Assembly (NCBI RefSeq): GCF_000376825.1
Contig: NZ_AQXW01000003.1
Location: forward strand, 62,001-126,000
Source: Demetria terragena DSM 11295
GTDB taxonomy: Bacteria; Actinomycetota; Actinomycetes; Actinomycetales; Dermatophilaceae
Length of the DNA stretch: 64,000 bases
Direction: 5' to 3'
This document shows, piece after piece, positions 1-64,000 of this stretch. How positions within the stretch are numbered: the stretch's first letter is position 1; each line of letters starts with the position of its first letter. The notes beneath the pieces are model-generated. The model was given only the letters and a program-made list of their open reading frames with translations. It searched no databases and was not told the DNA's origin. Position numbers and translations under genes: made by a program.

Positions 1-73
1 GGGGCCACAACTCGCGCACCAACTGGCGATCGGGGGGAACCGCCGCCGTCGCTGGAACGGGATCGGTCGTCAT
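1..73 (-). CDS. N-terminal fragment of an unidentified protein, cut by the window edge
   Basis: On the minus strand an ATG at 73 overlaps the TGA stop of the DUF364 gene (ATGA, 70-73). It opens a frame that stays open to the window edge and encodes 24 residues beginning MTTDPVPATAAVPPDRQ. The stop/start overlap and the shared strand suggest it is the next gene of the metal-uptake operon. Too little is visible to assign a family. Confidence 0.5.
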   Translation of the reverse strand, partial: MTTDPVPATAAVPPDRQLVRELWP

Positions 74-867
74 GACTGGCGCGGGTAGAGGTAAAGAGCG
101 GTCTCCTCGGCGCTCATCTGGGACAGGGGAAAGGGCTCAGCGGATACCGCCCGTACGCCATTGCCCAGGAAGGCGCGCGCCACCGCTGCACCTGTCTGCG
201 CGTAGATGGTCAGCGGAATGGACCGCTCGGCACATCTCTCCCGGAGACGATCGAAGCTGCCGTTTCCCAGCGTCATTCCCGTTGCAAGGACTGAATCGGC
301 TTGATCAACAACCCGGTTCATGTCTCGGTCGACCGGATCACCCCACTGTGTCTGATCGAGCGTCAGGTCGCACGGCAGACACTCGCCGCCACGCTCACGG
401 ATCGCCGCGACTAGCGGATTCACGACACCAATCAGCGCGACGCGTTGTCCTGGCGTGATCTCGAGGAGGTCCGCGATCGCCTTATCGCGCGCCACCGCGC
501 GCTCATCCGGCGTGCCCGCAGGCAGGACGATGCGTTGGGCGCGAGCGTCGTGGCGATGCGGAGAGACGGCACCAAGATAGGCATCGAGTGCCGCGACACG
601 CACCGGAAGGCGGTGGTCCGCGAGCAGGTCGGCGATCGGGGTGCCAGAGAGCTCGATGATCTCCTCGTCCACGACTCCCGCGTCGACGGCGCAGACGCCG
701 AAGGCGCTCTCGCATCGAATCAGGATGTAGCGGTTGCGGAAGACCTGAGGGCTGCCGGCCAGCCTGGTTCCGTGCTGGAGCCAATGAACGCTCCTGGCGA
801 TCAGCGCCCGGGGACCAGTTGACGTGGCATCAGTGAGGGTCTCGGCGATGAGTTCGTCAACGGTCAC
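70..867 (-). CDS. DUF364 family protein (putative heavy-metal chelation domain)
   Basis: This 265-residue protein resembles the DUF364/Rossmann-like family, described as putative heavy-metal-chelating proteins and often found beside metal ABC transporters. The N-terminal half (about 1-110) is alpha/beta with segments such as RCESAFGVCAVDAG. The C-terminal half has the Rossmann-like stretch GQRVALIGVVNPLVAAIRE followed by DSVLATGMTLGNGSFD. I placed the start at GTG 867 because it overlaps the TGA of the upstream binding-protein gene (GTGA), which implies translational coupling. The frame is open further upstream, but that part only shadows the neighbouring gene. It is the fourth gene of a minus-strand operon with a permease, ATPase and lipoprotein. 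Its biochemical role (metal sensing, metallophore handling or ligand processing) is not known. Confidence 0.75.
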   Translation of the reverse strand: MTVDELIAETLTDATSTGPRALIARSVHWLQHGTRLAGSPQVFRNRYILIRCESAFGVCAVDAGVVDEEIIELSGTPIADLLADHRLPVRVAALDAYLGAVSPHRHDARAQRIVLPAGTPDERAVARDKAIADLLEITPGQRVALIGVVNPLVAAIRERGGECLPCDLTLDQTQWGDPVDRDMNRVVDQADSVLATGMTLGNGSFDRLRERCAERSIPLTIYAQTGAAVARAFLGNGVRAVSAEPFPLSQMSAEETALYLYPRQS

Positions 868-1883
868 TTGAACCCCTTCTTGTCGAAGTACGCCGAAAGT
901 TCCTCGGCTGCATCGAGATTGCGCGGTCCACTCACAGCCTTGCCGTAGTCCATGACGTGAATGTGGTTGTTCTTCACTGCTGGAGAGTTCTTGATCGGGG
1001 ACTGGTTGCGCAGGTAGGCGATCTTGTCCTTGACGGGAGTGTCGTCGTAGTCGATCACGACGATGACGTCCGGATCGGCCTTGGCGACGGACTCCCAACC
1101 CATCGTGGCCCAGCGCGCATCGATCTTCTCCCCAATGTTGCGTCCGCCCGCGAGGTCGATGATGTCCTGCGGCGCGGTTCGGCGACCCGAGGTGTAGGGG
1201 TCGGTTGTCCCAGAGTCGTAGACGAAAACGTCAGGGGTGGCGGTGCGCTCAGGACGCTCCGTCAATTCAGAAGCGCGCTTCTTGAGGCTCGTGACCAGCT
1301 TCTTGGCTTTGTCCTGAACGCCGAAGATAGCGCCAAGGTTGGTCAAGTCCGCATAGGTGTTCTCGAGCGCGTAGTGCGAGCCGGGGGCGACAGGTTTTCC
1401 GGCGGTCTTTCCCTTGTCGTAGTTGAAGCAGGTCTCTTGTTGGATGTAGCTGCCAATGTCCAACTTCTTCAACGACGCCGGAGTGATGCCACGCTCCGGG
1501 CTAAACCCCGCCTGCCATCCGGCAAAGACCCAATCTGACTTGGCCGCCACGACTTGCTCCTGGCTCAGAACATCGTCACCGATCTTGGGAGTCGCGGCGT
1601 AGTCCTTGTTGAAAGTGGAACGCTTCGCGCTGCTGTTGGCGGTCGCAGGAAGCACAATTTTCATGTCCGGTGCCAGACCCAGGGCGAACATCTTCTCGAT
1701 CGCGCTCATGTCGTACGCCACGGGCGTCGTCGGGCGCTTGACGCTGGTTTGCACCCCACAACTGGTGATCGTGGCGGATGAGCTCGAATTGTCTGCGGCT
1801 TCCTTCACCTCTGCACCGCACCCAGCGGTGATCAGGATCGGTGGAACGAGGGCAACAGCCATGGTGCGACGGGTGGGCAACAT
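864..1883 (-). CDS. Iron-siderophore/metal-chelate ABC transporter substrate-binding lipoprotein
   Basis: This 339-residue extracytoplasmic lipoprotein should capture a metal chelate and deliver it to the adjacent FecCD-type permease. A short basic N-terminus (MLPTRRT) precedes a hydrophobic stretch ending in the lipobox LITAGC, so the mature protein would be lipid-anchored at Cys. The body has the bilobal, helix-linked layout of the FecB/FhuD class (MSAIEKMFALG near the first lobe, ESVAKADPDVIVVIDYDD in the second). I chose ATG 1883 because AAAGGAAC lies about 8 nt upstream. An in-frame start at 1904 would place that RBS inside the coding region. The ligand (ferric siderophore, haem, cobalamin or a zinc chelate) cannot be told from sequence. 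The TGA overlaps the next gene's GTG. Confidence 0.85.
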   Translation of the reverse strand: MLPTRRTMAVALVPPILITAGCGAEVKEAADNSSSSATITSCGVQTSVKRPTTPVAYDMSAIEKMFALGLAPDMKIVLPATANSSAKRSTFNKDYAATPKIGDDVLSQEQVVAAKSDWVFAGWQAGFSPERGITPASLKKLDIGSYIQQETCFNYDKGKTAGKPVAPGSHYALENTYADLTNLGAIFGVQDKAKKLVTSLKKRASELTERPERTATPDVFVYDSGTTDPYTSGRRTAPQDIIDLAGGRNIGEKIDARWATMGWESVAKADPDVIVVIDYDDTPVKDKIAYLRNQSPIKNSPAVKNNHIHVMDYGKAVSGPRNLDAAEELSAYFDKKGFK

Positions 1884-1925
1884 GCGAGTTCCTTTCAAGA
1901 ACAACGAGTTCGGGCTGAGCGGGGA

Positions 1926-2678
1926 TCAGGACGGAGCAAAGAGGAGATGGTGTGTGCCATCGCCCGGATGGCGCACTATCACCGGGCGAATTCCGTAGAC
2001 CTCATAGATGAGATCGGGCCTGAGGGTCGATATCGGAGGGCCGGTAGCCACTGCTCGACCGTGGTCGAGCACGAGCACAAGATCACAGACGGCGGTCGCG
2101 AGGTTGAGGTCGTGAAGCGCCATCACCACGGTGCGATCAGAGCGTGCGACGCGCGAGATGACCTGCAATTGGTGCCGCAAGTCGAGGTGGTTAGTCGGCT
2201 CGTCCAGCACGAGCACGGGCGTGGTCTGGGCCAGAGCGCGCGCCAGCATGACACGTTGCCGTTCGCCGCCGGACAGGCTCAGGATGCTGCGATGGGCGAG
2301 GGGGGAGACGTCCGTCCATTCCATGGCCTGGGTCACGGCATGCGCGTCGGCCTCTGCATCGCGAGGGTGTGGGTGACGTCCGAGTTCGATGACCTCCCGC
2401 GCGGTGAAGTCCAGGTCGCCAGGATGGTCCTGTGCCAGAACCGCAAGGTGTCGAGCCGAGCGTAGAACGTCTGCGCTTCGGACGTCCTCGCCGTCGACCA
2501 GCGCCGCACCCCGAGTCGGCGTCAATGATCGGTACAAGCAGCGCAGCAGGGTGGATTTTCCACTTCCGTTGGGTCCGAGGATGCCGAGCGTTTGACCAGA
2601 CGGGACGGTGATGCTGATGTCGTCGACCAGCGTTGCGGCATCGACCGTGACGCCGACTTGGGCGAAGTCCACCTTCAT
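1926..2678 (-). CDS. Metal-chelate (FecE-type) ABC transporter ATP-binding protein
   Basis: This 250-residue ATPase should power the importer formed with the neighbouring permease. Visible motifs are Walker A GPNGSGKST (about 36-44), signature LSGGERQ, Walker B VLVLDEPTNHLDL, and the H-loop region VVMALHDLN. Length and the NHLDL D-loop fit the FecE/FhuC class of siderophore and cobalamin ATPases. Its ATG overlaps the permease stop (ATGA), so the two are probably translationally coupled. A 42-bp gap separates it from the downstream lipoprotein gene. Confidence 0.93.
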   Translation of the reverse strand: MKVDFAQVGVTVDAATLVDDISITVPSGQTLGILGPNGSGKSTLLRCLYRSLTPTRGAALVDGEDVRSADVLRSARHLAVLAQDHPGDLDFTAREVIELGRHPHPRDAEADAHAVTQAMEWTDVSPLAHRSILSLSGGERQRVMLARALAQTTPVLVLDEPTNHLDLRHQLQVISRVARSDRTVVMALHDLNLATAVCDLVLVLDHGRAVATGPPISTLRPDLIYEVYGIRPVIVRHPGDGTHHLLFAPS

Positions 2679-3760
2679 CGCGCACCCCCGAAGGTGTATC
2701 CGCGACGACGGATGAGGTGCAGGAAGATCGGCACACCGATGGCTGCGGTGATCACCCCGAGGGGAATCTCCCGAGGGGGCACTGCCACCCTGCAGACCAG
2801 GTCAACCCAGACGAGAAAGATCGCTCCGACGAGCGGGGCGTACAACAGCACCAGCCGGTGTCCCGGGCCGACGACGAGGCGGACTACGTGAGGGACGATC
2901 AGCCCGATAAAGCCCACGGCACCGCTGACCGCGACCATGGCACCGGTACCAAGTGCAGTGAGAATGAACAGGTTTCGGCGAAGTTTGCTGGGGTCGACTC
3001 CGGTGGAAAGCGCCGTCGCATCCCCGAGGGAGAGCACATCCAGTTCGCGCGCGTGCCGCATGAGCCACACCGCCGTGATCAAAAGCGCGACGACAGCCAC
3101 GGGAACCGAAGTCCAATTGGCTCCGCCAAGGCTGCCGAGCAGCCAGAACATGACCGTACGAGCCGCGTCGCCACGCGGCTCGATGAAGACGATGATGCTC
3201 ATCAGGGACTGGAAGCCGTAGGCGAGTACCACCCCGGTCAGGACGAGGCGCATGGGTGCGATGCCGTCGGTGCCGCGGGCAGCGAGATGAACAAGTAACG
3301 AGGCGGCCAGTGCACCGATGAATGCCGCTACCGATAGGCCGTAGATCCCGAACCCACTGAACAGGCCAAAGGCCACGACGGCGCTGGCGCCGACCGAGGC
3401 GCCCGAGGAAACGCCCAGAATGAACGGGTCGGCAAGGGGGTTGCGGACCATGGCCTGCGCTGCGACGCCGAGGATGCCCAGGCCCGCTCCGACCGTGGCG
3501 GCGAGCAAGACCCGAGGCGTGCGAATGTCCCAGATGACCGTGTAGTTGGTGGCTTCGGCAGCGCTGACAGATCCGCCGGTCAGCGCGGCGCGGAGGAAGT
3601 ACAGCGTGTCGCTGAGCGCCATGGACGTTCCACCCCAGGCGATAGCCAGCGCCATGGATACCAGCAACACAACGACCAGAGCCAGGGTTGCCCGGGCGCG
3701 AGCACCCCGTGTGGCTAACGGCCGACGGACATCCGCCGTGGGCGTGGGTGCGGTGGTCAC
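2675..3760 (-). CDS. FecCD-family ABC transporter permease
   Basis: This 361-residue integral membrane protein has about nine to ten hydrophobic segments, starting with LALVVVLLVSMALAIAWG. It carries family landmarks of the BtuC/FecCD importers: an NPLADPFILGVSSGASVGAS segment and VGFIGLIVPHVVRL near residues 285-300. It should form the homodimeric channel for a metal chelate. The GTG start at 3760 lies only about 10 bp from a Fur/Zur-like palindrome at 3770-3784, so repression by metal is likely. It is the first gene of a minus-strand operon that continues through the ATPase, lipoprotein, DUF364 gene and a cut-off gene. Confidence 0.92.
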   Translation of the reverse strand: MTTAPTPTADVRRPLATRGARARATLALVVVLLVSMALAIAWGGTSMALSDTLYFLRAALTGGSVSAAEATNYTVIWDIRTPRVLLAATVGAGLGILGVAAQAMVRNPLADPFILGVSSGASVGASAVVAFGLFSGFGIYGLSVAAFIGALAASLLVHLAARGTDGIAPMRLVLTGVVLAYGFQSLMSIIVFIEPRGDAARTVMFWLLGSLGGANWTSVPVAVVALLITAVWLMRHARELDVLSLGDATALSTGVDPSKLRRNLFILTALGTGAMVAVSGAVGFIGLIVPHVVRLVVGPGHRLVLLYAPLVGAIFLVWVDLVCRVAVPPREIPLGVITAAIGVPIFLHLIRRRGYTFGGAR

Positions 3761-3769
3761 GAGTCAGAA

Positions 3770-3784
3770 CGATAACTATTATCA
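3770..3784. promoter_or_regulatory. Fur/Zur-family operator-like palindrome
   Basis: GATAA-CTA-TTATC (3771-3783) is a perfect 5-3-5 inverted repeat. Read on the minus strand as a 15-mer, it matches the classic 7-1-7 Fur-family box TGATAATNATTATCA at all but two positions. It sits just upstream of the metal ABC operon start (3760), where repressor binding would block transcription. Whether Zur, Fur or another family member binds is inference. Confidence 0.55.
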
Positions 3785-3801
3785 CTCTCGCGTCAAACTC
3801 G

Positions 3802-3820
3802 CCCCGCCTTTCGGGCGGGG
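3802..3820 (-). terminator. GC-rich hairpin after the antiporter gene
   Basis: CCCCGCC (3802-3808) pairs with GGCGGGG (3814-3820) around a 5-nt loop, immediately past the antiporter stop on the minus strand. No strong U-tract follows, so it is a probable but weak intrinsic terminator. It may also separate the antiporter transcript from the metal operon promoter. Confidence 0.5.
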
Positions 3821-3825
3821 TCAGG

Positions 3826-5688
3826 TCAGCCTGGAAGCTGATGCACGTAGCACCAGCGCCACTCTTCGCCCGGCTCGAACGTTCGCATGACTGGGTGACC
3901 TGTTTCCTCGAAGTGACGCCGGGAATGCTGGCCCTCCGAAGAGTCGCAACAGCCGACAAATCCGCACGTCAGGCACAGTCTGATCTGCACGGGGTCGACT
4001 CCGTCGGCCGCGCACTCTGGACAGGTGTCGTCATGGGTGAGCGGGTCAACAGCCGTCGGTGCGTGTTGAAGGTCGGGGCAATCGCCTTTACGGGCTTCAG
4101 GAGTGAGCAAGACATGCTCCCGCATCTCCGCGTCGCGGGTATCAAGGGTGGTGAGCATGGCCTCTTCGATGTCGAGCGCATTCATGACACCGGCCAGCAC
4201 CTCGTGGTCGACGGTGCCCTCGGAGCGGAAGTGCAGGACTTTCTCACGCTCGGCAGCGAGCATGTCCAGGCGAAGCCGTCGGTAGGTCGCCGTGGGGGAC
4301 TCGCCAGTCTCCTGGGTGCTCCGCCCGAGGCGCTCCCACGCGAGGTTAGTGCGGCGATCCGCCTGTTGTTGAAGGGAGTTCACGATCGCGCGCGGCGGAT
4401 CTGTCTCCTCGACTTGCTGCGCAAGGTTATGGCTCCCGGCGCTCACTGCGGCCTGCAGGAGTTGGGCATGCTGGAGCGCGTCTTCACGAGGGTCGGGGCC
4501 GTGGAGTTGAAGGCGTCGCGCCAACCAGGGGAGCGAGAATCCTTGAATCGCAAGCGTGCCAATGGTGACTACCAAAGCGATATAGATCAGCACATCACGT
4601 TGTTCGATATCGGGTGTGATGAGGAACGCCGCGGCCAGCGTCACCACCCCGCGCATGCCAGCCCATCCGGCGATAACGCTCTCCCGCCCGCCCAACGATT
4701 CGTGCTCCCATGGAAGTAGACGCAGGATCGCAAACCAAGCGAAGCGCAACACCATCACCACGAGCAGAATGACCACGGCAATGAAGGTGGCGAATCCGAA
4801 CCCGACAGGACCTTCGATCACGCGTTCTGCGATCGTTCGTGCCTGCAGGCCGATGAGGAGGAAAACCATGTTCTCCAAAAGGAACTGCACGCTCGCCCAG
4901 TTCTGACGAGTCGCCACACGAGAGGTTGCCGACTGAATGTACGGCGCCTTGTGGGCCAGGAGCAGACCGCAGATGACAACTGCGATCACGCCGGAGGCAT
5001 GCACTTCTTCGGCGGGCAGGTAGGCCACCCATGGAGCCATGAAGGACAGCAAGACCGAACTGACCGGGTCGTTCACACGCCGCTGCACCCAGGCCAGAAT
5101 GACGAATGCGATGAAGCCGATAGCGGCGCCGCCGACGGCTGCCAGCAGGAAGTCCAAGCCAGCACCCAGGAGCGTGACTCCACTTCCAGCGGCAGCGAGC
5201 GCGGTTCGTAGTAGCACCAAAGCGGTCGCGTCGTTGAACAGTGACTCGCCCTCCAGGATCGACACCACGCGACGCGGTAAACCGATGCGTCGCGCGATAG
5301 CGGTCGCCGCGACGGCATCGGGCGGCCCGACGACCGCGCCGAGAGCCAAGGCGGCGGCGAACGGAATGTCGAGGAGATACCACGCCACCAATGCCACACC
5401 AAACGCGGTGAAGAGCACCAGCCCTACCGAGAGCCGCAGGATTTGCTTGCGCTCCCGTCCGAGGTCCAGCAAGGAGGTCTGGCTGGCGGCGGCATAGAGC
5501 AAGGGTGGAAGGAACCCCAGCAGGATGAGTTCGGACTCGATCTCGACGTGGGGGAAGCCGGGGGCGACGCTCAGGAGAGCGCCAATCGCCGTCAGAAGCA
5601 AGGGTGCGGACATGTTGGCTCGGCGAGCAATCGCGGAGCCAGCGAGGACGACGGCCACAAGGCCGAGAATGGGGAGGGCGACGTGCAT
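3826..5688 (-). CDS. Na+/H+ antiporter (CPA1/NhaP type) with C-terminal UBP-type zinc finger
   Basis: This 620-residue protein has two parts. Residues 1 to about 400 form about 12 hydrophobic segments typical of monovalent cation:proton antiporters, including the conserved LALGAVVGPPDAVAATAIA and ESLFNDATALVL regions that hold ion-binding acidic residues. A cytoplasmic helical linker follows. The last 70 or so residues form a UBP-type zinc finger: CPEC, CLTC, CC, then spaced histidines (QHSRRHFEETGH) and a WCYVH end. The zinc-finger fusion recurs in actinobacterial antiporters, and its role is not established. The start is ATG 5688, preceded by TACATT and a 6-nt gap, which suggests a leaderless transcript. 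Confidence 0.9.
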   Translation of the reverse strand: MHVALPILGLVAVVLAGSAIARRANMSAPLLLTAIGALLSVAPGFPHVEIESELILLGFLPPLLYAAASQTSLLDLGRERKQILRLSVGLVLFTAFGVALVAWYLLDIPFAAALALGAVVGPPDAVAATAIARRIGLPRRVVSILEGESLFNDATALVLLRTALAAAGSGVTLLGAGLDFLLAAVGGAAIGFIAFVILAWVQRRVNDPVSSVLLSFMAPWVAYLPAEEVHASGVIAVVICGLLLAHKAPYIQSATSRVATRQNWASVQFLLENMVFLLIGLQARTIAERVIEGPVGFGFATFIAVVILLVVMVLRFAWFAILRLLPWEHESLGGRESVIAGWAGMRGVVTLAAAFLITPDIEQRDVLIYIALVVTIGTLAIQGFSLPWLARRLQLHGPDPREDALQHAQLLQAAVSAGSHNLAQQVEETDPPRAIVNSLQQQADRRTNLAWERLGRSTQETGESPTATYRRLRLDMLAAEREKVLHFRSEGTVDHEVLAGVMNALDIEEAMLTTLDTRDAEMREHVLLTPEARKGDCPDLQHAPTAVDPLTHDDTCPECAADGVDPVQIRLCLTCGFVGCCDSSEGQHSRRHFEETGHPVMRTFEPGEEWRWCYVHQLPG

Positions 5689-5707
5689 GGAGCGAATGTA
5701 GTTCGTA

Positions 5708-6433
5708 TTAGAGGTCGGCGATCACCGCATCCAGCATCGACTCGGTCAGCCTTCCGGTGAAGGTGTTCTGCTGGCTGACGTGATAGCAGCCATGGAGGCG
5801 GACGTCGCGACCGTCCGGCACGGCGAGAAGGACCTCGGCGCCATGGCCAAAGGCGGGGCTCGGTCGGGGTACGTCCCAGCCGAGACGCCGAGCGGCGGTC
5901 AGCGTCGCGTTCCATCCGATCGAGCCGAGCGCCATGATCGAGCGCAGGTATGGCAACGACAGGGTGAGGTCACGGTCGAGCCACGGCGCGCACGTTGAGC
6001 GCTCCTCGCCGGTGGGCTTATTGGCCGGGGGCGCGCAGCGAACCGCCGAGATGATGCGAATCCCATGGAGTTCCAAACCATCCCCGCTGGCCCACGAGTC
6101 GGGTTGACTCGCGTAGCCCGCGCGGTGAAGGGCGGCATACAGCCAGTCACCGGATCGATCGCCGGTGAACATCCGACCGGTGCGGTTGGCGCCGTTGGCC
6201 GCGGGGGCCAGACCCACGATCAGGGTCGGGGCTTTGGGGTCGCCGAAGGCTGGCACAGGTCGGCCCCAGTAGGGCTGGTCGGCGAATGATGCGCGGCGCC
6301 CCGTCGTCGCGACCTCCTCGCGCCAGTCGACCAGGCGTTCGCACGCGCGGCATACCGAGATCCGTGCGTCAAGGGTGGCCTGGTCGGGTGCCGAGGTGGC
6401 CAGCTGCGCCACCTCGTCGGCGTCCCTGGCCAT
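5708..6433 (-). CDS. Family 5 uracil-DNA glycosylase (UdgB type)
   Basis: This 241-residue base-excision repair enzyme should remove uracil, and possibly hypoxanthine or other deaminated bases, from DNA. The N-terminal CRAC pair with two later cysteines (VRCAPP, STCAPW) matches the 4Fe-4S ligand set of family 4/5 enzymes. The active-site segment GLAPAANGANRTGRMFTGD lacks the polar catalytic residue of classical UDGs, as expected for family 5. The second motif, HVSQQNTFTGRL, is characteristic of UdgB. It is monocistronic on the minus strand, 19 bp after the antiporter start. No clear Shine-Dalgarno sequence precedes ATG 6433. Confidence 0.88.
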   Translation of the reverse strand: MARDADEVAQLATSAPDQATLDARISVCRACERLVDWREEVATTGRRASFADQPYWGRPVPAFGDPKAPTLIVGLAPAANGANRTGRMFTGDRSGDWLYAALHRAGYASQPDSWASGDGLELHGIRIISAVRCAPPANKPTGEERSTCAPWLDRDLTLSLPYLRSIMALGSIGWNATLTAARRLGWDVPRPSPAFGHGAEVLLAVPDGRDVRLHGCYHVSQQNTFTGRLTESMLDAVIADL

Positions 6434-6528
6434 GGGGGTACGCGACGTTGCGACCTCACCCGGCCACCCGCGGCCTGGTGGTACGGGAGACTCGAAGGCT
6501 GCGCCGCTGACGGGGTGTGGGTGCGTGG

Positions 6529-8211
6529 TCAGCCCAGCACCGCTTCCCGAAGGGTGTCGAGCCCCACCCCGCCGATGTCGAGCGCGCGACGGTGAAAAGC
6601 CTTGAGGTCAAAGGCATCTCCCTCGCGGGTTCGTACCTCATCGCGCAGTTGTAGCCACAACCTCTCGCCGATCTTGTAGGACGGTGCCTGACCCGGCCAG
6701 CCGAGGTAGCGGTCGAGTTCGAAGCGCAAGAATCCTTCGTCCATGTCGCAGTGCGCGTTCAAGAACTGCCATGCCTTGTCATAGGTCCACGCGCCGCCGC
6801 CCACTTCGGCTGGAGCCTCGAATCCGCAATGAACACCGATATCGAGCACCACGCGAGCCGCGCGCAACGATTGGCCATCGAGCATGCCGAGCTTGTTTCC
6901 GGGGTCCCCGAGGTAACCCAGCTCTTCCATCAGGCGCTCGGCATACAGCGCCCAGCCTTCGCCGTGCCCCGACGTCCAGGCGTCCATGCGGCGCCACGAG
7001 TTGAGCAACTCGGAGCGGTACATGGTCTGCGCCACCTGAAGGTGATGCCCGGGTACGCCCTCGTGATAGACCGTCGTCAACTCGCGCCAGGTGCCGAACT
7101 GCTCAACCCCCTTGGGTACCGACCACCACATGCGTCCGGGGCGAGAGAAGTCTTCACTAGGCCCGGTGTAATAGATGCCGCCCGACTGCGTGGGAGCGAT
7201 CATGCACTCGATCGTGCGGACCGGGTCGGGAATATCGAAGTGACGTCCGCCCAACTCGGAGATCGCCTCATCCGCCTTCTCCTGCATCCACGCCTTGAGG
7301 GCGTCAGTCCCATGCAACTGATAGGTCGGGTCGGCATCGAGAGCCGCCATGGCGTCCTTCACAGACGCGCCGGAACTCACCTGATCGGCAACGGATTCCA
7401 TCTCTGCCGTGATGCGGGCCAACTCTTCCTGGCCCCAGTCGTAGGTTTCCTCCAGGTCGATGCTCGATCCAAGGAATTGGCGGGAGAACAGCGGATAGAT
7501 CTCCCGGCCGCAGCCATCGGCCTCGCGAGCGTGCGGCAGGACGTCTTCCCGCAGGCGCGCGCCGGCACATGAGTAGGCCTCAGCAGCGAGACGTACCGCC
7601 TCCTCTAGGTCGTTGCGTACGCCCTCGGAGAGGTCGTCATCGCCAGCCCGCGCACCCCTCGCCAGCCCGGCAAAGTAGCCGTCTTCGGCCGTATGATCTT
7701 GCGTCTGGCCGATGCAGGCCTCCACCTGCCGACGGGCCGCGACATTGCCTTGCTGGCGGGCGACTTCCAGTGACTCGAACCACTGATCTAGCGCCGTGGG
7801 CATGGCGCGGAGCCGGCTCGCGATGGTCGACCAATCCTCGTCTGTGTTCATCGGCATGAGGTCAAGGACATCGCGCACTTCCTGGAGCGGGGCTGCGATG
7901 TTGTTCAAGGTCGCGAGGTCTTGGCCAGCCTCGTGAATATCGCGCTCCAGTCCCAGGCGTTCAGTCATCGCCGAGATCGTGATCCGGTCGACATCGTCTT
8001 GGGGTTCCGCTCCCGCGAGCTTGCCGAGGGTGGTGTTCACCAGGTTGGCTCGCGCCTCGAAACCGGCTGGTGAGAAGTCGTCCAATTCGCCGTCATGGCC
8101 TGGAACTCCAAGGTAGGTCGCGGCAATCGGGCTGAGCTTGAGGGTCTCGGCGTGATGCTCTTCGGCGATGTGGTCGACGGCGGTCGTCTTGCGGGCTGGA
8201 GTCTGGGTCAC
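6529..8211 (-). CDS. DUF885 family putative metallopeptidase
   Basis: This 560-residue soluble protein belongs to the DUF885 family, distantly related to zinc carboxypeptidases. The signature HEGVPGHH (383-390), preceded by TTVY, is the likely metal-binding helix. Other family-typical stretches are GGIYYTGPSEDFSRPGRMWW and HGEGWALYAERLMEELG. No signal peptide is evident, so it is predicted to be cytoplasmic. Substrate unknown. The GTG start at 8211 follows TAGAGT by 6 nt on the minus strand, consistent with a leaderless transcript. Confidence 0.85.
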   Translation of the reverse strand: MTQTPARKTTAVDHIAEEHHAETLKLSPIAATYLGVPGHDGELDDFSPAGFEARANLVNTTLGKLAGAEPQDDVDRITISAMTERLGLERDIHEAGQDLATLNNIAAPLQEVRDVLDLMPMNTDEDWSTIASRLRAMPTALDQWFESLEVARQQGNVAARRQVEACIGQTQDHTAEDGYFAGLARGARAGDDDLSEGVRNDLEEAVRLAAEAYSCAGARLREDVLPHAREADGCGREIYPLFSRQFLGSSIDLEETYDWGQEELARITAEMESVADQVSSGASVKDAMAALDADPTYQLHGTDALKAWMQEKADEAISELGGRHFDIPDPVRTIECMIAPTQSGGIYYTGPSEDFSRPGRMWWSVPKGVEQFGTWRELTTVYHEGVPGHHLQVAQTMYRSELLNSWRRMDAWTSGHGEGWALYAERLMEELGYLGDPGNKLGMLDGQSLRAARVVLDIGVHCGFEAPAEVGGGAWTYDKAWQFLNAHCDMDEGFLRFELDRYLGWPGQAPSYKIGERLWLQLRDEVRTREGDAFDLKAFHRRALDIGGVGLDTLREAVLG

Positions 8212-8306
8212 GAGATGACTCTAGGGAGCGAACATGCTCGATGCCACTGAGTTGGGCTGAACGTCAATTTCCCGCGCTCGACCGTCGCGCCGTGTCAGGA
8301 TGGGTG

Positions 8307-8522
8307 ATGGCTTTTATCTGTGATCAGTGTGAGAAGCGACAGGGTGGGCGAGCGGTCACGACCGTGACGGGGCGGACCGTGTGTGCGCGATGTGATCGCG
8401 ACACGCAGAGCGCGGCGGCTGGGGTCATGGCCGCAGAGTCGACAGGGGGCTCGCCGGTGGGTGGCGCGATCGCCACGATGGGTTGGCGGGAGAGATTCCG
8501 CCGCGCCGTCGGCAAGAAGTAA
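8307..8522 (+). CDS. Small zinc-ribbon-type protein
   Basis: This 71-residue protein begins MAFICDQCEKRQGG and has a second CARCD pair about 20 residues later. The CxxC...CxxC spacing fits a small zinc ribbon or rubredoxin-like knuckle. The C-terminus is basic (WRERFRRAVGKK). I chose ATG 8307 because the cysteine motif begins directly after it and a weak AGGATGGG lies just upstream. The frame is open back to 8241, but that extension has no recognisable sequence. No named function. It lies 16 bp before the MOSC gene and may be cotranscribed with it. Confidence 0.6.
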   Translation: MAFICDQCEKRQGGRAVTTVTGRTVCARCDRDTQSAAAGVMAAESTGGSPVGGAIATMGWRERFRRAVGKK

Positions 8523-8538
8523 TGCCACAGGCGGCCGA

Positions 8539-9201
8539 ATGACCGCTCAGGTGCTGTCGGTCAATGTGGGGGCTCCAAGCCCGCCGCTGGGTAAGGGCAC
8601 CTGGACAGGCATTGGCAAGCAGCCGGTGGCTCAGGCAACGGTTCGAGCTCCCGGACCCAAAGACGGCGGGCTGGGCAGTGGGCTGGTGGGGGACTTCATC
8701 GGGGACCGCGCATCGCACGGTGGCGACCACCAAGCGGTGTACGCCGTCGCCCGGGAAGAACTCGATTTCTGGCAGACCCAGCTCGGGCAGGATCTGCCGA
8801 ACGGTTGGTTTGGCGAGAACCTCACCACGCTTGGCCTTGATGTTGACGCGGCGATCCTCGGCCAGGAGTGGGCGATCGGGGAAGACGTCGTGCTCCGCGT
8901 TGACGGACCGCGGGTCCCGTGTGTCACCTTCGCTACTCGCATGGGCGTTCCGGGTTGGCTGAAGTCTTTTACCGCGCATGAGCGCCCCGGCGCCTACCTA
9001 TCGGTGGTGCGCCCGGGCACGATCCGGCCTGGTGATGTGGTGGTCGCTGCCGCCGCACCTGCGCACGGCATTGACGTCAGCACAGCTTTCCGCGCCTGGA
9101 TGGGGAATGCGCAGGCGGCACGCAACGCGCTCGCCGCCGGAGTGATGGCGACCGAGAAAGACCATCTTGAGCGGGTCGCTGCCCGCGCCTCGTCAGCTTA
9201 A
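8539..9201 (+). CDS. MOSC domain-containing protein
   Basis: This 220-residue protein resembles the YiiM/MOSC family, a sulfur-carrier fold related to the C-terminus of molybdenum cofactor sulfurase. Landmarks are GDRASHGGDHQAVYAVAREEL (about 55-75), WFGENLTTLGLDVD (about 95-108) and RVPCVTFATRMG (about 133-144), which supplies the conserved cysteine expected to carry sulfur or contact a metal. Substrate unknown. The start ATG 8539 lies 16 bp after the zinc-ribbon gene. Its stop is three bases from the convergent acyl-CoA carboxylase epsilon stop. Confidence 0.85.
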   Translation: MTAQVLSVNVGAPSPPLGKGTWTGIGKQPVAQATVRAPGPKDGGLGSGLVGDFIGDRASHGGDHQAVYAVAREELDFWQTQLGQDLPNGWFGENLTTLGLDVDAAILGQEWAIGEDVVLRVDGPRVPCVTFATRMGVPGWLKSFTAHERPGAYLSVVRPGTIRPGDVVVAAAAPAHGIDVSTAFRAWMGNAQAARNALAAGVMATEKDHLERVAARASSA

Positions 9202-9204
9202 TTC

Positions 9205-9402
9205 TCAGCGGGGCAGCGCGGATCGTGCCCATGCCCCGGGCCCTGGGCGAATGCCCGCACCGACCTGACGGGCGGCATGGCCCCAGACCTGTACCGGAGC
9301 TGCTCCCTCCGGGTTGGTCCCGCCCAGCGTGGACAACACCGCGACAACGGCGGCGATGTCCTGCGGTGTCGCGGCTCCGCGAATGATGAGTGGCGTACTC
9401 AC
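9205..9402 (-). CDS. Acyl-CoA carboxylase epsilon subunit (AccE-like)
   Basis: This 65-residue protein begins MSTPLIIRGAATPQDIAAVV and has the VVAVLSTLGG plus W..AAR pattern of the small epsilon subunits that bind and stimulate actinobacterial acyl-CoA carboxylases. The GTG start at 9402 overlaps the TGA of the beta-subunit gene (GTGA), which supports coupled synthesis. Family assignment rests on size, position and the short N-terminal pattern. Confidence 0.8.
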   Translation of the reverse strand: MSTPLIIRGAATPQDIAAVVAVLSTLGGTNPEGAAPVQVWGHAARQVGAGIRPGPGAWARSALPR

Positions 9403-10793
9403 AGCGGCAGATTTCCGAACTTCTTGGGCGGTCGGGAGTGCTGCTTGGACGCCAGCATGCGCAACGCTCGCGCGACAGTGGGTCGGGTCTCGGAGGGGGC
9501 GATGAGGCCGTCGATATCGCCGCGCTCGACTGCGGCATACAGGCTGGTCTCCTCGGCAGCGCCAAGACGGGCCGACGGCCAGGCGAAGCAGAGGTCCGCG
9601 CCCAAACTCTTGGAGCCCATCACCTCGAACGCGTCGCTGCGCGCATTGCGAGTCACCACCGTGATGAGTGGCACGGTGGCCTCGGCATAGGCAAAGGCCA
9701 ACGTGGCACCCCGACGCACCATCACACCGTGTTCCTCGCTCGAAATCGGTTGTAGCCCAATCGAATCGATGAATGTCACCACGGGGAGGTTGAACGCGTC
9801 GCAGGTGCGGACGAAGCGGGCGCCCTTCTCGGATGCGTTGAGGTCGAGGGCTGCACCCCCATACAGCGGTTGATTGGCGACGACACCCACTGGTCGCCCG
9901 TCGACCCGGCCGAAGCCAGTGACCAGGTGAGGTGCGAAATGCGTTTGGGTCTGGAGGAATTCGCCGTCGTCCAGGATGCCCCGGACGGCCGTGGTGACGT
10001 CATACGGAAGGTTCGCCGAGTCTGGAATCAAGACATCCAAGGCGAGGTCGTCCTCGGTGGCCGCTGGGTCGGTCACCTCGTCGCTCGGTGCCGGGGCATC
10101 GAGGTTGTTAGAGGGCAGATAGGTCAGTAGATCGACGACGAAGGCCGTGGCGTCCGCCTCGTTCGCTGCGAGGTAGTGCGCGACACCGGTCGTGCTCGCG
10201 TGCAGGTGAGCACCGCCGAAGTTCTCCGTTCCGCTGTCCTCATCGAAAAGGATCGACAGGACTTCAGGGGAGGCCATCGCCAGGTGAGAGTTCTCATCCA
10301 CCATGACCACGAAATCGCCCATCGTGGGGAGAAAGGTCTCCGCTCCGAGGCCGGAGCCCAGCACGAGGGAAAGGTGGGGGATCACCCCAGAGGCGCGCGC
10401 TCGCCGCCGCAGCAGGCCCGCTATCACTCCGGGCTCAGGGGCCGGGCCAAAGTCGTGGATGCCGACCACCGGCGAGCCAATGGTCAACGCGAGGTCCATG
10501 ACCGCCCCGATGCGCGCCGCCCCTCGCTCCCCGAGAGGCTGAGGGCCCTGGGCAAAGATGCACACGGTGCGGCCGTCGACCAGGCCGTGCCCGGTGCGTA
10601 CTCCGTCGGCGGCGAACTCGTCGAGGCTCGTCCACGACCCTTCATCGACCAGACGATTGATGCGATCTTGGGCGGCTGACGGCCTCTCAGCGGCTCGATG
10701 CTCGCGCAGATCAGCCAGATCGCTGGCGGTGGTGTGAGCGTCTGGCCGGTCGACGCCGGAGCGAGGGCAGCCGCCTGGTTCGGGCATCGGCAT
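9399..10793 (-). CDS. Acyl-CoA (propionyl/acetyl-CoA) carboxylase beta subunit
   Basis: This 464-residue carboxyltransferase subunit moves the carboxyl group from biotin to acetyl-, propionyl- or longer acyl-CoA. Two crotonase-like halves are visible. The N-terminal half runs from about 40 to 235, with GHGLVDGRTVCIFAQ and a QGPQPLGERGAARIG segment. The C-terminal half has TGFGRVDGRPVGVVANQP and later EEHGVMVRRGATLAFAY. I preferred ATG 10793 to 10826 because TATTGT lies 7 nt upstream on the minus strand, as in leaderless genes. The alternative adds 11 unremarkable residues. It forms an operon with the epsilon subunit, and the divergent neighbour is biotin ligase, which would biotinylate the partner alpha subunit (not in this window). 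Confidence 0.9.
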   Translation of the reverse strand: MPMPEPGGCPRSGVDRPDAHTTASDLADLREHRAAERPSAAQDRINRLVDEGSWTSLDEFAADGVRTGHGLVDGRTVCIFAQGPQPLGERGAARIGAVMDLALTIGSPVVGIHDFGPAPEPGVIAGLLRRRARASGVIPHLSLVLGSGLGAETFLPTMGDFVVMVDENSHLAMASPEVLSILFDEDSGTENFGGAHLHASTTGVAHYLAANEADATAFVVDLLTYLPSNNLDAPAPSDEVTDPAATEDDLALDVLIPDSANLPYDVTTAVRGILDDGEFLQTQTHFAPHLVTGFGRVDGRPVGVVANQPLYGGAALDLNASEKGARFVRTCDAFNLPVVTFIDSIGLQPISSEEHGVMVRRGATLAFAYAEATVPLITVVTRNARSDAFEVMGSKSLGADLCFAWPSARLGAAEETSLYAAVERGDIDGLIAPSETRPTVARALRMLASKQHSRPPKKFGNLPL

Positions 10794-10800
10794 GCGCCAG

Positions 10801-10810
10801 ACAATAGTCT
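10801..10810. promoter_or_regulatory. Overlapping divergent -10 elements of biotin ligase and carboxylase
   Basis: TAGTCT (10805-10810, plus) lies 7 nt before the biotin ligase GTG. TATTGT (minus, 10806-10801) lies 7 nt before the carboxylase ATG at 10793. The two -10 hexamers share two bases, and only 24 bp separate the start codons. Both genes therefore look leaderless, and RNA polymerase could probably initiate in only one direction at a time. Confidence 0.5.
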
Positions 10811-10817
10811 TAGTGGT

Positions 10818-11663
10818 GTGAGCCACAGTGACCTGACCGCGAAGTCACTCCGGCGACCCCTCGATCAGCAGCGCCTCGCCGCACGGCTCGAGGGCACCAG
10901 ATGGCTCGCCGCCGAGGTTTTCGACTCCATCGGCTCTACGAATGAAGAGGCCGCCAAGAACGCGATCCCCGGACGCGTTCTGGTCGCCTCCCACCAGACC
11001 AGCGGGCGGGGGCGCCTTGCCCGACCCTGGGTCGCGCCGCCGCATGCTTCGGTGGCGATCTCCGTCGTCCTTCCTCTGCCGGTGGACTCTGCCCAGTGGG
11101 GGTGGGCGCCGCTTCTCGTGGGAATCGTCGTACGCCGCGCCCTCGCACCGCGTGCTCCTCAGGTGGGAATGAAGTGGCCCAATGACCTGCTCGCCCGGGC
11201 TGAAGACGATGACGAATGGCGCAAACTCGTGGGCATCCTGTGCCAGACGTCGGTGGGTCCTGATGGCCCGGTATTGGTAGTCGGCGTCGGCATCAACACC
11301 GACGTGCGCCTGGAGGAGCGACCGGTAGACACCGCCACGTCTCTACGCATGCTTGGCCAGCCGGTCGACGATCCGGAGGACCTGGTCGCCGATGTGCTTG
11401 ATGGTCTTGCTGAGGTCGAACAGTGGTTGCACGCTGCCCCAGCCGCACTGGAGCAGCACAAGATGGCCTATCGGCGAGAGTGCCTGACCATTGGACTCGC
11501 CGTGCGCGTCGAGACTCCGGAAGGGAACCTCGAAGGCATTGCGCACGCCATCGACGACGCAGGCCGCCTGGTTGTACGCCACGCCGCCGGGGACACCGCG
11601 CTCGCCGTCGGTGACGTCGTGCATGTCCGACCCGGGGCCGGAAGCGGGAGTGGGTGGCGATGA
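10818..11663 (+). CDS. birA: Biotin--[acetyl-CoA-carboxylase] ligase
   Basis: This 281-residue enzyme activates biotin with ATP and attaches it to the lysine of biotin carboxyl carrier domains. The biotinyl-AMP binding loop GRGRLARPW (63-71) and the catalytic KWPNDLL (119-125) are both present. VVGVGINTDV and a small C-terminal beta domain complete the fold. There is no N-terminal DNA-binding domain, so unlike the E. coli protein it should be enzyme only. The start is GTG 10818, consistent with the TAGTCT -10 seven nt upstream. An upstream open stretch from 10698 lies inside the divergent carboxylase gene. Its TGA overlaps the cyclase ATG. Confidence 0.93.
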   Translation: MSHSDLTAKSLRRPLDQQRLAARLEGTRWLAAEVFDSIGSTNEEAAKNAIPGRVLVASHQTSGRGRLARPWVAPPHASVAISVVLPLPVDSAQWGWAPLLVGIVVRRALAPRAPQVGMKWPNDLLARAEDDDEWRKLVGILCQTSVGPDGPVLVVGVGINTDVRLEERPVDTATSLRMLGQPVDDPEDLVADVLDGLAEVEQWLHAAPAALEQHKMAYRRECLTIGLAVRVETPEGNLEGIAHAIDDAGRLVVRHAAGDTALAVGDVVHVRPGAGSGSGWR

Positions 11664-12721
11664 CAACTCCCCATGGATTCCGAGATGGCGATGACCGCGC
11701 CAGGTTTGTCGATGCGATTCACGAACGAGTGATGCAGTCGCCCCGGACGCTGCGCCGCGCCGAGATTGCCGAACGGGCAGGTGTCGACCCAGAACGCACC
11801 CGGGAGTTATGGCGAGCTCTGGGATTCGCCAACGCCCGCGATGACGACATCATCTTTACGGAGCGGGACGCTGAGGCGCTGCGGCAGGTGACTGACCTCG
11901 TGGGTGATGACGTCATCTCCGAGGCGACGACGCGCGGGCTCGCGCGCGCATACGGCCGCAGCATGGATCGCCTGGCGATGTGGCAGACGCAGGTTTTGAG
12001 CGACCTGGTGACGGGCGAACAACTGGCCCTCGACAGCGAATCCGCGCGACGCACCGCAGAGTTGACGGCTGACCTCGCGGATCGTCTCGAACCGCTGCTG
12101 GTCTATGTGTGGCGCCGCAATGTCGCGCAAGCGGTGTCCCGACTCGTGGCAGACAGCGAGCCGGAAAGTCACTTGGGCGTCCGCCGCACGGTGGGCTTCG
12201 CGGACCTGGTCAGTTTTACCTCGTTGGTGCGCAGACTCAGTGAACGGGATTTGGCCGAACTGGTCACTCGATTCGAGGCGCTGGCCTCGGACATGGTGAG
12301 TCTCCATGGCGGAGCGCTGATTAAGACCGTGGGAGATGAAATTCTCTTCACCCACGAGTCACCTGCGGATGCGGCGGCTATTGCGTTGGATCTGGTTGAC
12401 GCGGTCGACCGAGACGATCTGATCCCGCACCTTCGGGTTGGACTTTCCCAGGGCCGCGTGTTGGCGCGTCAAGGGGATGTCTACGGTGACACCGTCAACA
12501 GGGCAGCACGGTTGACAGCGACGGCGCGCCCCGGCGGTGTGCTCGTCGACCACGACGTCGCATGGTCGATAGCCACGCACCCGCGTTTCACCGTCGAGGA
12601 ACTCGACGCGATTGATCTCGCGGGTATTGGCACCCTGCGTCCGTGGACGTTGACGCGAGGGCCGGGCGGTCCGACCGACGAAGAGGAGACAGCATGGTTG
12701 AAGGTGCAGGAGAACCTCTAG
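11660..12721 (+). CDS. Class III adenylate/guanylate cyclase with regulatory N-terminal domain
   Basis: This 353-residue soluble cyclase should make cAMP from ATP. The N-terminal 170 residues are helical, with an HTH-like LRRAEIAERAGVDPERTRELW. They resemble the adenylate cyclase regulatory (Rv1264-type, pH-responsive) domain. The catalytic domain (about 172-345) has metal-binding Asp182 (TVGFADLVSFT) and Asp226 (GDE), Lys222 in IKTVGDE as expected for adenine recognition, and transition-state residues Asn280 and Arg284 in YGDTVNRAAR. It has no membrane segment. ATG 11660 overlaps the birA stop (ATGA). An in-frame GTG at 11654 is less likely. The last 28 bp overlap the enoyl-CoA hydratase gene. 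Confidence 0.9.
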   Translation: MTTPHGFRDGDDRARFVDAIHERVMQSPRTLRRAEIAERAGVDPERTRELWRALGFANARDDDIIFTERDAEALRQVTDLVGDDVISEATTRGLARAYGRSMDRLAMWQTQVLSDLVTGEQLALDSESARRTAELTADLADRLEPLLVYVWRRNVAQAVSRLVADSEPESHLGVRRTVGFADLVSFTSLVRRLSERDLAELVTRFEALASDMVSLHGGALIKTVGDEILFTHESPADAAAIALDLVDAVDRDDLIPHLRVGLSQGRVLARQGDVYGDTVNRAARLTATARPGGVLVDHDVAWSIATHPRFTVEELDAIDLAGIGTLRPWTLTRGPGGPTDEEETAWLKVQENL

Positions 12722-13497
12722 TACGCCTGCAGCGGCATGGTGAGGGCGGGCACGTTGCGGAACTGATCCTGGACCGTCCGTCGGCGATGAACGCCGTGTC
12801 GACCCAGATGGCCGAAGCCATCGCGGAAGCAACACGCGAGCTTGCGGCAGACGACCAGGTACGTTGCGTGGTCCTCACCTCGACGCACGAGCGGGCCTTT
12901 TGTGTCGGCGCCGATCTCAAGGAGCGCGCTTCTTTCTCGGACGCTGACCTGGTGCGCCAACGACCCATTGCCCGACGTGCGTATGGCGGAGTGCTGGACC
13001 TGCCCATGCCCGTCATCGCGGCGGTGGATGGCTTCGCACTCGGCGGCGGCCTCGAACTCGCCCTCGCCTGCGATGTCATCGTCTGTGGCGACGGCGCGCT
13101 CGTCGGGTTGCCGGAGGTGTCTGTCGGTGTGATCCCCGGTGGAGGAGGCACGCAACTTCTGGTTCGGCGCGTTGGGTGGTCTCGGGCGAGCCGTCTCATC
13201 TTTTCCGCCGCCAAAGTGTCGGCGCAGGAGGCGTACGACCTCGGGGTGGTAGATGAACTCGTTCCCTCGGGAACGGCTAGGGACGCCGCACTGGGGTTGG
13301 CGACGACGATCGGCGCCAACTCACCGGTCGGCCTTCGCAACGCGAAGAAAGCGATGCGCCTAGGCGGCGATGCTGGCCTCGCCGCTGGCCTGGAGATTGA
13401 AGATGCTTGCTGGCGCGCAACAGCGTTTTCCGGCGACCGAATCGAGGGCGTTCGCGCCTTCGCCGAGAAGCGGCCACCACAGTGGCCGGGACAGTGA
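12694..13497 (+). CDS. Enoyl-CoA hydratase/isomerase family protein
   Basis: This 267-residue crotonase-fold enzyme should hydrate 2-enoyl-CoAs in beta-oxidation or a related acyl-CoA reaction. The oxyanion-hole and active-site stretches are FCVGADLKER (about 70-80), GFALGGGLELALACD (about 111-125) and PEVSVGVIPGGGGTQ, which holds a catalytic glutamate region. I chose ATG 12694 because of the good AGGAG RBS 8-9 nt upstream. The gene therefore begins inside the end of the cyclase gene. Substrate chain length cannot be read from the sequence. Confidence 0.9.
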   Translation: MVEGAGEPLVRLQRHGEGGHVAELILDRPSAMNAVSTQMAEAIAEATRELAADDQVRCVVLTSTHERAFCVGADLKERASFSDADLVRQRPIARRAYGGVLDLPMPVIAAVDGFALGGGLELALACDVIVCGDGALVGLPEVSVGVIPGGGGTQLLVRRVGWSRASRLIFSAAKVSAQEAYDLGVVDELVPSGTARDAALGLATTIGANSPVGLRNAKKAMRLGGDAGLAAGLEIEDACWRATAFSGDRIEGVRAFAEKRPPQWPGQ

Positions 13498-13503
13498 GAG
13501 CGG

Positions 13504-14220
13504 ATGAGCGACAGCGCGATGGGCAGCAGAACCGCGACGACCGGGCCGATGACCCGAGTTCTCCTTGCAGAGGATGACCCGGCGATCTCGGAGCCACTGG
13601 CGCGCGCGCTGCGCCGTGAAGGTTATGAGGTGGACATTTGCCCGGATGGCCAGTCGGCGCTGGATGCCGCTGAGCGATCCCCTGACCTTGTCCTGCTCGA
13701 CCTCGGGCTCCCTGTAATCGACGGCCTGGAGGTATGCCGTCGGATGCGCAGCGACGGGCGAACCTTCCCCGTCCTCATCCTCACCGCGCGGGCCGACGAG
13801 GTCGACACCGTGGTCGGTCTCGATGCGGGGGCTGACGACTATGTCACCAAACCGTTCCGGCTGGCTGAGCTGCTGGCACGCGTCCGGGCGCTCCTGCGTC
13901 GGGCGCCCATCGAGATGGAGCAGGAAGCCGTTCACCTCGACACCGATGCGCGCCGGGCCTTCCTGGGGGACAGCGAACTTCAGTTGACCGCCAAGGAATA
14001 CGACCTGCTGCGGGTGCTGGTCCGCGAGTCCGGAAAGGTGGTCTCGCGCGAACAACTCATGCGCGAGGTGTGGGACACCCAATGGGTGGGATCAACCAAG
14101 ACCCTCGACATGCACGTGTCCATCTTGCGTCGCAAACTTGGCGAGGACGCCTCGGAACCCAAGTTCATCACGACCATCCGCGGGGTTGGTTTCCGCTTTG
14201 ATCCGGAGGGAACCATCTAG
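13504..14220 (+). CDS. OmpR/PhoB-family response regulator
   Basis: This 238-residue two-component regulator has a receiver domain with the acidic pocket LLAEDD, the phospho-acceptor Asp in VLLDLGLP and the conserved Lys in TKPF. A winged-helix DNA-binding domain follows (from about 145), ending TTIRGVGFRFD. ATG 13504 is the first plausible start. An internal ATG at 13549 (MTRVLLAEDD) aligns better with the usual receiver N-terminus, and neither has a strong RBS. The TAG stop overlaps the GTG of the histidine kinase by one base. The stimulus is unknown. Confidence 0.9.
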   Translation: MSDSAMGSRTATTGPMTRVLLAEDDPAISEPLARALRREGYEVDICPDGQSALDAAERSPDLVLLDLGLPVIDGLEVCRRMRSDGRTFPVLILTARADEVDTVVGLDAGADDYVTKPFRLAELLARVRALLRRAPIEMEQEAVHLDTDARRAFLGDSELQLTAKEYDLLRVLVRESGKVVSREQLMREVWDTQWVGSTKTLDMHVSILRRKLGEDASEPKFITTIRGVGFRFDPEGTI

Positions 14221-15257
14221 TGTCCCTGCGCGACCGGCTGCTGCGGTCGAGTTTCTTGACGCTTGTCGTCGCGGCGACGATCGCGGTTGCTCCCGTCGTG
14301 GTTTTCGGCGCGGTGTATGCCGTGCTGGCGTGGCCGCTCAGCCAGATCGCCGTCATGAACCTCGTGGTCCTCGGTGGCTGGCTGGTGCTGGCGCTCTGCG
14401 GGCTTGCTGTGGGTCGGAGGATGGCGCGTCGCGCGGCCGAAGACATCGCGGAGCCGATGACCGACTTGGCAGTCCAGGCCGGGGCGATCGGCCGACGTCC
14501 CCCTCCTAAGCACTCGCTGGAGTCTGGGATCGAGGAGGTCGACGCGGTATCCGAAGTGCTGAGACAGCGTGCCCTGGAGATTACCCAGCGATTGGCGAGT
14601 GAGCGCGAATTCGCCTCGGACGCGTCACATCAGTTGCGGACTCCGTTGACGGCGTTGCTGATTCGCCTGGAAGAGATCACGCTGCTCGACGACCCGGTGG
14701 AGATGCGCGAGGAGGCTGCGGTCTGTATCACCCAGGTGGAGCGGTTGACGAGGGTTGTCGATGACCTTTTGCGGCGGACCCCGGCTGGACCTGACGGCGA
14801 ACTCGCTGACACGCCACTGGATTCGGTGTTGGCGGAGTTGCAACAGGAGTGGCAGCCGACGTACGCGCGTGCTCGGCGCAGCATCAAGGTCGTCGGTCAG
14901 CGCGGCCTCCGATTGCATGCACGACGTGATGACCTGCTGCAAATCATCTCTACTCTGCTGGAGAACTCGCTCAAACATGGTGCAGGCCTGGTTGAGGTCG
15001 GCGCCGAACAGAGCGGTCCTTCAGTCGTGCTTGAAGTCGGTGATGAAGGTCAAGGCGTTGACCTGGCGCTGGCTCCGTACATCTTTGAGCGGCGTGTCAC
15101 AACGGGCGGGACCGGTTTGGGTCTGGGCTTGGCTCGGGACCTGGCCCAGGCGAACGGTGGCCGCCTGGAACTGGTCGAGGCTCAGCCCGCGCGGTTCGGG
15201 CTATTTCTCTCGGCGTCGGCCGATCCGCCGGAGGAGTTCGATCCCTCACTGCTGTGA
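14220..15257 (+). CDS. Two-component sensor histidine kinase
   Basis: This 345-residue membrane kinase pairs with the response regulator immediately upstream. Two transmembrane segments (about 14-36 and 40-62) are separated by almost no extracytoplasmic loop, so it probably senses within the membrane or cytoplasm. A HAMP-like linker leads to the H-box ASDASHQLRTPLTALL, then the N-box LLENSLKHG, G1 GDEGQGVD and G2 TGGTGLGLGLA. The C-terminus overlaps the convergent GtrA gene by 76 bp, an unusually long antisense overlap. Confidence 0.9.
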   Translation: MSLRDRLLRSSFLTLVVAATIAVAPVVVFGAVYAVLAWPLSQIAVMNLVVLGGWLVLALCGLAVGRRMARRAAEDIAEPMTDLAVQAGAIGRRPPPKHSLESGIEEVDAVSEVLRQRALEITQRLASEREFASDASHQLRTPLTALLIRLEEITLLDDPVEMREEAAVCITQVERLTRVVDDLLRRTPAGPDGELADTPLDSVLAELQQEWQPTYARARRSIKVVGQRGLRLHARRDDLLQIISTLLENSLKHGAGLVEVGAEQSGPSVVLEVGDEGQGVDLALAPYIFERRVTTGGTGLGLGLARDLAQANGGRLELVEAQPARFGLFLSASADPPEEFDPSLL

Positions 15258-15712
15258 AGGTCATCGGGTTCTGGGTCGCCGACGTATTCATGGGCGAAGA
15301 CGACTTGCCGGTACGCCCAGAAGCGGAACAGTGTGCCGAGGCCGATGCCGATGAACGCGTTGACGTTGGTGGCGAGCACGCTGTCCATGCCCAGCGCGTA
15401 GTGAGTGAAAGCTAGCCAGGCAGCGGAGATGGCGAGGCCGATCCCGTTCACTCCGAAAAAGAGCGTGACCTCGTGGGCGACGGGTCGGTTGTTGCGGTGG
15501 CGGAAGGTCCACCAACGATTGCCAATCCAGGCGACCACGGTCGCGACCGCGCCGCTGAGGATTTTGGCGGTGGTGACTTTGTCATCGAGTGGTCCGTGAG
15601 ACAGCAGATTGAAGCCGCCCATGTCGACGACGAATGCGACAGCGCCGACGATGCCGAACTTCGCTGCCTCACGCCACAGAATGCCCATGGCGCCCCGGAG
15701 GCGGTCAAGCAC
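15182..15712 (-). CDS. GtrA family membrane protein
   Basis: This 176-residue protein has four hydrophobic helices (AAKFGIVGAVAFVVDMGGF; the segment around ILSGAVATVVAWIGNRWWTF; LFFGVNGIGLAISAAWLAF; NAFIGIGLGTLFRFWAYRQVVF) in the GtrA fold. GtrA proteins are thought to move lipid-linked sugars across the membrane or support glycosylation of surface polymers. The hydrophilic C-terminus is variable and lies antisense to the end of the kinase gene. It is divergent from purK. Confidence 0.88.
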   Translation of the reverse strand: MLDRLRGAMGILWREAAKFGIVGAVAFVVDMGGFNLLSHGPLDDKVTTAKILSGAVATVVAWIGNRWWTFRHRNNRPVAHEVTLFFGVNGIGLAISAAWLAFTHYALGMDSVLATNVNAFIGIGLGTLFRFWAYRQVVFAHEYVGDPEPDDLHSSEGSNSSGGSADAERNSPNRAG

Positions 15713-15795
15713 GAGTGGACCCCTTGCGATTCGGTGCTGACGTCAGTACGGACCGACAGTACGCGACGCGGGCGGCGCCTCATAGGCTGGCGCCT

Positions 15796-16977
15796 GTGAC
15801 TGGCATGCCTCTGCGCGCTCCCGGATCGTTTCCCGTCGTGGGCATCATCGGCGGTGGACAACTCGCCCGGATGACTCAACCTCCCGCGATCAACCTGTCC
15901 ATCACCCTGTCGGTGCTCGCCGAGAGCGAGGAGGCCAGTGCGGCGTTGGCCGTGCCATCGGCACCGGTGGGCGCCTGTAGCGACCTCGAGGCCGTACGCG
16001 CCTTCGCGCGCACTTGCGATGTGGTGACCTTCGACCACGAACAGGTGCCGGCTGAGGTGTTGGCTGCGCTCCAGGAGGACGGCGTGGTGATGCATCCTTC
16101 GCCGGAAGCCCTGGTGTTTGCGCAGGACAAGCTGGCGATGCGTCGGCGCTTGAGTGCCGCTGGGCTGCCCTGCCCAGCGTGGGCGGAAGTCGCGAATCTC
16201 GCAGCACTGGAGACCTTTGGGCAGGAACACGGTTGGCCGGTCATCGTGAAGACCCCACGGGGCGGCTATGACGGCAAGGGCGTCCGCGTCGTGCAGTCGG
16301 CGGCCGAGGCGTCCGACTGGTTTGAGCGCTCAGCCGGGCAGCCGTTGCTGGCCGAAGAGAAGGTGGCCTTCACGCGCGAGTTAGCGGTGATGGTGGCCCG
16401 TAGCCCCTCTGGGCAGGCTGCGGTGTGGCCGGTCGCGGAGACCGTTCAGGTCGACGGCATCTGTACCGAGGTCCTGGCCCCCGCTCCTGAGCTTGACTCC
16501 GAGCTCGCCGCGCAGGTGGCCGCCGATGCGTTGACGATTGCGGGCGATCTCGACGTCACCGGGGTGATGGCCGTGGAGATCTTTGAAACGGTGGGCTCTG
16601 ACGGGGGCGCGACGTACGTCATCAATGAGTTGGCTATGCGGCCGCACAACAGCGGGCACTGGACGATTGACGGGTCGGTCACCAGCCAGTTCGAGCAGCA
16701 CCTGCGAGCGGTGCTCGACCTGCCCCTGGGCGATCCCTCGCCGCGGTCCCGCTGGACCGTGATGGGCAATGTCCTCGGCGGCGACTATCCCGAGTTGTAT
16801 CCGGCGTACCGACACCTTCTGGCGCGAGACCCCGGGCTGAAGGTCCATCTCTATGGCAAGGGTGTCCGTCCGGGCCGAAAGATCGGACACGTCAATGTGT
16901 CCGGTGACAACCTCAACGATCTTCGCGAGCGGGCGCGCCACGCCGCTGACTACTTCCAGGGAGTGATTACCGAATGA
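15796..16977 (+). CDS. purK: N5-carboxyaminoimidazole ribonucleotide synthase
   Basis: This 393-residue ATP-grasp enzyme of purine synthesis makes N5-CAIR from AIR, bicarbonate and ATP. The N-terminal [11 protein letters not shown] binds AIR. The ATP-grasp core has [15 protein letters not shown] and the metal-binding [18 protein letters not shown] placed the start at GTG 15796, 7 nt after TAGGCT (leaderless pattern). ATG 15805 is a close alternative. The stop overlaps the purE ATG (ATGA), giving a purKE operon. Confidence 0.95.
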
Positions 16978-17528
16978 ACGCGGTCACACATCAGGAGGAT
17001 TCACCCACGGTGGGCCTGGTCATGGGCAGTGACAGTGACTGGCCGGTGATGCAGAAGGCAGCCGAGGCGCTGCGGGAGTTCGGGGTGCCCTTTGAGGCCG
17101 ATGTCGTCTCCGCTCACCGAATGCCGCACGAGATGATCGACTACGGCAGTCAGGCGGCGGACCGCGGCGTGCGCGTGATCATCGCGGGAGCTGGGGGAGC
17201 GGCGCACCTTCCCGGCATGCTCGCGGCCGTGACACCGCTTCCAGTGATCGGAGTGCCGGTGCCCCTCAAGCACTTGGACGGCATGGACTCGCTGCTGTCG
17301 ATCGTGCAGATGCCTGCAGGTGTGCCCGTAGCGACCGTCTCCATCGGTGGTGCGCGCAACGCTGGCCTGCTCGCCGTACAGATCCTCGCGGCAGGCACCG
17401 ACGAGCGGGCCGTCGGCCTGCGTCAGGCGATGGTCGAATTTCAGAGGAGTCTCAAAGACTCCGCCTATGCCAAGGGTGAGGCGTTGCGACGCCAGGTTGC
17501 CGAGCAGGCTGGCCCCCGCCAGGCCTGA
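16974..17528 (+). CDS. purE: N5-carboxyaminoimidazole ribonucleotide mutase
   Basis: This 184-residue class I PurE converts N5-CAIR to CAIR, the step after PurK. Signature segments are [10 protein letters not shown] near residue 17, [10 protein letters not shown] with the catalytic histidine near 45, and [14 protein letters not shown]. The start is ATG 16974, overlapping the purK stop. It carries about 10 extra N-terminal residues compared with compact family members. Confidence 0.95.
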
Positions 17529-17543
17529 GTCGCGGGCACGGTT

Positions 17544-17593
17544 CTGTCCACAGGCGATGCCGTGCGCCTGCCTCGGTCGGCGAGTTGTCCACA
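17544..17593 (+). promoter_or_regulatory. Pair of DnaA-box-like sequences
   Basis: CTGTCCACA (17544-17552) and TTGTCCACA (17585-17593) lie in the same orientation, 41 bp apart, in the 140-bp gap after purE. The second is identical to the actinobacterial DnaA-box consensus and the first differs by one base. They could titrate or bind DnaA. There are too few boxes, and no AT-rich unwinding region, for an origin. Confidence 0.4.
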
Positions 17594-17640
17594 GCCCACC
17601 CTGATGCAGGCGCGATCTGGCCGCGGAGCACTGAGAGTTG

Positions 17641-17665
17641 AACTCCCTTCACATCATCGGGAGTT
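17641..17665 (+). promoter_or_regulatory. Stem-loop sequestering a ribosome binding site
   Basis: AACTCCC (17641-17647) is perfectly complementary to GGGAGTT (17659-17665) across an 11-nt loop. The 3' arm is the Shine-Dalgarno sequence of the secreted-protein gene starting at 17670. Folding would hide the RBS, so translation could depend on temperature, a protein or ribosome pausing. No experimental basis. Confidence 0.4.
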
Positions 17666-17669
17666 GACC

Positions 17670-18194
17670 ATGAGAATTCGTATCCTCGTCCTTGCAGTTC
17701 TGGCGACATTGCTCACCGCCGCGCCGGCCGCGGCGTTCGACCTTGGGCGGGTGAGTCCACCGGCGCCACGCTGGGATGCCGGGCAGGTGGTCGAAGTCGG
17801 CGCGGTGCGCGTCGCGGGCATTCCCACCGCGCTCGGAACGCCGCAGGTCTTCGCCTCGCAGGGCGACGACGATGAGCAGATTGAGACGGCGGTGTGGGAG
17901 CGCCGGGCGGGGGATGGCTGGCAGGTGGCCGGATCGGCAACGGTGGTTCGTGCTCCTTGGCTTGCGGGAGCCAGCGCGTCGGTCCGGTGGTTTATTGCCT
18001 GGCAGGAGCGTCCCGCAGCCGAGGCGGTGTATCGCCGGGTGACTCTGGCCAACGGGGGAACTGCCTGGGTGGCAAAGGATCAGATCATCTGGCAGCCCGA
18101 ACCGGGAGCGATCGCCTCCGTCCGGCTGCATCGGCACTTCGCCAGCGTCGAGCGCTTCCGGCGCATCGCCGGGTGGAGCACGGTCGTCGGCTGA
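17670..18194 (+). CDS. Secreted hypothetical protein
   Basis: This 174-residue protein has a clear Sec signal peptide (MRIRILVLAVLATLLTAAPAAAF) with probable cleavage after the AAA. The mature part is tryptophan- and arginine-rich (W.ERRAGDGWQVAG, VRWFIAWQERPAAEAVYRRV) and may be a small beta-rich domain. I do not recognise a family. I chose ATG 17670 for the signal peptide and GGGAG RBS. The RBS lies in a hairpin. It sits between purE and an acyl-CoA dehydrogenase, with no obvious functional link. Confidence 0.65.
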   Translation: MRIRILVLAVLATLLTAAPAAAFDLGRVSPPAPRWDAGQVVEVGAVRVAGIPTALGTPQVFASQGDDDEQIETAVWERRAGDGWQVAGSATVVRAPWLAGASASVRWFIAWQERPAAEAVYRRVTLANGGTAWVAKDQIIWQPEPGAIASVRLHRHFASVERFRRIAGWSTVVG

Positions 18195-18211
18195 TCGGTA
18201 AGGTGCCATTT

Positions 18212-19378
18212 GTGACTGGCAACCCAGACTTCGACCTGTTCAAGATCTCCGAGGACCACGAGATGCTGCGCGACGCCGTACGCGCCGTGGCTGAGGACAA
18301 GATCGCGCCGCATGCGGCTGATGTCGACGAGAAGAGCCGCTTCCCACAAGAAGCCCTCGACGCGCTCGTCGCGGCCGACTTTCACGCGCCGCACATCGCC
18401 GAAGAGTACGACGGCGTCGGTGCCGATGCTCTCGCGACCTGCATCGTCATTGAAGAGGTGGCTCGGGTCTGCGTGTCGTCTTCGCTCATCCCTGCGGTCA
18501 ACAAACTGGGTTCGATGCCGGTGATCCTCGGCGCGTCCGAGGAGATTAAGGCGAAGTACCTCACGCCGGTCGCCAAGGGCGAGGCGATGTTCTCCTATGG
18601 GCTCTCCGAGCGGGAGGCTGGCTCCGACACTGCGGCCATGCGCTGTAAGGCGACGGCCGATGGTGATGACTTCATCCTCAACGGGCAGAAGTCCTGGATC
18701 ACCAACGCCGGAGAGTCCCGGTTCTACACGGTGATGGCGGTGACTGACCCTGATGGCGAGCGCGGCCGCAACATCAGCGCGTTCGTGGTGGAGAAGGACG
18801 ACGACGGCTTTAGTTTCAGCGAGCCGGAGCGCAAGCTCGGGATCAAGGGAAGCCCGACTCGTGAGCTGCACTTCGACAACTGCCGTATCCCGGGCGATCG
18901 CATGATTGGTGCGCGCGGCGAGGGCCTCAAGATCGCCCTGCGCACGCTGGATCACACGCGTGTCACCATCGGCGCCCAGGCGGTGGGAGTCGCACAGGGT
19001 GCACTCGACTACGCGCTGGGTTACGTGAAGGAGCGCAAGCAATTCGGCAAGGCGATCGCCGAGTTCCAGGGCCTGCAGTTCATGCTCGCCGACATGGGGA
19101 TGAAGGTCGAGACCGCACGTCAGATGGTCTACGCCGCAGCCGCGAAGTCTGAGCGCGGTGACAAAGATCTGACCTTCTTCGGTGCGGCCGCTAAGTGCTA
19201 TGCCTCCGACATCGCCATGGAGGTCACGACCGACGCCGTGCAGCTTCTGGGTGGCGCGGGATACGTCAAGGATCATCCGGTCGAGCGGATGATGCGCGAT
19301 GCCAAGATCACCCAGATCTACGAAGGCACCAACCAGATCCAGCGCATGGTGATGGCACGTCAGCTGCTCAAGGGCTGA
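18212..19378 (+). CDS. Acyl-CoA dehydrogenase
   Basis: This 388-residue FAD flavoenzyme should oxidise acyl-CoA to 2-enoyl-CoA. The N-terminal helical domain runs to about 120. The FAD-binding beta domain has YGLSEREAGSDTAAM and WITNAGES. The C-terminal helical domain has ERKQFGKAIAEFQGLQ, and the catalytic glutamate lies in QIYEGTNQIQRMVMAR. I chose GTG 18212, which lies 7 nt after TAAGGT (leaderless pattern). The open frame further upstream overlaps the secreted-protein gene in another frame. Chain-length preference is unknown. Confidence 0.93.
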   Translation: MTGNPDFDLFKISEDHEMLRDAVRAVAEDKIAPHAADVDEKSRFPQEALDALVAADFHAPHIAEEYDGVGADALATCIVIEEVARVCVSSSLIPAVNKLGSMPVILGASEEIKAKYLTPVAKGEAMFSYGLSEREAGSDTAAMRCKATADGDDFILNGQKSWITNAGESRFYTVMAVTDPDGERGRNISAFVVEKDDDGFSFSEPERKLGIKGSPTRELHFDNCRIPGDRMIGARGEGLKIALRTLDHTRVTIGAQAVGVAQGALDYALGYVKERKQFGKAIAEFQGLQFMLADMGMKVETARQMVYAAAAKSERGDKDLTFFGAAAKCYASDIAMEVTTDAVQLLGGAGYVKDHPVERMMRDAKITQIYEGTNQIQRMVMARQLLKG

Positions 19379-19394
19379 TCCCGGGCGAGTGGTG

Positions 19395-19981
19395 CACACG
19401 CGGCCGCACCACCCGTGAGAGCCCGTCGATGCTGACCGACCAGATCAAGGGCCAGGCCGTCGCCGTGCGCGCCTCGCTGGAGGCCTCCGGCCTGGACCAC
19501 GGACCGATCCAGTGTGCACGACAAGATGCATGCGATGGGACCGCCGGTGGTGCCCTCCACGGCCTCGCTGGCCCGGGTCTTCCGTGCGGCCAGCGTCGCT
19601 CGCGTGCAGCCGAAGAAGAAGCCGCGTTCGGCGTGGCGACGGCTCGTGTACCCGGCGCCGAACGCGTGCTGGCAGCTCGACGCCACCGAGCACGTGCTGA
19701 CCCGTGGCCGCAGGTGCGTGATCTTCCAACTCATCGATGACCACTCCCGCTACGCCGTGGCATCGCGCGTCGCTCGGGGCGAGACCGTCAAGGACGCGAT
19801 CGCGGTCTTCGACACTGCCGTGGTCGCCCACGGGGTGCCACAACGGCTGCTGTCGGACAACGGGCTCGCACTGAACCGTCCCGGCGCGGGTTTGCGCCCG
19901 GCACCGAGTATGTCGGCAACGGACGTCCCCCCCAGGGGCCCGTCCGAAGATCCAGCGACTGTCAGCGAACTCCTGACACAC
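19395..19981 (+). pseudogene. IS481-family transposase pseudogene (5'-truncated, frameshifted, internally deleted)
   Basis: Frame one carries a segment ending SLEASGLDHGPI. One extra base near 19510 moves the reading into the frame of SVHDKMHAMG, VPSTASLARVFR, the integrase-core stretch CWQLDATEHVL with a DDE Asp, FQLIDDHSRYAVAS and RLLSDNGLALN (second Asp). After 19880 the core ends. A third frame at about 19894-19920 reads APGTEYVGNGR, typical of the far C-terminus of this family. The catalytic Glu region and about 150-200 residues are therefore deleted. The N-terminal helix-turn-helix part is also absent. Confidence 0.75.
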
Positions 19982-20030
19982 CAACCGTCACCGATGTCCT
20001 GAGATAGACCTGTCACCGATCTCCTGAGAC
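19960..20030 (+). repeat. Three degenerate 20-bp tandem repeats at the IS right end
   Basis: TGTCAGCGAACTCCTGACAC (19960-19979), CGTCACCGATGTCCTGAGAT (19986-20005) and TGTCACCGATCTCCTGAGAC (20011-20030) are similar and spaced 25-26 bp apart. They sit at the end of the IS481 remnant and probably represent terminal transposase-binding repeats. Confidence 0.6.
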
Positions 20031-20055
20031 ATCACAAGGAATGCGCGACCAACCC

Positions 20056-20085
20056 TTGACTAACCTCGAACGTATGTTCGATAAT
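20056..20085 (+). promoter_or_regulatory. Sigma70-type promoter of the DUF222/HNH gene
   Basis: TTGACT (20056-20061) and GATAAT (20080-20085) are separated by 18 bp, close to the vegetative consensus. The LexA box fills most of the spacer. The predicted transcription start is near 20092, about 37 nt before the GTG start. Confidence 0.65.
20066..20081. promoter_or_regulatory. LexA (SOS) box
   Basis: TCGAAC-GTAT-GTTCGA is a perfect 6-4-6 palindrome matching the actinobacterial/Bacillus SOS consensus CGAACRNRYGTTCG. It lies between the -35 and -10 of the DUF222/HNH gene, so LexA binding should repress transcription and DNA damage should release it. Confidence 0.85.
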
Positions 20086-20128
20086 GAAGGTACGTCGAAC
20101 CCATCAATCATCGTCGGAGGTGTCCCCA

Positions 20129-21607
20129 GTGAATGCTCACAGTTCGCCGCCTGCTGATGTGGGGACTGAGTTGGTGATGAGCGCCGCTGAGTGCGCGCGG
20201 CTCGTGCTCGATGGTCTTGCTGGGCTCGCGACGGTGGACACCGTTCGACACCAATTAGGTACTCGCGATCTCGCCATCTTCACGCGAAATGTGTTGGCAG
20301 TGCTGCAAATTGCTGAGACTGCGGCGGTGGCGTTGGTTGCTGAGGCGATTCAGCGTGGCGTCGTGGTCGAATCCACTGCGGCGGGTGCTGCGCAGTGGGT
20401 TTCGCGACTGAGCACGGGCGAGGCAATCGAAGGGTTGTTGCCTTCGACCAGCCCCGGGACCGCTGGGCCGCTGGTGCGTCTCGATGGCGCCCCCGAATGC
20501 CCCGTGGCAGAAGATACGGACCCCTCGGAAGGTGGGGCGCCTACTCTGCCGGGGGTAGAGCTCGCGGTAGCGACACGAATCGCCAAGGTCGCGTCCGCTT
20601 GCACCGAGCCCCGCAACGAGTTGTTGGCGACAGCGCTCGCCACTAACCATGTCGGGGTGGCCGGTGCGCGCACTGCCCTGATCGAGGTCGACAAGGTCAT
20701 GCCCGTCCTGCCCGAGGGTACGCGAGACGCGGTCCTCGGGCATTTTCTGTCGCTCCCTGCTGGTTCGGGGGCTAGGGCGATCCGTGAGCTTTCGGGGCGG
20801 GTGATCGCAACCTATGCCGATGAAACCTTTCTTGAAGACCTTGACGACAAACTCGACGCGGCCGAGTCCGTGACGTGGTCTGAACTGCCTAACGGTATGC
20901 ACCGTCTGACCGCAGAACTCGGGCCGTTACACGCCGCGCAGGTGAAGCATGCGATCGACGCGCTCTCTGCGCCCGCGATCGGCAGCACGTGTTGTGACGA
21001 CGTCTTCCATCGTCACGCGGGTGGCGAGAAGACCGGTGAGATCGACGCGCGTACGGCTGGCAAGCGTCGCGCTGATGGGTTCGTGCTGCTGGTCACTCGT
21101 GGCAGCGCGGCCATTGACGACGACGGCGCGACCCCCACGAGCGGTCCGGCCAGGATCGTCGTCACCATCGACCACGACGTGCTCGCCGGTCGGCTTCGCG
21201 GCCACGGTCGCACTGACGTCGGCACCTCCCTTGGTGCACATCAGGTTCGTCGAATCGCGTGCGACGCCGACATTCTGCCCATGGTCCTGGGGTCCCGGGG
21301 TGAACCTCTCGATGTCGGGCGATCTAAACGCCTGGTCACCCGAAGTCTTCGCGCGGCCGTGGCCGAACGCGATCGATGTTGCACCTACCCAGGATGCGAC
21401 CGCCCGCCAAGTTGGTGCCAGGTCCACCACATCGTGCCCTGGTCCGAAGGCGGCCCGACCTCACTGGACAACTCTGCCCTCCTCTGCCAGCGACACCACA
21501 CCGTCGTGCACCGCGAGGAATACACCGCGAAGGCAGACGCGGTCGGTGTCACCTGGGACCTGCGGCCCGGCTCCATGCGTCACCATGCCGCCGAAGATGC
21601 AGCATGA
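20129..21607 (+). CDS. DUF222 / HNH endonuclease protein (13E12-repeat type), SOS-regulated
   Basis: This 492-residue protein has an N-terminal helical DUF222 domain (about 25-330) and a C-terminal HNH nuclease: CTYPGCDRPPSWCQVHHIVPW, then DNSALLCQRHHTVVH, with the cysteine pairs and histidines expected for zinc and catalytic-metal binding. This family includes the mycobacterial 13E12 repeat proteins, several of which are reported SOS-regulated. Its biological role is unclear (mobile homing-like element or damage-induced nuclease). I chose GTG 20129 because GGAGG ends 8 nt upstream. The gene directly follows a decayed IS. Confidence 0.9.
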   Translation: MNAHSSPPADVGTELVMSAAECARLVLDGLAGLATVDTVRHQLGTRDLAIFTRNVLAVLQIAETAAVALVAEAIQRGVVVESTAAGAAQWVSRLSTGEAIEGLLPSTSPGTAGPLVRLDGAPECPVAEDTDPSEGGAPTLPGVELAVATRIAKVASACTEPRNELLATALATNHVGVAGARTALIEVDKVMPVLPEGTRDAVLGHFLSLPAGSGARAIRELSGRVIATYADETFLEDLDDKLDAAESVTWSELPNGMHRLTAELGPLHAAQVKHAIDALSAPAIGSTCCDDVFHRHAGGEKTGEIDARTAGKRRADGFVLLVTRGSAAIDDDGATPTSGPARIVVTIDHDVLAGRLRGHGRTDVGTSLGAHQVRRIACDADILPMVLGSRGEPLDVGRSKRLVTRSLRAAVAERDRCCTYPGCDRPPSWCQVHHIVPWSEGGPTSLDNSALLCQRHHTVVHREEYTAKADAVGVTWDLRPGSMRHHAAEDAA

Positions 21608-21624
21608 GGCAGCATGAGAACGAG

Positions 21625-21705
21625 GGTTGTGATGGTCTCGATGCGGCGGGTCACGATCGGGCTCGCGCTCCGGGGCTCGCCTACTCGGCCGTGCTGGCGG
21701 CGTCG
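21625..21705. repeat. Degenerate intergenic repeat-like sequence
   Basis: The gap between the HNH stop and the Lrp stop contains GGTCTCGATGCGGCGGGTC and, further on, GGGGCTCGCCTACTCGG. This resembles the dispersed GTCTCGATAC...GCTACTCGACC palindromic elements common in actinobacterial genomes. It could act as a bidirectional terminator between the convergent genes. Recognition is by eye only. Confidence 0.3.
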
Positions 21706-21714
21706 GCGCCGAGA

Positions 21715-22206
21715 TCAGCGAGTGCCCCAGTTATAGCGCTGACTCCATAGGGCCAGATAGGGCATCGTCTCGGTGTCCGTGACTCCGGGAATGCGGCGCA
21801 CGGCACCGAGCAGATCGACGAGTTCAGCGTCGTCGCTACACACGACCTCGGCGACGATGTCGAAGTTGCCCGCTGTCACGACGACATAGGTGACCTGCTC
21901 TAAGGCGGTCACAGCATCGGCCGCCGCCGAGACTTCCCCGGCGACTTTGATGCCGACGAGCGCAATGCGACCAAAGCCGACCTGGAAGGGGTTGGTGACG
22001 GCCACGATCTGGAGCGTGCCGTTGCTGATCAGCTTGCCGACCCGTTGGCGTACGGCCGCCTCAGATAGGCCGACGGCCCGCCCAATCTCGCCATAGGTCG
22101 CGCGCCCATCGCGCTGCAACTCCTCGATGATCCGCTTGGCCTTGTCGTCAAGGGGTGCCTCATCGACTGCTCGATAACTCCGCGTGCTGTGGGGCTGCTC
22201 TGCCAT
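21715..22206 (-). CDS. Lrp/AsnC-family transcriptional regulator
   Basis: This 163-residue regulator has an N-terminal HTH (DDKAKRIIEELQRDGRATYGEIGRAVGLSEAAV split over two helices; about 20-65) and a C-terminal AsnC/RAM ligand domain (about 80-155, ending YLALWSQRYNWGTR). It is divergent from the polyamine catabolism operon, so it probably controls that operon and itself. The ligand is likely an amino acid or polyamine-derived metabolite (inference). A 5-3-5 palindrome lies in the shared 192-bp intergenic region. Confidence 0.9.
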   Translation of the reverse strand: MAEQPHSTRSYRAVDEAPLDDKAKRIIEELQRDGRATYGEIGRAVGLSEAAVRQRVGKLISNGTLQIVAVTNPFQVGFGRIALVGIKVAGEVSAAADAVTALEQVTYVVVTAGNFDIVAEVVCSDDAELVDLLGAVRRIPGVTDTETMPYLALWSQRYNWGTR

Positions 22207-22244
22207 GGCCTCAACCTTCTGATATCACTCCATTAAGACAACGA

Positions 22245-22257
22245 TATTCGGAGAATA
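22245..22257. promoter_or_regulatory. Candidate Lrp operator palindrome
   Basis: TATTC-GGA-GAATA is a perfect 5-3-5 inverted repeat in an AT-rich patch, 38 bp from the regulator start and about 140 bp from the aldehyde dehydrogenase start. Its position suits autoregulation. Confidence 0.4.
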
Positions 22258-22337
22258 ACCTATCTTGGCGACGAAATACGTCTCGAAAGACAACCAAAGT
22301 TGCGAATACGGTGGTCATGGTGCCGCTGACCCTGTAG

Positions 22338-22353
22338 CGTGATGTGCCTCACG
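22338..22353. promoter_or_regulatory. Candidate CRP-type site upstream of the polyamine operon
   Basis: CGTGA-TGTGCC-TCACG has GTGA-N6-TCAC symmetry as in cAMP-receptor (CRP/GlxR) boxes, with the outer T:A pair replaced by C:G. It lies 45 bp before the aldehyde dehydrogenase ATG. Confidence 0.4.
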
Positions 22354-22398
22354 TAATGGCAAGAACAGCGGGCGGTACAGCGCCGGGAGGGTCCACAG

Positions 22399-23898
22399 AT
22401 GCAGTTCATTGCAGGCGAATACCGACAGGGTCATGGAGCCGAGCACGTGCTCGTCAATCCAGCCACGGGAAACGAATTGGGGCGCTACCCGTTGGCGAAC
22501 GATCGCGATGTCGACCTCGCGGTCGCTGCGGCTAAGGATGCCTACCCCGCCTGGCGGGATGCGACTCCTGGCGATCGGGCCGATGCGCTGCTCGCGCTCG
22601 CCACGGGGCTTCAGGAGCGGGCGCAGGAGTTGGCGACAGTGGAATCCCAGCAGACAGGCAAGTCCATTCGGCTGGCGGGCGAGTTCGACGTCCCGGGAAC
22701 CATCGACAACGCCAAGTTCTTTGCGGGCGCGGCCCGCCACCTCACGGGCTTGGCCGCGGGGTCGTACTGGCCCAACTCGACCTCCTTCACGCGTCGCGAG
22801 CCCCTCGGTGTCGTCGGGTCTATCGCGCCGTGGAACTACCCGCTCCAGATGGCTGCTTGGAAGATCTTTCCCGCGGTGGCGGCCGGCAACACCATCGTGC
22901 TCAAGACGTCAGAGTTGACTCCGGGGACCTCGCTTCTGCTCGCCGAGATCGCCACTGAGGTGGGTATGCCGCCTGGGGTCATCAATGTCCTTGCTGGCGA
23001 CGGCGCGCACTGCGGAGAGGCGCTGGTGCGCCACCCCGATGTGGTGATGACCTCCTTCACCGGATCGACCAAAGTGGGACGTCGGATCATGGAAATGGCA
23101 GCGTCCAAGGGCGCGCGAGTCCATCTCGAACTCGGCGGCAAGGCGCCTCTTGTCGTGTATGACGACGCTGACCTGGAGGCCGCCGCCCGGGGCGCTGTTG
23201 CAGGTTCGATCATCAACGGCGGCCAGGACTGCACTGCGGCGACCCGTGCCATCGTGCATTCGTCACTACACGACCAATTTGTCGAGCGGGTCGCGGCCAT
23301 TATGAACGACGTCGTGATCGGACCGCCGGACGACGTCACCACCGATCTGGGCTCGTTGATCTCGACCGTTCACCGGGATCGTGTGGCGGCGATCGTGGAT
23401 CGAGCGCGCTCGCACGGCGCGACTATCGTCTGTGGCGGCGGGATTCCCTCGGATTGGAACGCCCCGGAGACCGCCTACTTCCAGCCCACGTTGATCGCGA
23501 ATGTCGCACCCAGCGATGAGGTGTGGCGCGAGGAGATCTTCGGACCGGTGCTGGTCACGACGCCCTTCGAGACCGACGAGGAAGCCATCGCGCTCGCCAA
23601 CGACACGCCGTACGGCCTAGCCGCAAGCGCCTGGACGACCTCGACGCGACGAGCCCTTGACGCGGCGGCGCGGATCGAGGCCGGATGCGTCTGGATCAAC
23701 GAGCACATCCCGATCGTCTCGGATATGCCCCACGGCGGCTATAAGGCATCAGGCTTCGGCAAGGACATGTCGCAGTTCTCGTTCGAGGAGTACACCCAGG
23801 TGAAGCACGTCCTCATCGACCAGACCGACAGTCCGAGGCGGGAGTGGCAGGACATCGTCTTCACCACGCGCGGCACCAACACGGTGAGCGGAGCCTGA
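22399..23898 (+). CDS. Aldehyde dehydrogenase, probably gamma-aminobutyraldehyde dehydrogenase
   Basis: This 499-residue NAD(P)-dependent dehydrogenase contains Asn146 (PWNYPLQ), Lys169, the general-base Glu244 (LELGGKAP) and nucleophile Cys278 (NGGQDCTAATR). Overall similarity and context (polyamine transporter and amine oxidase downstream) suggest oxidation of 4-aminobutanal to GABA, but betaine-aldehyde-type activity is possible. A GGGAGG RBS precedes ATG 22399. It is the first gene of a plus-strand operon, with the next gene beginning 3 bp after its stop. Confidence 0.88.
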   Translation: MQFIAGEYRQGHGAEHVLVNPATGNELGRYPLANDRDVDLAVAAAKDAYPAWRDATPGDRADALLALATGLQERAQELATVESQQTGKSIRLAGEFDVPGTIDNAKFFAGAARHLTGLAAGSYWPNSTSFTRREPLGVVGSIAPWNYPLQMAAWKIFPAVAAGNTIVLKTSELTPGTSLLLAEIATEVGMPPGVINVLAGDGAHCGEALVRHPDVVMTSFTGSTKVGRRIMEMAASKGARVHLELGGKAPLVVYDDADLEAAARGAVAGSIINGGQDCTAATRAIVHSSLHDQFVERVAAIMNDVVIGPPDDVTTDLGSLISTVHRDRVAAIVDRARSHGATIVCGGGIPSDWNAPETAYFQPTLIANVAPSDEVWREEIFGPVLVTTPFETDEEAIALANDTPYGLAASAWTTSTRRALDAAARIEAGCVWINEHIPIVSDMPHGGYKASGFGKDMSQFSFEEYTQVKHVLIDQTDSPRREWQDIVFTTRGTNTVSGA

Positions 23899-23901
23899 GG
23901 C

Positions 23902-25566
23902 GTGAGTTCTGAAGCAGCAGCGGTTGATTCGGGCGCCAACCTCGTCATCCGCAACGCCGTGCTGTGGGACGGCATGGAACGGCTCGACGCCGATAGCCTC
24001 GTCGTCACGGACGGCATCCTGGCCGAGGTCGGATATGACGTCGCGTCCTCATCTGCGCACGAGGTTGTTGACGCGCGTGGCGGCCTGGTCACCCCCGGTT
24101 TCGTGGATGCCCACGCCCACCCGGTGATGGCAGGCGTCGAGGCGCTCTCGTTGGATGTCTCCGCCTGCGACTCCGCGCAGGAGACGCTGCGTCAGATTGG
24201 TTCCGCCCTCCAGGCAGGGAGTGGCTGGTTGACCGGTGGCGGCTGGTCCATGTCCGACTTTCCCGGTGGCGCCCCGACAGCGGCCGCGCTCGACCGGCTC
24301 GCCATGGACCTCGGCGAGGCAGCAGCCCGCCGGCCGGTATGCCTGGTGAGCGCCGACCATCACTCCCTCTGGGTCAACAGCGTGGCCTTGCGTTGTGCCG
24401 GGATCGACCGCGCGACCGATGTACCCGAAGGGGGAGTCATCGAGCGGGACACCCATGGCGAACCCACCGGGACCCTGCACGAGTCGGCCATGGACCTGAT
24501 GTCCGCGCATCTTCCGACCCGTACGCCAGCCGAGCTGCGCGCTGGACTGTTGGAGGGGCAGCGGCGCCTGCATGAAGTGGGCGTCACGGGTTACAACGAC
24601 GCCATTGTGGGCGATTATGGCGGCCACACGAGTGCATACGACACCTACCGGCAGGCGGAGCTCGATGGCGACCTGACGGTCGAGGTGACGGCCTCGCTGT
24701 GGTGGCCACGCGGCCTGACCGAGGACGATGTCGACCAACAGGTCGCTGTGCTGCGTGGACAGAAGGTCGACGGCCCTCGGTTCCGCGCCACCAACGTCAA
24801 GTTCATGTTGGATGGCATCGTCGAGTCACGCACCGCGTCGATGAGCGCGCCCTATCGCTGCGATTGCGCAGGCGAAGGAACGAGCTACTTCACCCGCAAC
24901 CACTTGCGGCGGGCCTTTGCCGCGGTCGAGGCAGCGGGTTTCGACATCCACTGTCACGCGATCGGGGACCGCGCGACACGAGATGCGCTCGATGCTCTGG
25001 AGGGCATCGTGTCGGCCCGAAGGCGTTCCGACGTCAGGCATCACCTGGCTCACGTGCAAGTCGTGGATCCGCGCGACATCCCGCGCTTTGCCGCCCTCGG
25101 GGTGAGCGCCAATCTGCAGGCGTTGTGGGCGCATTACGACGATCAGATGGTCGCGCTCAACCTTCCGCTCCTGGGCGACGATCGCGTCCAGTGGCTGTAC
25201 CCGTTCGGTGATCTGGCCGCCAGTGGGGCGCACTTCGCGATGGGCTCGGATTGGCCGGTGAGTTCGCCGGATCCCTGGCAGGCGATGCATGTCGCGGTCA
25301 ACCGCACCCACCCGACCGGTGTCCGCCCGGAGCCACTTCTGGCGCAGCAGGCGATTGATCTGGCGACGGCTCTGCGGGCCTACACCACGGGCTCAGCCCA
25401 CTTGGGGCGTACCCGGACCGCCGGACGCTGGTCGCTCGGCGCTCCCGCCGACCTTGCCCTGGCGAGTTCAAACCCATTCACCACACCGGTGGATCACATT
25501 CATGAGGTGACCAACGCTGCCACCGTTGCCGGGGGCCGGCTTGTCCATCGCGCTGCGGACGTCTGA
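23902..25566 (+). CDS. Amidohydrolase family 3 (YtcJ-like) protein
   Basis: This 554-residue metal-dependent hydrolase has the N-terminal GLVTPGFVDAHAHPVM metal-binding strand of amidohydrolases, a central FDIHCHAIGDRATRDALDA segment, LAHVQVVDPRDIPRFA and the C-terminal MGSDWPVSSPDPWQAMH. YtcJ-type proteins cleave amide bonds, usually of unknown substrates. Its location suggests hydrolysis of an acylated polyamine or similar compound (inference). The start is GTG 23902, directly after the dehydrogenase stop. Confidence 0.85.
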   Translation: MSSEAAAVDSGANLVIRNAVLWDGMERLDADSLVVTDGILAEVGYDVASSSAHEVVDARGGLVTPGFVDAHAHPVMAGVEALSLDVSACDSAQETLRQIGSALQAGSGWLTGGGWSMSDFPGGAPTAAALDRLAMDLGEAAARRPVCLVSADHHSLWVNSVALRCAGIDRATDVPEGGVIERDTHGEPTGTLHESAMDLMSAHLPTRTPAELRAGLLEGQRRLHEVGVTGYNDAIVGDYGGHTSAYDTYRQAELDGDLTVEVTASLWWPRGLTEDDVDQQVAVLRGQKVDGPRFRATNVKFMLDGIVESRTASMSAPYRCDCAGEGTSYFTRNHLRRAFAAVEAAGFDIHCHAIGDRATRDALDALEGIVSARRRSDVRHHLAHVQVVDPRDIPRFAALGVSANLQALWAHYDDQMVALNLPLLGDDRVQWLYPFGDLAASGAHFAMGSDWPVSSPDPWQAMHVAVNRTHPTGVRPEPLLAQQAIDLATALRAYTTGSAHLGRTRTAGRWSLGAPADLALASSNPFTTPVDHIHEVTNAATVAGGRLVHRAADV

Positions 25567-25580
25567 GAAGGAGACCAACC

Positions 25581-26753
25581 ATGCCGACGACCACCGATGA
25601 AAACGCCACTGCCACAGACCATCCGGACGAAAATTCGGGTGGCGCGCTGACACTTCGCAGTGTGCGCAAGGACTTTGGCGGGGTTACCGCGCTCACGGCG
25701 ATCGACCTGGAGATTAGGGCTGGTGAGTTCCTCTCGCTCCTTGGTCCCTCTGGCTGTGGCAAGACCACCTTGCTGCGGATGATTGCGGGATTCGAGGCAC
25801 CCACCTCGGGCTCTATCGAGCTCGACGGCCAGGACCTCACTGCGCTGCCGCCCTACCGCCGCCCGGTCAACACGGTCTTTCAGTCGTACGCGCTCTTCCC
25901 GCATATGACAGTCGCCGACAACGTGGCCTATGGGCTGAAGCGCTCGGGTGTGCCCCGGCGCGAGATTGGCGCACAAGTGATGGAGGGCTTGCGGCTGGTG
26001 CGGATGGAGTCTTTCGCCGACCGAAAGCCGGCAATGCTGTCGGGCGGTCAACAGCAGCGAGTGGCGTTGGCTCGGGCTCTGGTCAACCGACCCCGCGTCC
26101 TTCTGCTCGATGAGCCGATGAGCGCGCTCGACCGCAAACTCCGTGAGGAGATGCAACTTGAACTCATCCGGTTGCACTCCGAACTCGGACTGACCTTCAT
26201 CTTCGTCACCCATGACCAGGAAGAAGCGCTGGCCATGAGCGATCGGATCGTCGTGCTCGAGGGCGGGATGGTGCAGCAGATCGGCGGGGCAGAGGACATC
26301 TACCGCGCGCCAGCTAACGCCTTCGTCGCTGGCTTCATCGGGCGGCAGAACTTCCTCGACGTCACATTCGATGCGGTCTCCGGCGATATGGCACAGCTGC
26401 GCGCAGAGCACGGTGTGCTGACCGTGCCGGCCGCGCTGGTGACCGACCGTGCACCGGGGGAAAAGCTGCGCGCGACGGTGCGCCCAGAGACCATCCGGGT
26501 GGCGAATGCCGAGGGAAGTCAAGGTGTTTCGAGTGCGACGGACACGTCGAACGAGGTAGTCGGCACGCTGATGGGCGAGTCATTCCTTGGCGATGTGGTG
26601 CAGTACCTCGTGCGCCTGCCGAACGGCCAGGAGGTCGTGGCCCGGGCCAGCGCTGTGGCGGCGCCCACGGTTCACGAGGGGCGTCCGGTTCGCCTGAGTT
26701 GGGCGTCGGAGGCGGTCGCCGTCTTCAACGCCGTAGGCGCGAGCGATGACTGA
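25581..26753 (+). CDS. potA: Spermidine/putrescine-type ABC transporter ATP-binding protein
   Basis: This 390-residue ATPase has Walker A LGPSGCGKTT, signature LSGGQQQR and Walker B LLLDEPMSALD, followed by a C-terminal TOBE region (about 300-385). This matches the PotA class, which energises uptake of polyamines or related cations. AGAAGGAG lies before ATG 25581. Its final 8 bp overlap the binding-protein gene. The substrate is inferred from the neighbouring catabolic genes. Confidence 0.88.
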   Translation: MPTTTDENATATDHPDENSGGALTLRSVRKDFGGVTALTAIDLEIRAGEFLSLLGPSGCGKTTLLRMIAGFEAPTSGSIELDGQDLTALPPYRRPVNTVFQSYALFPHMTVADNVAYGLKRSGVPRREIGAQVMEGLRLVRMESFADRKPAMLSGGQQQRVALARALVNRPRVLLLDEPMSALDRKLREEMQLELIRLHSELGLTFIFVTHDQEEALAMSDRIVVLEGGMVQQIGGAEDIYRAPANAFVAGFIGRQNFLDVTFDAVSGDMAQLRAEHGVLTVPAALVTDRAPGEKLRATVRPETIRVANAEGSQGVSSATDTSNEVVGTLMGESFLGDVVQYLVRLPNGQEVVARASAVAAPTVHEGRPVRLSWASEAVAVFNAVGASDD

Positions 26754-27897
26754 GCGAGTGCGAGTCCTGGGATCTGCAGGGCTCAGCCATCGACTCACCC
26801 GACGCGGCATGTTGACGGGGCTGGCCGCTGCCGGAGTCGGCGTCGTCAGTGGTTGCGGGAGCGGAAAGGTCGCATCCTCGCCGCCACTCGACGGCGAGCG
26901 TGAAGACCAACTGACCATGTACTCCTGGGGTGACTACGACGACCCCGCGGTCCTGAAGGCATTCCGGAGGAAGTTCGACGTCCTCCTCCAGGTCGACTCT
27001 TTCGGGTCCAACGAAGAGATGATGGCCAAACTGGGCGCTTCTCGCGGTACCTCGGGCTACGACATCGTGGTGCCCACGGGCTTGGTCATCCCGCAGATGG
27101 TCAAACACGATCAGCTGCAAAAACTCGACAAGTCCCTGTTGCCCAACTTGTCCACGATGGATCCCAACTTCCTTGGGCAACCCTTTGACCCCAAGAACAC
27201 CTACTCGGTGTGCAAGAACTGGGGTACGACCGGCTTTGTCTTCGACAAGACCGTCCACCGAGGCCGCTACACCAGTTGGAAGGACTTCTTGGACCTTGCC
27301 AAGGGCCCCGCTTCCGGCAAGACGTCGCTCCTCGAAGACCCGTGGGAGGTGTGCTCGATTGCTCTCGGGATCAGCGGGTACGACTTGAATACCGTTGATG
27401 CCCAAGAACTTTCGAAATGTCGGGACATAGTTGTCAACCAGTTGGCGCCGCACGTTCGAGCCTACTTGAGCAACGTGTCGACCCCGATGGGCCAAGGAGG
27501 CTTCACACTGATGCAAGCCTTCAACGGCGACGCCCGCCTCGGCATGCAGGAGAGCGACAATCCCGAGCGATGGGCCTTCGTCTTTCCCTCCCCGTCTGCG
27601 AATTTGTGGACGGACAACTGGTGTCTCGCCACGGGTGCGCCGCACCCGGATGCCGCGCACGACTTCATCAACTACATCATCGCGCCTGACCAGGCCATGG
27701 CCGAGGTGGATTATCACGGCTATCCGACCGGGTCGAAGGTGTTCTTGGACCCGAAGGTCGCGTCCAAGTTTGACCTGTCGGAGTTGATTTTTCCCACCCA
27801 GAAGGTGCTCGACCGACTGACCGTGTCGGAGTTCGGCAGCGGTCAGCAGGCGAGAGTCGACATCCTCACCCGCGCCAAGGTCAGGAGCGGAGCATGA
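26746..27897 (+). CDS. potD: Polyamine-type ABC transporter substrate-binding lipoprotein
   Basis: This 383-residue extracytoplasmic binding protein has a twin-arginine-like start (LTRRGMLTG), a hydrophobic core and the lipobox VVSGC, so it may be Tat-exported and lipid-anchored. The mature protein begins the PotD pattern with LTMYSWGDYDDPAVLKAF and continues GYDIVVPTGLVIPQM and later NWCLATGAPHPDAAHDFINY. The ligand is predicted to be putrescine, spermidine or a related amine. It overlaps potA by 8 bp and potB by 4 bp (ATGA). Confidence 0.85.
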   Translation: MTERVRVLGSAGLSHRLTRRGMLTGLAAAGVGVVSGCGSGKVASSPPLDGEREDQLTMYSWGDYDDPAVLKAFRRKFDVLLQVDSFGSNEEMMAKLGASRGTSGYDIVVPTGLVIPQMVKHDQLQKLDKSLLPNLSTMDPNFLGQPFDPKNTYSVCKNWGTTGFVFDKTVHRGRYTSWKDFLDLAKGPASGKTSLLEDPWEVCSIALGISGYDLNTVDAQELSKCRDIVVNQLAPHVRAYLSNVSTPMGQGGFTLMQAFNGDARLGMQESDNPERWAFVFPSPSANLWTDNWCLATGAPHPDAAHDFINYIIAPDQAMAEVDYHGYPTGSKVFLDPKVASKFDLSELIFPTQKVLDRLTVSEFGSGQQARVDILTRAKVRSGA

Positions 27898-28808
27898 AAC
27901 GAATCGCCGAACGATTCATGGGCCCGGGCGCATTGGCCTTCCCGACGTGGGCATATGCCGTCTTCTTCTTCGTCGTGCCCGTCGCCCTCGTGCTCTTCTA
28001 TAGCTTTGGTTACAAGCCCGACGAGTTCACCGCTGTCGCAACGGACTCGCTCACCTTCGACCGATACGGCGAGGCGCTCAGCGGGACCTTCCTCACGACG
28101 TTCGGCCATACCCTTCGGATCTCGATCTTGGGGACGGCGTTGTGCCTGCTGATCTCCGTGCCGTTCGCCTATTGGCTCGCGGTGAAGGTGTCGCCGGGGC
28201 GCCGCGGATTGTTGCTCGCTCTGGTCATGATTCCGTTCTGGACCAACTTCCTGGTGCGCACCCTGGGCTGGCAGATCATGCTCTCGCCGCAGGGATTCCT
28301 CTCCGACGGTCTGCAGTCCCTTGGACTCACGGATTCACCGCTTGAGATCTTGTACACGCGGCTCGCGGTTCAGATTGGTGTGGTTTACAACTATCTGCCG
28401 CTCATGGTGCTCCCGCTCTTCGTTGCCATGGACTCCGCTGGCAAGTCATTGCGTGAAGCGAGCCAAGACCTAGGAGCCGCTCGCTGGTCGACCTTTCGAC
28501 ACATCACGCTCCCGATGGCGATGCCGGGCGTGGTCAGTGGGTGCCTGCTGGTGTTCATCCCGCTGACCGGAGATTACGTGACCGCCTCCGTACTCGGTGG
28601 TGCGAGCGGCTCGATGATCGGACAGAGCATTGCGGATCAATTCAATACGGCACAGAACTGGGCGCTAGGTGCAGCAATGGCTGTCGTCCTGGTGCTCGCC
28701 ACCGTCACCGTCCTGGCCCTTGCGGCAATCCTGAGTTGGGTTATCCGTCGAGTTCTGGCCCGTATCAACCGCATTGAGCTGCCGACGAGCGAAGGAGCAG
28801 GCGCATGA
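27894..28808 (+). CDS. potB: Polyamine-type ABC transporter permease, PotB
   Basis: This 304-residue protein has six predicted membrane helices and the cytoplasmic EAA loop SLREASQDLGAARWSTFRHITLP near residue 185. It is the first membrane subunit of the polyamine importer. ATG 27894 and the stop at 28808 both share 4 bp with neighbouring genes, so potDBC are probably coupled. Confidence 0.88.
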   Translation: MKRIAERFMGPGALAFPTWAYAVFFFVVPVALVLFYSFGYKPDEFTAVATDSLTFDRYGEALSGTFLTTFGHTLRISILGTALCLLISVPFAYWLAVKVSPGRRGLLLALVMIPFWTNFLVRTLGWQIMLSPQGFLSDGLQSLGLTDSPLEILYTRLAVQIGVVYNYLPLMVLPLFVAMDSAGKSLREASQDLGAARWSTFRHITLPMAMPGVVSGCLLVFIPLTGDYVTASVLGGASGSMIGQSIADQFNTAQNWALGAAMAVVLVLATVTVLALAAILSWVIRRVLARINRIELPTSEGAGA

Positions 28809-29665
28809 CCATGCACAGTCGTCGGCGATCGTGGACCGATATCGGCCTTTTGCTGTGGGGATGCGCGGTCTTCGTGTTCCTCTTCTTGCCGATCGCGGTC
28901 ATCGTCGTCTACTCCTTCAACAACGGCCGCATCCTGACCAACCTGTCCGGGTTCGGGCTCAATGCGTACGACAGCGCCCTCAACAACGAGATCATCCGGT
29001 CATCAGTGGCGACCTCTCTCAAGGCGGCCGCCGGTTCAGCAGCGCTTGCCACGGTGCTTGGTACGGCGGGCGGTATCGCCCTGGCGCGAGCCAGGCGTGG
29101 AGCGTGGTGGGCCGTCGGTCTCACCGTCCTCCTTGGCCTGACCCTGGTCACCCCGGAAATTGTGGACGGTGTGTCCTTCTTGCCCTGGTTCGTGACGCTG
29201 GGTGTTGACGGCGGCCTGACACCGTTCAACAACGGCATGGTTCGTCTGGTCATCTCGCACGCGATGTTCTCGGTGGCCGTGGTCACCTTCATCGTGCGGG
29301 CACGGATGGCCGGCGTCGACCGGTCGCTGGAAGAAGCCGCCGGTGACCTCGGCGCCAATGGGTGGCGTGCGTTCAAGGACGTCACCTTGCCTATCGCAGC
29401 GCCTGGCGTACTGGCGGGTGCGCTGATGGCGTTTACGCTCAGCCTGGACAACACGATCTTGTCGAGTTTTGTCCAGCAGCCTGGCTACACCCCGTGGCCG
29501 GTCTACATCTTCTCCTCGCTCCGGGTCGGTTTGCGGCCCGAAGTGGCGGCGATGTCCACCATCATGTTGCTCCTGACCTTGGTGGCACTTGCCGTGGTGG
29601 CGGTGGTCTTGCGCCGATCCGGAGATTCATCAACAGCCATCGTCAAGGCGATGGCGGGGAGTTAG
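28805..29665 (+). CDS. potC: Polyamine-type ABC transporter permease, PotC
   Basis: This 286-residue second membrane subunit has six helices and the EAA loop SLEEAAGDLGANGWRAFKDV (about 176-195), followed by TLPIAAPGVLAGALMAF. LDNTILSSFVQQPG is typical of PotC. ATG 28805 overlaps the potB stop. Two bases separate its stop from the oxidase ATG. Confidence 0.88.
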   Translation: MTMHSRRRSWTDIGLLLWGCAVFVFLFLPIAVIVVYSFNNGRILTNLSGFGLNAYDSALNNEIIRSSVATSLKAAAGSAALATVLGTAGGIALARARRGAWWAVGLTVLLGLTLVTPEIVDGVSFLPWFVTLGVDGGLTPFNNGMVRLVISHAMFSVAVVTFIVRARMAGVDRSLEEAAGDLGANGWRAFKDVTLPIAAPGVLAGALMAFTLSLDNTILSSFVQQPGYTPWPVYIFSSLRVGLRPEVAAMSTIMLLLTLVALAVVAVVLRRSGDSSTAIVKAMAGS

Positions 29666-29667
29666 GC

Positions 29668-31044
29668 ATGAAGAGTGCGCTCGAGGGTATTTCCACCCTT
29701 CCCTTCTGGCTCGATGACCCGGCGCGGCCGGAGCCGACCCCACCTCTGATCGGCCCCCGTGGCGCCGACCTGGCAATCGTGGGTGGTGGATTCACCGGAT
29801 TGTGGACCGCGTTGCAGGCCAAAGAAGCCGATCCAGATCGGTCCGTGGTGCTGCTTGAAGCCGAGACCGTCGGATGGGCGGCATCGGGGCGCAATGGCGG
29901 CTTCTGCTCAGCCAGCCTCACCCACGGGGCCGACAACGGTGCGGCCCACCTGCCGGGCGAGAACGCGCGCTTGATCGAGTTGGGGTTGGAGAACCTCGAT
30001 GCCATCGAAGCGAGTGTGGCCCGTTACGACCTCGACTGCGAGTTCGAACGGACTGGCGAAATCACGATCGCGACCGAAGCGTACCAAGTCGAGGACTTGC
30101 GCGCTGGGCACGACCCGGCCCACGGGATCTACTGGCTGGACCGGGACGAACTCGCTGCCCGGGTGCGCTCTCCTCAATACCTTGGCGGACTGTGGGACTC
30201 ACGCGGTAACGCCATGATCAACCCAGCGAAACTCTGTTGGGAGCTCCGCCGAGTCCTCCTCGAGCTCGGCGTCACCGTCCACGAGAACAGCCCGGTGCGT
30301 TCGCTGACCGCAGACTCCACGAGCGTCACGCTGAAGACCGATCGCGGTTTGGTCAAAGCGAACCGAGTTGCCTTGGGCACCAACGTTTTTCCGTCACTGC
30401 TGCGCCGAACCCGGCTGCACACCGTTCCGGTTTACGACTACGCCCTCATGACTGAGCCCCTGAGCGCCGAGCAGCTCGAAGCGATCGGTTGGCACGGGAG
30501 AGAAGGCCTCAACGACAGTGCCAATAGATTCCACTACTTCCGGCTCAGCGCGGACAACCGCATCCTGTGGGGTGGCTGGGACGCCGTCTACCACTTCGGG
30601 GGTAAGGTCCAATCCCGCTACGACCAGCGCCAAGAAACCTTCGAGACCCTGTCGCGGCAGTTCTTCGAGACCTTCCCCGACTTGCGCGGGCTGCGGTTTA
30701 CGCACGCCTGGGGTGGAGCCATCGACACCTGCACCAGGTTTTTCCCGTTTTTCACCACCGCGCACGACGGTCGGGTTGCCTACACCGCCGGATTCACCGG
30801 CCTCGGTGTCGGTGCCAGTCGGTTCGCAGGTCGGGTGATGCTCGATCTGCTGTCGGAGACAGACACCGAACTCACCCAGTTGGAGATGGTGCGCTCCAAG
30901 CCGCTGCCGTTCCCACCCGAGCCCTTTGCCTGGGCAGGGATCACGGCCACGACCAAAGCCTTGATTGCGGCCGATGAGAACCAGGGTCGGCGCGGTCTGC
31001 TGTTGCGGACCTTGGACCGGTTCGGGCTTGGCTTCGACAGCTAA
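29668..31044 (+). CDS. FAD-dependent amine oxidase/oxidoreductase (PuuB-like)
   Basis: This 458-residue DAO-family flavoprotein has the dinucleotide-binding motif LAIVGGGFTGLWTALQA (about 34-50), GWAASGRNGGFCS and the C-terminal FAD contact YTAGFTGLGVGASRFAGRV. It resembles gamma-glutamylputrescine oxidases (PuuB) and related amine oxidases that turn an amine into an aldehyde, which the cluster's aldehyde dehydrogenase could then oxidise. No gamma-glutamylputrescine synthetase (PuuA) is present here, so free putrescine or an acyl-polyamine may be the substrate. The start is ATG 29668. Confidence 0.82.
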   Translation: MKSALEGISTLPFWLDDPARPEPTPPLIGPRGADLAIVGGGFTGLWTALQAKEADPDRSVVLLEAETVGWAASGRNGGFCSASLTHGADNGAAHLPGENARLIELGLENLDAIEASVARYDLDCEFERTGEITIATEAYQVEDLRAGHDPAHGIYWLDRDELAARVRSPQYLGGLWDSRGNAMINPAKLCWELRRVLLELGVTVHENSPVRSLTADSTSVTLKTDRGLVKANRVALGTNVFPSLLRRTRLHTVPVYDYALMTEPLSAEQLEAIGWHGREGLNDSANRFHYFRLSADNRILWGGWDAVYHFGGKVQSRYDQRQETFETLSRQFFETFPDLRGLRFTHAWGGAIDTCTRFFPFFTTAHDGRVAYTAGFTGLGVGASRFAGRVMLDLLSETDTELTQLEMVRSKPLPFPPEPFAWAGITATTKALIAADENQGRRGLLLRTLDRFGLGFDS

Positions 31045-31047
31045 CCG

Positions 31048-32364
31048 CTAGGGCTGGACGTTGGGCGACTGGTCGTTGTTCAACGCGTTGAATAACGCCT
31101 TTGCCTTCGGCTCGTCCCAAAACACATAGTTGCCCGTGCGGGACTCATCGATCGGCACCTGGATCGACTGACCCGACCCGCCACTCACCTTGCGCAGCGC
31201 CATGAGGATCCGGAAGGCATTCCACGGCGACTGCTCCTGGTCCACGGCGACCCCCTGGGCGCCCTCGACGCCCATGTTGCGCAGCTTCCACGGGTTCAGC
31301 ACATTCTGCGGCGAGGCCATTTTTTTGGTGAGTGCACCGAGGAACTCGCGCTGGCGTTCGGCGCGGCCGAGGTCGCCCCGCGGGTCGGAATAGCGCGCCC
31401 GGACATAGCCAAGTGCGTTCTTCCCGTCGAGTTCCTGGCAACCGGCCGGCAGGTCGATGTGGGCCTTCTCGTCCTTCATGGGCTTGTCGAGGCACATCTC
31501 CACGCCGCCGACAGCGTCCACCACGGAGGCGAACCCACCGAAGCCGATCTCCATATAGCGCTCGATCCGCAAACCGGTCTCTTGCTCCACAGTCTGGGTG
31601 AGCAGTTTTGGCCCGCCTCGCGCATAGGCCGCGTTGATGCGGCTTTCACCGCGGCCAGGAACCTGGACGAGGGAGTCGCGGGGCAGAGACACCAGCGTGG
31701 GGTCACCACTTTCGGGCATGTGCAAGACCATGATCGAGTCGGTACGCCGCCCCGCAGCAGACCCCGTGCCCAGTTCCTTGCGTTCTTCGCCGCTCAAACC
31801 CTCGCGTGAGTCCGATCCCACGAGCAGGACATTGGTGCCCTTGCCTTCCGCGGGCCGATTGTCCGTGGGAATCGCATCCACCTTCTCCACGGACTTCCAG
31901 GCGGAGTTGGCGGCCCACAGGATCGCGCCGATCCAGAGCAGCAGGACCACCAGGATTCCGGCGATCCACTTGCGTGCTCGTCCCCGGCGTCGCCGAGGAG
32001 GACGCGGCGGGCGAGGTGGCTGGCCTCCACCTGGTCGCTGGGGCGGGCGACCACCTGCTGGGGGAGGCGCGGGACGCCCGGTAGGAAGTTGCTGCGTGCG
32101 ATCGGGGCCGTACCCCTGGTCGAAGTCACCACTCTGCTGACTTGGGGCGTACTGCGGACGGGAGCCAGGTGGAATGGCCTGAGTGTCATCGGCTGCGGCC
32201 CGACGGGGGCGCTGCGGCATCGGCCGAGCGTCGTCACGGGGCGGCGGTGCTGGGCGTCCAGTGGGCATCGCCTCGGTGTTATCAGAGGCCGGGTGTCGCG
32301 GGAGGCGGCGGCGGGGCTGATCATCTGCAGGCACCACGGAAGGGTAGCGGCCAACACTGGACAT
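31048..32364 (-). CDS. LytR-CpsA-Psr (LCP) family glycopolymer ligase
   Basis: This 438-residue membrane-anchored enzyme probably transfers a lipid-linked glycopolymer onto peptidoglycan. The N-terminal 130 or so residues are proline- and arginine-rich and cytoplasmic. One transmembrane helix follows (KWIAGILVVLLLWIGAILW). The extracellular LCP domain contains LLVGSDSREG, RRTDSIMVLHM, LVSLPRDSLVQVPG, YMEIGFGGFASVVDAVGGV and RARYSDPRGDLGRAERQ, whose Arg and Asp bind the pyrophosphate and metal. I chose ATG 32364. The open frame reaches 32448, and no strong RBS is visible at either site. It is divergent from the glycosyltransferase and fits the nearby polymer-export genes. Confidence 0.88.
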   Translation of the reverse strand: MSSVGRYPSVVPADDQPRRRLPRHPASDNTEAMPTGRPAPPPRDDARPMPQRPRRAAADDTQAIPPGSRPQYAPSQQSGDFDQGYGPDRTQQLPTGRPAPPPAGGRPPQRPGGGQPPRPPRPPRRRRGRARKWIAGILVVLLLWIGAILWAANSAWKSVEKVDAIPTDNRPAEGKGTNVLLVGSDSREGLSGEERKELGTGSAAGRRTDSIMVLHMPESGDPTLVSLPRDSLVQVPGRGESRINAAYARGGPKLLTQTVEQETGLRIERYMEIGFGGFASVVDAVGGVEMCLDKPMKDEKAHIDLPAGCQELDGKNALGYVRARYSDPRGDLGRAERQREFLGALTKKMASPQNVLNPWKLRNMGVEGAQGVAVDQEQSPWNAFRILMALRKVSGGSGQSIQVPIDESRTGNYVFWDEPKAKALFNALNNDQSPNVQP

Positions 32365-32436
32365 TCGCGGGACGTGAGGTAACGGGCAGGTCGACTGATG
32401 ATCGGAGCGCTCGCTCCGGGTAACCTCAGGGGCGCG

Positions 32437-33516
32437 ATGAAAGCACACGAAGACACGCCACCCGGCACGACACGGCAGACCACAGCAAGCAGCCCCGTCA
32501 GTTCAGCGATCTCGGTCGTCATGCCCATCCTCAATGAGGAGACGCACCTGGCTGAGTCGGTGGCGGCCGTGCTCGCGCAAGAGGTCGATGGCGATATCGA
32601 GGTCGTGCTCGCAGTTGGACCTTCCCAGGACCAGACCATGGAGGTCGCGCAGCGGCTCGCGGCGGCCGATCCCCGGGTCACGGTGATCGCTAATCCCAGC
32701 GGACGCACCCCTGATGCGTTGAACGCCGCGCTCGGCGTGGCCCGCCATCCGGTGATCGCGCGCGTGGACGGGCACGGCATCCTGTCGCCGCGATATCTGC
32801 AGACGGCGTTGGAAACGTTGGCGCAGACTGGTGCCGCCAATGTCGGTGGGATCATGGATGCCGTCGGCGTCACCGCTTTTGAGAAGGCCGTCGCCCTGGC
32901 CATGAAGTCGCCCGTCGGGGTCGGCGGGGCGCGATTCAAACTGGGCGGCGAGGCAGGGGAGTCCGAGACGGTCTATCTCGGGGTGTTCCGCCGTGAGTGG
33001 TTGGAGCGGGTCGGCGGCTACGACTCCCGGTTCACCCGCGCCCAGGATTGGGAGATGAACTTCCGGATCCGCCAGCAGGGTGGCGTCGTGTGGTTTACCC
33101 CCGACCTGAAGGTCGAATACCGTCCACGCGGTTCGTTCCGTGCGTTGGCCCGCCAGTACCTCGAGTACGGCCGCTGGCGCCGGGTCGTGGCCCGTCAACA
33201 CTCTGGATCGATCAACCTGCGCTACCTGGCACCGCCTGCAGCCACCGCGGCGATCGCCGCTGGCGCGGTCGGCGGCTTGTGGTGGCGCCCGCTGTGGGTC
33301 ATCCCTGGCGGATACCTGAGTGCCATCACGCTCGCTGGTGCGGTGATCTCCCGGGGTGCCCCGGCACCGGTCGCCGTGCGCGTGGCCCCAGTGCTGGCGA
33401 CGATGCACCTCACGTGGGGATATGGCTTCCTGACTTCTCGCATCAACCTGGCCGACGACGTGTCGACCGACACACCGCAGGCTCCGCTTCCGGACCCGAC
33501 TGGCCCGATAACCTGA
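32437..33516 (+). CDS. GT2 glycosyltransferase (ExoA-like)
   Basis: This 359-residue GT-A enzyme has ISVVMPILNEETHLAESV at the N-terminus, a nucleotide-sugar/metal motif in VIARVDGHG (DGH in place of DxD), and the acceptor-side TRAQDWEMNFRI. Two hydrophobic C-terminal segments (AATAAIAAGAVGGLWW; GYLSAITLAGAVI) anchor it in the membrane. Similar proteins build succinoglycan or cell-envelope glycans on lipid carriers. I chose ATG 32437 because it has AGGGG just upstream. ATG 32398 is the alternative. It precedes the ABC export genes by 39 bp. Confidence 0.85.
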   Translation: MKAHEDTPPGTTRQTTASSPVSSAISVVMPILNEETHLAESVAAVLAQEVDGDIEVVLAVGPSQDQTMEVAQRLAAADPRVTVIANPSGRTPDALNAALGVARHPVIARVDGHGILSPRYLQTALETLAQTGAANVGGIMDAVGVTAFEKAVALAMKSPVGVGGARFKLGGEAGESETVYLGVFRREWLERVGGYDSRFTRAQDWEMNFRIRQQGGVVWFTPDLKVEYRPRGSFRALARQYLEYGRWRRVVARQHSGSINLRYLAPPAATAAIAAGAVGGLWWRPLWVIPGGYLSAITLAGAVISRGAPAPVAVRVAPVLATMHLTWGYGFLTSRINLADDVSTDTPQAPLPDPTGPIT

Positions 33517-33555
33517 GCCCGGCACTTCCTGCACCGACGAGCCGCAGGATTTCCG

Positions 33556-34407
33556 ATGACAAAGGACGCTATGGACCTTCGAGTGCGCGCGGCCAGGATG
33601 TGGCAGGACCGAAAGATCCTGGACACGCTGGTACGCCGTGACTTGCGGGTCCGCTATGCCCGCAGCGCGCTGGGCTACCTGTGGACCCTGATCGATCCGC
33701 TCGCGATGGGTTTCATCTACTTCTTTGTTTTCGGTCTCATCCTCAATGCCGACCGAGGCACACCGATGCCCTTCATCGTGTTCTTGCTCGCGGGTCTGCT
33801 GCCCTGGAACTGGTTCAACACCAGCGTGACCGAGACCGCCCGCGCGCTGAACGCCGAGCGAAAATTGGTCCGGTCGACCAACATTCCGCGCGAATTCTGG
33901 GTCATGCGAGTCGTGCTAGCCAAGGGCGTGGAGTTCTTACTGTCGCTGCCGGTGCTGGCCTTCTTCATCGTGCTGGCAATGGCTGGCGTACCCCACATCA
34001 GTACCGGCGGAAGCATCGGGCTGAACTGGTACCTCCTGATGGTTCCGGTGGCTCTGGTCATTCAGTTGATGTTGTGCATCGGCATTGGCCTGATCATGGC
34101 GCCGCTGGGCTCGTTGGCGGACGACTTCGTCCGGCTGGTCCGCATCCTGCTGCGGATGATGTTCTATCTCTCGGCGATCCTGTATCCGATGAGTTTGGTG
34201 GAAGAGAAGGCTCCAGAGTGGGCCGCTACCCTGCTCTCGTTCAACCCGATGATTGGCATCATCGACATGTACCGGATGGGGCTTGCAAACGGCCAGAGTC
34301 CGAATCTGCTGGCTTGGGGTGCGGCAGCGGTCATCGCGATCTTCTGGCTGTTCTTCGGGCTGTGGGTGTTCCGGCGCCTGGAGCCGGCCGTACTGAAGGA
34401 GATCTGA
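33556..34407 (+). CDS. ABC-2 polysaccharide export permease (Wzm/TagG-like)
   Basis: This 283-residue permease has about six transmembrane helices and the family pattern RVRYARSALGYLWTLIDPL near the N-terminus. It should flip a completed lipid-linked polysaccharide or teichoic-acid-like polymer to the outside with the ATPase encoded next. AGGA lies upstream of ATG 33556. The ATPase GTG begins 2 bp after its stop. Confidence 0.9.
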   Translation: MTKDAMDLRVRAARMWQDRKILDTLVRRDLRVRYARSALGYLWTLIDPLAMGFIYFFVFGLILNADRGTPMPFIVFLLAGLLPWNWFNTSVTETARALNAERKLVRSTNIPREFWVMRVVLAKGVEFLLSLPVLAFFIVLAMAGVPHISTGGSIGLNWYLLMVPVALVIQLMLCIGIGLIMAPLGSLADDFVRLVRILLRMMFYLSAILYPMSLVEEKAPEWAATLLSFNPMIGIIDMYRMGLANGQSPNLLAWGAAAVIAIFWLFFGLWVFRRLEPAVLKEI

Positions 34408-34408
34408 C

Positions 34409-35179
34409 GTGAGCTTGGAGTGGAAGACGTCAGTGGGCGAGCCCGTCATCAGTGTGGAGAACCTGGGAATCGAGTTTCTGCGCGGGCGAAAGCGCAAACT
34501 GTCCTTGCGCGAGATGGTCTACACCCGCAAGACGACCCACAACAAGGACACCTTCTGGCCACTGGAAGACATCAGCTTTGAGGTGGGTCGGGGCGAAGGC
34601 GTGGGACTGGTCGGTGGCAATGGCGAGGGGAAGTCCACCCTGCTCAAACTCATTGCCGGAACCTTGCTCCCAGATCGCGGTCGGGCCGTTGTACGCGAAG
34701 GCGTGGCACCGCTGATTGAACTCACCGGTGGGTTCGTGGGTGACCTCTCGGCCCGGGAGAATGTCTATCTCACTGCGGCGTTGCACGGCATGTCCGAGGA
34801 GCAGATCGAGGAGCGCTTCGAGGAGATCGTGAAATTCGCCGGGCCGCAGGTGAAGGCCGGCCTGGACGCACCCTTCCGGCACTTCTCCTCGGGCATGCAG
34901 GTCCGGCTGGGCTTTGCCGTGATCACGTGCCTCGACGAGCCGATCATCTTGGTCGATGAGGTGCTTGCCGTGGGTGACAAGAAGTTCCGCGAGAAGTGCT
35001 ATGACCGGATGGAAGGGCTGCTGGAGGAAGGGCGGACACTGTTCTTGGTCTCGCACAACGAGCGTGACCTGAAGCGGTTCTGTACCCGCGGTATCTATCT
35101 GCGGCAGGGACTGGTCGCAGCCGACGGCCAGATGAACGACGTCATCGCGCAATACAACGAGGACATCCTCTCCTCCTGA
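34409..35179 (+). CDS. ABC polysaccharide export ATPase (Wzt/TagH-like, short form)
   Basis: This 256-residue ATPase has Walker A GGNGEGKST, a degenerate signature FSSGMQVRL (SSGM for LSGG, usual in this export class) and Walker B IILVDEVLAVGD. The N-terminal SLREMVYTRK insertion is typical of TagH/Wzt proteins. It lacks the C-terminal carbohydrate-binding domain found in long Wzt proteins, so it probably does not read a terminal sugar cap itself. Its TGA directly abuts the convergent CoA-transferase stop codon with no spacer. Confidence 0.9.
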   Translation: MSLEWKTSVGEPVISVENLGIEFLRGRKRKLSLREMVYTRKTTHNKDTFWPLEDISFEVGRGEGVGLVGGNGEGKSTLLKLIAGTLLPDRGRAVVREGVAPLIELTGGFVGDLSARENVYLTAALHGMSEEQIEERFEEIVKFAGPQVKAGLDAPFRHFSSGMQVRLGFAVITCLDEPIILVDEVLAVGDKKFREKCYDRMEGLLEEGRTLFLVSHNERDLKRFCTRGIYLRQGLVAADGQMNDVIAQYNEDILSS

Positions 35180-35824
35180 CTAGGCCGGGAGGAGATCCAC
35201 CGTCAACGGCGGCTGCGTCTTGTCGCGGATCTCTTCCTCGGTGACCCCAGGCGCGAGTTCGCGCAGGACGAGCCCCTCGGGTGTCACGTCGATGACGGCC
35301 AGGTCGGTGATGATCCGGTCGACCACGCCCTTCCCGGTGAAAGGCAGCGAGCACTCGTTGACGATCTTGTGCGTACCGTCTTTGGCGACGTGATCCATGA
35401 GCACGATGACGCGCCGAGCGCCGTGCACGAGATCCATGGCGCCACCCATGCCCTTGACCATCTTTCCGGGGATCATCCAGTTGGCGATGTCGCCGACTCG
35501 GGAGACCTGCATGGCGCCCAGGATGGCGGCGTCGACCTTGCCGCCACGGATCATGCCGAACGATGTGGCCGAGTCGAAGACGGACGCGCCGCGGCGCAAG
35601 GTGACCGTCTCCTTGCCCGCATTGATGAGGTCCGGATCTTCCTCTCCCGCAAGGGGATAGGCGCCGACGCCCAAGAGACCGTTCTCCGACTGGAGGACGA
35701 GTTCAACATCGTCGTCGACGTAGTTGGGCACCAAGGTCGGCATGCCGATCCCAAGGTTGACGTAGTCGCCGTCGGCGAGTTCGCGCGCCGCGCGCGCTGC
35801 CATCTGCTCTCGGGTCAAGGCCAT
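35180..35824 (-). CDS. scoB: 3-oxoacid CoA-transferase subunit B
   Basis: This 214-residue beta subunit carries the catalytic glutamate in [13 protein letters not shown], plus [18 protein letters not shown] and [15 protein letters not shown]. With subunit A it transfers CoA from succinyl-CoA to a 3-oxoacid, allowing ketone-body or aromatic-degradation products to enter central metabolism. I chose ATG 35824, one base after the subunit A stop. An in-frame ATG at 35836 would overlap subunit A. Confidence 0.93.
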
Positions 35825-35825
35825 G

Positions 35826-36608
35826 TCAGCGTCCATCCTCGGGGTTGCGCACGGTGCGCTTCTCGATCTGCTTGTCGCGGGCTTGTTCGGGAGTGAGGGC
35901 CAGGACCCGTTGCACATAAATGCCCGGCAGGTGCACCTCATCAGGGTCGAGATCACCTGGTTCCACCAGTTCCTCGACTTCGGCGATAGAGATACGGGCC
36001 GCCATCGCGCAGAGCGGGTTGAAGTTGCGGGCGCTGGCGTGGAAGACCAGGTTGCCGTGCCGGTCGCCCTTCCAGGCGCGTACGAGACCGAAGTCGGTGG
36101 CGATTGAGTCCTCCAGGACGTACTCCTGGCTGGCTCCCGCGAAGTCGATGGTGCGGGTCTCCTTGGCGGGGGAGGCAAGCACGACCTGCCCCTCGGCGTC
36201 ATAGCGCCACGGCATACCACCCTCGGCGACCTGGGTGCCAACACCCGTTCGCGTGAAAAATGCTGGGATGCCGGCCCCTGCGGCCCGCAACTTCTCGGCG
36301 AGAGTTCCTTGCGGAGTGAGGCGAACTTCGATCTCGCCCTGGAGGTACTGCCGGGCGAACTCCTTGTTCTCGCCGACGTAGGAGGCGGTCACCATCGAGA
36401 TGCGCTGATCGGCGAGCAGGAGACCAAGCCCGGCGCCGTCGACGCCGCAGTTGTTGGAGACCACCCTCAGCTCTCGAGGGCCCGCTTCGTGCAGCGCTCT
36501 AATGAGAACGTTGGGAACTCCGGAGAGCCCGAATCCGCCAACGGACAGCGACGCTCCGTCGCCGATTCCCTCGATGGCAGCCGCGGGGGATGAGACCACT
36601 TTGTCCAT
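35826..36608 (-). CDS. scoA: 3-oxoacid CoA-transferase subunit A
   Basis: This 260-residue alpha subunit has [48 protein letters not shown] and [17 protein letters not shown] in the order usual for the family. It forms an operon with subunit B. The pair sits between the export genes and the Pse genes with no obvious tie to glycan synthesis. Confidence 0.93.
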
Positions 36609-36630
36609 GCCGTCGACCTTAGCCTCAGGC

Positions 36631-37338
36631 CTACTCCAACGTGATGGGGCCCATATCCTGCGCGCCTTCAGATCGGCGGCGGCTGGCCCGCACGGCCGGA
36701 TCGGTGGTGCCCCGCAAGATCACCACTGAGCCACCGGCGCTCCACAGCGCCAACGAGGTACGCAGCACCTCGGCGAGCGATCCAGAGACGACCGCCCGTA
36801 CCGGCGATGTCGCCGCGGGCACGAGGTTGGCATACGTCCAGGATTCGTCCCGGGTTTGGAGCGCGAGGTCATCGGCGTCGGCCTCCTCGACCACCTCCAG
36901 CACGTCGGGGTACGTGGGAAGCTCCCGCGCCTCGTCGAGGGCGCCGGCCGGGATCTCGCCGGGGAAGGATCGGGCCAGGGCTGCAAGGGTGGTCACTGCG
37001 AGTTCGGTGGGTTGGGCGCCTTTCGGGTTGGTGCTGATCACGACATCAGCCCCGTCTGGGTCATCGGACACCGTGCCGCCGACAGCCCAGACGCCCAGGG
37101 CCCAGTAGAGCGTCCGCCAGTGCTCAGGCGGCAGGTCGAGCGCGACGGTTCGTCCGGGTTCGACGTCGAAGTGCTCCGCCAGGAGGTTGCCAGCCTTGGC
37201 CACCCAATTGTTCAGGACCTTCCCCGAGAGTTCGATGCGCTCGCCCTGGGTCGACCCTGGGGTGTCGTCATAGAAGGTGATGCGCGGTGCGGCCGGGTCT
37301 TCCCGGAGCAGGCGGGGCAGTACCTCGTGGGGATGCAC
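36631..37338 (-). CDS. TIGR03089 family protein
   Basis: This 235-residue protein resembles the N-terminal part of acyl-CoA synthetases (RITFYDDTPGSTQGERIELS, NNWVAKAGNLLAEHFDVEPG, VALDLPPEHWRTLYWALGVW) but lacks the ATP-binding and adenylation motifs. This is the actinobacterial TIGR03089 family of unknown function. The C-terminus ends after a Rossmann-like AVVSGSLAEVLRTSLALWSAGGS stretch. It is not expected to be an active ligase. Confidence 0.85.
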   Translation of the reverse strand: MHPHEVLPRLLREDPAAPRITFYDDTPGSTQGERIELSGKVLNNWVAKAGNLLAEHFDVEPGRTVALDLPPEHWRTLYWALGVWAVGGTVSDDPDGADVVISTNPKGAQPTELAVTTLAALARSFPGEIPAGALDEARELPTYPDVLEVVEEADADDLALQTRDESWTYANLVPAATSPVRAVVSGSLAEVLRTSLALWSAGGSVVILRGTTDPAVRASRRRSEGAQDMGPITLE

Positions 37339-37351
37339 GGAACTCCTTCGG

Positions 37352-38887
37352 TCAGGTACGCGCAGCCTCGATCGCGCGACGTACCTGGGTGATCTGGTCC
37401 AAGGTCAGGCTAGGGCGGGTCGCCCACTCCAGATTGTCCCGTACCTGTTCCAGGGTGTCGGCGCCGACGGCCATCGAGGTCACGAAGTCATGGCCCAGGA
37501 CGAAGGCGATGGCTAGATCGGCGATTCCGGTGCGCCCGAATTGCTCCGCGAGGCGAGTGAGTGTCGTGGCGAGCGGGTGGTCTGGTGCGAACAGTCGGCC
37601 GCCGCCAAATCCGCCGTATGTCGTCACGACAACATCCCGCTCGGACAGATCAGCGCCGAGGTCAGCCCACGGCGGGTCGACCACCGACATCGGGATCTCG
37701 AGGTATCCCAACTCTGGGAGGGCGAGCGCGTCGCGTAGTTCGCTGGGCGAGGTGACGGTGACACCAACTCTGCCGACGACGCCCTCCGCGTGGTAGTCGA
37801 GGAGGCGTTGCCAGGCCGCACCTGAGCCAGCGTGCGCGTCGGTCACGGAGGGAAACAAGGCTGCGGCCATGGACCGCCGGCCGAGACTGGCAAAACTGCG
37901 CTCCAGGTGTGCGCTGACCGATTGAGTAACCGTCTCATCATGGTTGGCGTCGGCCGGTGCCAGTCGGCAGATGACCGAGAGGCGTCGGGTCAGTTGTGGA
38001 TCGGCGTTCTGCTGGAGGACGCCTTCTGCTCGACCGTCGTCCTGCAGGAGGTCGACGTGCGTGACTCCACGATTGACCGCGGCCGCCAGCATGGCGCGGA
38101 TGACCTCCGCGCGCGGTGCAGGCGAGTTTGCCAATTGGTCTCCACCGATCACTACGGCGCTTTGACCCAGCTCTGATCGGTCGCGGACCGGGACGCTGGG
38201 GCCGTCGGTGAATTCGGCTTGGGCAAGACGCCGAATGATCGAGGGCCACGGTGCCGCGACGGGATCGGTGAGGTCGGCAAAGACACGGCAGACGCGGTCG
38301 TAGTCGGCCAGGACGTCCACGGTGCATCGATAACGGCGAGGGTCGCCAGGGTTATCGACGGGCACGTAGTCCAGGGTGGGAATGTTGCGTCGCAGCCACG
38401 GAGTGACGTGCTCGCGGTCATACGAATCAGTGGCGTGGGCGCCCGCGCTGCGAAGGTCCTTGACCGAGAACACTTCACAACCCAAGCCCTCGGGCACGTG
38501 GGCCACGTCGACGCGGCCATAGCCATAGCCGCCCGCGGACATGGCCGCTGCGAGTTCGTCGATCAACGTCGCGTCGCCGACGGGGTTGTCACCGGTCAGC
38601 CGGACGACGGTGTCGACATCGCTGAGATCGCTTGTCGCTGCGAGGAACCGGCCGAGGACATCATCAAGATCTCCGCGGACCACATCGATGCCAGCGCGAG
38701 ACAAGTGGTCGGCGATTCGGCTGTCGTAGTGTTCCTGGCTGGTGGCAACCACGACCTCGTGCCCGCTGCGCGAGGCTCGTCGTGCCACCAATTCGATGAG
38801 GGGCATCCCGGCGATTGTCAGCAGCGCCTTGCCGGGAAGGCGCGATGAGTTGAGCCGGGATTGGATGACAACGCGGGTGCGGGTCAC
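37352..38887 (-). CDS. pseF: PseF/SpsF-type cytidylyltransferase fused to a degenerate aldo/keto-reductase domain
   Basis: This 511-residue protein should activate pseudaminic acid with CTP to CMP-Pse. The N-terminal domain (1 to about 230) has the SpsF/CMP-NeuA-like nucleotide loop VVIQSRLNSSRLPGKALL, VVRGDLDDVLGRF and VRLTGDNPVGDATLIDEL. From about 245 the protein folds like an aldo/keto reductase (start QSAVVIGGDQLA; GVTHVDLLQDDGRAEG aligning with the DTA..YG region). However, the catalytic Tyr aligns with Asp, the Lys with Arg (VICRLA), and the His position is not conserved (AALFPS). The second domain therefore looks catalytically dead. It is the last gene of the pseG-pseF minus-strand pair; its start overlaps the pseG stop by 4 bp. 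Confidence 0.8.
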   Translation of the reverse strand: MTRTRVVIQSRLNSSRLPGKALLTIAGMPLIELVARRASRSGHEVVVATSQEHYDSRIADHLSRAGIDVVRGDLDDVLGRFLAATSDLSDVDTVVRLTGDNPVGDATLIDELAAAMSAGGYGYGRVDVAHVPEGLGCEVFSVKDLRSAGAHATDSYDREHVTPWLRRNIPTLDYVPVDNPGDPRRYRCTVDVLADYDRVCRVFADLTDPVAAPWPSIIRRLAQAEFTDGPSVPVRDRSELGQSAVVIGGDQLANSPAPRAEVIRAMLAAAVNRGVTHVDLLQDDGRAEGVLQQNADPQLTRRLSVICRLAPADANHDETVTQSVSAHLERSFASLGRRSMAAALFPSVTDAHAGSGAAWQRLLDYHAEGVVGRVGVTVTSPSELRDALALPELGYLEIPMSVVDPPWADLGADLSERDVVVTTYGGFGGGRLFAPDHPLATTLTRLAEQFGRTGIADLAIAFVLGHDFVTSMAVGADTLEQVRDNLEWATRPSLTLDQITQVRRAIEAART

Positions 38888-39951
38888 GCGTCCCTCCGCG
38901 GGTCGGTGGTGGACAAGAGACGTTCGATGTCGGTCACGACACGTTGCCGACCACGACCATCGACGAGGCGTTGGCCGCGCTGGCTCAGAGTCTGTCGCTG
39001 CGCTGGGTCACTGAGGAGCCGCCTCAGCGTATCGACCGCTGCGCGACGCGCATCAGGTTGTTGTCGCAGGTCATCCAGAAGCCCAAGGCCAGCGACAACA
39101 CCGTGCTCAACAGTGGCGCGGTAGCCCGGCGCCTGGTTATCGACGACGCACACCGCTGCGGTCGGGACTCCCAAGCAGAGCAATTCCCAGATCGAGGATC
39201 CGGACGCTGAGACGGCGAGGTCGGAGTTCGCCGCGATCCGTGCGAGATCAGGGTCGGGCGGTATGGCGTGCACGGCCTGTTCGGGACCATGGTCAAGGTC
39301 GCTCAAAGCTGCCCGGACGTTGGAGTCGGATGCTATGGCAGTCACGGACACCGGGCGCTCGGTCTCTAAGAGAAGTGGCACGACGGCGCCTGAGGCTTCG
39401 AAGGGGTCGGTGCCGCCAAACACTGTCAGGACCCGGAGCGGAGCCTCCGTCGTGCGTGGCGGGGTAGCCGCAATGCGCGCGAGCACCGAGTCGCGAAACA
39501 GTGCGTACTCGATCCCGGCCAGCGCCGAGGAGTGCTGGGGCAGCGGATCCGGCGGTTTGGCGCCGAGGTTCTGATCGACATAGAGATGCGCGAACTGGGC
39601 TGAACCAAAATCGTGGTCAACCATCGCCACTACGAATATGCCTGCAGCGCGGAGGGATTCGCCAGAGTCGAGGTCGAGGTCGTACCCATCGAGCACGACG
39701 ACATCCAGACCGAGCCGGTGCGCGAGGTCAGCGAGACTGGAGGGGGCCGATGGGGCGTCGTGAATCTCGATCCCGTGATCGGCGTAGGCGGCCGCAAGCC
39801 AGGGCACATCAATCACCCCCAGCGCGACGATCGTGCAGCCGCGCTGTGCGAGCTCCTCAGCGAGAGCGAGCAGCCGGACGGCATGGCCCACGCCCGTGCC
39901 GTGCCCAGCATCACAGCGAAGGCCGACGCGCGTCGCGGCGAGCGGCTGCAT
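38884..39951 (-). CDS. pseG: UDP-2,4-diacetamido-2,4,6-trideoxy-beta-L-altropyranose hydrolase
   Basis: This 355-residue GT-B-like hydrolase should release UDP from the bis-acetamido altrose intermediate, giving the free sugar used by PseI. The catalytic motif GVGHAVR (20-26, with His23) is intact. VFGGTDPFEASGAVVPL and SASGSSIWELLCLGVPTAAV form the nucleotide-binding C-terminal half. AAAGGA precedes ATG 39951. It is divergent from pseB across a 129-bp promoter region. Confidence 0.85.
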   Translation of the reverse strand: MQPLAATRVGLRCDAGHGTGVGHAVRLLALAEELAQRGCTIVALGVIDVPWLAAAYADHGIEIHDAPSAPSSLADLAHRLGLDVVVLDGYDLDLDSGESLRAAGIFVVAMVDHDFGSAQFAHLYVDQNLGAKPPDPLPQHSSALAGIEYALFRDSVLARIAATPPRTTEAPLRVLTVFGGTDPFEASGAVVPLLLETERPVSVTAIASDSNVRAALSDLDHGPEQAVHAIPPDPDLARIAANSDLAVSASGSSIWELLCLGVPTAAVCVVDNQAPGYRATVEHGVVAGLGLLDDLRQQPDARRAAVDTLRRLLSDPAQRQTLSQRGQRLVDGRGRQRVVTDIERLLSTTDPRRDA

Positions 39952-39997
39952 GGAGTCCTTTCGGTGGTGGCGGGTGAATAGGTCGGATCAATTCTCA

Positions 39998-40025
39998 ATG
40001 TTAGCCTCGGCGTTGTCTTAGGCAA
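39998..40025 (-). promoter_or_regulatory. Candidate promoter for pseG-pseF
   Basis: On the minus strand TTGCCT (40025-40020) and TAACAT (40003-39998) are separated by 16 bp, giving a start about 40 nt before pseG. It lies in the region shared with divergent pseB. Confidence 0.4.
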
Positions 40026-40080
40026 ATGCCGGAGGCACTATTGCTCGCGCCACACTCAAGCAGCCACAGGAGCTAGTACA

Positions 40081-41070
40081 TTGAGCGTTCTGGAAGGGTC
40101 GTCCATCCTTGTCACCGGGGGCACCGGGTCGTTTGGAAAGGCGCTGATCCGGCGCTTGCTTGACGAGGTCAAGCCACAGCGGATCGTTGTCTATTCGCGC
40201 GACGAATTAAAGCAATGGGAAGTTCGCCAACTGTTCAACGACGATTCACGTTTGCGATTCTTCATTGGCGATGTCCGAGACCTGGATCGGCTCAACCGCG
40301 CGACGCACGGCGTCGACTACGTCGTTCACGCGGCTGCGCTCAAGCAGGTAGACACCGGCGAGTACAACCCGTCAGAATTCGTCAAGACCAACGTTCACGG
40401 TAGCCAGAACGTGATCGAGGCGTGCATCAACAACAATGTCAAGAAGGTTGTCGCCCTCTCGACGGACAAGGCATCCAGCCCGATCAATCTGTACGGTGCG
40501 ACGAAACTGACCGCGGACAAGTTGTTCACGCTCGGAAACCACTATGCTGCGGCCTACGACACACGATTTGCGGTCGTACGCTACGGAAACGTCACCGGTT
40601 CGCGCGGATCAATCATTCCGAAGTTCAAGGCGCTCCACGAGGCAGGGAAGTCCTTGCCTATCACTGACTTGCGGTGCACCCGCTTCCTCATCACCTTGCC
40701 CCAGGCCGTCGATATGGTCCTGGACACCTTTGAGTTGATGCAGGGCGGTGAGTTGGTGGTACCGCACATCCCGTCCCACAAGGTGACCGACCTCGCCCAG
40801 GCCATCGCTCCCGGCGCGAAGATGCATGACATCGGCCTCCGTCCGGGGGAGAAGCTGCACGAAGAGATGATCTCGCCGGAAGAGGGCCGTCGGGCGATCA
40901 CGGTGATGGATGGCAAGTACTACATCCTGGAACCCGAGCTGGCGACCTGGGGCTACGTCAAGCGTACGGACGGGACACCTGTCGAGGACGGCTTCCACTG
41001 CGCCTCCGACAAGAACGACATCTGGTATGACGCGGAGGACATTCGCGAGATCCTGAACCTCGAAGTCTGA
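40081..41070 (+). CDS. pseB: UDP-N-acetylglucosamine 4,6-dehydratase (inverting)
   Basis: This 329-residue SDR enzyme catalyses the first Pse step, C4 oxidation, C6 dehydration and C5 epimerisation of UDP-GlcNAc. Visible are the NADP-binding GGTGSFG (13-19), the Asp129-Lys130 catalytic pair in STDKASSPIN, and Tyr138...Lys142 in NLYGATKL, as in the FlaA1/PseB class. Length matches the family. The start is TTG 40081 with AGGAG about 8 nt upstream, and the N-terminus then aligns with the beta strand. pseC follows after 7 bp. Confidence 0.9.
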   Translation: MSVLEGSSILVTGGTGSFGKALIRRLLDEVKPQRIVVYSRDELKQWEVRQLFNDDSRLRFFIGDVRDLDRLNRATHGVDYVVHAAALKQVDTGEYNPSEFVKTNVHGSQNVIEACINNNVKKVVALSTDKASSPINLYGATKLTADKLFTLGNHYAAAYDTRFAVVRYGNVTGSRGSIIPKFKALHEAGKSLPITDLRCTRFLITLPQAVDMVLDTFELMQGGELVVPHIPSHKVTDLAQAIAPGAKMHDIGLRPGEKLHEEMISPEEGRRAITVMDGKYYILEPELATWGYVKRTDGTPVEDGFHCASDKNDIWYDAEDIREILNLEV

Positions 41071-41077
41071 GGCGCCC

Positions 41078-42214
41078 ATGTCGATGCTTCCCTATGGGCG
41101 TCAGTCCATCTCGGACGATGATGTCAAGGCTGTCGCGGAGGTCCTTCGAGGCGATTGGTTGACCACCGGTCCGGCCGTGGACAGGTTCGAGAAGGAATTG
41201 GGGGCCGTCGCTGGACAGTCGAACCCGGCTGTCGCTGTCACTTCAGGGACCGCCGCTTTGCACGTCGCGTATGCAGCGGCAGGCGTTGGACCGGGGGATG
41301 AAGTCATCACGAGTCCGTTGACGTTCCTCGCGACCGCGACGAGCGCTGCCATTCACGGCGCTACGGTCGTCTTCGCGGACGTCTGCGAGGACACCGGAAA
41401 TCTTGACCCCGCCGCCGTTGAGGCGCTCGTGACGGACCGGACCAAAGTCATCAGTGGAGTCGACTTTGCGGGCCATCCCATGGACGCGCCTGGACTGCGT
41501 GCCGTCGCGGATCAAGCGGGCGCCCTCCTCCTGGAGGATGCTGCGCATTCCATTGGCGGCAGCCTGGACGGGCGTCCGGTCGGGTCGCTTGCGGACCTGA
41601 CCACGTTCTCGTTCTTCCCGACCAAGAACCTGACCACGGCCGAAGGCGGTGCCGTGGTCGCCCTGGACCCTGACATCGCGCGTAAGGCGCGGACGTTCAA
41701 GGGCATCGGAATGGTCCGGGACCCCGATCGGCTCCGGACGACTGACGAAGGCCCGTGGTGGTACGAGATGCCTGACCTCGGGCTCAACTACCGACTTCCC
41801 GATGTGCTGTGCGCACTCGGCTCCAGCCAATTGACCCGACTGTCACAGTTCAAGGCCCGCCGCGCGCAGATCACCCAGCGCTACCACGAGGGCCTGGCTG
41901 ACGTCCCCGGCCTGCGGCTGCCGACCCAACGCGTAGGTGCGGATCCGGTCTGGCACTTCTACCCGCTGCGGGTCCTGGATGGGCGCCGCCGTGGGTTGTT
42001 TGAGCGCCTACGTGCCGAAGGAATCGGCGTCCAGGTGAACTATATTCCCGTCCATTGGCAGCCGTGGTTTGCTGACCGTGGCTATCAGCGGGGAAGTTGT
42101 CCAGTGGCCGAGACCTACTACGAGCAGGAGATCAGTTTGCCCATGTTCCCTGACCTGTTGGATGCGGACGTCGATCGGGTGATCGACGGCATTCGTAGAC
42201 ACTTCGGAGCCTGA
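41078..42214 (+). CDS. pseC: UDP-4-amino-4,6-dideoxy-N-acetyl-beta-L-altrosamine transaminase
   Basis: This 378-residue DegT/DnrJ/EryC1-type PLP aminotransferase should aminate the PseB product at C4. The PLP lysine is Lys183 in SFFPTKNLTTAEGG. LEDAAHSIGGSLDGRPVG supplies the Asp-His cofactor contacts, and SGTAALHVAYAA binds the phosphate. Length and order fit PseC. Its TGA overlaps the next gene's ATG by one base. Confidence 0.9.
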   Translation: MSMLPYGRQSISDDDVKAVAEVLRGDWLTTGPAVDRFEKELGAVAGQSNPAVAVTSGTAALHVAYAAAGVGPGDEVITSPLTFLATATSAAIHGATVVFADVCEDTGNLDPAAVEALVTDRTKVISGVDFAGHPMDAPGLRAVADQAGALLLEDAAHSIGGSLDGRPVGSLADLTTFSFFPTKNLTTAEGGAVVALDPDIARKARTFKGIGMVRDPDRLRTTDEGPWWYEMPDLGLNYRLPDVLCALGSSQLTRLSQFKARRAQITQRYHEGLADVPGLRLPTQRVGADPVWHFYPLRVLDGRRRGLFERLRAEGIGVQVNYIPVHWQPWFADRGYQRGSCPVAETYYEQEISLPMFPDLLDADVDRVIDGIRRHFGA

Positions 42215-43062
42215 TGCACCACGCCAACCACTTCTACGGGCACGCGCACATCATGGCGCGCTACACCGGCTTGGCCGAGGTGCCGCGCATCTGGGGCTAC
42301 CTGCAACATGGCTGGAATACCTACGACGGGTTTGCTGTCGGCACCAAGTTCGCGCCGAATTATCCACGCCTGGTGTGGAGTTCGTCGGTAGCGCGTCGCG
42401 CCTGGAGCCTTGGCCTGCGACAGAACATCGTGGTTGCCGCACCCTGGGCATACTTGCTGGAGTTGGAAGGGGTCAGCACGGCCAATGCCGGGATAGACGA
42501 CCGCGAGGGCACGATTGTCTACCCCTTCCATGGGTGGGAGGGTCAGAGCATCATCGGCGACCACGAGCTCTACCTCCAGCAAGTGCGGGAGGTAGAGGGC
42601 GATGTGCCGATCACGATGTGTCTCTACTGGAACGAATATCGCGACCCGGCGGTCCGGTCGATCTATGAGGATGCGGGCTTCCGGGTGATCTCCCACGGCG
42701 AGCGCGGGTACCTGTGGAAGGACACCGATGTGCACTTCCTCGACAAGCAGCTCGCTGAGGTGCGGCGGCATAAGCGAGTCGTCAGTAACCGCCTAGGAAG
42801 CGCTCTGATCTACGGCGCCAGTGTGGGGTGCGAAGTCGGAATCTATGGCGATCCGATGATCCTAGAAGCCGAGCGAGTGGCGCTCGGCGGTCGCGAGAAA
42901 CAAATCCGGCTGTTCCCCGAGCTGCACCAACCCTTCGTGCCGCAGGACTACGCGCAGGCGCTCGCGCGCGCCGAGTTGGGGCAGGACGAGATGTTGTGCG
43001 CGGAGGAGATTCGTGACCTCTTCGGCTGGCGCGATGCCGTGCGCGGCTCGCTGGAATCGTAG
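42214..43062 (+). CDS. Uncharacterised protein in the pse operon, possible glycosyltransferase
   Basis: This 282-residue soluble protein is coupled to pseC by a one-base overlap. It is rich in aromatic residues: GYLQHGWNTYDGF (about 27-39), LRQNIVVAAPWAYLLE and a later SALIYGASVGCEVGIYGDPM, which resembles the donor-binding half of GT-B glycosyltransferases. The LYWNEYRDPAVRSIYEDAGF segment could be the interdomain region. No cysteine cluster, signal peptide or membrane helix. It could transfer Pse or another sugar, or modify the sugar. I do not assign a family. Confidence 0.6.
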   Translation: MHHANHFYGHAHIMARYTGLAEVPRIWGYLQHGWNTYDGFAVGTKFAPNYPRLVWSSSVARRAWSLGLRQNIVVAAPWAYLLELEGVSTANAGIDDREGTIVYPFHGWEGQSIIGDHELYLQQVREVEGDVPITMCLYWNEYRDPAVRSIYEDAGFRVISHGERGYLWKDTDVHFLDKQLAEVRRHKRVVSNRLGSALIYGASVGCEVGIYGDPMILEAERVALGGREKQIRLFPELHQPFVPQDYAQALARAELGQDEMLCAEEIRDLFGWRDAVRGSLES

Positions 43063-43072
43063 CCCGAGCGCG

Positions 43073-44125
43073 TTAGACCAAGTCCCAGGTGAACGCCGTG
43101 CCCTTCGCGACGTCATGTTGGAAGGTGCGTCCTTCAACGCGCGAAAACTCCTCTGGCGCAATCCCGTTGGCCGGTCGGATGGATCGGACGTTGTCTGGCC
43201 CCACGATGTCGCCGGCGGCAACGTCCGTCACGACGTAGAGCGACCGGCGGAACCGTAGACCTTCCTTCTCCTGCTGTCGCGCACCGATGCGGGCCTGGCC
43301 GAGGCACTGCCACCCGATCTCGGTCTGTTGAACTAGCGAGGCGAGCTCGGCAGGCTCCGAGGAGAACGATGAATCAACGCCGCCCCCGTCACGCTGCATC
43401 GTGACGTGCTTCTCCACGACACAGGCGCCGAGCGCGACGGCAGCGACCGCAGCACCGATCCCGACAGTGTGATCGGAGTAGCCGACCAAGGTGCCAAAGG
43501 CATCAGCCATGACCGGGATGCCTCGCAGGTTGGACTCGCTGGGGTCGGCCGGGTAGTTGGCCGTGCACGCCAGGACGACGATCTGGTCGTTGCCCGTGCT
43601 TCGCGCTGCGTCGACCGCAGCGCTGATCTCCTGGAGTGATGCCATCCCGGTCGAGATGATGATCGGCTTGCCTTTGCTGGCGGCGAGTCTGATCAGAGGG
43701 AGATCGACGATCTCTGATGAGGCGATCTTGTAGGCCGGAGTGCCGAGGTCCTCGAGGAGATCAATCGCGGTGGGGTCGAAGGGGGAGGAGAAGACGGTGA
43801 TGCCCGCCTTGTGCGCTTCTTCGAAAATGGGGGCGTGCCACGCCCACGGCGTGTGTGCCTCGGTATAGAGATCCCACAGTGTCCGGCCGCCCCACAAGTC
43901 ATGATCCTGCGACAGCCGGAAATCGGGGGCATCAGAGTCGATCGTGATGGTCTGCGGTGTGTACGTCTGCAGTTTGACCGCGTCGGCGCCCTGTTCGGCG
44001 GCCATTCGGACGATCGCTAGCGCTTGGTCGAGCGATCCGTCGTGGTTGCCCGACATTTCGGCAATGATGTAGGGCTTCTGATTCGGTCCGATGGTTCGAC
44101 CGGCAAGGGTGATGCTCCGCGTCAT
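43073..44125 (-). CDS. pseI: Pseudaminic acid synthase
   Basis: This 350-residue NeuB-family enzyme should condense the PseG product with phosphoenolpyruvate to form pseudaminic acid. The TIM-barrel domain has IIAEMSGNHDGSLDQA (about 20-35), VKLQTYTPQTITID and VGYSDHTVGIGAAVAAV. The metal-binding KHVTMQRDGGGVDSSFS stretch matches the PseI subgroup rather than sialic acid synthases. A C-terminal SAF/antifreeze-like domain (about 285-345) closes the active site. It lies 20 bp after pseH, in a minus-strand pair. Confidence 0.9.
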   Translation of the reverse strand: MTRSITLAGRTIGPNQKPYIIAEMSGNHDGSLDQALAIVRMAAEQGADAVKLQTYTPQTITIDSDAPDFRLSQDHDLWGGRTLWDLYTEAHTPWAWHAPIFEEAHKAGITVFSSPFDPTAIDLLEDLGTPAYKIASSEIVDLPLIRLAASKGKPIIISTGMASLQEISAAVDAARSTGNDQIVVLACTANYPADPSESNLRGIPVMADAFGTLVGYSDHTVGIGAAVAAVALGACVVEKHVTMQRDGGGVDSSFSSEPAELASLVQQTEIGWQCLGQARIGARQQEKEGLRFRRSLYVVTDVAAGDIVGPDNVRSIRPANGIAPEEFSRVEGRTFQHDVAKGTAFTWDLV

Positions 44126-44145
44126 AGGACCACAATAACCTGCGG

Positions 44146-44649
44146 TCAGCGTTGCGGACGCACCCGCCGAATTCGATAGACCGTGACTAACTCGTCGAGA
44201 ATTCGACGCTTATCCATGCGGATTTCCTCGAAGCCATTTCTCGAGTTCATACTCCGTACACCTTCGTTGCTCTCGATGACCTCGCCCTCGAGGGCGTCAA
44301 GATTGAGCTGCTCGTCGGCGTAGCGGACCGCCTCGCGTTGGATCTTGATCCAGGCAGGGAGCAGCTCGCCGCGCTCCGACAACCCCGCATTATCAAGGTA
44401 GTAGCCCCACATGGCTTGCCGCCGACCGTCGTGCTCGGCGATGTCGAAGAAGGTCACCACTCCCGCAGGTGCTCCGTTGCGCTCGTACACAAGGACCTGG
44501 CGAGTGTCGTCCGATTCGACCGCTTCCCACCAGGCGGAATGCATCTCGGCGGTGATTTCCTCGCGGTTCAGCGAGACCGCCTGAACCTCGGGGTGATTGC
44601 GCCAGCGTCGAATTGCCTCCAAGTCAGCGGAGGTGGCTGGTCGAAGCAT
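44146..44649 (-). CDS. pseH: UDP-4-amino-sugar N-acetyltransferase
   Basis: This 167-residue GNAT-fold enzyme probably acetylates the C4 amino group made by PseC, using acetyl-CoA. MLRPATSADLEAIRRWRNHPEV and an EGEVIESNEGVRSMNSRNGF segment match PseH-type and related amino-sugar acetyltransferases. The assignment relies partly on context, since all other Pse enzymes flank it. Its divergent neighbour is the acyl carrier protein. Confidence 0.8.
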   Translation of the reverse strand: MLRPATSADLEAIRRWRNHPEVQAVSLNREEITAEMHSAWWEAVESDDTRQVLVYERNGAPAGVVTFFDIAEHDGRRQAMWGYYLDNAGLSERGELLPAWIKIQREAVRYADEQLNLDALEGEVIESNEGVRSMNSRNGFEEIRMDKRRILDELVTVYRIRRVRPQR

Positions 44650-44665
44650 GATGGATCCCGCCTAT

Positions 44666-44693
44666 TTGGTCATTTCTGTAGTTCTCCTAGACT
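44666..44693 (+). promoter_or_regulatory. Candidate promoter for the acyl-carrier cassette
   Basis: TTGGTC (44666-44671) and TAGACT (44688-44693), 16 bp apart, lie in the AT-rich gap between pseH and the ACP gene. This is about 50 nt upstream of the ACP ATG, which has a GAGGATAG RBS. Confidence 0.4.
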
Positions 44694-44743
44694 ATATGCA
44701 AGTCCGCAAGGCAGTTTTTGATCACCGACGTTTGTGAGGATAG

Positions 44744-44995
44744 ATGAGCGCGCTCAGCCGGGACCAGATTCGCACGATGATGGATGAGGTTCTGACCGCC
44801 CAAGGTAAGGAACTGCCAGCCGACGACTCCACCGCGCTGGCTGAGATCGGCTTCCGATCGCTGGATTTCTCAGAACTCGCACTCCGCGTCGAGGACGAGC
44901 TGGACGAGGAGCTCAACTTTGATGCGCCTGGCCTACGGTCGATCGAGACCGTCGGGGATGTCCTGGACCTCCTCGATCGGTTGCAGAACGCGTGA
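44744..44995 (+). CDS. Acyl carrier protein
   Basis: This 83-residue acidic carrier protein has the phosphopantetheine attachment Ser39 in IGFRSLDFSEL (a GxxSLDxxEL variant of the usual DSL motif) and the following recognition helix. It is not the housekeeping AcpP: it heads a four-gene run with an AMP-forming ligase, a reductase and a probable phosphopantetheinyl transferase inside the glycan locus. The stop overlaps the ligase GTG. Confidence 0.85.
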   Translation: MSALSRDQIRTMMDEVLTAQGKELPADDSTALAEIGFRSLDFSELALRVEDELDEELNFDAPGLRSIETVGDVLDLLDRLQNA

Positions 44996-46263
44996 CCGCA
45001 GTGCTGCCCGCGGGCGCACATAACCGGGTCGTGGTGGCAGACGACACGGTCTTCGATGGCGCCTGGAGCGATCTTGCGCCGTGGTCAGGCGTTCCGGCGG
45101 TTGCCGCATTCTTGACGCGCGACTTGTTGGCGCCAGCTCGTGCCGCATGGTTGGCGGCGAGCGAACCCCATCGGGAAACCCTGATCGCCACCGCCGCGCG
45201 CGTAGGTATCGCGCAGCAGCAGGAATGGCGCGACGGCGGGATGGCGATCGTGCGGTGGCCCACGGCGCAGCCCGACGCAGGCCACGATGACCAGCACGTC
45301 GACCACCCTGAGGCGCCGCGCGAGCCGGATGCCGGCCGCGTGTGGCTCCTCACCTCCGGATCGACTGGCCGACCCAAGCAGGTGGCGCACACGATTGACT
45401 CGCTCACCACGGTGGCCACAGACCAGCCGCCCCGCACCTGGCTGTGCCCCTACACGCCGGGCGCCTATGCGTGGTGGCAGGTCGTGACGCTCTCGCTCTC
45501 GGTGCCAGGTCAGGACATCGTGTTCGTCGATGGCGCTCGCGCGGACATCTGGCCGCATCGCGCACTAGAGGCCGGTGTGACGGCCGCGTCCGGCACACCC
45601 ACGTTTTGGCGGCAGGCGATTTTCCGCTCGGGGGAGACGCTCGCTCAGTTGCCTTTGGAACAGATCACGCTGGGCGGCGAGCCCGTCGATCAGGCAATCC
45701 TCGATCAGCTCGGCGAGATGTTTCCGGACGCTCGGCTTTCCTGGATCTACGCCTCCTCCGAGGCGGGCGCGGCGATTGCCGTCCACGATGGCCAGGCCGG
45801 GTTCCCCTCGGCCTGGCTGGATCGGCACACGCCCGGTCGACCTCAGGTGCGGGTCGTCGACGGCGAACTGGTGATCGTTGCCACGCATGGCGCACAAGGC
45901 ATGGACACCGAGATCCGTACCGGTGACCGAGCCGATACCCATGGTGATCGGGTCCTGATTACGGGTCGTCTTGCCTCGGATGAGATCAACGTTGGCGGGG
46001 CCAAAGTCTCGGCTGCCGAGGTGCGCGGTGTGCTGCTCCAACACCCAGAGGTCCTATGGGCCCACGTTCGGGGACGTAAGGCGCCGATCGTGGGACAGAT
46101 GGTCCAGGCGGAAGTCGTCCCCGCGGGCGCTGCGGCGACTGATGGATTGACCGACCGACTCACGCGCTGGTGCCGTGACCGATTGCCCGAGTATGCGGTG
46201 CCCCGACGTATCCGCGTCCTGTCCGAAATTCCGATCAAGGAGACGCTGAAGAGCGATGTCTGA
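44992..46263 (+). CDS. AMP-forming acyl-ACP/acyl-CoA ligase
   Basis: This 423-residue adenylating enzyme should activate a carboxylic acid as acyl-AMP and load it on the adjacent ACP. It has the P-loop LTSGSTGRPKQ (120-130), LGGEP and WIYASSEAGAAI regions, the TGDRAD hinge, and ends KETLKSDV with the catalytic C-terminal Lys (residue 420). The N-terminal domain is about 100 residues shorter than usual. It stops immediately after the Lys motif, which is compact but complete. It overlaps the reductase gene by 8 bp. Confidence 0.82.
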   Translation: MTAVLPAGAHNRVVVADDTVFDGAWSDLAPWSGVPAVAAFLTRDLLAPARAAWLAASEPHRETLIATAARVGIAQQQEWRDGGMAIVRWPTAQPDAGHDDQHVDHPEAPREPDAGRVWLLTSGSTGRPKQVAHTIDSLTTVATDQPPRTWLCPYTPGAYAWWQVVTLSLSVPGQDIVFVDGARADIWPHRALEAGVTAASGTPTFWRQAIFRSGETLAQLPLEQITLGGEPVDQAILDQLGEMFPDARLSWIYASSEAGAAIAVHDGQAGFPSAWLDRHTPGRPQVRVVDGELVIVATHGAQGMDTEIRTGDRADTHGDRVLITGRLASDEINVGGAKVSAAEVRGVLLQHPEVLWAHVRGRKAPIVGQMVQAEVVPAGAAATDGLTDRLTRWCRDRLPEYAVPRRIRVLSEIPIKETLKSDV

Positions 46264-47008
46264 CTTCACCCAAACCCCCATCCCGGCAGCGTCCTGCGTC
46301 CTTATCTCTGGCGGCTCCCGTGGGCTGGGATTGAGCCTGGTCGAGGATGCGCTGAAGCAGGGTGCCAAGGTGGCGACTTTCGCGCGTACGGTCACACCTG
46401 AACTCGAGAAGCTTGCGGCTGATCGCCCTGGTGAGGTCTTCGTCGGCTCGGTCGATATCACCGATGCCAAAGCTCAGACCGCCTTCATCAAGGCCGCTGC
46501 CGCCGAGTTGGGCCCGATCGACGCCTTGGTCAACAACGCGGCGATCGGTCAGGACTCGATGTTGCTGCACACCAGCCCGGAGCGCATCGGTCAGATCATC
46601 GAGACCAACCTGACCGCCACCCTGGTCCTGACCCGCGCCTTCCTTCGGCACGCCATGGCCAAAGCCGGTCGCGGTCGGGTTGTCTTCGTCACCTCCGTGT
46701 GCGGCCAGCGGGGCTACGCCGGGTTGTCGGCGTACTCCGCCACCAAGGGTGGTCTTGATGCGGCGATGCGAACTCTCGCTCGGGAGATGCACGGCCGGTT
46801 CCTGGTGAACTCAGTCGCGCCGGGGTTCTTCGCTTCGGAGATGTCGAGTGTGCTTGGCACCGAACAACTTTCGACGATCACGCGGCGTACTCCCTCCGGC
46901 CGACTCGTGGAGCCGGAGAACATCGCGCCGGTTGTGCGATCGCTGTTGTTCGAGGACACCAATCTCAATGGGCAATCGCTCACGATCGATGGGGGCGGAT
47001 CCATCTGA
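46256..47008 (+). CDS. Short-chain dehydrogenase/reductase (FabG-like)
   Basis: This 250-residue NAD(P)-dependent enzyme has the glycine motif GGSRGLG (19-25), LVNNAAIG, catalytic Ser147, Tyr160 and Lys164 (AYSATKGG) and the C-terminal SLTIDGGGS. It is most like 3-oxoacyl-ACP reductases. In this operon it probably reduces an ACP-bound acyl group, although a sugar substrate cannot be excluded. Confidence 0.87.
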   Translation: MSDFTQTPIPAASCVLISGGSRGLGLSLVEDALKQGAKVATFARTVTPELEKLAADRPGEVFVGSVDITDAKAQTAFIKAAAAELGPIDALVNNAAIGQDSMLLHTSPERIGQIIETNLTATLVLTRAFLRHAMAKAGRGRVVFVTSVCGQRGYAGLSAYSATKGGLDAAMRTLAREMHGRFLVNSVAPGFFASEMSSVLGTEQLSTITRRTPSGRLVEPENIAPVVRSLLFEDTNLNGQSLTIDGGGSI

Positions 47009-47013
47009 GCACG

Positions 47014-47517
47014 TTGATAGCGCGCCAGGTCCATGGAGATCTACCCCATGACCTCCTGCGCGAGCTCGAATCTCCTTCTTTGAGAGGTGAATCGAGCCAC
47101 TTGCGGGTAGTCGATAGCACGGCTTCCTCGACTAATAAGCCACGGACCTACCTGGCGAATGGGCATCGCATCACTTGGCAGTTGAGTGCCTGGCCGGGTT
47201 GGCGAGTGGCTGTCGATGCCGAGCTGGCCGACCAGCAGGTGCCGGAGCACATCCGATCCCGGAGCCAACTTGACCCGGACGCGACGGACCGGGAAATCCT
47301 CGTGGCCTGGACCCAATCCGAAGTGCTCGCAAAACTAACCGACGAGCCAATTCTGTTGCGACTCAGGCGATGTGGACTGCGCATAGACGATCTTCCGCAG
47401 CGAGCACCGATCGGGCTCGTCACCGTGCAACATGAAGGGAATGTGACCACCGTGGGAGCAGCCGCGTGTGCCGTACACGACATTGAGGAACCTGAGGCCG
47501 GTGGTCAGCGTGGCTAA
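47014..47517 (+). CDS. Probable 4'-phosphopantetheinyl transferase-superfamily protein (divergent)
   Basis: This 167-residue protein has no obvious close family, but it shows the two motifs of holo-ACP synthases in the right order. These are VAVDAE (65-70, Asp and Glu for Mg2+) and, 29 residues on, WTQSEVLAK (99-107), matching the consensus W(S/C/T)xKEAxxK with the central Glu103 and Lys107 kept. It would convert the cassette's ACP to its holo form. The start is TTG 47014, 5 bp after the reductase stop. It overlaps the next gene by 17 bp. The assignment is inference from short motifs and context. Confidence 0.5.
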   Translation: MIARQVHGDLPHDLLRELESPSLRGESSHLRVVDSTASSTNKPRTYLANGHRITWQLSAWPGWRVAVDAELADQQVPEHIRSRSQLDPDATDREILVAWTQSEVLAKLTDEPILLRLRRCGLRIDDLPQRAPIGLVTVQHEGNVTTVGAAACAVHDIEEPEAGGQRG

Positions 47518-49273
47518 CGCCGCTAAGGCGGAGACCTCCGCACCGTCGACCGACCCACGACTCGCCGCGCGGCGCGCAGCGGCGAGCCCGCAGAAGCTCG
47601 GCCCTAAGTTCGATCAGTTCTGCGAGGCCGCCACCCAATTTTGGCCGCAGAACACCCTGCCTTCGCGGGATGCCACCATCCTGGTCGAACTCATGACCGA
47701 GGACATCCGAGTGGGCATTCGGAGCCTGACGATCGCCAACGCGATCCGTCGGGTCACCCCGGCCCGAGTCGTCGTCTACCTGGGCGCGGATGCGGACTGG
47801 AGCAGTTTCCAGTGGACCTACTACGACCGGGAGGGCCTGGAGAAGCTCGCTCGGGCGTACGGCGCGGACGATGTGATCGACGTTCACGAGATCGTCGATG
47901 ACGGGCTGCACGATCGCGAGGGCAGCGTCGAAATCGCCGGCAAGACAATCCCACTCGATCAACCCTCCCGCATCGCAGCCGACACCCTGGACCAACTCGT
48001 GGATGCGACAGCTGCACGGGTGATGCGCGTACCCCGTGTCACCGACGAGGTTCGAGCGACCGAGAAATATGCCGAGGTCCGGGCCCGGAGTGAAGCGTTC
48101 GCCCGCCTTTATGACGGGATGATGACCGAGCTGAATCCGGTGGCACTGGTCTCGAGCCACATCGACTACAACCATTGGGGGTTGGCCGTCGAGGCGGCGA
48201 TTCGTACGGGCGTTCCTACTATCCACGTGCAGACCACAGGCGGACTGAAGGCCTACCTGCTGACCCCGGAGCAAGCACAGGGTCGCGAGGGCACGTTCCG
48301 GATGCACCTGACCCGGCAGATCGCCGAGTTCTTTGAGAGCTATCTGTGGTCCAACCGGGATCTCCTGCGTCGCGGTGCCGAACTCACCGCGTGGCGCTCG
48401 AAGAGCAATCTTGGGCGACCGTCGTGGTGGCGGGGCGGGGGCGTCGTGTCGTCGCTGGAATTGAGCAATCCGCTGGAACGTCAGAACGTGCGAGAGCACG
48501 CGATGCAGCGACTGGGATTTGATCCGGACAAGCCGGTCGTCGTGGTGTTTAACCACGCGGTGTCTGACGCGCTCGGAACCAACCACGAACTCTTCGATGA
48601 TCTCGCGCACTGGTTTGAGGAGACGGCTGCCTACGCGGCTAATGACACGACCGTGAACTGGCTGTTCCAAGATCATCCAGCCCAGTTCCTCTACGACGTC
48701 ACCGGATTCTTCGACACCGTCAAAGAGCGCTACGCCGACCGGCCACACATGCAGTTCCGGCGTTCGTTCGACATGAGCAAGAACATCATCTGGAGCCTGG
48801 TGGACCTCGGTGTCACGGTGCGCGGTTCGGTCAGCGCAGAACTACCGGTCTATGGGATTCCCGCAATCCAGGCGGGCTGGTCGGAGTGGAGCGGTTGTGG
48901 ATTCTCGCTCGTCGCCAAAGACCGCGAGGACTACTGGCGCCTCCTGAAGGAGACCACCGACAAGATTCGCGCTGGGATCTCGCCGATCAGCAAAGAACAG
49001 GTTGAGCGCGCTCGCCTATGGCAGTGGTTCTATCGAAGCGGGGGTGATGTGGCGTCCCACCTAGTCCAACACTGGGACCTTGGCCAAAACAACGAACTGT
49101 TCCGGGCGCTCACCGTGGCCATGCGTCACGTCGAGAGCGACGGTGAAGCGGGCCTGGAAGCGACCCAACGAATGTGGCGACAGGGTGACCCGATCTTGAC
49201 CCGGGTGGACTTCACCGGCGGATCTGAGCAATTGGCTCGTCAACTCGGTGTCTTGGCAGAAGTGGAAGTGTGA
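47501..49273 (+). CDS. Probable surface-polysaccharide glycosyltransferase (capsule-synthesis/GT-B type)
   Basis: This large protein (about 590 residues) lacks membrane helices. The central and C-terminal parts look like the capsule-polysaccharide/CDP-glycerol transferase superfamily: VVVFNHAVSDALG, WLFQDHPAQFLYDVTGFF and the donor-site VRGSVSAELPVYGIPAIQAGW. The N-terminal 250 residues have an alpha/beta half with SSHIDYNHWGLAVEAAIRTG. It would build or extend a surface glycan, with donor sugar unknown. GTG 47501 and GTG 47510 are both possible starts, each overlapping the previous gene. Confidence 0.6.
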   Translation: MVSVANAAKAETSAPSTDPRLAARRAAASPQKLGPKFDQFCEAATQFWPQNTLPSRDATILVELMTEDIRVGIRSLTIANAIRRVTPARVVVYLGADADWSSFQWTYYDREGLEKLARAYGADDVIDVHEIVDDGLHDREGSVEIAGKTIPLDQPSRIAADTLDQLVDATAARVMRVPRVTDEVRATEKYAEVRARSEAFARLYDGMMTELNPVALVSSHIDYNHWGLAVEAAIRTGVPTIHVQTTGGLKAYLLTPEQAQGREGTFRMHLTRQIAEFFESYLWSNRDLLRRGAELTAWRSKSNLGRPSWWRGGGVVSSLELSNPLERQNVREHAMQRLGFDPDKPVVVVFNHAVSDALGTNHELFDDLAHWFEETAAYAANDTTVNWLFQDHPAQFLYDVTGFFDTVKERYADRPHMQFRRSFDMSKNIIWSLVDLGVTVRGSVSAELPVYGIPAIQAGWSEWSGCGFSLVAKDREDYWRLLKETTDKIRAGISPISKEQVERARLWQWFYRSGGDVASHLVQHWDLGQNNELFRALTVAMRHVESDGEAGLEATQRMWRQGDPILTRVDFTGGSEQLARQLGVLAEVEV

Positions 49274-49274
49274 C

Positions 49275-50357
49275 ATGACGACAGATGAACACCCTCCCGT
49301 CGACGTGGAGCAGCGGCTGGCCAGCTCCCCTCAGCTCACCTTTGACACCATCTTTGACGAACCGGTGCCGACCCTCCAGGTTCCATGCACCCTGACCGAG
49401 GGACAGCGACCTGAGGTCAAGGTGGTCGATCGATTCACCCGAGGTCTGGCGATCGTCGGACGATTCGCGCTTGAGCCGAGCTTGATCGGTCTGAAGGTGA
49501 CACCCGGATCAACAGACGCCGTCCGGGTGCTCGTCCAGTTCAGCGTCGATGCCGTCACCGACACCTGGTGGAGCAAGCGCACACCAGCCGACACGGTCAG
49601 ATCGGACGATGCCACGGCCCGGATGTTCGTACTGCGTTCGCAGGGCAAGACCCGTGCTGCCGTCGCCCTCGCCGCGCCAGACATGACGCCCGACGGGCCC
49701 ATCCGCGCCCAGGTGGAGTTCGATTGCGAACCGGGCGCCGTCAACCCCGACGGGTTGCTCATTCTGGAAGTGCTGCAGCCGGAGGGATTGCCTCGGTGGG
49801 CGGCGCGGCGGGTCATGCCCTACGCACCCGTCGGCGTGCGAATCGACAAGATCTCACTGCTCGAGGCGCAGGGCGAAGCGCCGCAAGTGCGGCCCTTCGT
49901 CATCAATCACCAGGACCCGACTCAGTGGCAGATCCTGACCCTCCACCCGGATGCCGCGGGCGCCGCGGGGAGCGTACGGGTTCGGCGCCATTACCGTCGG
50001 CCACCCGATCTGCTGACGCGCGCGGCCCGTAAGGCGGTCCGGGAAGGGCGGTCGCGGATCTTGCGTCAGAACGATTCGGCTCACGCTATGCAGGAGGTTG
50101 TGCAGGGTTGGCTCGATCGGGACGAACTCGAGGTGACGGCAGTGGCCCTCGCGGACGGTCGACCGGTGTCCATTGAAGTTCGGCCGGGGAGCGGAAATGG
50201 CAACCGTGACCATGCCTTTGTCAGGTTCCACGTCGCTGACTCCGGCACTGGTCCGGTGGTGGTCGGGCTGCGGCACCGGGACAAGGCCATTGCCGATCGT
50301 CCCGAGGTGGGGCATCGCCTGGTGACCTGGGAGGTCACTGCGGACTGGCGAGGCTGA
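49275..50357 (+). CDS. Uncharacterised glycan-locus protein
   Basis: This 360-residue protein has no recognisable domain. It appears beta-rich with two similar-sized parts: LAIVGRFALEPSLIGLKVTPG and VLVQFSVDAVTDTWWS in the first, FVRFHVADSGTGPVVVGL in the second. A basic helical segment lies between them (LLTRAARKAVREGRSRIL). No signal peptide is visible. The pattern suggests a carbohydrate-binding or accessory role for the preceding transferase, but this is speculation. ATG 49275 lies one base after the transferase stop, with GGAAG upstream. Confidence 0.55.
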   Translation: MTTDEHPPVDVEQRLASSPQLTFDTIFDEPVPTLQVPCTLTEGQRPEVKVVDRFTRGLAIVGRFALEPSLIGLKVTPGSTDAVRVLVQFSVDAVTDTWWSKRTPADTVRSDDATARMFVLRSQGKTRAAVALAAPDMTPDGPIRAQVEFDCEPGAVNPDGLLILEVLQPEGLPRWAARRVMPYAPVGVRIDKISLLEAQGEAPQVRPFVINHQDPTQWQILTLHPDAAGAAGSVRVRRHYRRPPDLLTRAARKAVREGRSRILRQNDSAHAMQEVVQGWLDRDELEVTAVALADGRPVSIEVRPGSGNGNRDHAFVRFHVADSGTGPVVVGLRHRDKAIADRPEVGHRLVTWEVTADWRG

Positions 50358-50394
50358 CCCTCCCAGGTCCCGCGCAGCACGAAGGTGGCGAAAC

Positions 50395-52260
50395 CTATAT
50401 CCCGAGACGGGTGAGCACCCGCTCGAGTTGGGCTGTGCGCTGTGGCGGGGCGATCGCGAAGGCCGTGCGTTTGGCGCGGGTCACCACGCGTTCTCCGACG
50501 CGGCGTCCTGGAGCGGTCAACCGCCGTCCCAGGACGTAACTGGGGGAGCTTTGAAGGCGGGCGAGGCGGCGCTCCAAGTCTCGTACCGACTGATCGCGTT
50601 GCCTCACGGCCGACTCCAGCCAGGTCACTTGATCTCCGCGGGTGTGGAGTTCCTGCGACATGCGACCTAGCGATGACATCGCCTCGCGATACCCGCGTGA
50701 GGGGGACGAGGTGGCCGTAAACTGGGAGGCGCCGTTCGCAAGGTTCTCCGCGAGTAACTGACTTTCGGTGGTCGCCCCTCCGCCGTGGATCACGACGGAG
50801 AGCTCGGCTTCGCGTGATGCGATCTGACTCGCGACATCAGGGGACCAGGGCTTGCCGACCATGGCCAGCAGCGTCTGGGTCAGGGCATCCGGGCTGATGT
50901 CCGGCTGCCACGGGTGTTCTCCGCCGGACTGCAGGAGCCGACGGGCGAACTCGCGCAGGCCGCGCGCGAGACACAGATCCGCGTCCAGGTCTTCAGTCCA
51001 GGACCAACTCTCGTCGAAGAGCTCCATCGAACCATCGGGTCCAAGCACGACATTGTTCGGCCCGGCAAAGAAGCGCTTGGTCAGTCCGCCGTCCCGCCAG
51101 ACTGCGTCGTCGCTGAGGAAGGCCGCGTAATCACGAGTGAGTCGGCGGACGCCGGTGAGATTCCCTCGGGCGCACTCGGCGCGCAGGGCCGCCTCCAAAA
51201 GGTCGCCACTTGGCAATCGGCCACCCACCAGGGAGAGGTCCCGGGAGACGCGCCGCTCAAACATGGGCCCAGCGTGGTGAAGCGGCAGGATCGACCGCTC
51301 CCAGCCGTCCGCGTCCTGGCTCGCCGTCATGATGCCGGACCACTGCGGGCTCACACCGTCTTCGCTCTGGAGAAGTTGCGGTCGATCTGCAGTGGCCGTT
51401 TCCGAGGATGCTTCGCCCTTGCGGGCCTCCACGACCCAGCCTGCGGCCGTGTGTGGGCCGAGGCCGGCCGCCAAGAATCGCCGTGACATGGAATAGAGGT
51501 CGATCAGACTGCGATGTCCGTGAGCCTGATCGGACTCAATCTTCGCAATGAGCGACTCCAATCCGGCGCGACCGGTTGAATCCTCCGCAATGGCGGGGTC
51601 TACCAATAGTGACATTTGGTTGAATATTGGGTAACCACTGTATAGACGATCGATTGATAATCCTGCGGCAGAAACGATCTCGGGAAGTTCGGGATACAGG
51701 GGATTTCGGGACTCGAACTCGTCCGCGCCGCGATGCCATGAGGTGTCGTCGTCGAACAGAGTGCGCATTTCGAGCCGGAAAACGTGATCCATCGCGAGAT
51801 CGTTAGCGACTGCCACAATGGCCCGCCCACGATCTCCGAGAAATTCGCCGGACCGCTTGATCGTCTCTGCGTAGGTCAGCGGTGTCGAGTCCGGGGTCAG
51901 GAGGCCCTGGGGGCCGTCGAGGTTGACCACCACGTCGTACGGAGCACCTGGCTTGAAGCGCTCAAAACCGCCAGCGAAAACACGCAGATGTTGGCGTTCC
52001 TGGGCGTGGCTCGCCAATTCGCGAGCATCGACCAGGGAGCGCACCAGAATGTCAACGGGACGATCGGGGCGGACGACGTCCACGAGAGTTGCCGCGTGAG
52101 GTCCGATTAGTGCAACGCGACCAGGATGTTCTCCCAGCACAGAATGCAGCAGATAGGCAATCGCTCCGGGGCGAGAAAGGCGCGAGAAGTCTTCGGTCAT
52201 GACCTCGCCGCCGATGAGGCGAACTCCCGAGGAGGTGTCGATAGCGTGTTGTTCGGTCAA
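50395..52260 (-). CDS. Methyltransferase-like protein with C-terminal coiled coil
   Basis: This 621-residue multidomain protein begins with a degenerate Rossmann methyltransferase-like domain (about 25-230: VALIGPHAATLVDVV, YDVVVNLDGPQGLL, GDRGRAIVAVAND); the usual GxGxG loop is absent. The middle region has GPNNVVLGPDGSMELFDES (about 390-420), resembling the metal-binding end of kinase-like domains. Residues about 525-575 form a coiled coil (LERRLARLQ), followed by a basic tail. The layout recalls chain-length-capping proteins such as WbdD. TTG 52260 was chosen for the GAGAGG RBS 7 nt upstream. A longer frame from 52296 is possible. The region near 51600-51660 is unusually AT-rich. Confidence 0.55.
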   Translation of the reverse strand: MTEQHAIDTSSGVRLIGGEVMTEDFSRLSRPGAIAYLLHSVLGEHPGRVALIGPHAATLVDVVRPDRPVDILVRSLVDARELASHAQERQHLRVFAGGFERFKPGAPYDVVVNLDGPQGLLTPDSTPLTYAETIKRSGEFLGDRGRAIVAVANDLAMDHVFRLEMRTLFDDDTSWHRGADEFESRNPLYPELPEIVSAAGLSIDRLYSGYPIFNQMSLLVDPAIAEDSTGRAGLESLIAKIESDQAHGHRSLIDLYSMSRRFLAAGLGPHTAAGWVVEARKGEASSETATADRPQLLQSEDGVSPQWSGIMTASQDADGWERSILPLHHAGPMFERRVSRDLSLVGGRLPSGDLLEAALRAECARGNLTGVRRLTRDYAAFLSDDAVWRDGGLTKRFFAGPNNVVLGPDGSMELFDESWSWTEDLDADLCLARGLREFARRLLQSGGEHPWQPDISPDALTQTLLAMVGKPWSPDVASQIASREAELSVVIHGGGATTESQLLAENLANGASQFTATSSPSRGYREAMSSLGRMSQELHTRGDQVTWLESAVRQRDQSVRDLERRLARLQSSPSYVLGRRLTAPGRRVGERVVTRAKRTAFAIAPPQRTAQLERVLTRLGI

Positions 52261-52334
52261 GGAAATGCCTCTCAGGTGGTGTCTACTCGCGGGCACAGCC
52301 TACCCGTTGAAAGATTCGGCCGGTTCGAGTCGGC

Positions 52335-52379
52335 GCGGGTGTGCAGATAGCGGGTGTGCGGATAGCGGGTGCGCAGATA
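52335..52379 (+). repeat. Three tandem 15-bp repeats upstream of a glycosyltransferase
   Basis: Three units of the form GCGGGTGTGCAGATA (52335-52349, 52350-52364, 52365-52379) differ at one or two positions. The last runs into the TAGGCT -10 of the next gene, so the promoter region appears to have been tandemly amplified. Confidence 0.75.
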
Positions 52380-52390
52380 GGCTGTCGGGC

Positions 52391-53272
52391 GTGGGCGATC
52401 AAAAGGCGCGGCCAAAGATCGGTGTTGTGATCCTTCATATGGGGGATCGGCCCGATGAATTTCAGCGTGCGATGGCCGACGTGCTCAAGCAAGAAGGCGT
52501 CGACCTCGACGTGGTCGTCGTCGGCAACGGATGGCGGCCGACCAATCTGCCGGATGGTGTCCGCGGCCACTTCCTGCCTAAGAACGTTGGAATTCCCGAA
52601 GGGCGCAACGTCGGGGCGCGTGCGGTCAGCGGGGACTACATCTTCTACCTCGACGACGATGCGTCGATCGTGAAGACAGACGTCCTGGCAAGACTGGCGA
52701 CGGCCATCGAGGCACGCGACAAGGTGGCCCTCGTGCAGCCGCGATTGAGTGACCCGGTGACGGACCAGGCGCCGAGACGCTGGGTACCGCGCCTGATCGT
52801 GGGTCGAGGCATTGGTCGCGCCGGCCGAGTGGCCGTCTTCTCCGAAGGGGTCGTGCTGATCCGCCGGAGCGCCTTCGAGGAAGTTGGGGGATGGCCGGGG
52901 CAGTTCTTTTTCGGGCACGAAGGGATCGAGGTCGCCTGGCAACTCACCCATCGCGGATGGACGATGTGGTACGACCCCACGATCTCGGTGCACCACCCGT
53001 ACACCGAGGCGAGTCGGCACCCAACACACTTCTTCACCAACGCGCGTAATCGGGTCTGGGTCGCGCGTCGCAACCTTCCCGCGGTGCTGATCCCGCCCTA
53101 CCTGATGTCCTGGGCAGGCATCACCGCTGCACGAACTCGTGACCTCGACTCCATGCGGACGTGGGCCAGCGGCTTCGCCGCCGGGGTGCGTGAGCCTGCC
53201 GGTCAGCGGCGGGTCATCTCGTGGCGAACGGTCGCCACGCTGATTCGTATCGGTCGGCCACCGGTCGTCTGA
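52391..53272 (+). CDS. GT2 family glycosyltransferase
   Basis: This 293-residue GT-A enzyme has VGIPEGRNVGARAVSGDYIFYLDDDASI, reported here as GRNVGARAVSG and YLDDDAS. The DDD metal/nucleotide-sugar motif and the later FFFGHEGIEVAWQLTHRGW acceptor segment are typical of rhamnosyl- and galactosyl-type family 2 enzymes. Sugar specificity is unknown. GTG 52391 lies 7 nt after TAGGCT (leaderless pattern). The stop overlaps the next ATG by one base. Confidence 0.87.
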   Translation: MGDQKARPKIGVVILHMGDRPDEFQRAMADVLKQEGVDLDVVVVGNGWRPTNLPDGVRGHFLPKNVGIPEGRNVGARAVSGDYIFYLDDDASIVKTDVLARLATAIEARDKVALVQPRLSDPVTDQAPRRWVPRLIVGRGIGRAGRVAVFSEGVVLIRRSAFEEVGGWPGQFFFGHEGIEVAWQLTHRGWTMWYDPTISVHHPYTEASRHPTHFFTNARNRVWVARRNLPAVLIPPYLMSWAGITAARTRDLDSMRTWASGFAAGVREPAGQRRVISWRTVATLIRIGRPPVV

Positions 53273-54258
53273 TGGCCACGCGGCAGGCGGTGCTGATCAC
53301 CGGGCTCGCTAACCCGACCCATCTCATCTATGTCGGCTCCTACCTGCGGCAGTTGGCGTGGTCCGGCCCGATCGAGTTGTTCGCGCCGCCGGGGCAGCGG
53401 ATCGACCTGCGGTCCGAATCTGCACAGCGCCTTCTCCCGCACGACCTGGATCTCACGGTCGCCGTTGGCGACGACTGGATGGCGACCCAGAAGGCACTGG
53501 TCTATGTATCCGTTGGGGCTCCGGGTCTTCGGGCCTACACCGCACTGCGGCGTCGCGCCCCACGGCGTGCGATCGAGGTGGTCGTCACCGATGAGGGCCT
53601 CGGGACCTATGGCACCTGGCGGACCCGACGGCAAGCGGGGGCGCGCGAGGGTGTTCGGGAACCCTGGCGCACCGTCCGGCCGCTCGCCGTGAGCGCCGGA
53701 GCGCGCCTTCTGACCTCCCGCCGGTGGCCGCTCTACGCTCGGAATGCGGGCCGCTGGACGGTATGCGATGACGTTGCTGAGGAGTTCAGGCGACATATCT
53801 CTGATCGTTGGGCGAGCGCACCGGACCGGGGACGTGTCGTGTTGTTGACTCAACCGTGGCCGGAACTTGGGGTGCTCTCCGAGCGTGACTATCTCGCGCA
53901 CGTGGACGACACTGCTGCTGTTGTCGCGCAGGCCGGGCGAACTCTGTCGGTCTGTCCGCATCCGCTCGAACGGCCGGGCAGGTATGCCGACTGTGACGCC
54001 CTTGACCCCCACACGCCTGCCGAGCTCAATCCTGTTGTCGTGCATGCAGCGGCGGTGCTTGGTGGGCCAAGCACCGCACTACTCAACCTGGCCGCTGTGC
54101 ATGGCGTGCCCGCCGTGCGCATCGGGGTGCCCGGCCGACCCGACCTCGACGACGATTTGTGCACGTCCCAACGCACCCTGCTGCAGGAGTTCGTTGGTGC
54201 GCCGGTCGCGCGGGCCGAGCTTGCCGGCACGCTGGCAGACCGCGCTCGCCGCTCATAA
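53272..54258 (+). CDS. Predicted nonulosonic-acid (sialyl/Pse-type) transferase
   Basis: This 328-residue soluble protein has the three short motifs that recur in bacterial GT-B sialyl- and polysialyltransferases, in order: a DEG motif (107-109 in VVVTDEGLGTYG), an HP motif (230-231 in SVCPHPLE) and a Ser/Thr motif (267-268 in LGGPSTALLN). These are known to form the acceptor-activating and CMP-binding sites. With a full CMP-Pse pathway nearby and no sialic acid genes, pseudaminic acid is the likely donor. ATG 53272 overlaps the GT2 stop. Confidence 0.6.
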   Translation: MATRQAVLITGLANPTHLIYVGSYLRQLAWSGPIELFAPPGQRIDLRSESAQRLLPHDLDLTVAVGDDWMATQKALVYVSVGAPGLRAYTALRRRAPRRAIEVVVTDEGLGTYGTWRTRRQAGAREGVREPWRTVRPLAVSAGARLLTSRRWPLYARNAGRWTVCDDVAEEFRRHISDRWASAPDRGRVVLLTQPWPELGVLSERDYLAHVDDTAAVVAQAGRTLSVCPHPLERPGRYADCDALDPHTPAELNPVVVHAAAVLGGPSTALLNLAAVHGVPAVRIGVPGRPDLDDDLCTSQRTLLQEFVGAPVARAELAGTLADRARRS

Positions 54259-54275
54259 GGAGCCCAGTTCGTCAC

Positions 54276-54322
54276 TTCGGTCAGACCGTCCGGGAGCATA
54301 AGCGCACGGATGGTCTGACCGA
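54276..54322. promoter_or_regulatory. Twin GGTCNGACC sites forming a long stem-loop
   Basis: CGGTC-A-GACCG (54278-54288) and TGGTC-T-GACCG (54310-54320) are each near-perfect palindromes of the GntR/FadR operator type, 32 bp apart centre to centre. Together they form a 17-bp hairpin (54276-54292 with 54306-54322, one G-T pair, 13-nt loop). This may be an operator pair or a terminator closing the glycan locus. No U-tract follows. Confidence 0.5.
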
Positions 54323-54373
54323 ACTCGTCAGTCAATCGAGTGTGTTGTCAGCCTCAGCCGTTAGGCTCATGAC

Positions 54374-55201
54374 GTGAGCAGTACCTCCCGATCACGACGT
54401 ACGCGCCCGGCAAGCCCGCCCGTTAGTCCCGCCTCCCGGATGGCCCGCGCGGCCGATCTGGCCGGTGATGAAGTGCGGCGCCTGGCGACCAGACCCGGTG
54501 TGCGCCGTGCCGTGCGTCGAGCCGGGGAGGTAGCGCGCGGCACGGCGAGTCGACTGCCGCGCCAGCGCGACGAGATCACCCTGCTGGCCTCAGACCTGGC
54601 TGGTGTCGCGACGACCGGGATCCTCGTCGACGGCGCCCAGGCTGCGCAGGCGCGGCGCACGGCGCGATCGCTCGGATTGCCGCGCACGATGGACAGCGTG
54701 AGCGCCTGGAACGCTCTCGGTGCGCTGGCCGCATTGATCCAGGTCGCCGACGACGGACGTCGTCGCGCCGTCGTGATCGATGCGTCGGGTCCGCGCTCGG
54801 TCTTTAGCCGGTGGGCCACGGCGGCGGGCTTTGCGCCGGTCGCTCTTGATGTGGCGGAGCCCGAGGTCGTGGGGGAGCGCATCGACGCTGGCGCTGCTGA
54901 CCTGGTCGCGCTGCTGTACCCGCGAACGGTCGACCCTGCCGACCTTGATGTCGAGTTGGCACACGCTAGTCGCGCGGTGCGCAAGGGCGGCCTCGTGTGT
55001 TCCACCGTGCAACTGGGCCCCGAACGTACCGGTGGGCTCGGGGTGGCCGACCTACGAGCATTCATGGCGCGCGCTGGTGAGCAAGGTTTGGCAACGGTCG
55101 GGAACCTCGACCTGCAGGACGCGGCCCGGGCGCGCGCAGCACAGTCAGAACACCAAGACCGTCCCGTCGGCCTGGCTCTCCTGACCTTCCGGCGTACGTG
55201 A
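54374..55201 (+). CDS. Conserved hypothetical protein (Rossmann-like)
   Basis: This 275-residue protein has a basic, low-complexity N-terminus, then an alpha/beta domain with EITLLASDLAGVATTGILVDG, RRAVVIDASGPRSVFSRWA and VALLYPRTVDPADLDV, possibly a degenerate methyltransferase fold. No catalytic motif is visible. GTG 54374 lies 6 nt after TAGGCT (leaderless pattern). Twin GGTCNGACC sites lie upstream. The stop overlaps the DNA glycosylase GTG, so the two may be expressed together. Confidence 0.65.
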   Translation: MSSTSRSRRTRPASPPVSPASRMARAADLAGDEVRRLATRPGVRRAVRRAGEVARGTASRLPRQRDEITLLASDLAGVATTGILVDGAQAAQARRTARSLGLPRTMDSVSAWNALGALAALIQVADDGRRRAVVIDASGPRSVFSRWATAAGFAPVALDVAEPEVVGERIDAGAADLVALLYPRTVDPADLDVELAHASRAVRKGGLVCSTVQLGPERTGGLGVADLRAFMARAGEQGLATVGNLDLQDAARARAAQSEHQDRPVGLALLTFRRT

Positions 55202-56118
55202 CGGAGTCGCCCGCAGCGGAGGTGACGTACGCCCCAGGGCGCGTCGTCCCACTCCGAGCGATCATCGGCCCGATGCGGCGGGGGCCTGGCGATCCAACGT
55301 TTGCGGCCGACGGGTCCGCGATTCTGCTAGGTCAGCGCACGCCCGAGGGCCCTGCCACGCTACGGATCGACCAGCCCGCAGCCGAGGTCGTGCATCTCCG
55401 GGCATGGGGCCCGGGAGCCGGGTGGTCGATACGTCAAGCGCCCGCCTTGCTTGGCGACCGGGACGACCCCAGCGGCTTTGCCCCGTCCCATCCACTCTTG
55501 CGGCGGCTACACCACGAGCATCCCCACGACCGGGTGCCCAGGTCGGGTCTGGTGGTGCCCGAGTTGGTACCGGTCATCCTCGAACAACGGGTGACCGGCG
55601 CCCAGGCGTTTGCCGCCTACCGGCGCTTGGTCCGCACCTATGGCGAGGTGGCACCTGGTCCTGGCGCGACGCTGCGCCTGATGGTCGCGCCGACGGTCGA
55701 AGGGTGGCGGCAGATCCCGTCCTGGGAGTGGCTACGCGCTGGCGTCGATGCTCAACGCTCGGACACGGTGATGCGGGCGCTGCGTGTCGCGCACCGACTT
55801 GATGAATGTGTCGACCTGCCGCTGGCTGACGCACACCGACGGCTGCGGGCGGTGCCCGGGATCGGGGCGTGGACGGTCGCGGAGGTAGCGCAGCGTGCTC
55901 TCGGCGACGCCGACGCCGTCAGTGTTGGCGACTATCACGTCGCGAAGAACATCACCTATGCCCTCGAAGGCACGGTGGGTGATGATGCCCGGATGCTCGA
56001 ACTGTTGCGTCCCTATGCGGGTCATCGCTTTCGGGTGCAGCGACTCATCGGGCGTTCTGGCCGTGGCCGCCCGAGGCGCGGTCCACGGCTGAGCCTTCCC
56101 ACCCACCTGCCTGCGTAG
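55198..56118 (+). CDS. DNA-3-methyladenine glycosylase (AlkA-like, HhH-GPD)
   Basis: This 306-residue base-excision repair enzyme should remove alkylated purines. The helix-hairpin-helix and glycosylase core are LRAVPGIGAWTVAEVAQRAL, followed by VSVGDYHVAKN with the catalytic Asp. The N-terminal part is a beta-rich AlkA-N-like domain. GTG 55198 overlaps the previous stop (GTGA). The stop lies six bases from the convergent cofE stop. Confidence 0.85.
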   Translation: MTESPAAEVTYAPGRVVPLRAIIGPMRRGPGDPTFAADGSAILLGQRTPEGPATLRIDQPAAEVVHLRAWGPGAGWSIRQAPALLGDRDDPSGFAPSHPLLRRLHHEHPHDRVPRSGLVVPELVPVILEQRVTGAQAFAAYRRLVRTYGEVAPGPGATLRLMVAPTVEGWRQIPSWEWLRAGVDAQRSDTVMRALRVAHRLDECVDLPLADAHRRLRAVPGIGAWTVAEVAQRALGDADAVSVGDYHVAKNITYALEGTVGDDARMLELLRPYAGHRFRVQRLIGRSGRGRPRRGPRLSLPTHLPA

Positions 56119-56124
56119 GTCAGT

Positions 56125-57159
56125 TCAGCGCTCCCGCACGGTGAGGAGCACCTGATGTGGCCGGGAATCGCGGACCTGTGTCGTCAGACGCTCGCCGGCC
56201 AACGCCACCTCGACGCGAGCCCAGGAGCGTCCCAAGAGCAGCGAGTTGTCGGATGTCCCGGTGAGGTCCGCACCGTTCACCTCCCACTGCACGGTGTCCG
56301 TCTCGGAGTACGCCGCGACCCGGAGCGCCCGCTCGATGCGTTCGCTCAATGACTCGGGATGGACCGACTCAATTCCAACGAACGTCGAGGCATCCGAGCC
56401 CGCGGTGATGCCAAGCGCATCACGAACGGCTTCCGCGCGCCCCAACGCGAACCAGTCCTCTGGACCGGCGCGCACCAGATTGCGGGCAGCATCTCCGTTC
56501 TCGGTGACCACCACGGTGCCCAGGCCGCGTACGACCGCTGCCGGGACGGCCTCGACCTTGCCTTTGACCAGGTCGGCGGCGGCGGCGATCTCGTCGGCGA
56601 GGCACCGGATCGTGACCGCCATTTCTCGGCCATCAACATCATGAGCGCCGCGCAGATCGTCAAGGGCGCGAATGCCGGCGAGGCCTAGCGCGAAATCGGT
56701 GAGCCCACCCCGCCACGGGCGGCCAGCGGTGTCGCTCAGGACGACGCCGACCCGGTCAGGGGCACCCGCGTCCCGGAGCTGACTTCGTACGACATGCGCA
56801 GCGCCATCGGGGTCGTGGGGGAGGAGCAGCGCTTCGTAGTCACCCACGTTGGAGGCGTCGATTCCCGCGCCGGCCATGACTGGACCGGCGAGTGCGGCCA
56901 CAACTCTGGTGACGCCCGTTGAGGTCGATCGCTCGGACACGACCCGTGAAGACTCGCGCAACACCAGGTCGGTGCGTTCGGCGTCGGTGGCGAGTAGCCC
57001 GTCGGCCTTGGAGACGATCTTGCTCGTCACGACCAGGATGTCGCCCTCGACTAAAGCCTCACCTGAGGCGGTCAAGGCACGCATCAGGAGGTCGCCGACG
57101 TTGTCGCCGCCCCTGACTTCCGGAACGCCGAGGATCGGACGAACCTCCAGGACCGTCAT
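56125..57159 (-). CDS. cofE: Coenzyme F420-0:L-glutamate ligase
   Basis: This 344-residue enzyme adds glutamate residues to F420-0 with GTP. The CofE core (about 1-240) shows VTSKIVSKADG, VVLSDTAGRPWRGG and LADEIAAAADLVKGKVEAVPAAVVRG as expected. The remaining 95 or so residues do not show the nitroreductase domain found in mycobacterial FbiB; they are a shorter, unrecognised extension beginning DWFALGRAEAVRDALG. ATG 57159 overlaps the cofD TGA, giving a cofD-cofE operon. Confidence 0.9.
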   Translation of the reverse strand: MTVLEVRPILGVPEVRGGDNVGDLLMRALTASGEALVEGDILVVTSKIVSKADGLLATDAERTDLVLRESSRVVSERSTSTGVTRVVAALAGPVMAGAGIDASNVGDYEALLLPHDPDGAAHVVRSQLRDAGAPDRVGVVLSDTAGRPWRGGLTDFALGLAGIRALDDLRGAHDVDGREMAVTIRCLADEIAAAADLVKGKVEAVPAAVVRGLGTVVVTENGDAARNLVRAGPEDWFALGRAEAVRDALGITAGSDASTFVGIESVHPESLSERIERALRVAAYSETDTVQWEVNGADLTGTSDNSLLLGRSWARVEVALAGERLTTQVRDSRPHQVLLTVRER

Positions 57160-58133
57160 CGTGGGGCCAGCTCGACAGCGAGGTCGAGCGCCGCGCCGGC
57201 AATGTTGGCGGAGGCATCGAGATCGGTCATGAGCAGGGGCCGGGAGCGGACCACCGCCTCCTGCCCAGCGGGGAGTTGAAGATCGGCGTCGGCGGTATCG
57301 ACCAGCCAGCCCTGTAGGAAATCGGCATACAGGCCGGCCACTGCGCTCGCGGTGGGCTCGAGGTCCAGTGCGGCCAGGCAAGCGTCGGCGTGCCCGCGCA
57401 CCGGTGCACCACCGACGATGGGAGACACTCCGACGACGGGGGTGGGGGTGCCACGGAGCGCGTCCCGAACGCCAGGAACACCCAGGATGATGCCGATCGA
57501 CACGACCGGATTGCTCGGCGGCAGGAGGACAACGTCGGCCGAGCGCAGGGCATCTAGGACGCCCGGTGCCGCGTTGGCCTGGTCTAGTCCGGCCACAACG
57601 AAGCGCTGTGCGGGGATTTTGGCCTGGTGGCGAACCCACCACTCCTGGAAGTGGATGGCCCGTTGCTCACCATCAGCCTCAACTACAACGTGAGTCTCGA
57701 CGGGCACGTCAGTCATCGGGAGGAGGCGTACGCCGCGCTCGGGCAACCCCCATCGCTGTGCCAACCGCTCGGTGACCTGGGACAAGGTGATTCCCTGGTT
57801 GAGCCATTGGGTACGCGCCACGTGGGTGCCAATATCGCGGTCTCCCAGCCGGAACCACTGGGGAGTGACGCCGTAGGCGGTCAGTTCCTCTTGGACGGCG
57901 AAGGTCTCGTCCTGGCGTCCCCAGCCCTGTTGCTCATGCACGCCGTTGCCCAAGGTGTAGAGCACCGTGTCGAGGTCGGGGCAGACCCGCAGGCCGTACA
58001 GCGTGATGTCATCGCCAGTGTTTCCGATGACCGTGACGTCGTGCGGGCCATCGTCGCGGTGGTCAAGGTGGTGAAGCAGACCGCGCAGGAAACGAGCCCC
58101 GCCGACCCCTCCGGTCAGTGCAGTGATGTGCAT
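57156..58133 (-). CDS. cofD: 2-phospho-L-lactate (phosphoenolpyruvate) transferase of F420 synthesis
   Basis: This 325-residue CofD/FbiA enzyme attaches the phospholactate or PEP moiety to the deazaflavin FO. The N-terminal LTGGVGGARFLRGLLHHL is the nucleotide-binding loop. VIGNTGDDITLYGLRVCPDLDTVLYTL is the family signature (seen as GNTGDDITLYG). LPPSNPVVSIG lies in the C-terminal half. GGAAGG precedes ATG 58133. It is divergent from whiB2, an arrangement common in actinobacteria. Confidence 0.95.
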   Translation of the reverse strand: MHITALTGGVGGARFLRGLLHHLDHRDDGPHDVTVIGNTGDDITLYGLRVCPDLDTVLYTLGNGVHEQQGWGRQDETFAVQEELTAYGVTPQWFRLGDRDIGTHVARTQWLNQGITLSQVTERLAQRWGLPERGVRLLPMTDVPVETHVVVEADGEQRAIHFQEWWVRHQAKIPAQRFVVAGLDQANAAPGVLDALRSADVVLLPPSNPVVSIGIILGVPGVRDALRGTPTPVVGVSPIVGGAPVRGHADACLAALDLEPTASAVAGLYADFLQGWLVDTADADLQLPAGQEAVVRSRPLLMTDLDASANIAGAALDLAVELAPR

Positions 58134-58161
58134 GGCAGCAGCCTTCCGGAGATTCCCAGGC

Positions 58162-58191
58162 TTGACGAATCGTGAACTACCGCAGTGTAAT
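58162..58191 (+). promoter_or_regulatory. Candidate whiB2 promoter
   Basis: TTGACG (58162-58167) and TGTAAT (58186-58191), 18 bp apart, lie about 65 nt before the whiB2 GTG in an otherwise GC-rich region. Confidence 0.4.
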
Positions 58192-58255
58192 AACAGCGTT
58201 GTAGTTTGCGCTGCAGCACGACCGAAGACACAAAGTGCGATCGCGAGGAGGAGCC

Positions 58256-58528
58256 GTGCACGAGCTGAGCTTGATCAGCATGCACGACGATGCGCTCGAC
58301 GACGACGGGGAACTGTCGTGGCAAGAGCGAGCGCTGTGCGCACAAACTGACCCTGAAGCATTCTTCCCCGAAAAGGGAGGTTCGACACGCGAGGCTAAGA
58401 AGGTTTGCGTGGGCTGCGAGGTCAAGGCCGAGTGCCTGGAATATGCGCTGGAACACGACGAGCGGTTCGGTATCTGGGGTGGTCTGTCCGAGCGTGAGCG
58501 TCGCAAACTCAAGAAGCGCGCGGTCTGA
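58256..58528 (+). CDS. whiB2: WhiB2-type iron-sulfur transcriptional regulator
   Basis: This 90-residue WhiB-family protein has 4Fe-4S cysteines at 28, 51, 54 and 60 (C-x22-C-x2-C-x5-C), the GIWGGLSERER beta-turn motif (72-82) and a basic C-terminus (RRKLKKRAV) for DNA contact. Similarity is highest to WhiB2/WhmD, linked to septation and cell division. GAGGAGGAGCC before GTG 58256 is a very strong RBS and fixes the start. Confidence 0.92.
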   Translation: MHELSLISMHDDALDDDGELSWQERALCAQTDPEAFFPEKGGSTREAKKVCVGCEVKAECLEYALEHDERFGIWGGLSERERRKLKKRAV

Positions 58529-58554
58529 CGATCGCGCCGCACGGCCCGCGGCGG

Positions 58555-58567
58555 GGGTCGCGGACCC
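58555..58567 (+). terminator. Possible weak terminator after whiB2
   Basis: GGGTC-GCG-GACCC, a 5-bp stem with a 3-nt loop, is followed five bases later by TTTT. It sits 27 bp past the whiB2 stop and 53 bp before the glycosyltransferase start. Confidence 0.35.
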
Positions 58568-58619
58568 ATCAGTTTTGTGCTCTATGAGCCACTTCAACGA
58601 CATCAGCAGGTGAGAGGCG

Positions 58620-61600
58620 ATGGCGATAGCGACAACGCCTCCCGCCGCATCCCCAGACCACACAGCCTGGCGGGCAGAGGTCGATTCCTCCCCGACCCCC
58701 GTCACCGTCACGGCCTTGCTGGTGGTCCAGGATCCCAACGATCCGCGGCTCGCCGACACCTTGGGCGCGTTGTCCAGGCAGGTGCAGCGACCCGAACGTC
58801 TAGTCGTCATCGACGCGACCCCCGAGCGGGCGATACGTGCCGCGATTGACGCAGGCGCCGGTGATGTCGGTGATGCGGACGCGCCATGGCGCACGGTCTT
58901 TCCCGATCTATCCGTTGTCGTGGTGCCGCCAGGCTCCCCGTTCGCTGAGATCGTCGACACGGCGGTTGATGCGTTGCCTGGACCCGGTGAAGACCTGGTC
59001 GTCACCAGGCGTCCGCGGGAACGCGCGCGCCAGCGGACCGTACGCGTTCGGGACAAGCGCGAATGGTTTTGGTTGCTCCACGAGGACTCAGCACCCAGCC
59101 CAGGGGCCTTGCGCGCCCTCATGCGCGAGGCCGCGCGCTCCGATCGGGTGGGCATCGCCGGGTGCAAGGTCGTCGAGGCTGCACGCCCGACCCATCTCAT
59201 CAACGTCGGGCTTGGTCTGACCCGGACGGGTCGCCACGTCGGCGCTCACGTCGAAGGCGAACCCGACCAGGGACAGCACGACGAGCGTCGCGACGTTCTG
59301 TCGGTCAGCAGCGCAGGCATGTTGATCCGGCGTGATGTCTATTTGACGCTGGGGGGTTTTGACCCGGCTTTCGATGGCGATGGTGACGGTCTCGACCTGT
59401 GCTGGCGTACTCACCTCTTGGGCTTTCAGGTGGTGGTGATTCCGACCGCTCGAGTGCAGCAGGCGCTGGTCGAGGACAACGCCGATAAGCCTGGTGAACA
59501 TCGCCCTGGGCGGGGCGATGTTGACCGCCCGCGACCGCGTTCGGGCCGAACACTGCGTCGCCACCGTCAGGTGGCGTTGGCGCGATGTTCGCTCATCGCG
59601 CTGCCCTTTGCGGCGCTGTGGGTGGCCCTGAGCAGCGTGTTTGTCGCTGTCGTCATGCTGCTGCTCAAGCGTCCGCGTCGGGCCGTGGCCGAAGCAGCAC
59701 AGGCCACCGCACCGCTGGGTGTCGGCAAGATCGTGAGCGCCCGGCGCCGGTTCCGTGGTCGGGGCGAGACGCGGCGGCGCCACCTTGAGGCACTGTTTAT
59801 TCCTACGAGCATCGCGATCCGCGATGCATGGGACGCCGTACTCGTGGCGCTCACACCCGAACCCGATCTCGACAGCCCGCCCCGCACCGTGAGCGCCGAT
59901 CGGCGCAGTCTGACGGCGCGCGCGCTGACTAACCCCGGTCTGTGGCTGACCCTGGCCCTGACGGTTGCTGCTGTGGTGCGGTGGCGACCGCTTCTTGGGT
60001 CGGGGGTCGTCCGCGGCTCTGCCGATGGCCTGAGCGGCGGCCAACTCTTGCCCTTCGGCACGGATGCCGAGGGCATCTGGCGGCTGTGGCGGGATCATTG
60101 GAGTGGCCCTGGTCTGGGTGCGATGAACCCCGAGCAGCCCTTCCTCCCCGTTCTCGCATTCTTGGCCCGCGTCGCGGAGATACTCCCGTGGGTGGAGGAC
60201 TCCACCTCCGGAGCCACCGTGGTGGCGTGGGTGCTCATTGGCGCCATTCCAGCGTCGGGACTCGCCGCCTATCTGGCCGGCCGCGCGGCGACGAAGGCGC
60301 CGTGGCCTCGTGCTGTTGCTGGTCTGGTGTGGGCCGGTTTGGCGACGGTCACGACCGCCAGTGCCCAGGGGCGACTCGGCCCGGTCGTCGCACACATCCT
60401 GATCCCGCTCGTGCTCGCCGGAACGCTGACCGTGGCCCGTCGGAAGGCTGGTGCACCGAGCACCTTCGGCACGGTGTTCGTTGCTGCCGTCTTGGGCGCC
60501 TTCGCGCCCTTGGCCCTGATCCTGACGTCCTTCATCGCCCTTGGCGTCGTGCTGCTGGGACAGGGCTGGGCGCGCGGTCGTGGGGCGCTGGTGCTGGTGG
60601 GCCCTTGGCTGTTGCTCGGACCGTGGACCTTCGTGCGCGCAGTGGAGGAGCCTCGGGCGCTCCTTGCCGGCCCGGGTGCCCTCACGTCGGTGAGCGCACC
60701 CGAAGGGTGGCAGTTAGCTTTGGCGCACCCTGGTGGCCCCGGCTCGTACGTCACCTGGTGGACGGCCCCGTTCTTGGCGCTTGGAGTCCTGGCCCTTCTT
60801 GTTCCCGCGCGGGGACAGGCGCGGGCGATGGCCGGGTTGGCCCTGGCTGCGCTGCTAGGCCTTGCCGCCGCACTCGCCGCCCCACACATCACCGTGACCG
60901 CCCTCGATGGAGTTGACCGGATGCCCTGGGCGGGCGTCCCGCTCGATGTCATGGCGGCGGCGCTGCTGGGTCTTGGCTTGCTTGTGGTCGGTCCAACATT
61001 CCGTCGCCCACTCGTGGAGCGCTCGGCGTGGGCGCATGCCTCGCTGGCTGTCCTTTTGGTCCTGACGGGTGTCGGGGCCGCGGCGGTCATCGGGGTGCCC
61101 GCCTGGCAACAGCCGGTGCGGTCGATGGCGGAGGCGACACCACCCACGCCAGGGGTCGCCGCGCACCTGGCGCACGGCTCGCGCGCGACCCGGATGCTCA
61201 CCCTTAATGTGAGCGAGAGCGGCGCGGTGACCTATCGCTTGGACGGCCGTGAGCGGGGCGCGCCCGCACGCGATCTTGACGTCCCGCGGCGCTCGGATCG
61301 TCTCATCGAGTCAACGGTGCAAAGCATCCTCGCTGCTGGGGCGAGCGGCGATGCTGCCGTGCCAACCCAACTGGGCCAGTTGGCGGTGGGTTTCATCGGC
61401 GTGACCGGACCTGGCGACCGTACCGTGGTGACGACGGCGCTCGCGGGCACCGACGGGTTGTCGCCCATGGCCAGCAGTTCGGCGAATTCGCTGTGGCGAG
61501 TGCAGCCGACGAGCCAGGGAGAATCCGTCCCGGTGTCGCGCTTGAGCATTACGCGCGGTGATGAGTTGCTCGCGGCGGTGCCCATGGACGACCCCAATGC

Positions 61601-61883
61601 CCGTACGTCGCAGTCGATTTCGGATGGCCCCGCAGGTCGGATCTTGCAGATTGCCGAGGCACCAGGTTGGGGCTGGGATGCCACCGTGACGCTCAACGGT
61701 GCGGCCCTGGAGCGCCTGCCGGGCGCGACGCCGAGATATGCGCTTCCCGCTCAAGGCGGCCAACTCGAAGTCGCACCGGCGACGGCATTTCCCACCTGGC
61801 GGTGGGCCCAAGGCGCCGCGCTTGCCGCCTGTGTTTTCCTGGCGATTCCGTTCGGTAACGCCCGATCACGGAGGCGCGCATGA
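58620..61883 (+). CDS. Large membrane GT2-family glycosyltransferase
   Basis: This 1087-residue protein has an N-terminal GT2-like domain (about 25-300: VTALLVVQDPNDPRLADTLG, WFWLLHEDSAPSPGALRAL with an HED motif, LSVSSAGMLIRRDVYLTLGG, DGDGLDLCWRTHLLG). A basic linker and about 12 membrane helices (330-840) follow, then an extracytoplasmic tail ending in a last helix. Such proteins occur next to whiB2 and F420 genes across actinobacteria and probably build an envelope glycan. The target is unknown. ATG 58620 has AGGTGAGAGG just upstream. The stop overlaps the DUF5719 gene (ATGA). Confidence 0.85.
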   Translation: MAIATTPPAASPDHTAWRAEVDSSPTPVTVTALLVVQDPNDPRLADTLGALSRQVQRPERLVVIDATPERAIRAAIDAGAGDVGDADAPWRTVFPDLSVVVVPPGSPFAEIVDTAVDALPGPGEDLVVTRRPRERARQRTVRVRDKREWFWLLHEDSAPSPGALRALMREAARSDRVGIAGCKVVEAARPTHLINVGLGLTRTGRHVGAHVEGEPDQGQHDERRDVLSVSSAGMLIRRDVYLTLGGFDPAFDGDGDGLDLCWRTHLLGFQVVVIPTARVQQALVEDNADKPGEHRPGRGDVDRPRPRSGRTLRRHRQVALARCSLIALPFAALWVALSSVFVAVVMLLLKRPRRAVAEAAQATAPLGVGKIVSARRRFRGRGETRRRHLEALFIPTSIAIRDAWDAVLVALTPEPDLDSPPRTVSADRRSLTARALTNPGLWLTLALTVAAVVRWRPLLGSGVVRGSADGLSGGQLLPFGTDAEGIWRLWRDHWSGPGLGAMNPEQPFLPVLAFLARVAEILPWVEDSTSGATVVAWVLIGAIPASGLAAYLAGRAATKAPWPRAVAGLVWAGLATVTTASAQGRLGPVVAHILIPLVLAGTLTVARRKAGAPSTFGTVFVAAVLGAFAPLALILTSFIALGVVLLGQGWARGRGALVLVGPWLLLGPWTFVRAVEEPRALLAGPGALTSVSAPEGWQLALAHPGGPGSYVTWWTAPFLALGVLALLVPARGQARAMAGLALAALLGLAAALAAPHITVTALDGVDRMPWAGVPLDVMAAALLGLGLLVVGPTFRRPLVERSAWAHASLAVLLVLTGVGAAAVIGVPAWQQPVRSMAEATPPTPGVAAHLAHGSRATRMLTLNVSESGAVTYRLDGRERGAPARDLDVPRRSDRLIESTVQSILAAGASGDAAVPTQLGQLAVGFIGVTGPGDRTVVTTALAGTDGLSPMASSSANSLWRVQPTSQGESVPVSRLSITRGDELLAAVPMDDPNARTSQSISDGPAGRILQIAEAPGWGWDATVTLNGAALERLPGATPRYALPAQGGQLEVAPATAFPTWRWAQGAALAACVFLAIPFGNARSRRRA

Positions 61884-63370
61884 CCAGCGGGATGGGACGG
61901 TTCGTGGCCCGCGCCGCGCGCGCGGTCGCATTCGCTGGTGCGGGCGTTGGCCTGGTATGGGGCGCGGGTCAGGTCGACGGTGGCCTTGACCTGGCGCAAG
62001 CCAGCGATACACCTCCCGCGCGGTCCGATGTGGCCACAGTCGGCCGTTCTGAGTTGGTCTGCCCCGGTCCGGACCGCCCGGGGGTCCCGGGGGTCCCGGA
62101 CCCTCAGCAGACCGCGACGATCATCACCGGCAGTGCGCCGCCGTCCCTGTTGGAGAGCGAGCCCAAGGGCGAGGGCAGCGCCACGGCAACGACCTTGCCT
62201 GGGGCGCAGCGAGTGCCGGGTGTGATCGCGACGCGCGGTGGCACGCGGCCAGTGCGGATCGATGGTCCGGCGGGCATCGACCTGTCCGCCAAGGGTGCTT
62301 TGGCTCCGGGACTATCCGCGCTCCAAGTGGGTGTCGAACAGGCGGCCTCAGTCAAGGGACTCACGATGCTGCCGTGCGCTGCGCCCGTGTCCACGTCCTA
62401 TCTTTTGGCGGGTGGCGCAGCGGCCGGACAGGCAGAACGCATCGTGCTCACCAACCCGGCGCCCAACCCGGCGCAGGTCACGCTGTCGGTGCTCGGAACG
62501 TCGGGGCGCCAGCAGGTCGTGGTGCCATCGCGATCACGCAAGGTGGTGGTCTTGGGCAGTATCGATGACACGGCCAAGGCGCCGGTGGTACGCGTCTCCG
62601 CGCCGCGCGGTCCGGTTGCGGCTGCGATGGTCGAGTCGAGGTTCGCGGGAGCAGTTGCGCGTGGCACCGAAGCCGTGGGGCCAGCTCAGGCCCCAGCTCG
62701 CACCCAGGTCATTCCGTCCCTGGTGAAGTCCGAAAAGGGTGACGCCGGTGTGCGCGTTGGCGTCCCCGGCGGCCGCGATGCCGTCGTGCGTTTGTCAGTG
62801 ATCGGCCCGGAAGGCGCGGATGTTCCTGACGATGTCGTCCGGACCGTTCGCGCAGGGTCGAGCGCCGATATCGGAATCCCGTCCCTACCGCCCGGCAACT
62901 ACGCAATACGGGTGAGCAGCGATGAGCCGGTAGTGACCGCTGGGCGTTCGCGTCAGGTCGCCTCGCAGTCATCTCCCACCGATGTGCTGTGGAGCCCGGC
63001 AACTGCTCCGATGACAGGCCTCGGGGGCCTTCCGGTACCCAAAACTCCCGGCGGGAAGGCCACCCTCGTGCTGGCCGCTCCAGGAAACCAGGACGTCTCA
63101 GCGAAGGTGTCCACGGTCACGACCAGCGGCGACGTCAAGTCCGTCACGGTCGCCCTGGTTGCGGGCCAGACCCGCACTATGGCGGTGGACTCAGCGGCCT
63201 CGGTGTGGGTCGAGCCCCAGGCCAAACCGGTGTCGGCCGCCTTGGTCGTCAACGGTATGGACGGCAAGCAGCCATTGCTCTCTGGTGCACCTCTACCCGT
63301 TGCCCCGATGGCTACTGGCTCAACAGCTGCACCGGTACGCCCAGCGGACCAGGCCGGCGCTACCGACTGA
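61880..63370 (+). CDS. DUF5719 family exported protein
   Basis: This 496-residue protein has an N-terminal hydrophobic anchor or signal (RAVAFAGAGVGLVWGAG) and an Ala/Val/Pro/Ser-rich extracytoplasmic region of repeated beta-sandwich character (for example RIVLTNPAPNPAQVTLSVLG). It matches the actinobacterial DUF5719 family, usually encoded directly after the large GT2 glycosyltransferase. The two are probably functionally linked in envelope glycan assembly. It overlaps the convergent gene at the right edge by 11 bp. Confidence 0.85.
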   Translation: MTSGMGRFVARAARAVAFAGAGVGLVWGAGQVDGGLDLAQASDTPPARSDVATVGRSELVCPGPDRPGVPGVPDPQQTATIITGSAPPSLLESEPKGEGSATATTLPGAQRVPGVIATRGGTRPVRIDGPAGIDLSAKGALAPGLSALQVGVEQAASVKGLTMLPCAAPVSTSYLLAGGAAAGQAERIVLTNPAPNPAQVTLSVLGTSGRQQVVVPSRSRKVVVLGSIDDTAKAPVVRVSAPRGPVAAAMVESRFAGAVARGTEAVGPAQAPARTQVIPSLVKSEKGDAGVRVGVPGGRDAVVRLSVIGPEGADVPDDVVRTVRAGSSADIGIPSLPPGNYAIRVSSDEPVVTAGRSRQVASQSSPTDVLWSPATAPMTGLGGLPVPKTPGGKATLVLAAPGNQDVSAKVSTVTTSGDVKSVTVALVAGQTRTMAVDSAASVWVEPQAKPVSAALVVNGMDGKQPLLSGAPLPVAPMATGSTAAPVRPADQAGATD

Positions 63371-64000
63371 TGCCCTGTTGGGCTAACCACTCGGCGTAGG
63401 TCAGTCCGCCGCGCTCAGCGGTCGGTCCAGGCAGATTCGATCCGCGCGCGAAGGCACTCAGCACGCCGCCCACGGCTGGAATCGGGACGATGCGCGGTCT
63501 GGCTTGACCGCGGACCCTAGCCGTCAAGACCGCCACCTCGCGTGCAGTCAACGTCTCTGGTCCAGCGATCTCCACGGGTGTTTCTCGTGGGTCGGAGAGC
63601 GCGACGTCGACCGCGCGTACGGCCACATGCGCAGGGTCGACGCTCGCGAACCGCAGTCCGCGTACCCCAAGGCCAAGCCCTAGCGGACCGACCCGTGCGT
63701 GGGTGAGTTGTTCGACGAGCGAATGGAATTGGGTCGCTCGCAGGATCGTGTGTGGACCCGCCCAACCTGTCACGACCGTCTCGGCGGCGACCTTGGCTTG
63801 GTAGTACTTCAGCGGGTTGGCACTGGCGCCGACAATGCTCACCAGCACCAGGTGCGCGGTGGGAGTGTGCGCGCTCAGCGCCTCGGTTAGTCGCTGGGTG
63901 CCCGCGACGTCGATGGCGCTGGCATGGGCGGGGTCTGTGGCGCAGTGGATGATGGCTTGGACGCCCGTGACGGCTTCGCGCAGACCCGCGCCGGTCCCCA
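63360..64000 (-). CDS. NAD(P)-binding SDR/NmrA-like protein, 5' end beyond the window
   Basis: The minus-strand frame stays open to the window edge and encodes at least 213 residues, so the start lies outside. Visible features are GVQAIIHCATDPAHASAIDV and LVLVSIVGASANPLKYYQAK (extended atypical SDR, with YxxxK), then TILRATQFHSLVEQL. Such proteins bind NAD(P)H and act as reductases, epimerases or redox sensors. The GTG at 63848 is an internal codon, not the true start. Confidence 0.8.
   Translation of the reverse strand, partial: GTGAGLREAVTGVQAIIHCATDPAHASAIDVAGTQRLTEALSAHTPTAHLVLVSIVGASANPLKYYQAKVAAETVVTGWAGPHTILRATQFHSLVEQLTHARVGPLGLGLGVRGLRFASVDPAHVAVRAVDVALSDPRETPVEIAGPETLTAREVAVLTARVRGQARPRIVPIPAVGGVLSAFARGSNLPGPTAERGGLTYAEWLAQQGISR

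Follow-up and report, generated by a model that had tools for sequence, protein, structure and literature searches.

Acyl carrier proteins (ACPs) serve many pathways, and one encoded beside genes for pseudaminic acid (Pse) raises the question of what acyl group it would carry and which sugar might receive it. We addressed this in 64,000 nucleotides of Demetria terragena DSM 11295 (the whole stretch analyzed, hereafter the window).

A coupled four-gene cassette adjoins the Pse genes

A single coupled run at window positions 44744–47517 encodes an ACP, a short ANL ligase, an SDR reductase, and a 167-aa protein, and it adjoins a Pse gene set (Table 1). The successive junctions are a 4-base overlap, an 8-base overlap, and a 5-base gap. 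Pfam matches were PP-binding in the ACP, AMP-binding and AMP-binding_C in the ligase, and adh_short in the SDR; Pfam gave zero matches to the 167-aa protein. A first-pass annotation of the sequence had proposed four coupled genes, Ser39 in the ACP, and the motifs VAVDAE and WTQSEVLAK in the last protein; we recovered the four ORFs at the coordinates given there, with these features. It also noted that no ketosynthase is present, and none was found among the four ORFs of the cassette. The ligase had been described as ending at its catalytic Lys; that residue is indeed close to the end, but the sequence ends in ...KETLKSDV, and the Lys is therefore fourth from the C terminus. On the Pse side, no PseF model was among the NCBIfam matches of the cytidylyltransferase.

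Table 1. Features of the cassette and of the adjoining Pse genes (window positions)
Feature	Position	Strand	Basis
Cytidylyltransferase with an attached aldo/keto reductase domain; PseF-like in position and domain content	37352..38887	-	PF02348, PF00248
PseG-like hydrolase	38884..39951	-	TIGR03590, 125.3 bits, below cut-off 153.55
PseB dehydratase	40081..41070	+	TIGR03589, 451.5 bits, above cut-off 407.75
PseC-like aminotransferase	41078..42214	+	TIGR03588, 412.7 bits, slightly short of the 423.5 cut-off
PseI, pseudaminic acid synthase	43073..44125	-	TIGR03586, 441.8 bits, above cut-off 340
PseH-type GNAT N-acyltransferase (gene divergent from that of the ACP); candidate user of the acyl-ACP	44146..44649	-	TIGR03585, 88.1 bits, cut-off 93.1
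Acyl carrier protein (83 aa); Ser39, in GFRSLDF, as phosphopantetheine site	44744..44995	+	PF00550, E 1.8e-4
Short AMP-forming (ANL) ligase of 423 aa, putatively joining acid to ACP	44992..46263	+	PF00501, 66 bits; PF13193, 43 bits
SDR reductase, MupS/TmlS branch	46256..47008	+	Best PDB sequence match MupS 4yxf; tree clade
Minimal phosphopantetheinyl transferase (predicted), 167 aa, TTG start	47014..47517	+	Fold model and conserved residues

Fold and motif make the 167-aa protein a very probable minimal phosphopantetheinyl transferase

The first-pass annotation had read the 167-aa protein as a phosphopantetheinyl transferase (PPTase) and had named structure prediction against Sfp/AcpS beforehand as the test able to refute this; the predicted structure has the PPTase fold. 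The AlphaFold model (pLDDT 84.7, pTM 0.80) matched PPTases almost exclusively with both Foldseek and VIA. PptT was the best Foldseek match (8gkf_H, E 3.2e-3), with no match reaching E 0.001, and the top 10 comprised eight entries titled PPTases and two titled only "Transferase." Among the 50 VIA matches listed, 39 were AcpS, Sfp, PptT, other PPTases, or PPT domains; eight were fatty-acid-synthase (FAS) chains aligned at their C-terminal part; and three were titled only "Transferase." PPTases, PPT domains, or PPT-carrying FAS chains thus made up 47 of the 50, with a modest best Z of 7.0 over 127 residues, below 8.

D68, E70, W99, E103, and K107, which form a DxE...WxxxExxxK motif, are invariant in 29/29 homologs, and 65 of the 66 PPTase ORFs from named loci carry it. 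We take D68, E70, E103, and K107 to be catalytic, by the roles of their counterparts in Sfp. The pattern D-x-E(15-70)W-x3-E-x3-K occurs in only one of the 299 six-frame stop-to-stop ORFs of at least 100 aa in the window, the 167-aa ORF itself, and chance occurrence of the motif was rejected on grounds of conservation and fold. Together, the model matches and the invariant motif make it very likely that the protein is a minimal PPTase. The fold, DxE, and WxxxExxxK are shared with Sfp/PptT and AcpS enzymes; in contrast to these, the cassette family is 122–169 aa long, has a short N-lobe, and gives no Pfam match over cut-off. None of 29 family members exceeded the PF01648 cut-off, four matching it weakly (best E 0.083), and profile-profile comparisons gave likewise weak signals against actinobacterial alignments of Sfp (probability 3%, E 0.015) and AcpS (31%, E 5e-4). 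In genome G593, the family profile matched weakly (E 0.005) at the same place where PF01648 matched at 1.9e-9. The only PDB sequence match of the profile, a D-threonine aldolase (E 0.25), was judged to be chance. Lack of an SHS motif was dropped as a mark of a new family: the pattern is present in 10/10 AcpS of the comparison set and absent from 86/86 family ORFs, but it is also absent from 4/4 Sfp-type proteins of relatives.

Of 80 named loci, 66 have the PPTase, and in 13, most of them Kribbella, searches did not find it; the first-pass term "self-contained" therefore suits most cassettes but is not universal. For these 13, no PPTase of the cassette family was found at the locus or, among up to 150 candidates scored per genome, elsewhere, and a search beside them for a PPTase-like motif with wider spacing returned nothing in 13/13 loci while recovering the PPTase in 3/3 positive controls. 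PF01648 counts were alike, at three to four each, in three Kribbella-type genomes with the PPTase and 11 without it (including an assembly labeled Streptomyces), and the lack of the PPTase is therefore not accounted for by additional Sfp-type enzymes. Gene order ACP-ligase-SDR was the same in all 79 named actinobacterial loci that hold these three genes. In the family regions, PPTase identity is 31–45%, which marks a fast-evolving sequence, compared with 72–84% for the ACP (20/20 regions compared) and SDR. Rapid divergence, the missing Pfam match, and the 13 cassettes without the gene could point to a degenerate, inactive PPTase or a partner protein, with housekeeping AcpS activating the ACP. 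We consider this quite improbable because an enzyme that had lost its activity would not be expected to retain the motif, with the residues presumed to bind metal and act as base.

The reductase groups with MupS/TmlS, and the ligase sits near TmlQ-type enzymes

The reductase had been annotated as FabG-like, but it is nearer to MupS/TmlS. Its best PDB sequence match was MupS (4yxf, 153 bits; next PDB match, 128 bits), and it claded with MupS, TmlS, and Azospirillum SDRs at 100/99. All 27 other own-genome SDR loci and FabG 2nm0 fell outside this clade, and so did the best FabG candidate of the genome; the bootstrap was not fully settled in this tree, which had otherwise limited outgroups, and another tree gave the same 100/99. 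A plain FabG assignment was ruled out by the PDB match and the clade, in which identity is 38% to MupS and 41% to TmlS. The ligase could still load a 3-oxo acid such as acetoacetate, the SDR reducing the 3-keto group to yield 3-hydroxybutyryl-ACP for PseH. One report (PMC3210612) describes 3-hydroxybutyryl on several marine-bacterial amino sugars, and TIGR01830, a model for 3-oxoacyl-ACP reductases, matches the SDR at 159.8 bits; that score is nevertheless below the cut-off of 297.75, and with the placement in the tree it makes such a route unlikely. Because the SDR is nearer to MupS/TmlS than to FabG, the acid may instead be a dicarboxylic acyl-CoA.

The ligase was found in 32 of the 186 genomes of the window's family, and Lys420 is invariant (17/17). 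Compared with 19 own-genome ANL rows, it grouped with TmlQ-type and Azospirillum ligases at 99/95 in a tree without MupQ and other ANL families, and a second tree gave the TmlQ-type grouping at 97/95; a distant ligase from the class sample (L187) was included in the trees. It shares this clade with TmlQ at only 26% identity.

The mupirocin (MupQ/MupS/MacpD) and thiomarinol (TmlQ/TmlS/TacpD) sets likewise encode an ANL ligase, an SDR, and a dedicated ACP together. They are linked to a polyketide synthase, whereas the cassette is linked to Pse genes and a PPTase, and the ACP gene is first in the cassette but last on the thiomarinol plasmid, for which the Tml gene names were assigned in the present analysis. 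The study that first defined the priming cassette (Walker 2020) reportedly describes a CoA/ACP bis-thioester intermediate. For the mupirocin set, the hydroxyacyl-ACP product is known: a published account (PMC10098928) has MupQ/MupS/MacpD converting malonyl-CoA to 3-hydroxypropionyl-ACP, and it gives a 4-hydroxybutanoyl starter for thiomarinol. By analogy with the mupirocin product, the cassette most likely makes a short hydroxyacyl-ACP.

Because the substrate of the SDR is so far predicted by kinship, and SDRs are common in sugar pathways, the enzyme might work in the sugar pathway instead of on the ACP-bound acid, with the ligase loading a ready-made hydroxy or amino acid. We regard this as very unlikely: the three genes for ACP, ligase, and SDR also occur together as a unit where polyketides are made (mupirocin, the thiomarinol plasmid, Bradyrhizobium, and Burkholderia), and no Pse genes are annotated near these units in the stretches examined.

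A PseH-type acyltransferase is tied to the cassette

The first-pass annotation offered Pse only as a possible recipient, and at the genomic level this link proved strong. At E <= 1e-10, PseH was detected in 32/32 cassette genomes and 0/154 others among the 186 family genomes, a co-occurrence that, for neighboring genes, is partly due to shared inheritance. Cassette-type PseH was found in none of eight Pse-positive genomes without the cassette, where a different GNAT lies near pseI in three and none was matched in five. The divergent GNAT is therefore likely, as judged from sequence, to be the user of the cassette's acyl-ACP.

The predicted structure of this PseH (pLDDT 94.8) has the GNAT fold and superposes on HpPseH (4ri1) with Z 20.9 and rmsd 1.9 over 157 residues. 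It resembles known PseH enzymes (4ri1 and 4xpk) in fold and sequence but differs from them in being tied to an ACP cassette, and the KGVGQ loop of 4xpk is replaced by an RGELLPAW-type sequence. A [RQK]xGxG/A-type loop is absent at the aligned place in 92 of 93 cassette PseH rows, although this test is soft: over residues 69–115 a loose pattern occurs in 31/93 rows and a strict one in 8/93, and the five examples inspected lie ahead of the loop.

The donor may nonetheless be acetyl-CoA, because this PseH comes near the equivalog cut-off of TIGR03585 without reaching it, scores above the GNATs of cassette-negative genomes (26 bits each), and superposes on an acetyl-CoA-bound PseH. PseH would then be an ordinary acetyltransferase, and another enzyme would place the hydroxyacyl group elsewhere, whether on a lipid, on a different sugar, or on a glycan already assembled. 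The 11 of 74 named loci in which pseH lies 3–5 kb away also fit such a division. Its confinement to cassette genomes among the Pse-positive ones argues against it, and we think it improbable.

Proposed function

Transfer of the cassette's acyl group to Pse remains our best-supported model, as the first-pass annotation had tentatively suggested, except that what is activated and reduced may not be a 3-oxo acid but the acyl-CoA of a dicarboxylic acid. The PPTase, judging by fold and conserved residues, would convert apo-ACP to holo-ACP, and the ligase, with ATP, would couple a short acid to it or, by analogy with MupQ, use a dicarboxylic acyl-CoA such as malonyl- or succinyl-CoA. The MupS-type SDR, from its kinship, would reduce what the ACP carries, leaving a hydroxyacyl group such as 3-hydroxypropionyl or 4-hydroxybutyryl. 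PseH would then take its acyl group from this ACP, in place of acetyl-CoA, and attach it to the UDP-sugar at the 4-amino position, as strict co-occurrence and the altered CoA loop suggest; in pathway numbering, this amino group presumably becomes N7 of Pse. Pse N-acylated with 4-hydroxybutyrate is known (PMC9912281).

We put at about even the chance that the product is a short hydroxyacyl-ACP used to N-acylate a Pse precursor. We give somewhat less credence to a broader proposal: that a Pse variant widespread in actinobacteria has a PseH that exchanged acetyl-CoA for hydroxyacyl-ACP as its donor, the latter being supplied by a mupirocin-type priming cassette put to new use and activated by a new minimal PPTase family, so that a polyketide starter-unit module came to decorate glycans. 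If true, it would account for the arrival of N-acyl groups other than acetyl on nonulosonic acids, name ACP rather than CoA as their donor, and connect polyketide starter-unit chemistry with surface glycans. It predicts that Pse bears a specific modification in the window's family and in Kribbella, Micromonospora, and Nocardioides, and the very small PPTase with its own carrier could serve as an orthogonal labeling pair.

Related sets in Azospirillum

The first-pass annotation knew of no described system of exactly this form in actinobacteria. The literature searches showed no paper judged to concern such a cassette in Pse loci, but the similar MupQ/MupS/MacpD priming cassette is described in PMC10098928, and kin stand beside pseI in Azospirillum. 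We therefore regard the cassette as a newly recognized variant of the mupirocin-type priming cassette, with a proposed recruitment to glycan acylation. In Azospirillum, related ACP-ligase-SDR-KAS III sets adjoin pseI and flagellin. The three-gene order is the same, with 40% identity for the ligase and 45–46% for the SDR, whereas the ACP is visibly different, and no PPTase is annotated in the two regions examined. There, ketoacyl synthase III and flagellin come after the SDR, and the product of the Azospirillum sets may therefore be elongated.

A conserved four-gene cassette is tied to pseudaminic acid genes

The four cassette genes were recovered as open reading frames exactly where the first-pass annotation had placed them, and they are tightly coupled, with a 4-base overlap, an 8-base overlap and then a 5-base gap. 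They are real, conserved and tied to pseudaminic acid (Pse) genes. Among the Pse proteins of the window, PseB and PseI exceed their NCBIfam cut-offs, PseC and PseH fall slightly below theirs, and the PseG-like protein also scores below its own. The cytidylyltransferase/aldo-keto reductase ORF was taken for PseF; the PseF model was absent among its NCBIfam matches. The 53221-54258 product is a candidate Pse transferase. Relatives of the 42214 and 50395 proteins turn up again by Pse loci of related genomes, and those of the 53221-54258 ORF are often found downstream of the cassette.

Features of the cassette and its surroundings, with domain matches
Feature	Position	Strand	Match or size
ACP	44744-44995	+	Pfam PP-binding
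ANL ligase	44992-46263	+	Pfam AMP-binding and AMP-binding_C
SDR	46256-47008	+	Pfam adh_short
167-aa protein	47014-47517	+	zero Pfam matches
PseH	44146-44649	-	
PseI	43073-44125	-	
Cytidylyltransferase and aldo/keto reductase domains in a single ORF	37352-38887	-	511 aa, Pfam domains
Protein	42214-43062		no Pfam match at thresholds used
Protein	47507-49273		no Pfam match at thresholds used
Protein	49248-50357		no Pfam match apart from weak DUF6087
Protein	50395-52296		no Pfam match at thresholds used
ORF, candidate Pse transferase	53221-54258		weak PF07388 (alpha-2,8-polysialyltransferase), 21.1 vs 23.3 bits

An orthologous ligase was detected in 32/186 Dermatophilaceae genomes (E <= 1e-20). 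Relatives of the 167-aa protein were found in 34/186 (E <= 1e-3), comprising 31 of the 32 genomes that carry the cassette, plus three weak matches; in genome G178 the ligase was present and the single-sequence search gave no match to the 167-aa protein. All 20 family regions read, taken from genomes matching both proteins, kept the order ACP, ligase, SDR, 167-aa protein. Beyond the family, the best 80 of 148 ligase relatives in named genomes were retained, spanning Micromonospora, Kribbella, Nocardioides, Flexivirga, Dermacoccus, Knoellia, Terrabacter, Raineyella and others. These loci, several of which stop at contig ends, held the ligase (80/80), SDR (80/80), ACP (79/80), a PseH relative (74/80), a PseI relative (68/80) and the 167-aa family (66/80). 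Within the same 80, the ACP-ligase-SDR order was kept in 79/79, and pseH was divergent in 74/74 and lay <=400 bp from the ACP gene in 63/74. In a class-wide sample, the ligase profile matched 17/394 genomes at E <= 1e-40, including seven with E <= 1e-150.

The fourth gene very likely encodes a minimal phosphopantetheinyl transferase

The predicted fold and conserved residues of the 167-aa protein make it very likely that this is a minimal phosphopantetheinyl transferase (PPTase). The structural comparison with PPTases proposed in the first-pass annotation bore this out, with Foldseek and VIA matches mainly to PPTases. The AlphaFold model (mean pLDDT 84.7, pTM 0.80) gave eight titled PPTases and two entries titled only "Transferase" at Foldseek ranks 1-10, with an unrelated protein at rank 11; the best E value was 3.2e-3, and none was <= 0.001. 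The 50 VIA matches listed comprised 39 titled PPTases or PPT domains, 8 fatty-acid-synthase chains aligned in their C-terminal part and 3 titled only "Transferase". The best Z among them was 7.0 (rmsd 3.5, 127 residues), and AcpS aligned over residues 61-153 (Z 6.9, VIA); the modelled protein thus seems to consist of an AcpS-like lobe and a much reduced N-lobe.

The family alignment (29 rows, identity to the window protein down to 23%) has nine invariant columns: G50, W55, D68, A69, E70, W99, E103, K107 and P112. Its D-x-E and W-x3-E-x3-K spacing is that of Sfp. The pattern DxE(15-70)WxxxExxxK was present in 65/66 PPTase ORFs of the best 80 of 148 named loci and in 1/299 window ORFs. PF01648 weakly matched 4/29 family members (best E 0.083), and in genome G593 the family profile (weak, E 0.005) and PF01648 (1.9e-9) matched one place. 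Profile-profile comparison did not prove kinship of the family with PPTases.

The family was not found in 13 of the best 80 of 148 named cassettes (10 Kribbella, 1 assembly labelled Streptomyces, 1 Actinocatenispora and 1 Frankiaceae MAG). The rest of these genomes yielded no member either, with scoring limited in 12 of them to 150 of the ~300-380 candidates from the first look; the PPTase therefore cannot be needed in every lineage. In a fourteenth case (locus L098), the cassette is cut by a contig end and the genome holds a fragment of the family. In genome G015 (L057:7688-8911, minus strand), the PPTase may be fused to the family-2 glycosyltransferase downstream of it, both lying in one open frame of 408 aa, and in G093 (L156:1174-1863, minus strand), an AcpS-like domain is seemingly joined to a carrier-protein-like C-terminal domain.

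In the window genome, AcpS is the single PPTase matched by PF01648, and 4PPT_N gave nothing above its cut-off. The genome also carries an NRPS-like region with a 4081-aa ORF (G000:C4:2061413-2073521), and this NRPS may be a further client of the cassette PPTase.

The SDR, and probably the ligase, are related to polyketide priming enzymes

Against solved structures, the cassette SDR matched MupS best (153 bits; second, 128). In a tree that took in FabG 2nm0 and every other SDR locus of the own genome (27), and a smaller tree with fewer rows, cassette SDRs, MupS, TmlS and related-set SDRs formed one clade (100/99), with FabG 2nm0 and the best own-genome FabG candidate as sister group (98/98). 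Cassette, Azospirillum, Qingshengfaniella and TmlQ-type ligases grouped together (99/95) against 19 own-genome ANL rows, and the cassette ligase is only 26% identical to TmlQ; outgroups in both trees came nearly all from the own genome, and the ligase tree was built without MupQ. All 13 plasmid records matching the window SDR (E <= 1e-30) also matched the ligase query, <=0.15 kb from the SDR match.

Together with the carrier MacpD, MupQ (adenylation domain) and MupS turn malonyl-CoA into 3-hydroxypropionyl-ACP, and the thiomarinol starter is 4-hydroxybutanoyl (PMC10098928). Plasmid NC_015708, from the thiomarinol strain, has the order ligase-SDR-ACP-polyketide synthase; we took the first three for TmlQ, TmlS and TacpD, and the SDR is 61% identical to MupS. 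Related sets also occur in Burkholderia, ahead of a type I polyketide synthase in Bradyrhizobium, near a glycosyltransferase in Qingshengfaniella and, as ACP-ligase-SDR-KAS III, between pseI and flagellin in Azospirillum. In Bradyrhizobium elkanii, an annotated 4'-phosphopantetheinyl transferase (L269:16034-16708) follows a ligase-SDR-ACP-PKS set, which parallels the linked PPTase of the window cassette.

PseH as the probable user of the acyl-ACP

Alongside the observed gene content, order, conservation, predicted folds and co-occurrence of the cassette, the likeliest mechanism is one in which the PPTase would activate the ACP, the ligase would load a short acid on it, the MupS-type SDR would form a hydroxyacyl group and PseH would transfer that group; all of these enzymatic steps, like the nature of the acid, are inferred. 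As chemical precedent, 4-hydroxybutyric acid is described as amide-linked on Pse (PMC9912281, a review) and Pse carrying lactyl is reported (PMC7281560).

PseI exceeded its cut-off in 39/186 family genomes, including 31 of the 32 with the cassette; in the exception, G087, the contig ends inside pseI. The cassette-type PseH profile (E <= 1e-10) matched all 32 cassette genomes and 0/154 others, including 0/8 Pse-positive, cassette-negative genomes, and two genera (g43 and g52) each hold both states. The odds of this co-occurrence are 1.3e-8 supposing 40 independent genomes, a value weakened by shared ancestry and linkage. Near pseI of the eight cassette-negative Pse genomes, a different GNAT was matched in three and none in five.

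The PseH model (pLDDT 94.8) superposes on acetyl-CoA-bound H. pylori PseH with Z 20.9, so the predicted fold appears intact. At the aligned loop, a [RQK]xGxG/A-type pattern is absent in 92/93 cassette PseH rows (88 distinct sequences) and present in 4xpk PseH and both cassette-negative GNATs tested. Across the wider stretch of residues 69-115, the loose pattern occurs in 31/93 rows and a strict one in 8/93; the five examples listed sit ahead of the loop. The altered loop sequence is suggestive of a donor switch from acetyl-CoA to acyl-ACP. Counting against such a switch, cassette PseH scores 88 bits with the PseH model, compared with 26 bits for each of two cassette-negative GNATs. A GNAT adjoining the Azospirillum Pse genes, like cassette PseH, has no [RQK]xGxG/A-type pattern at the loop.
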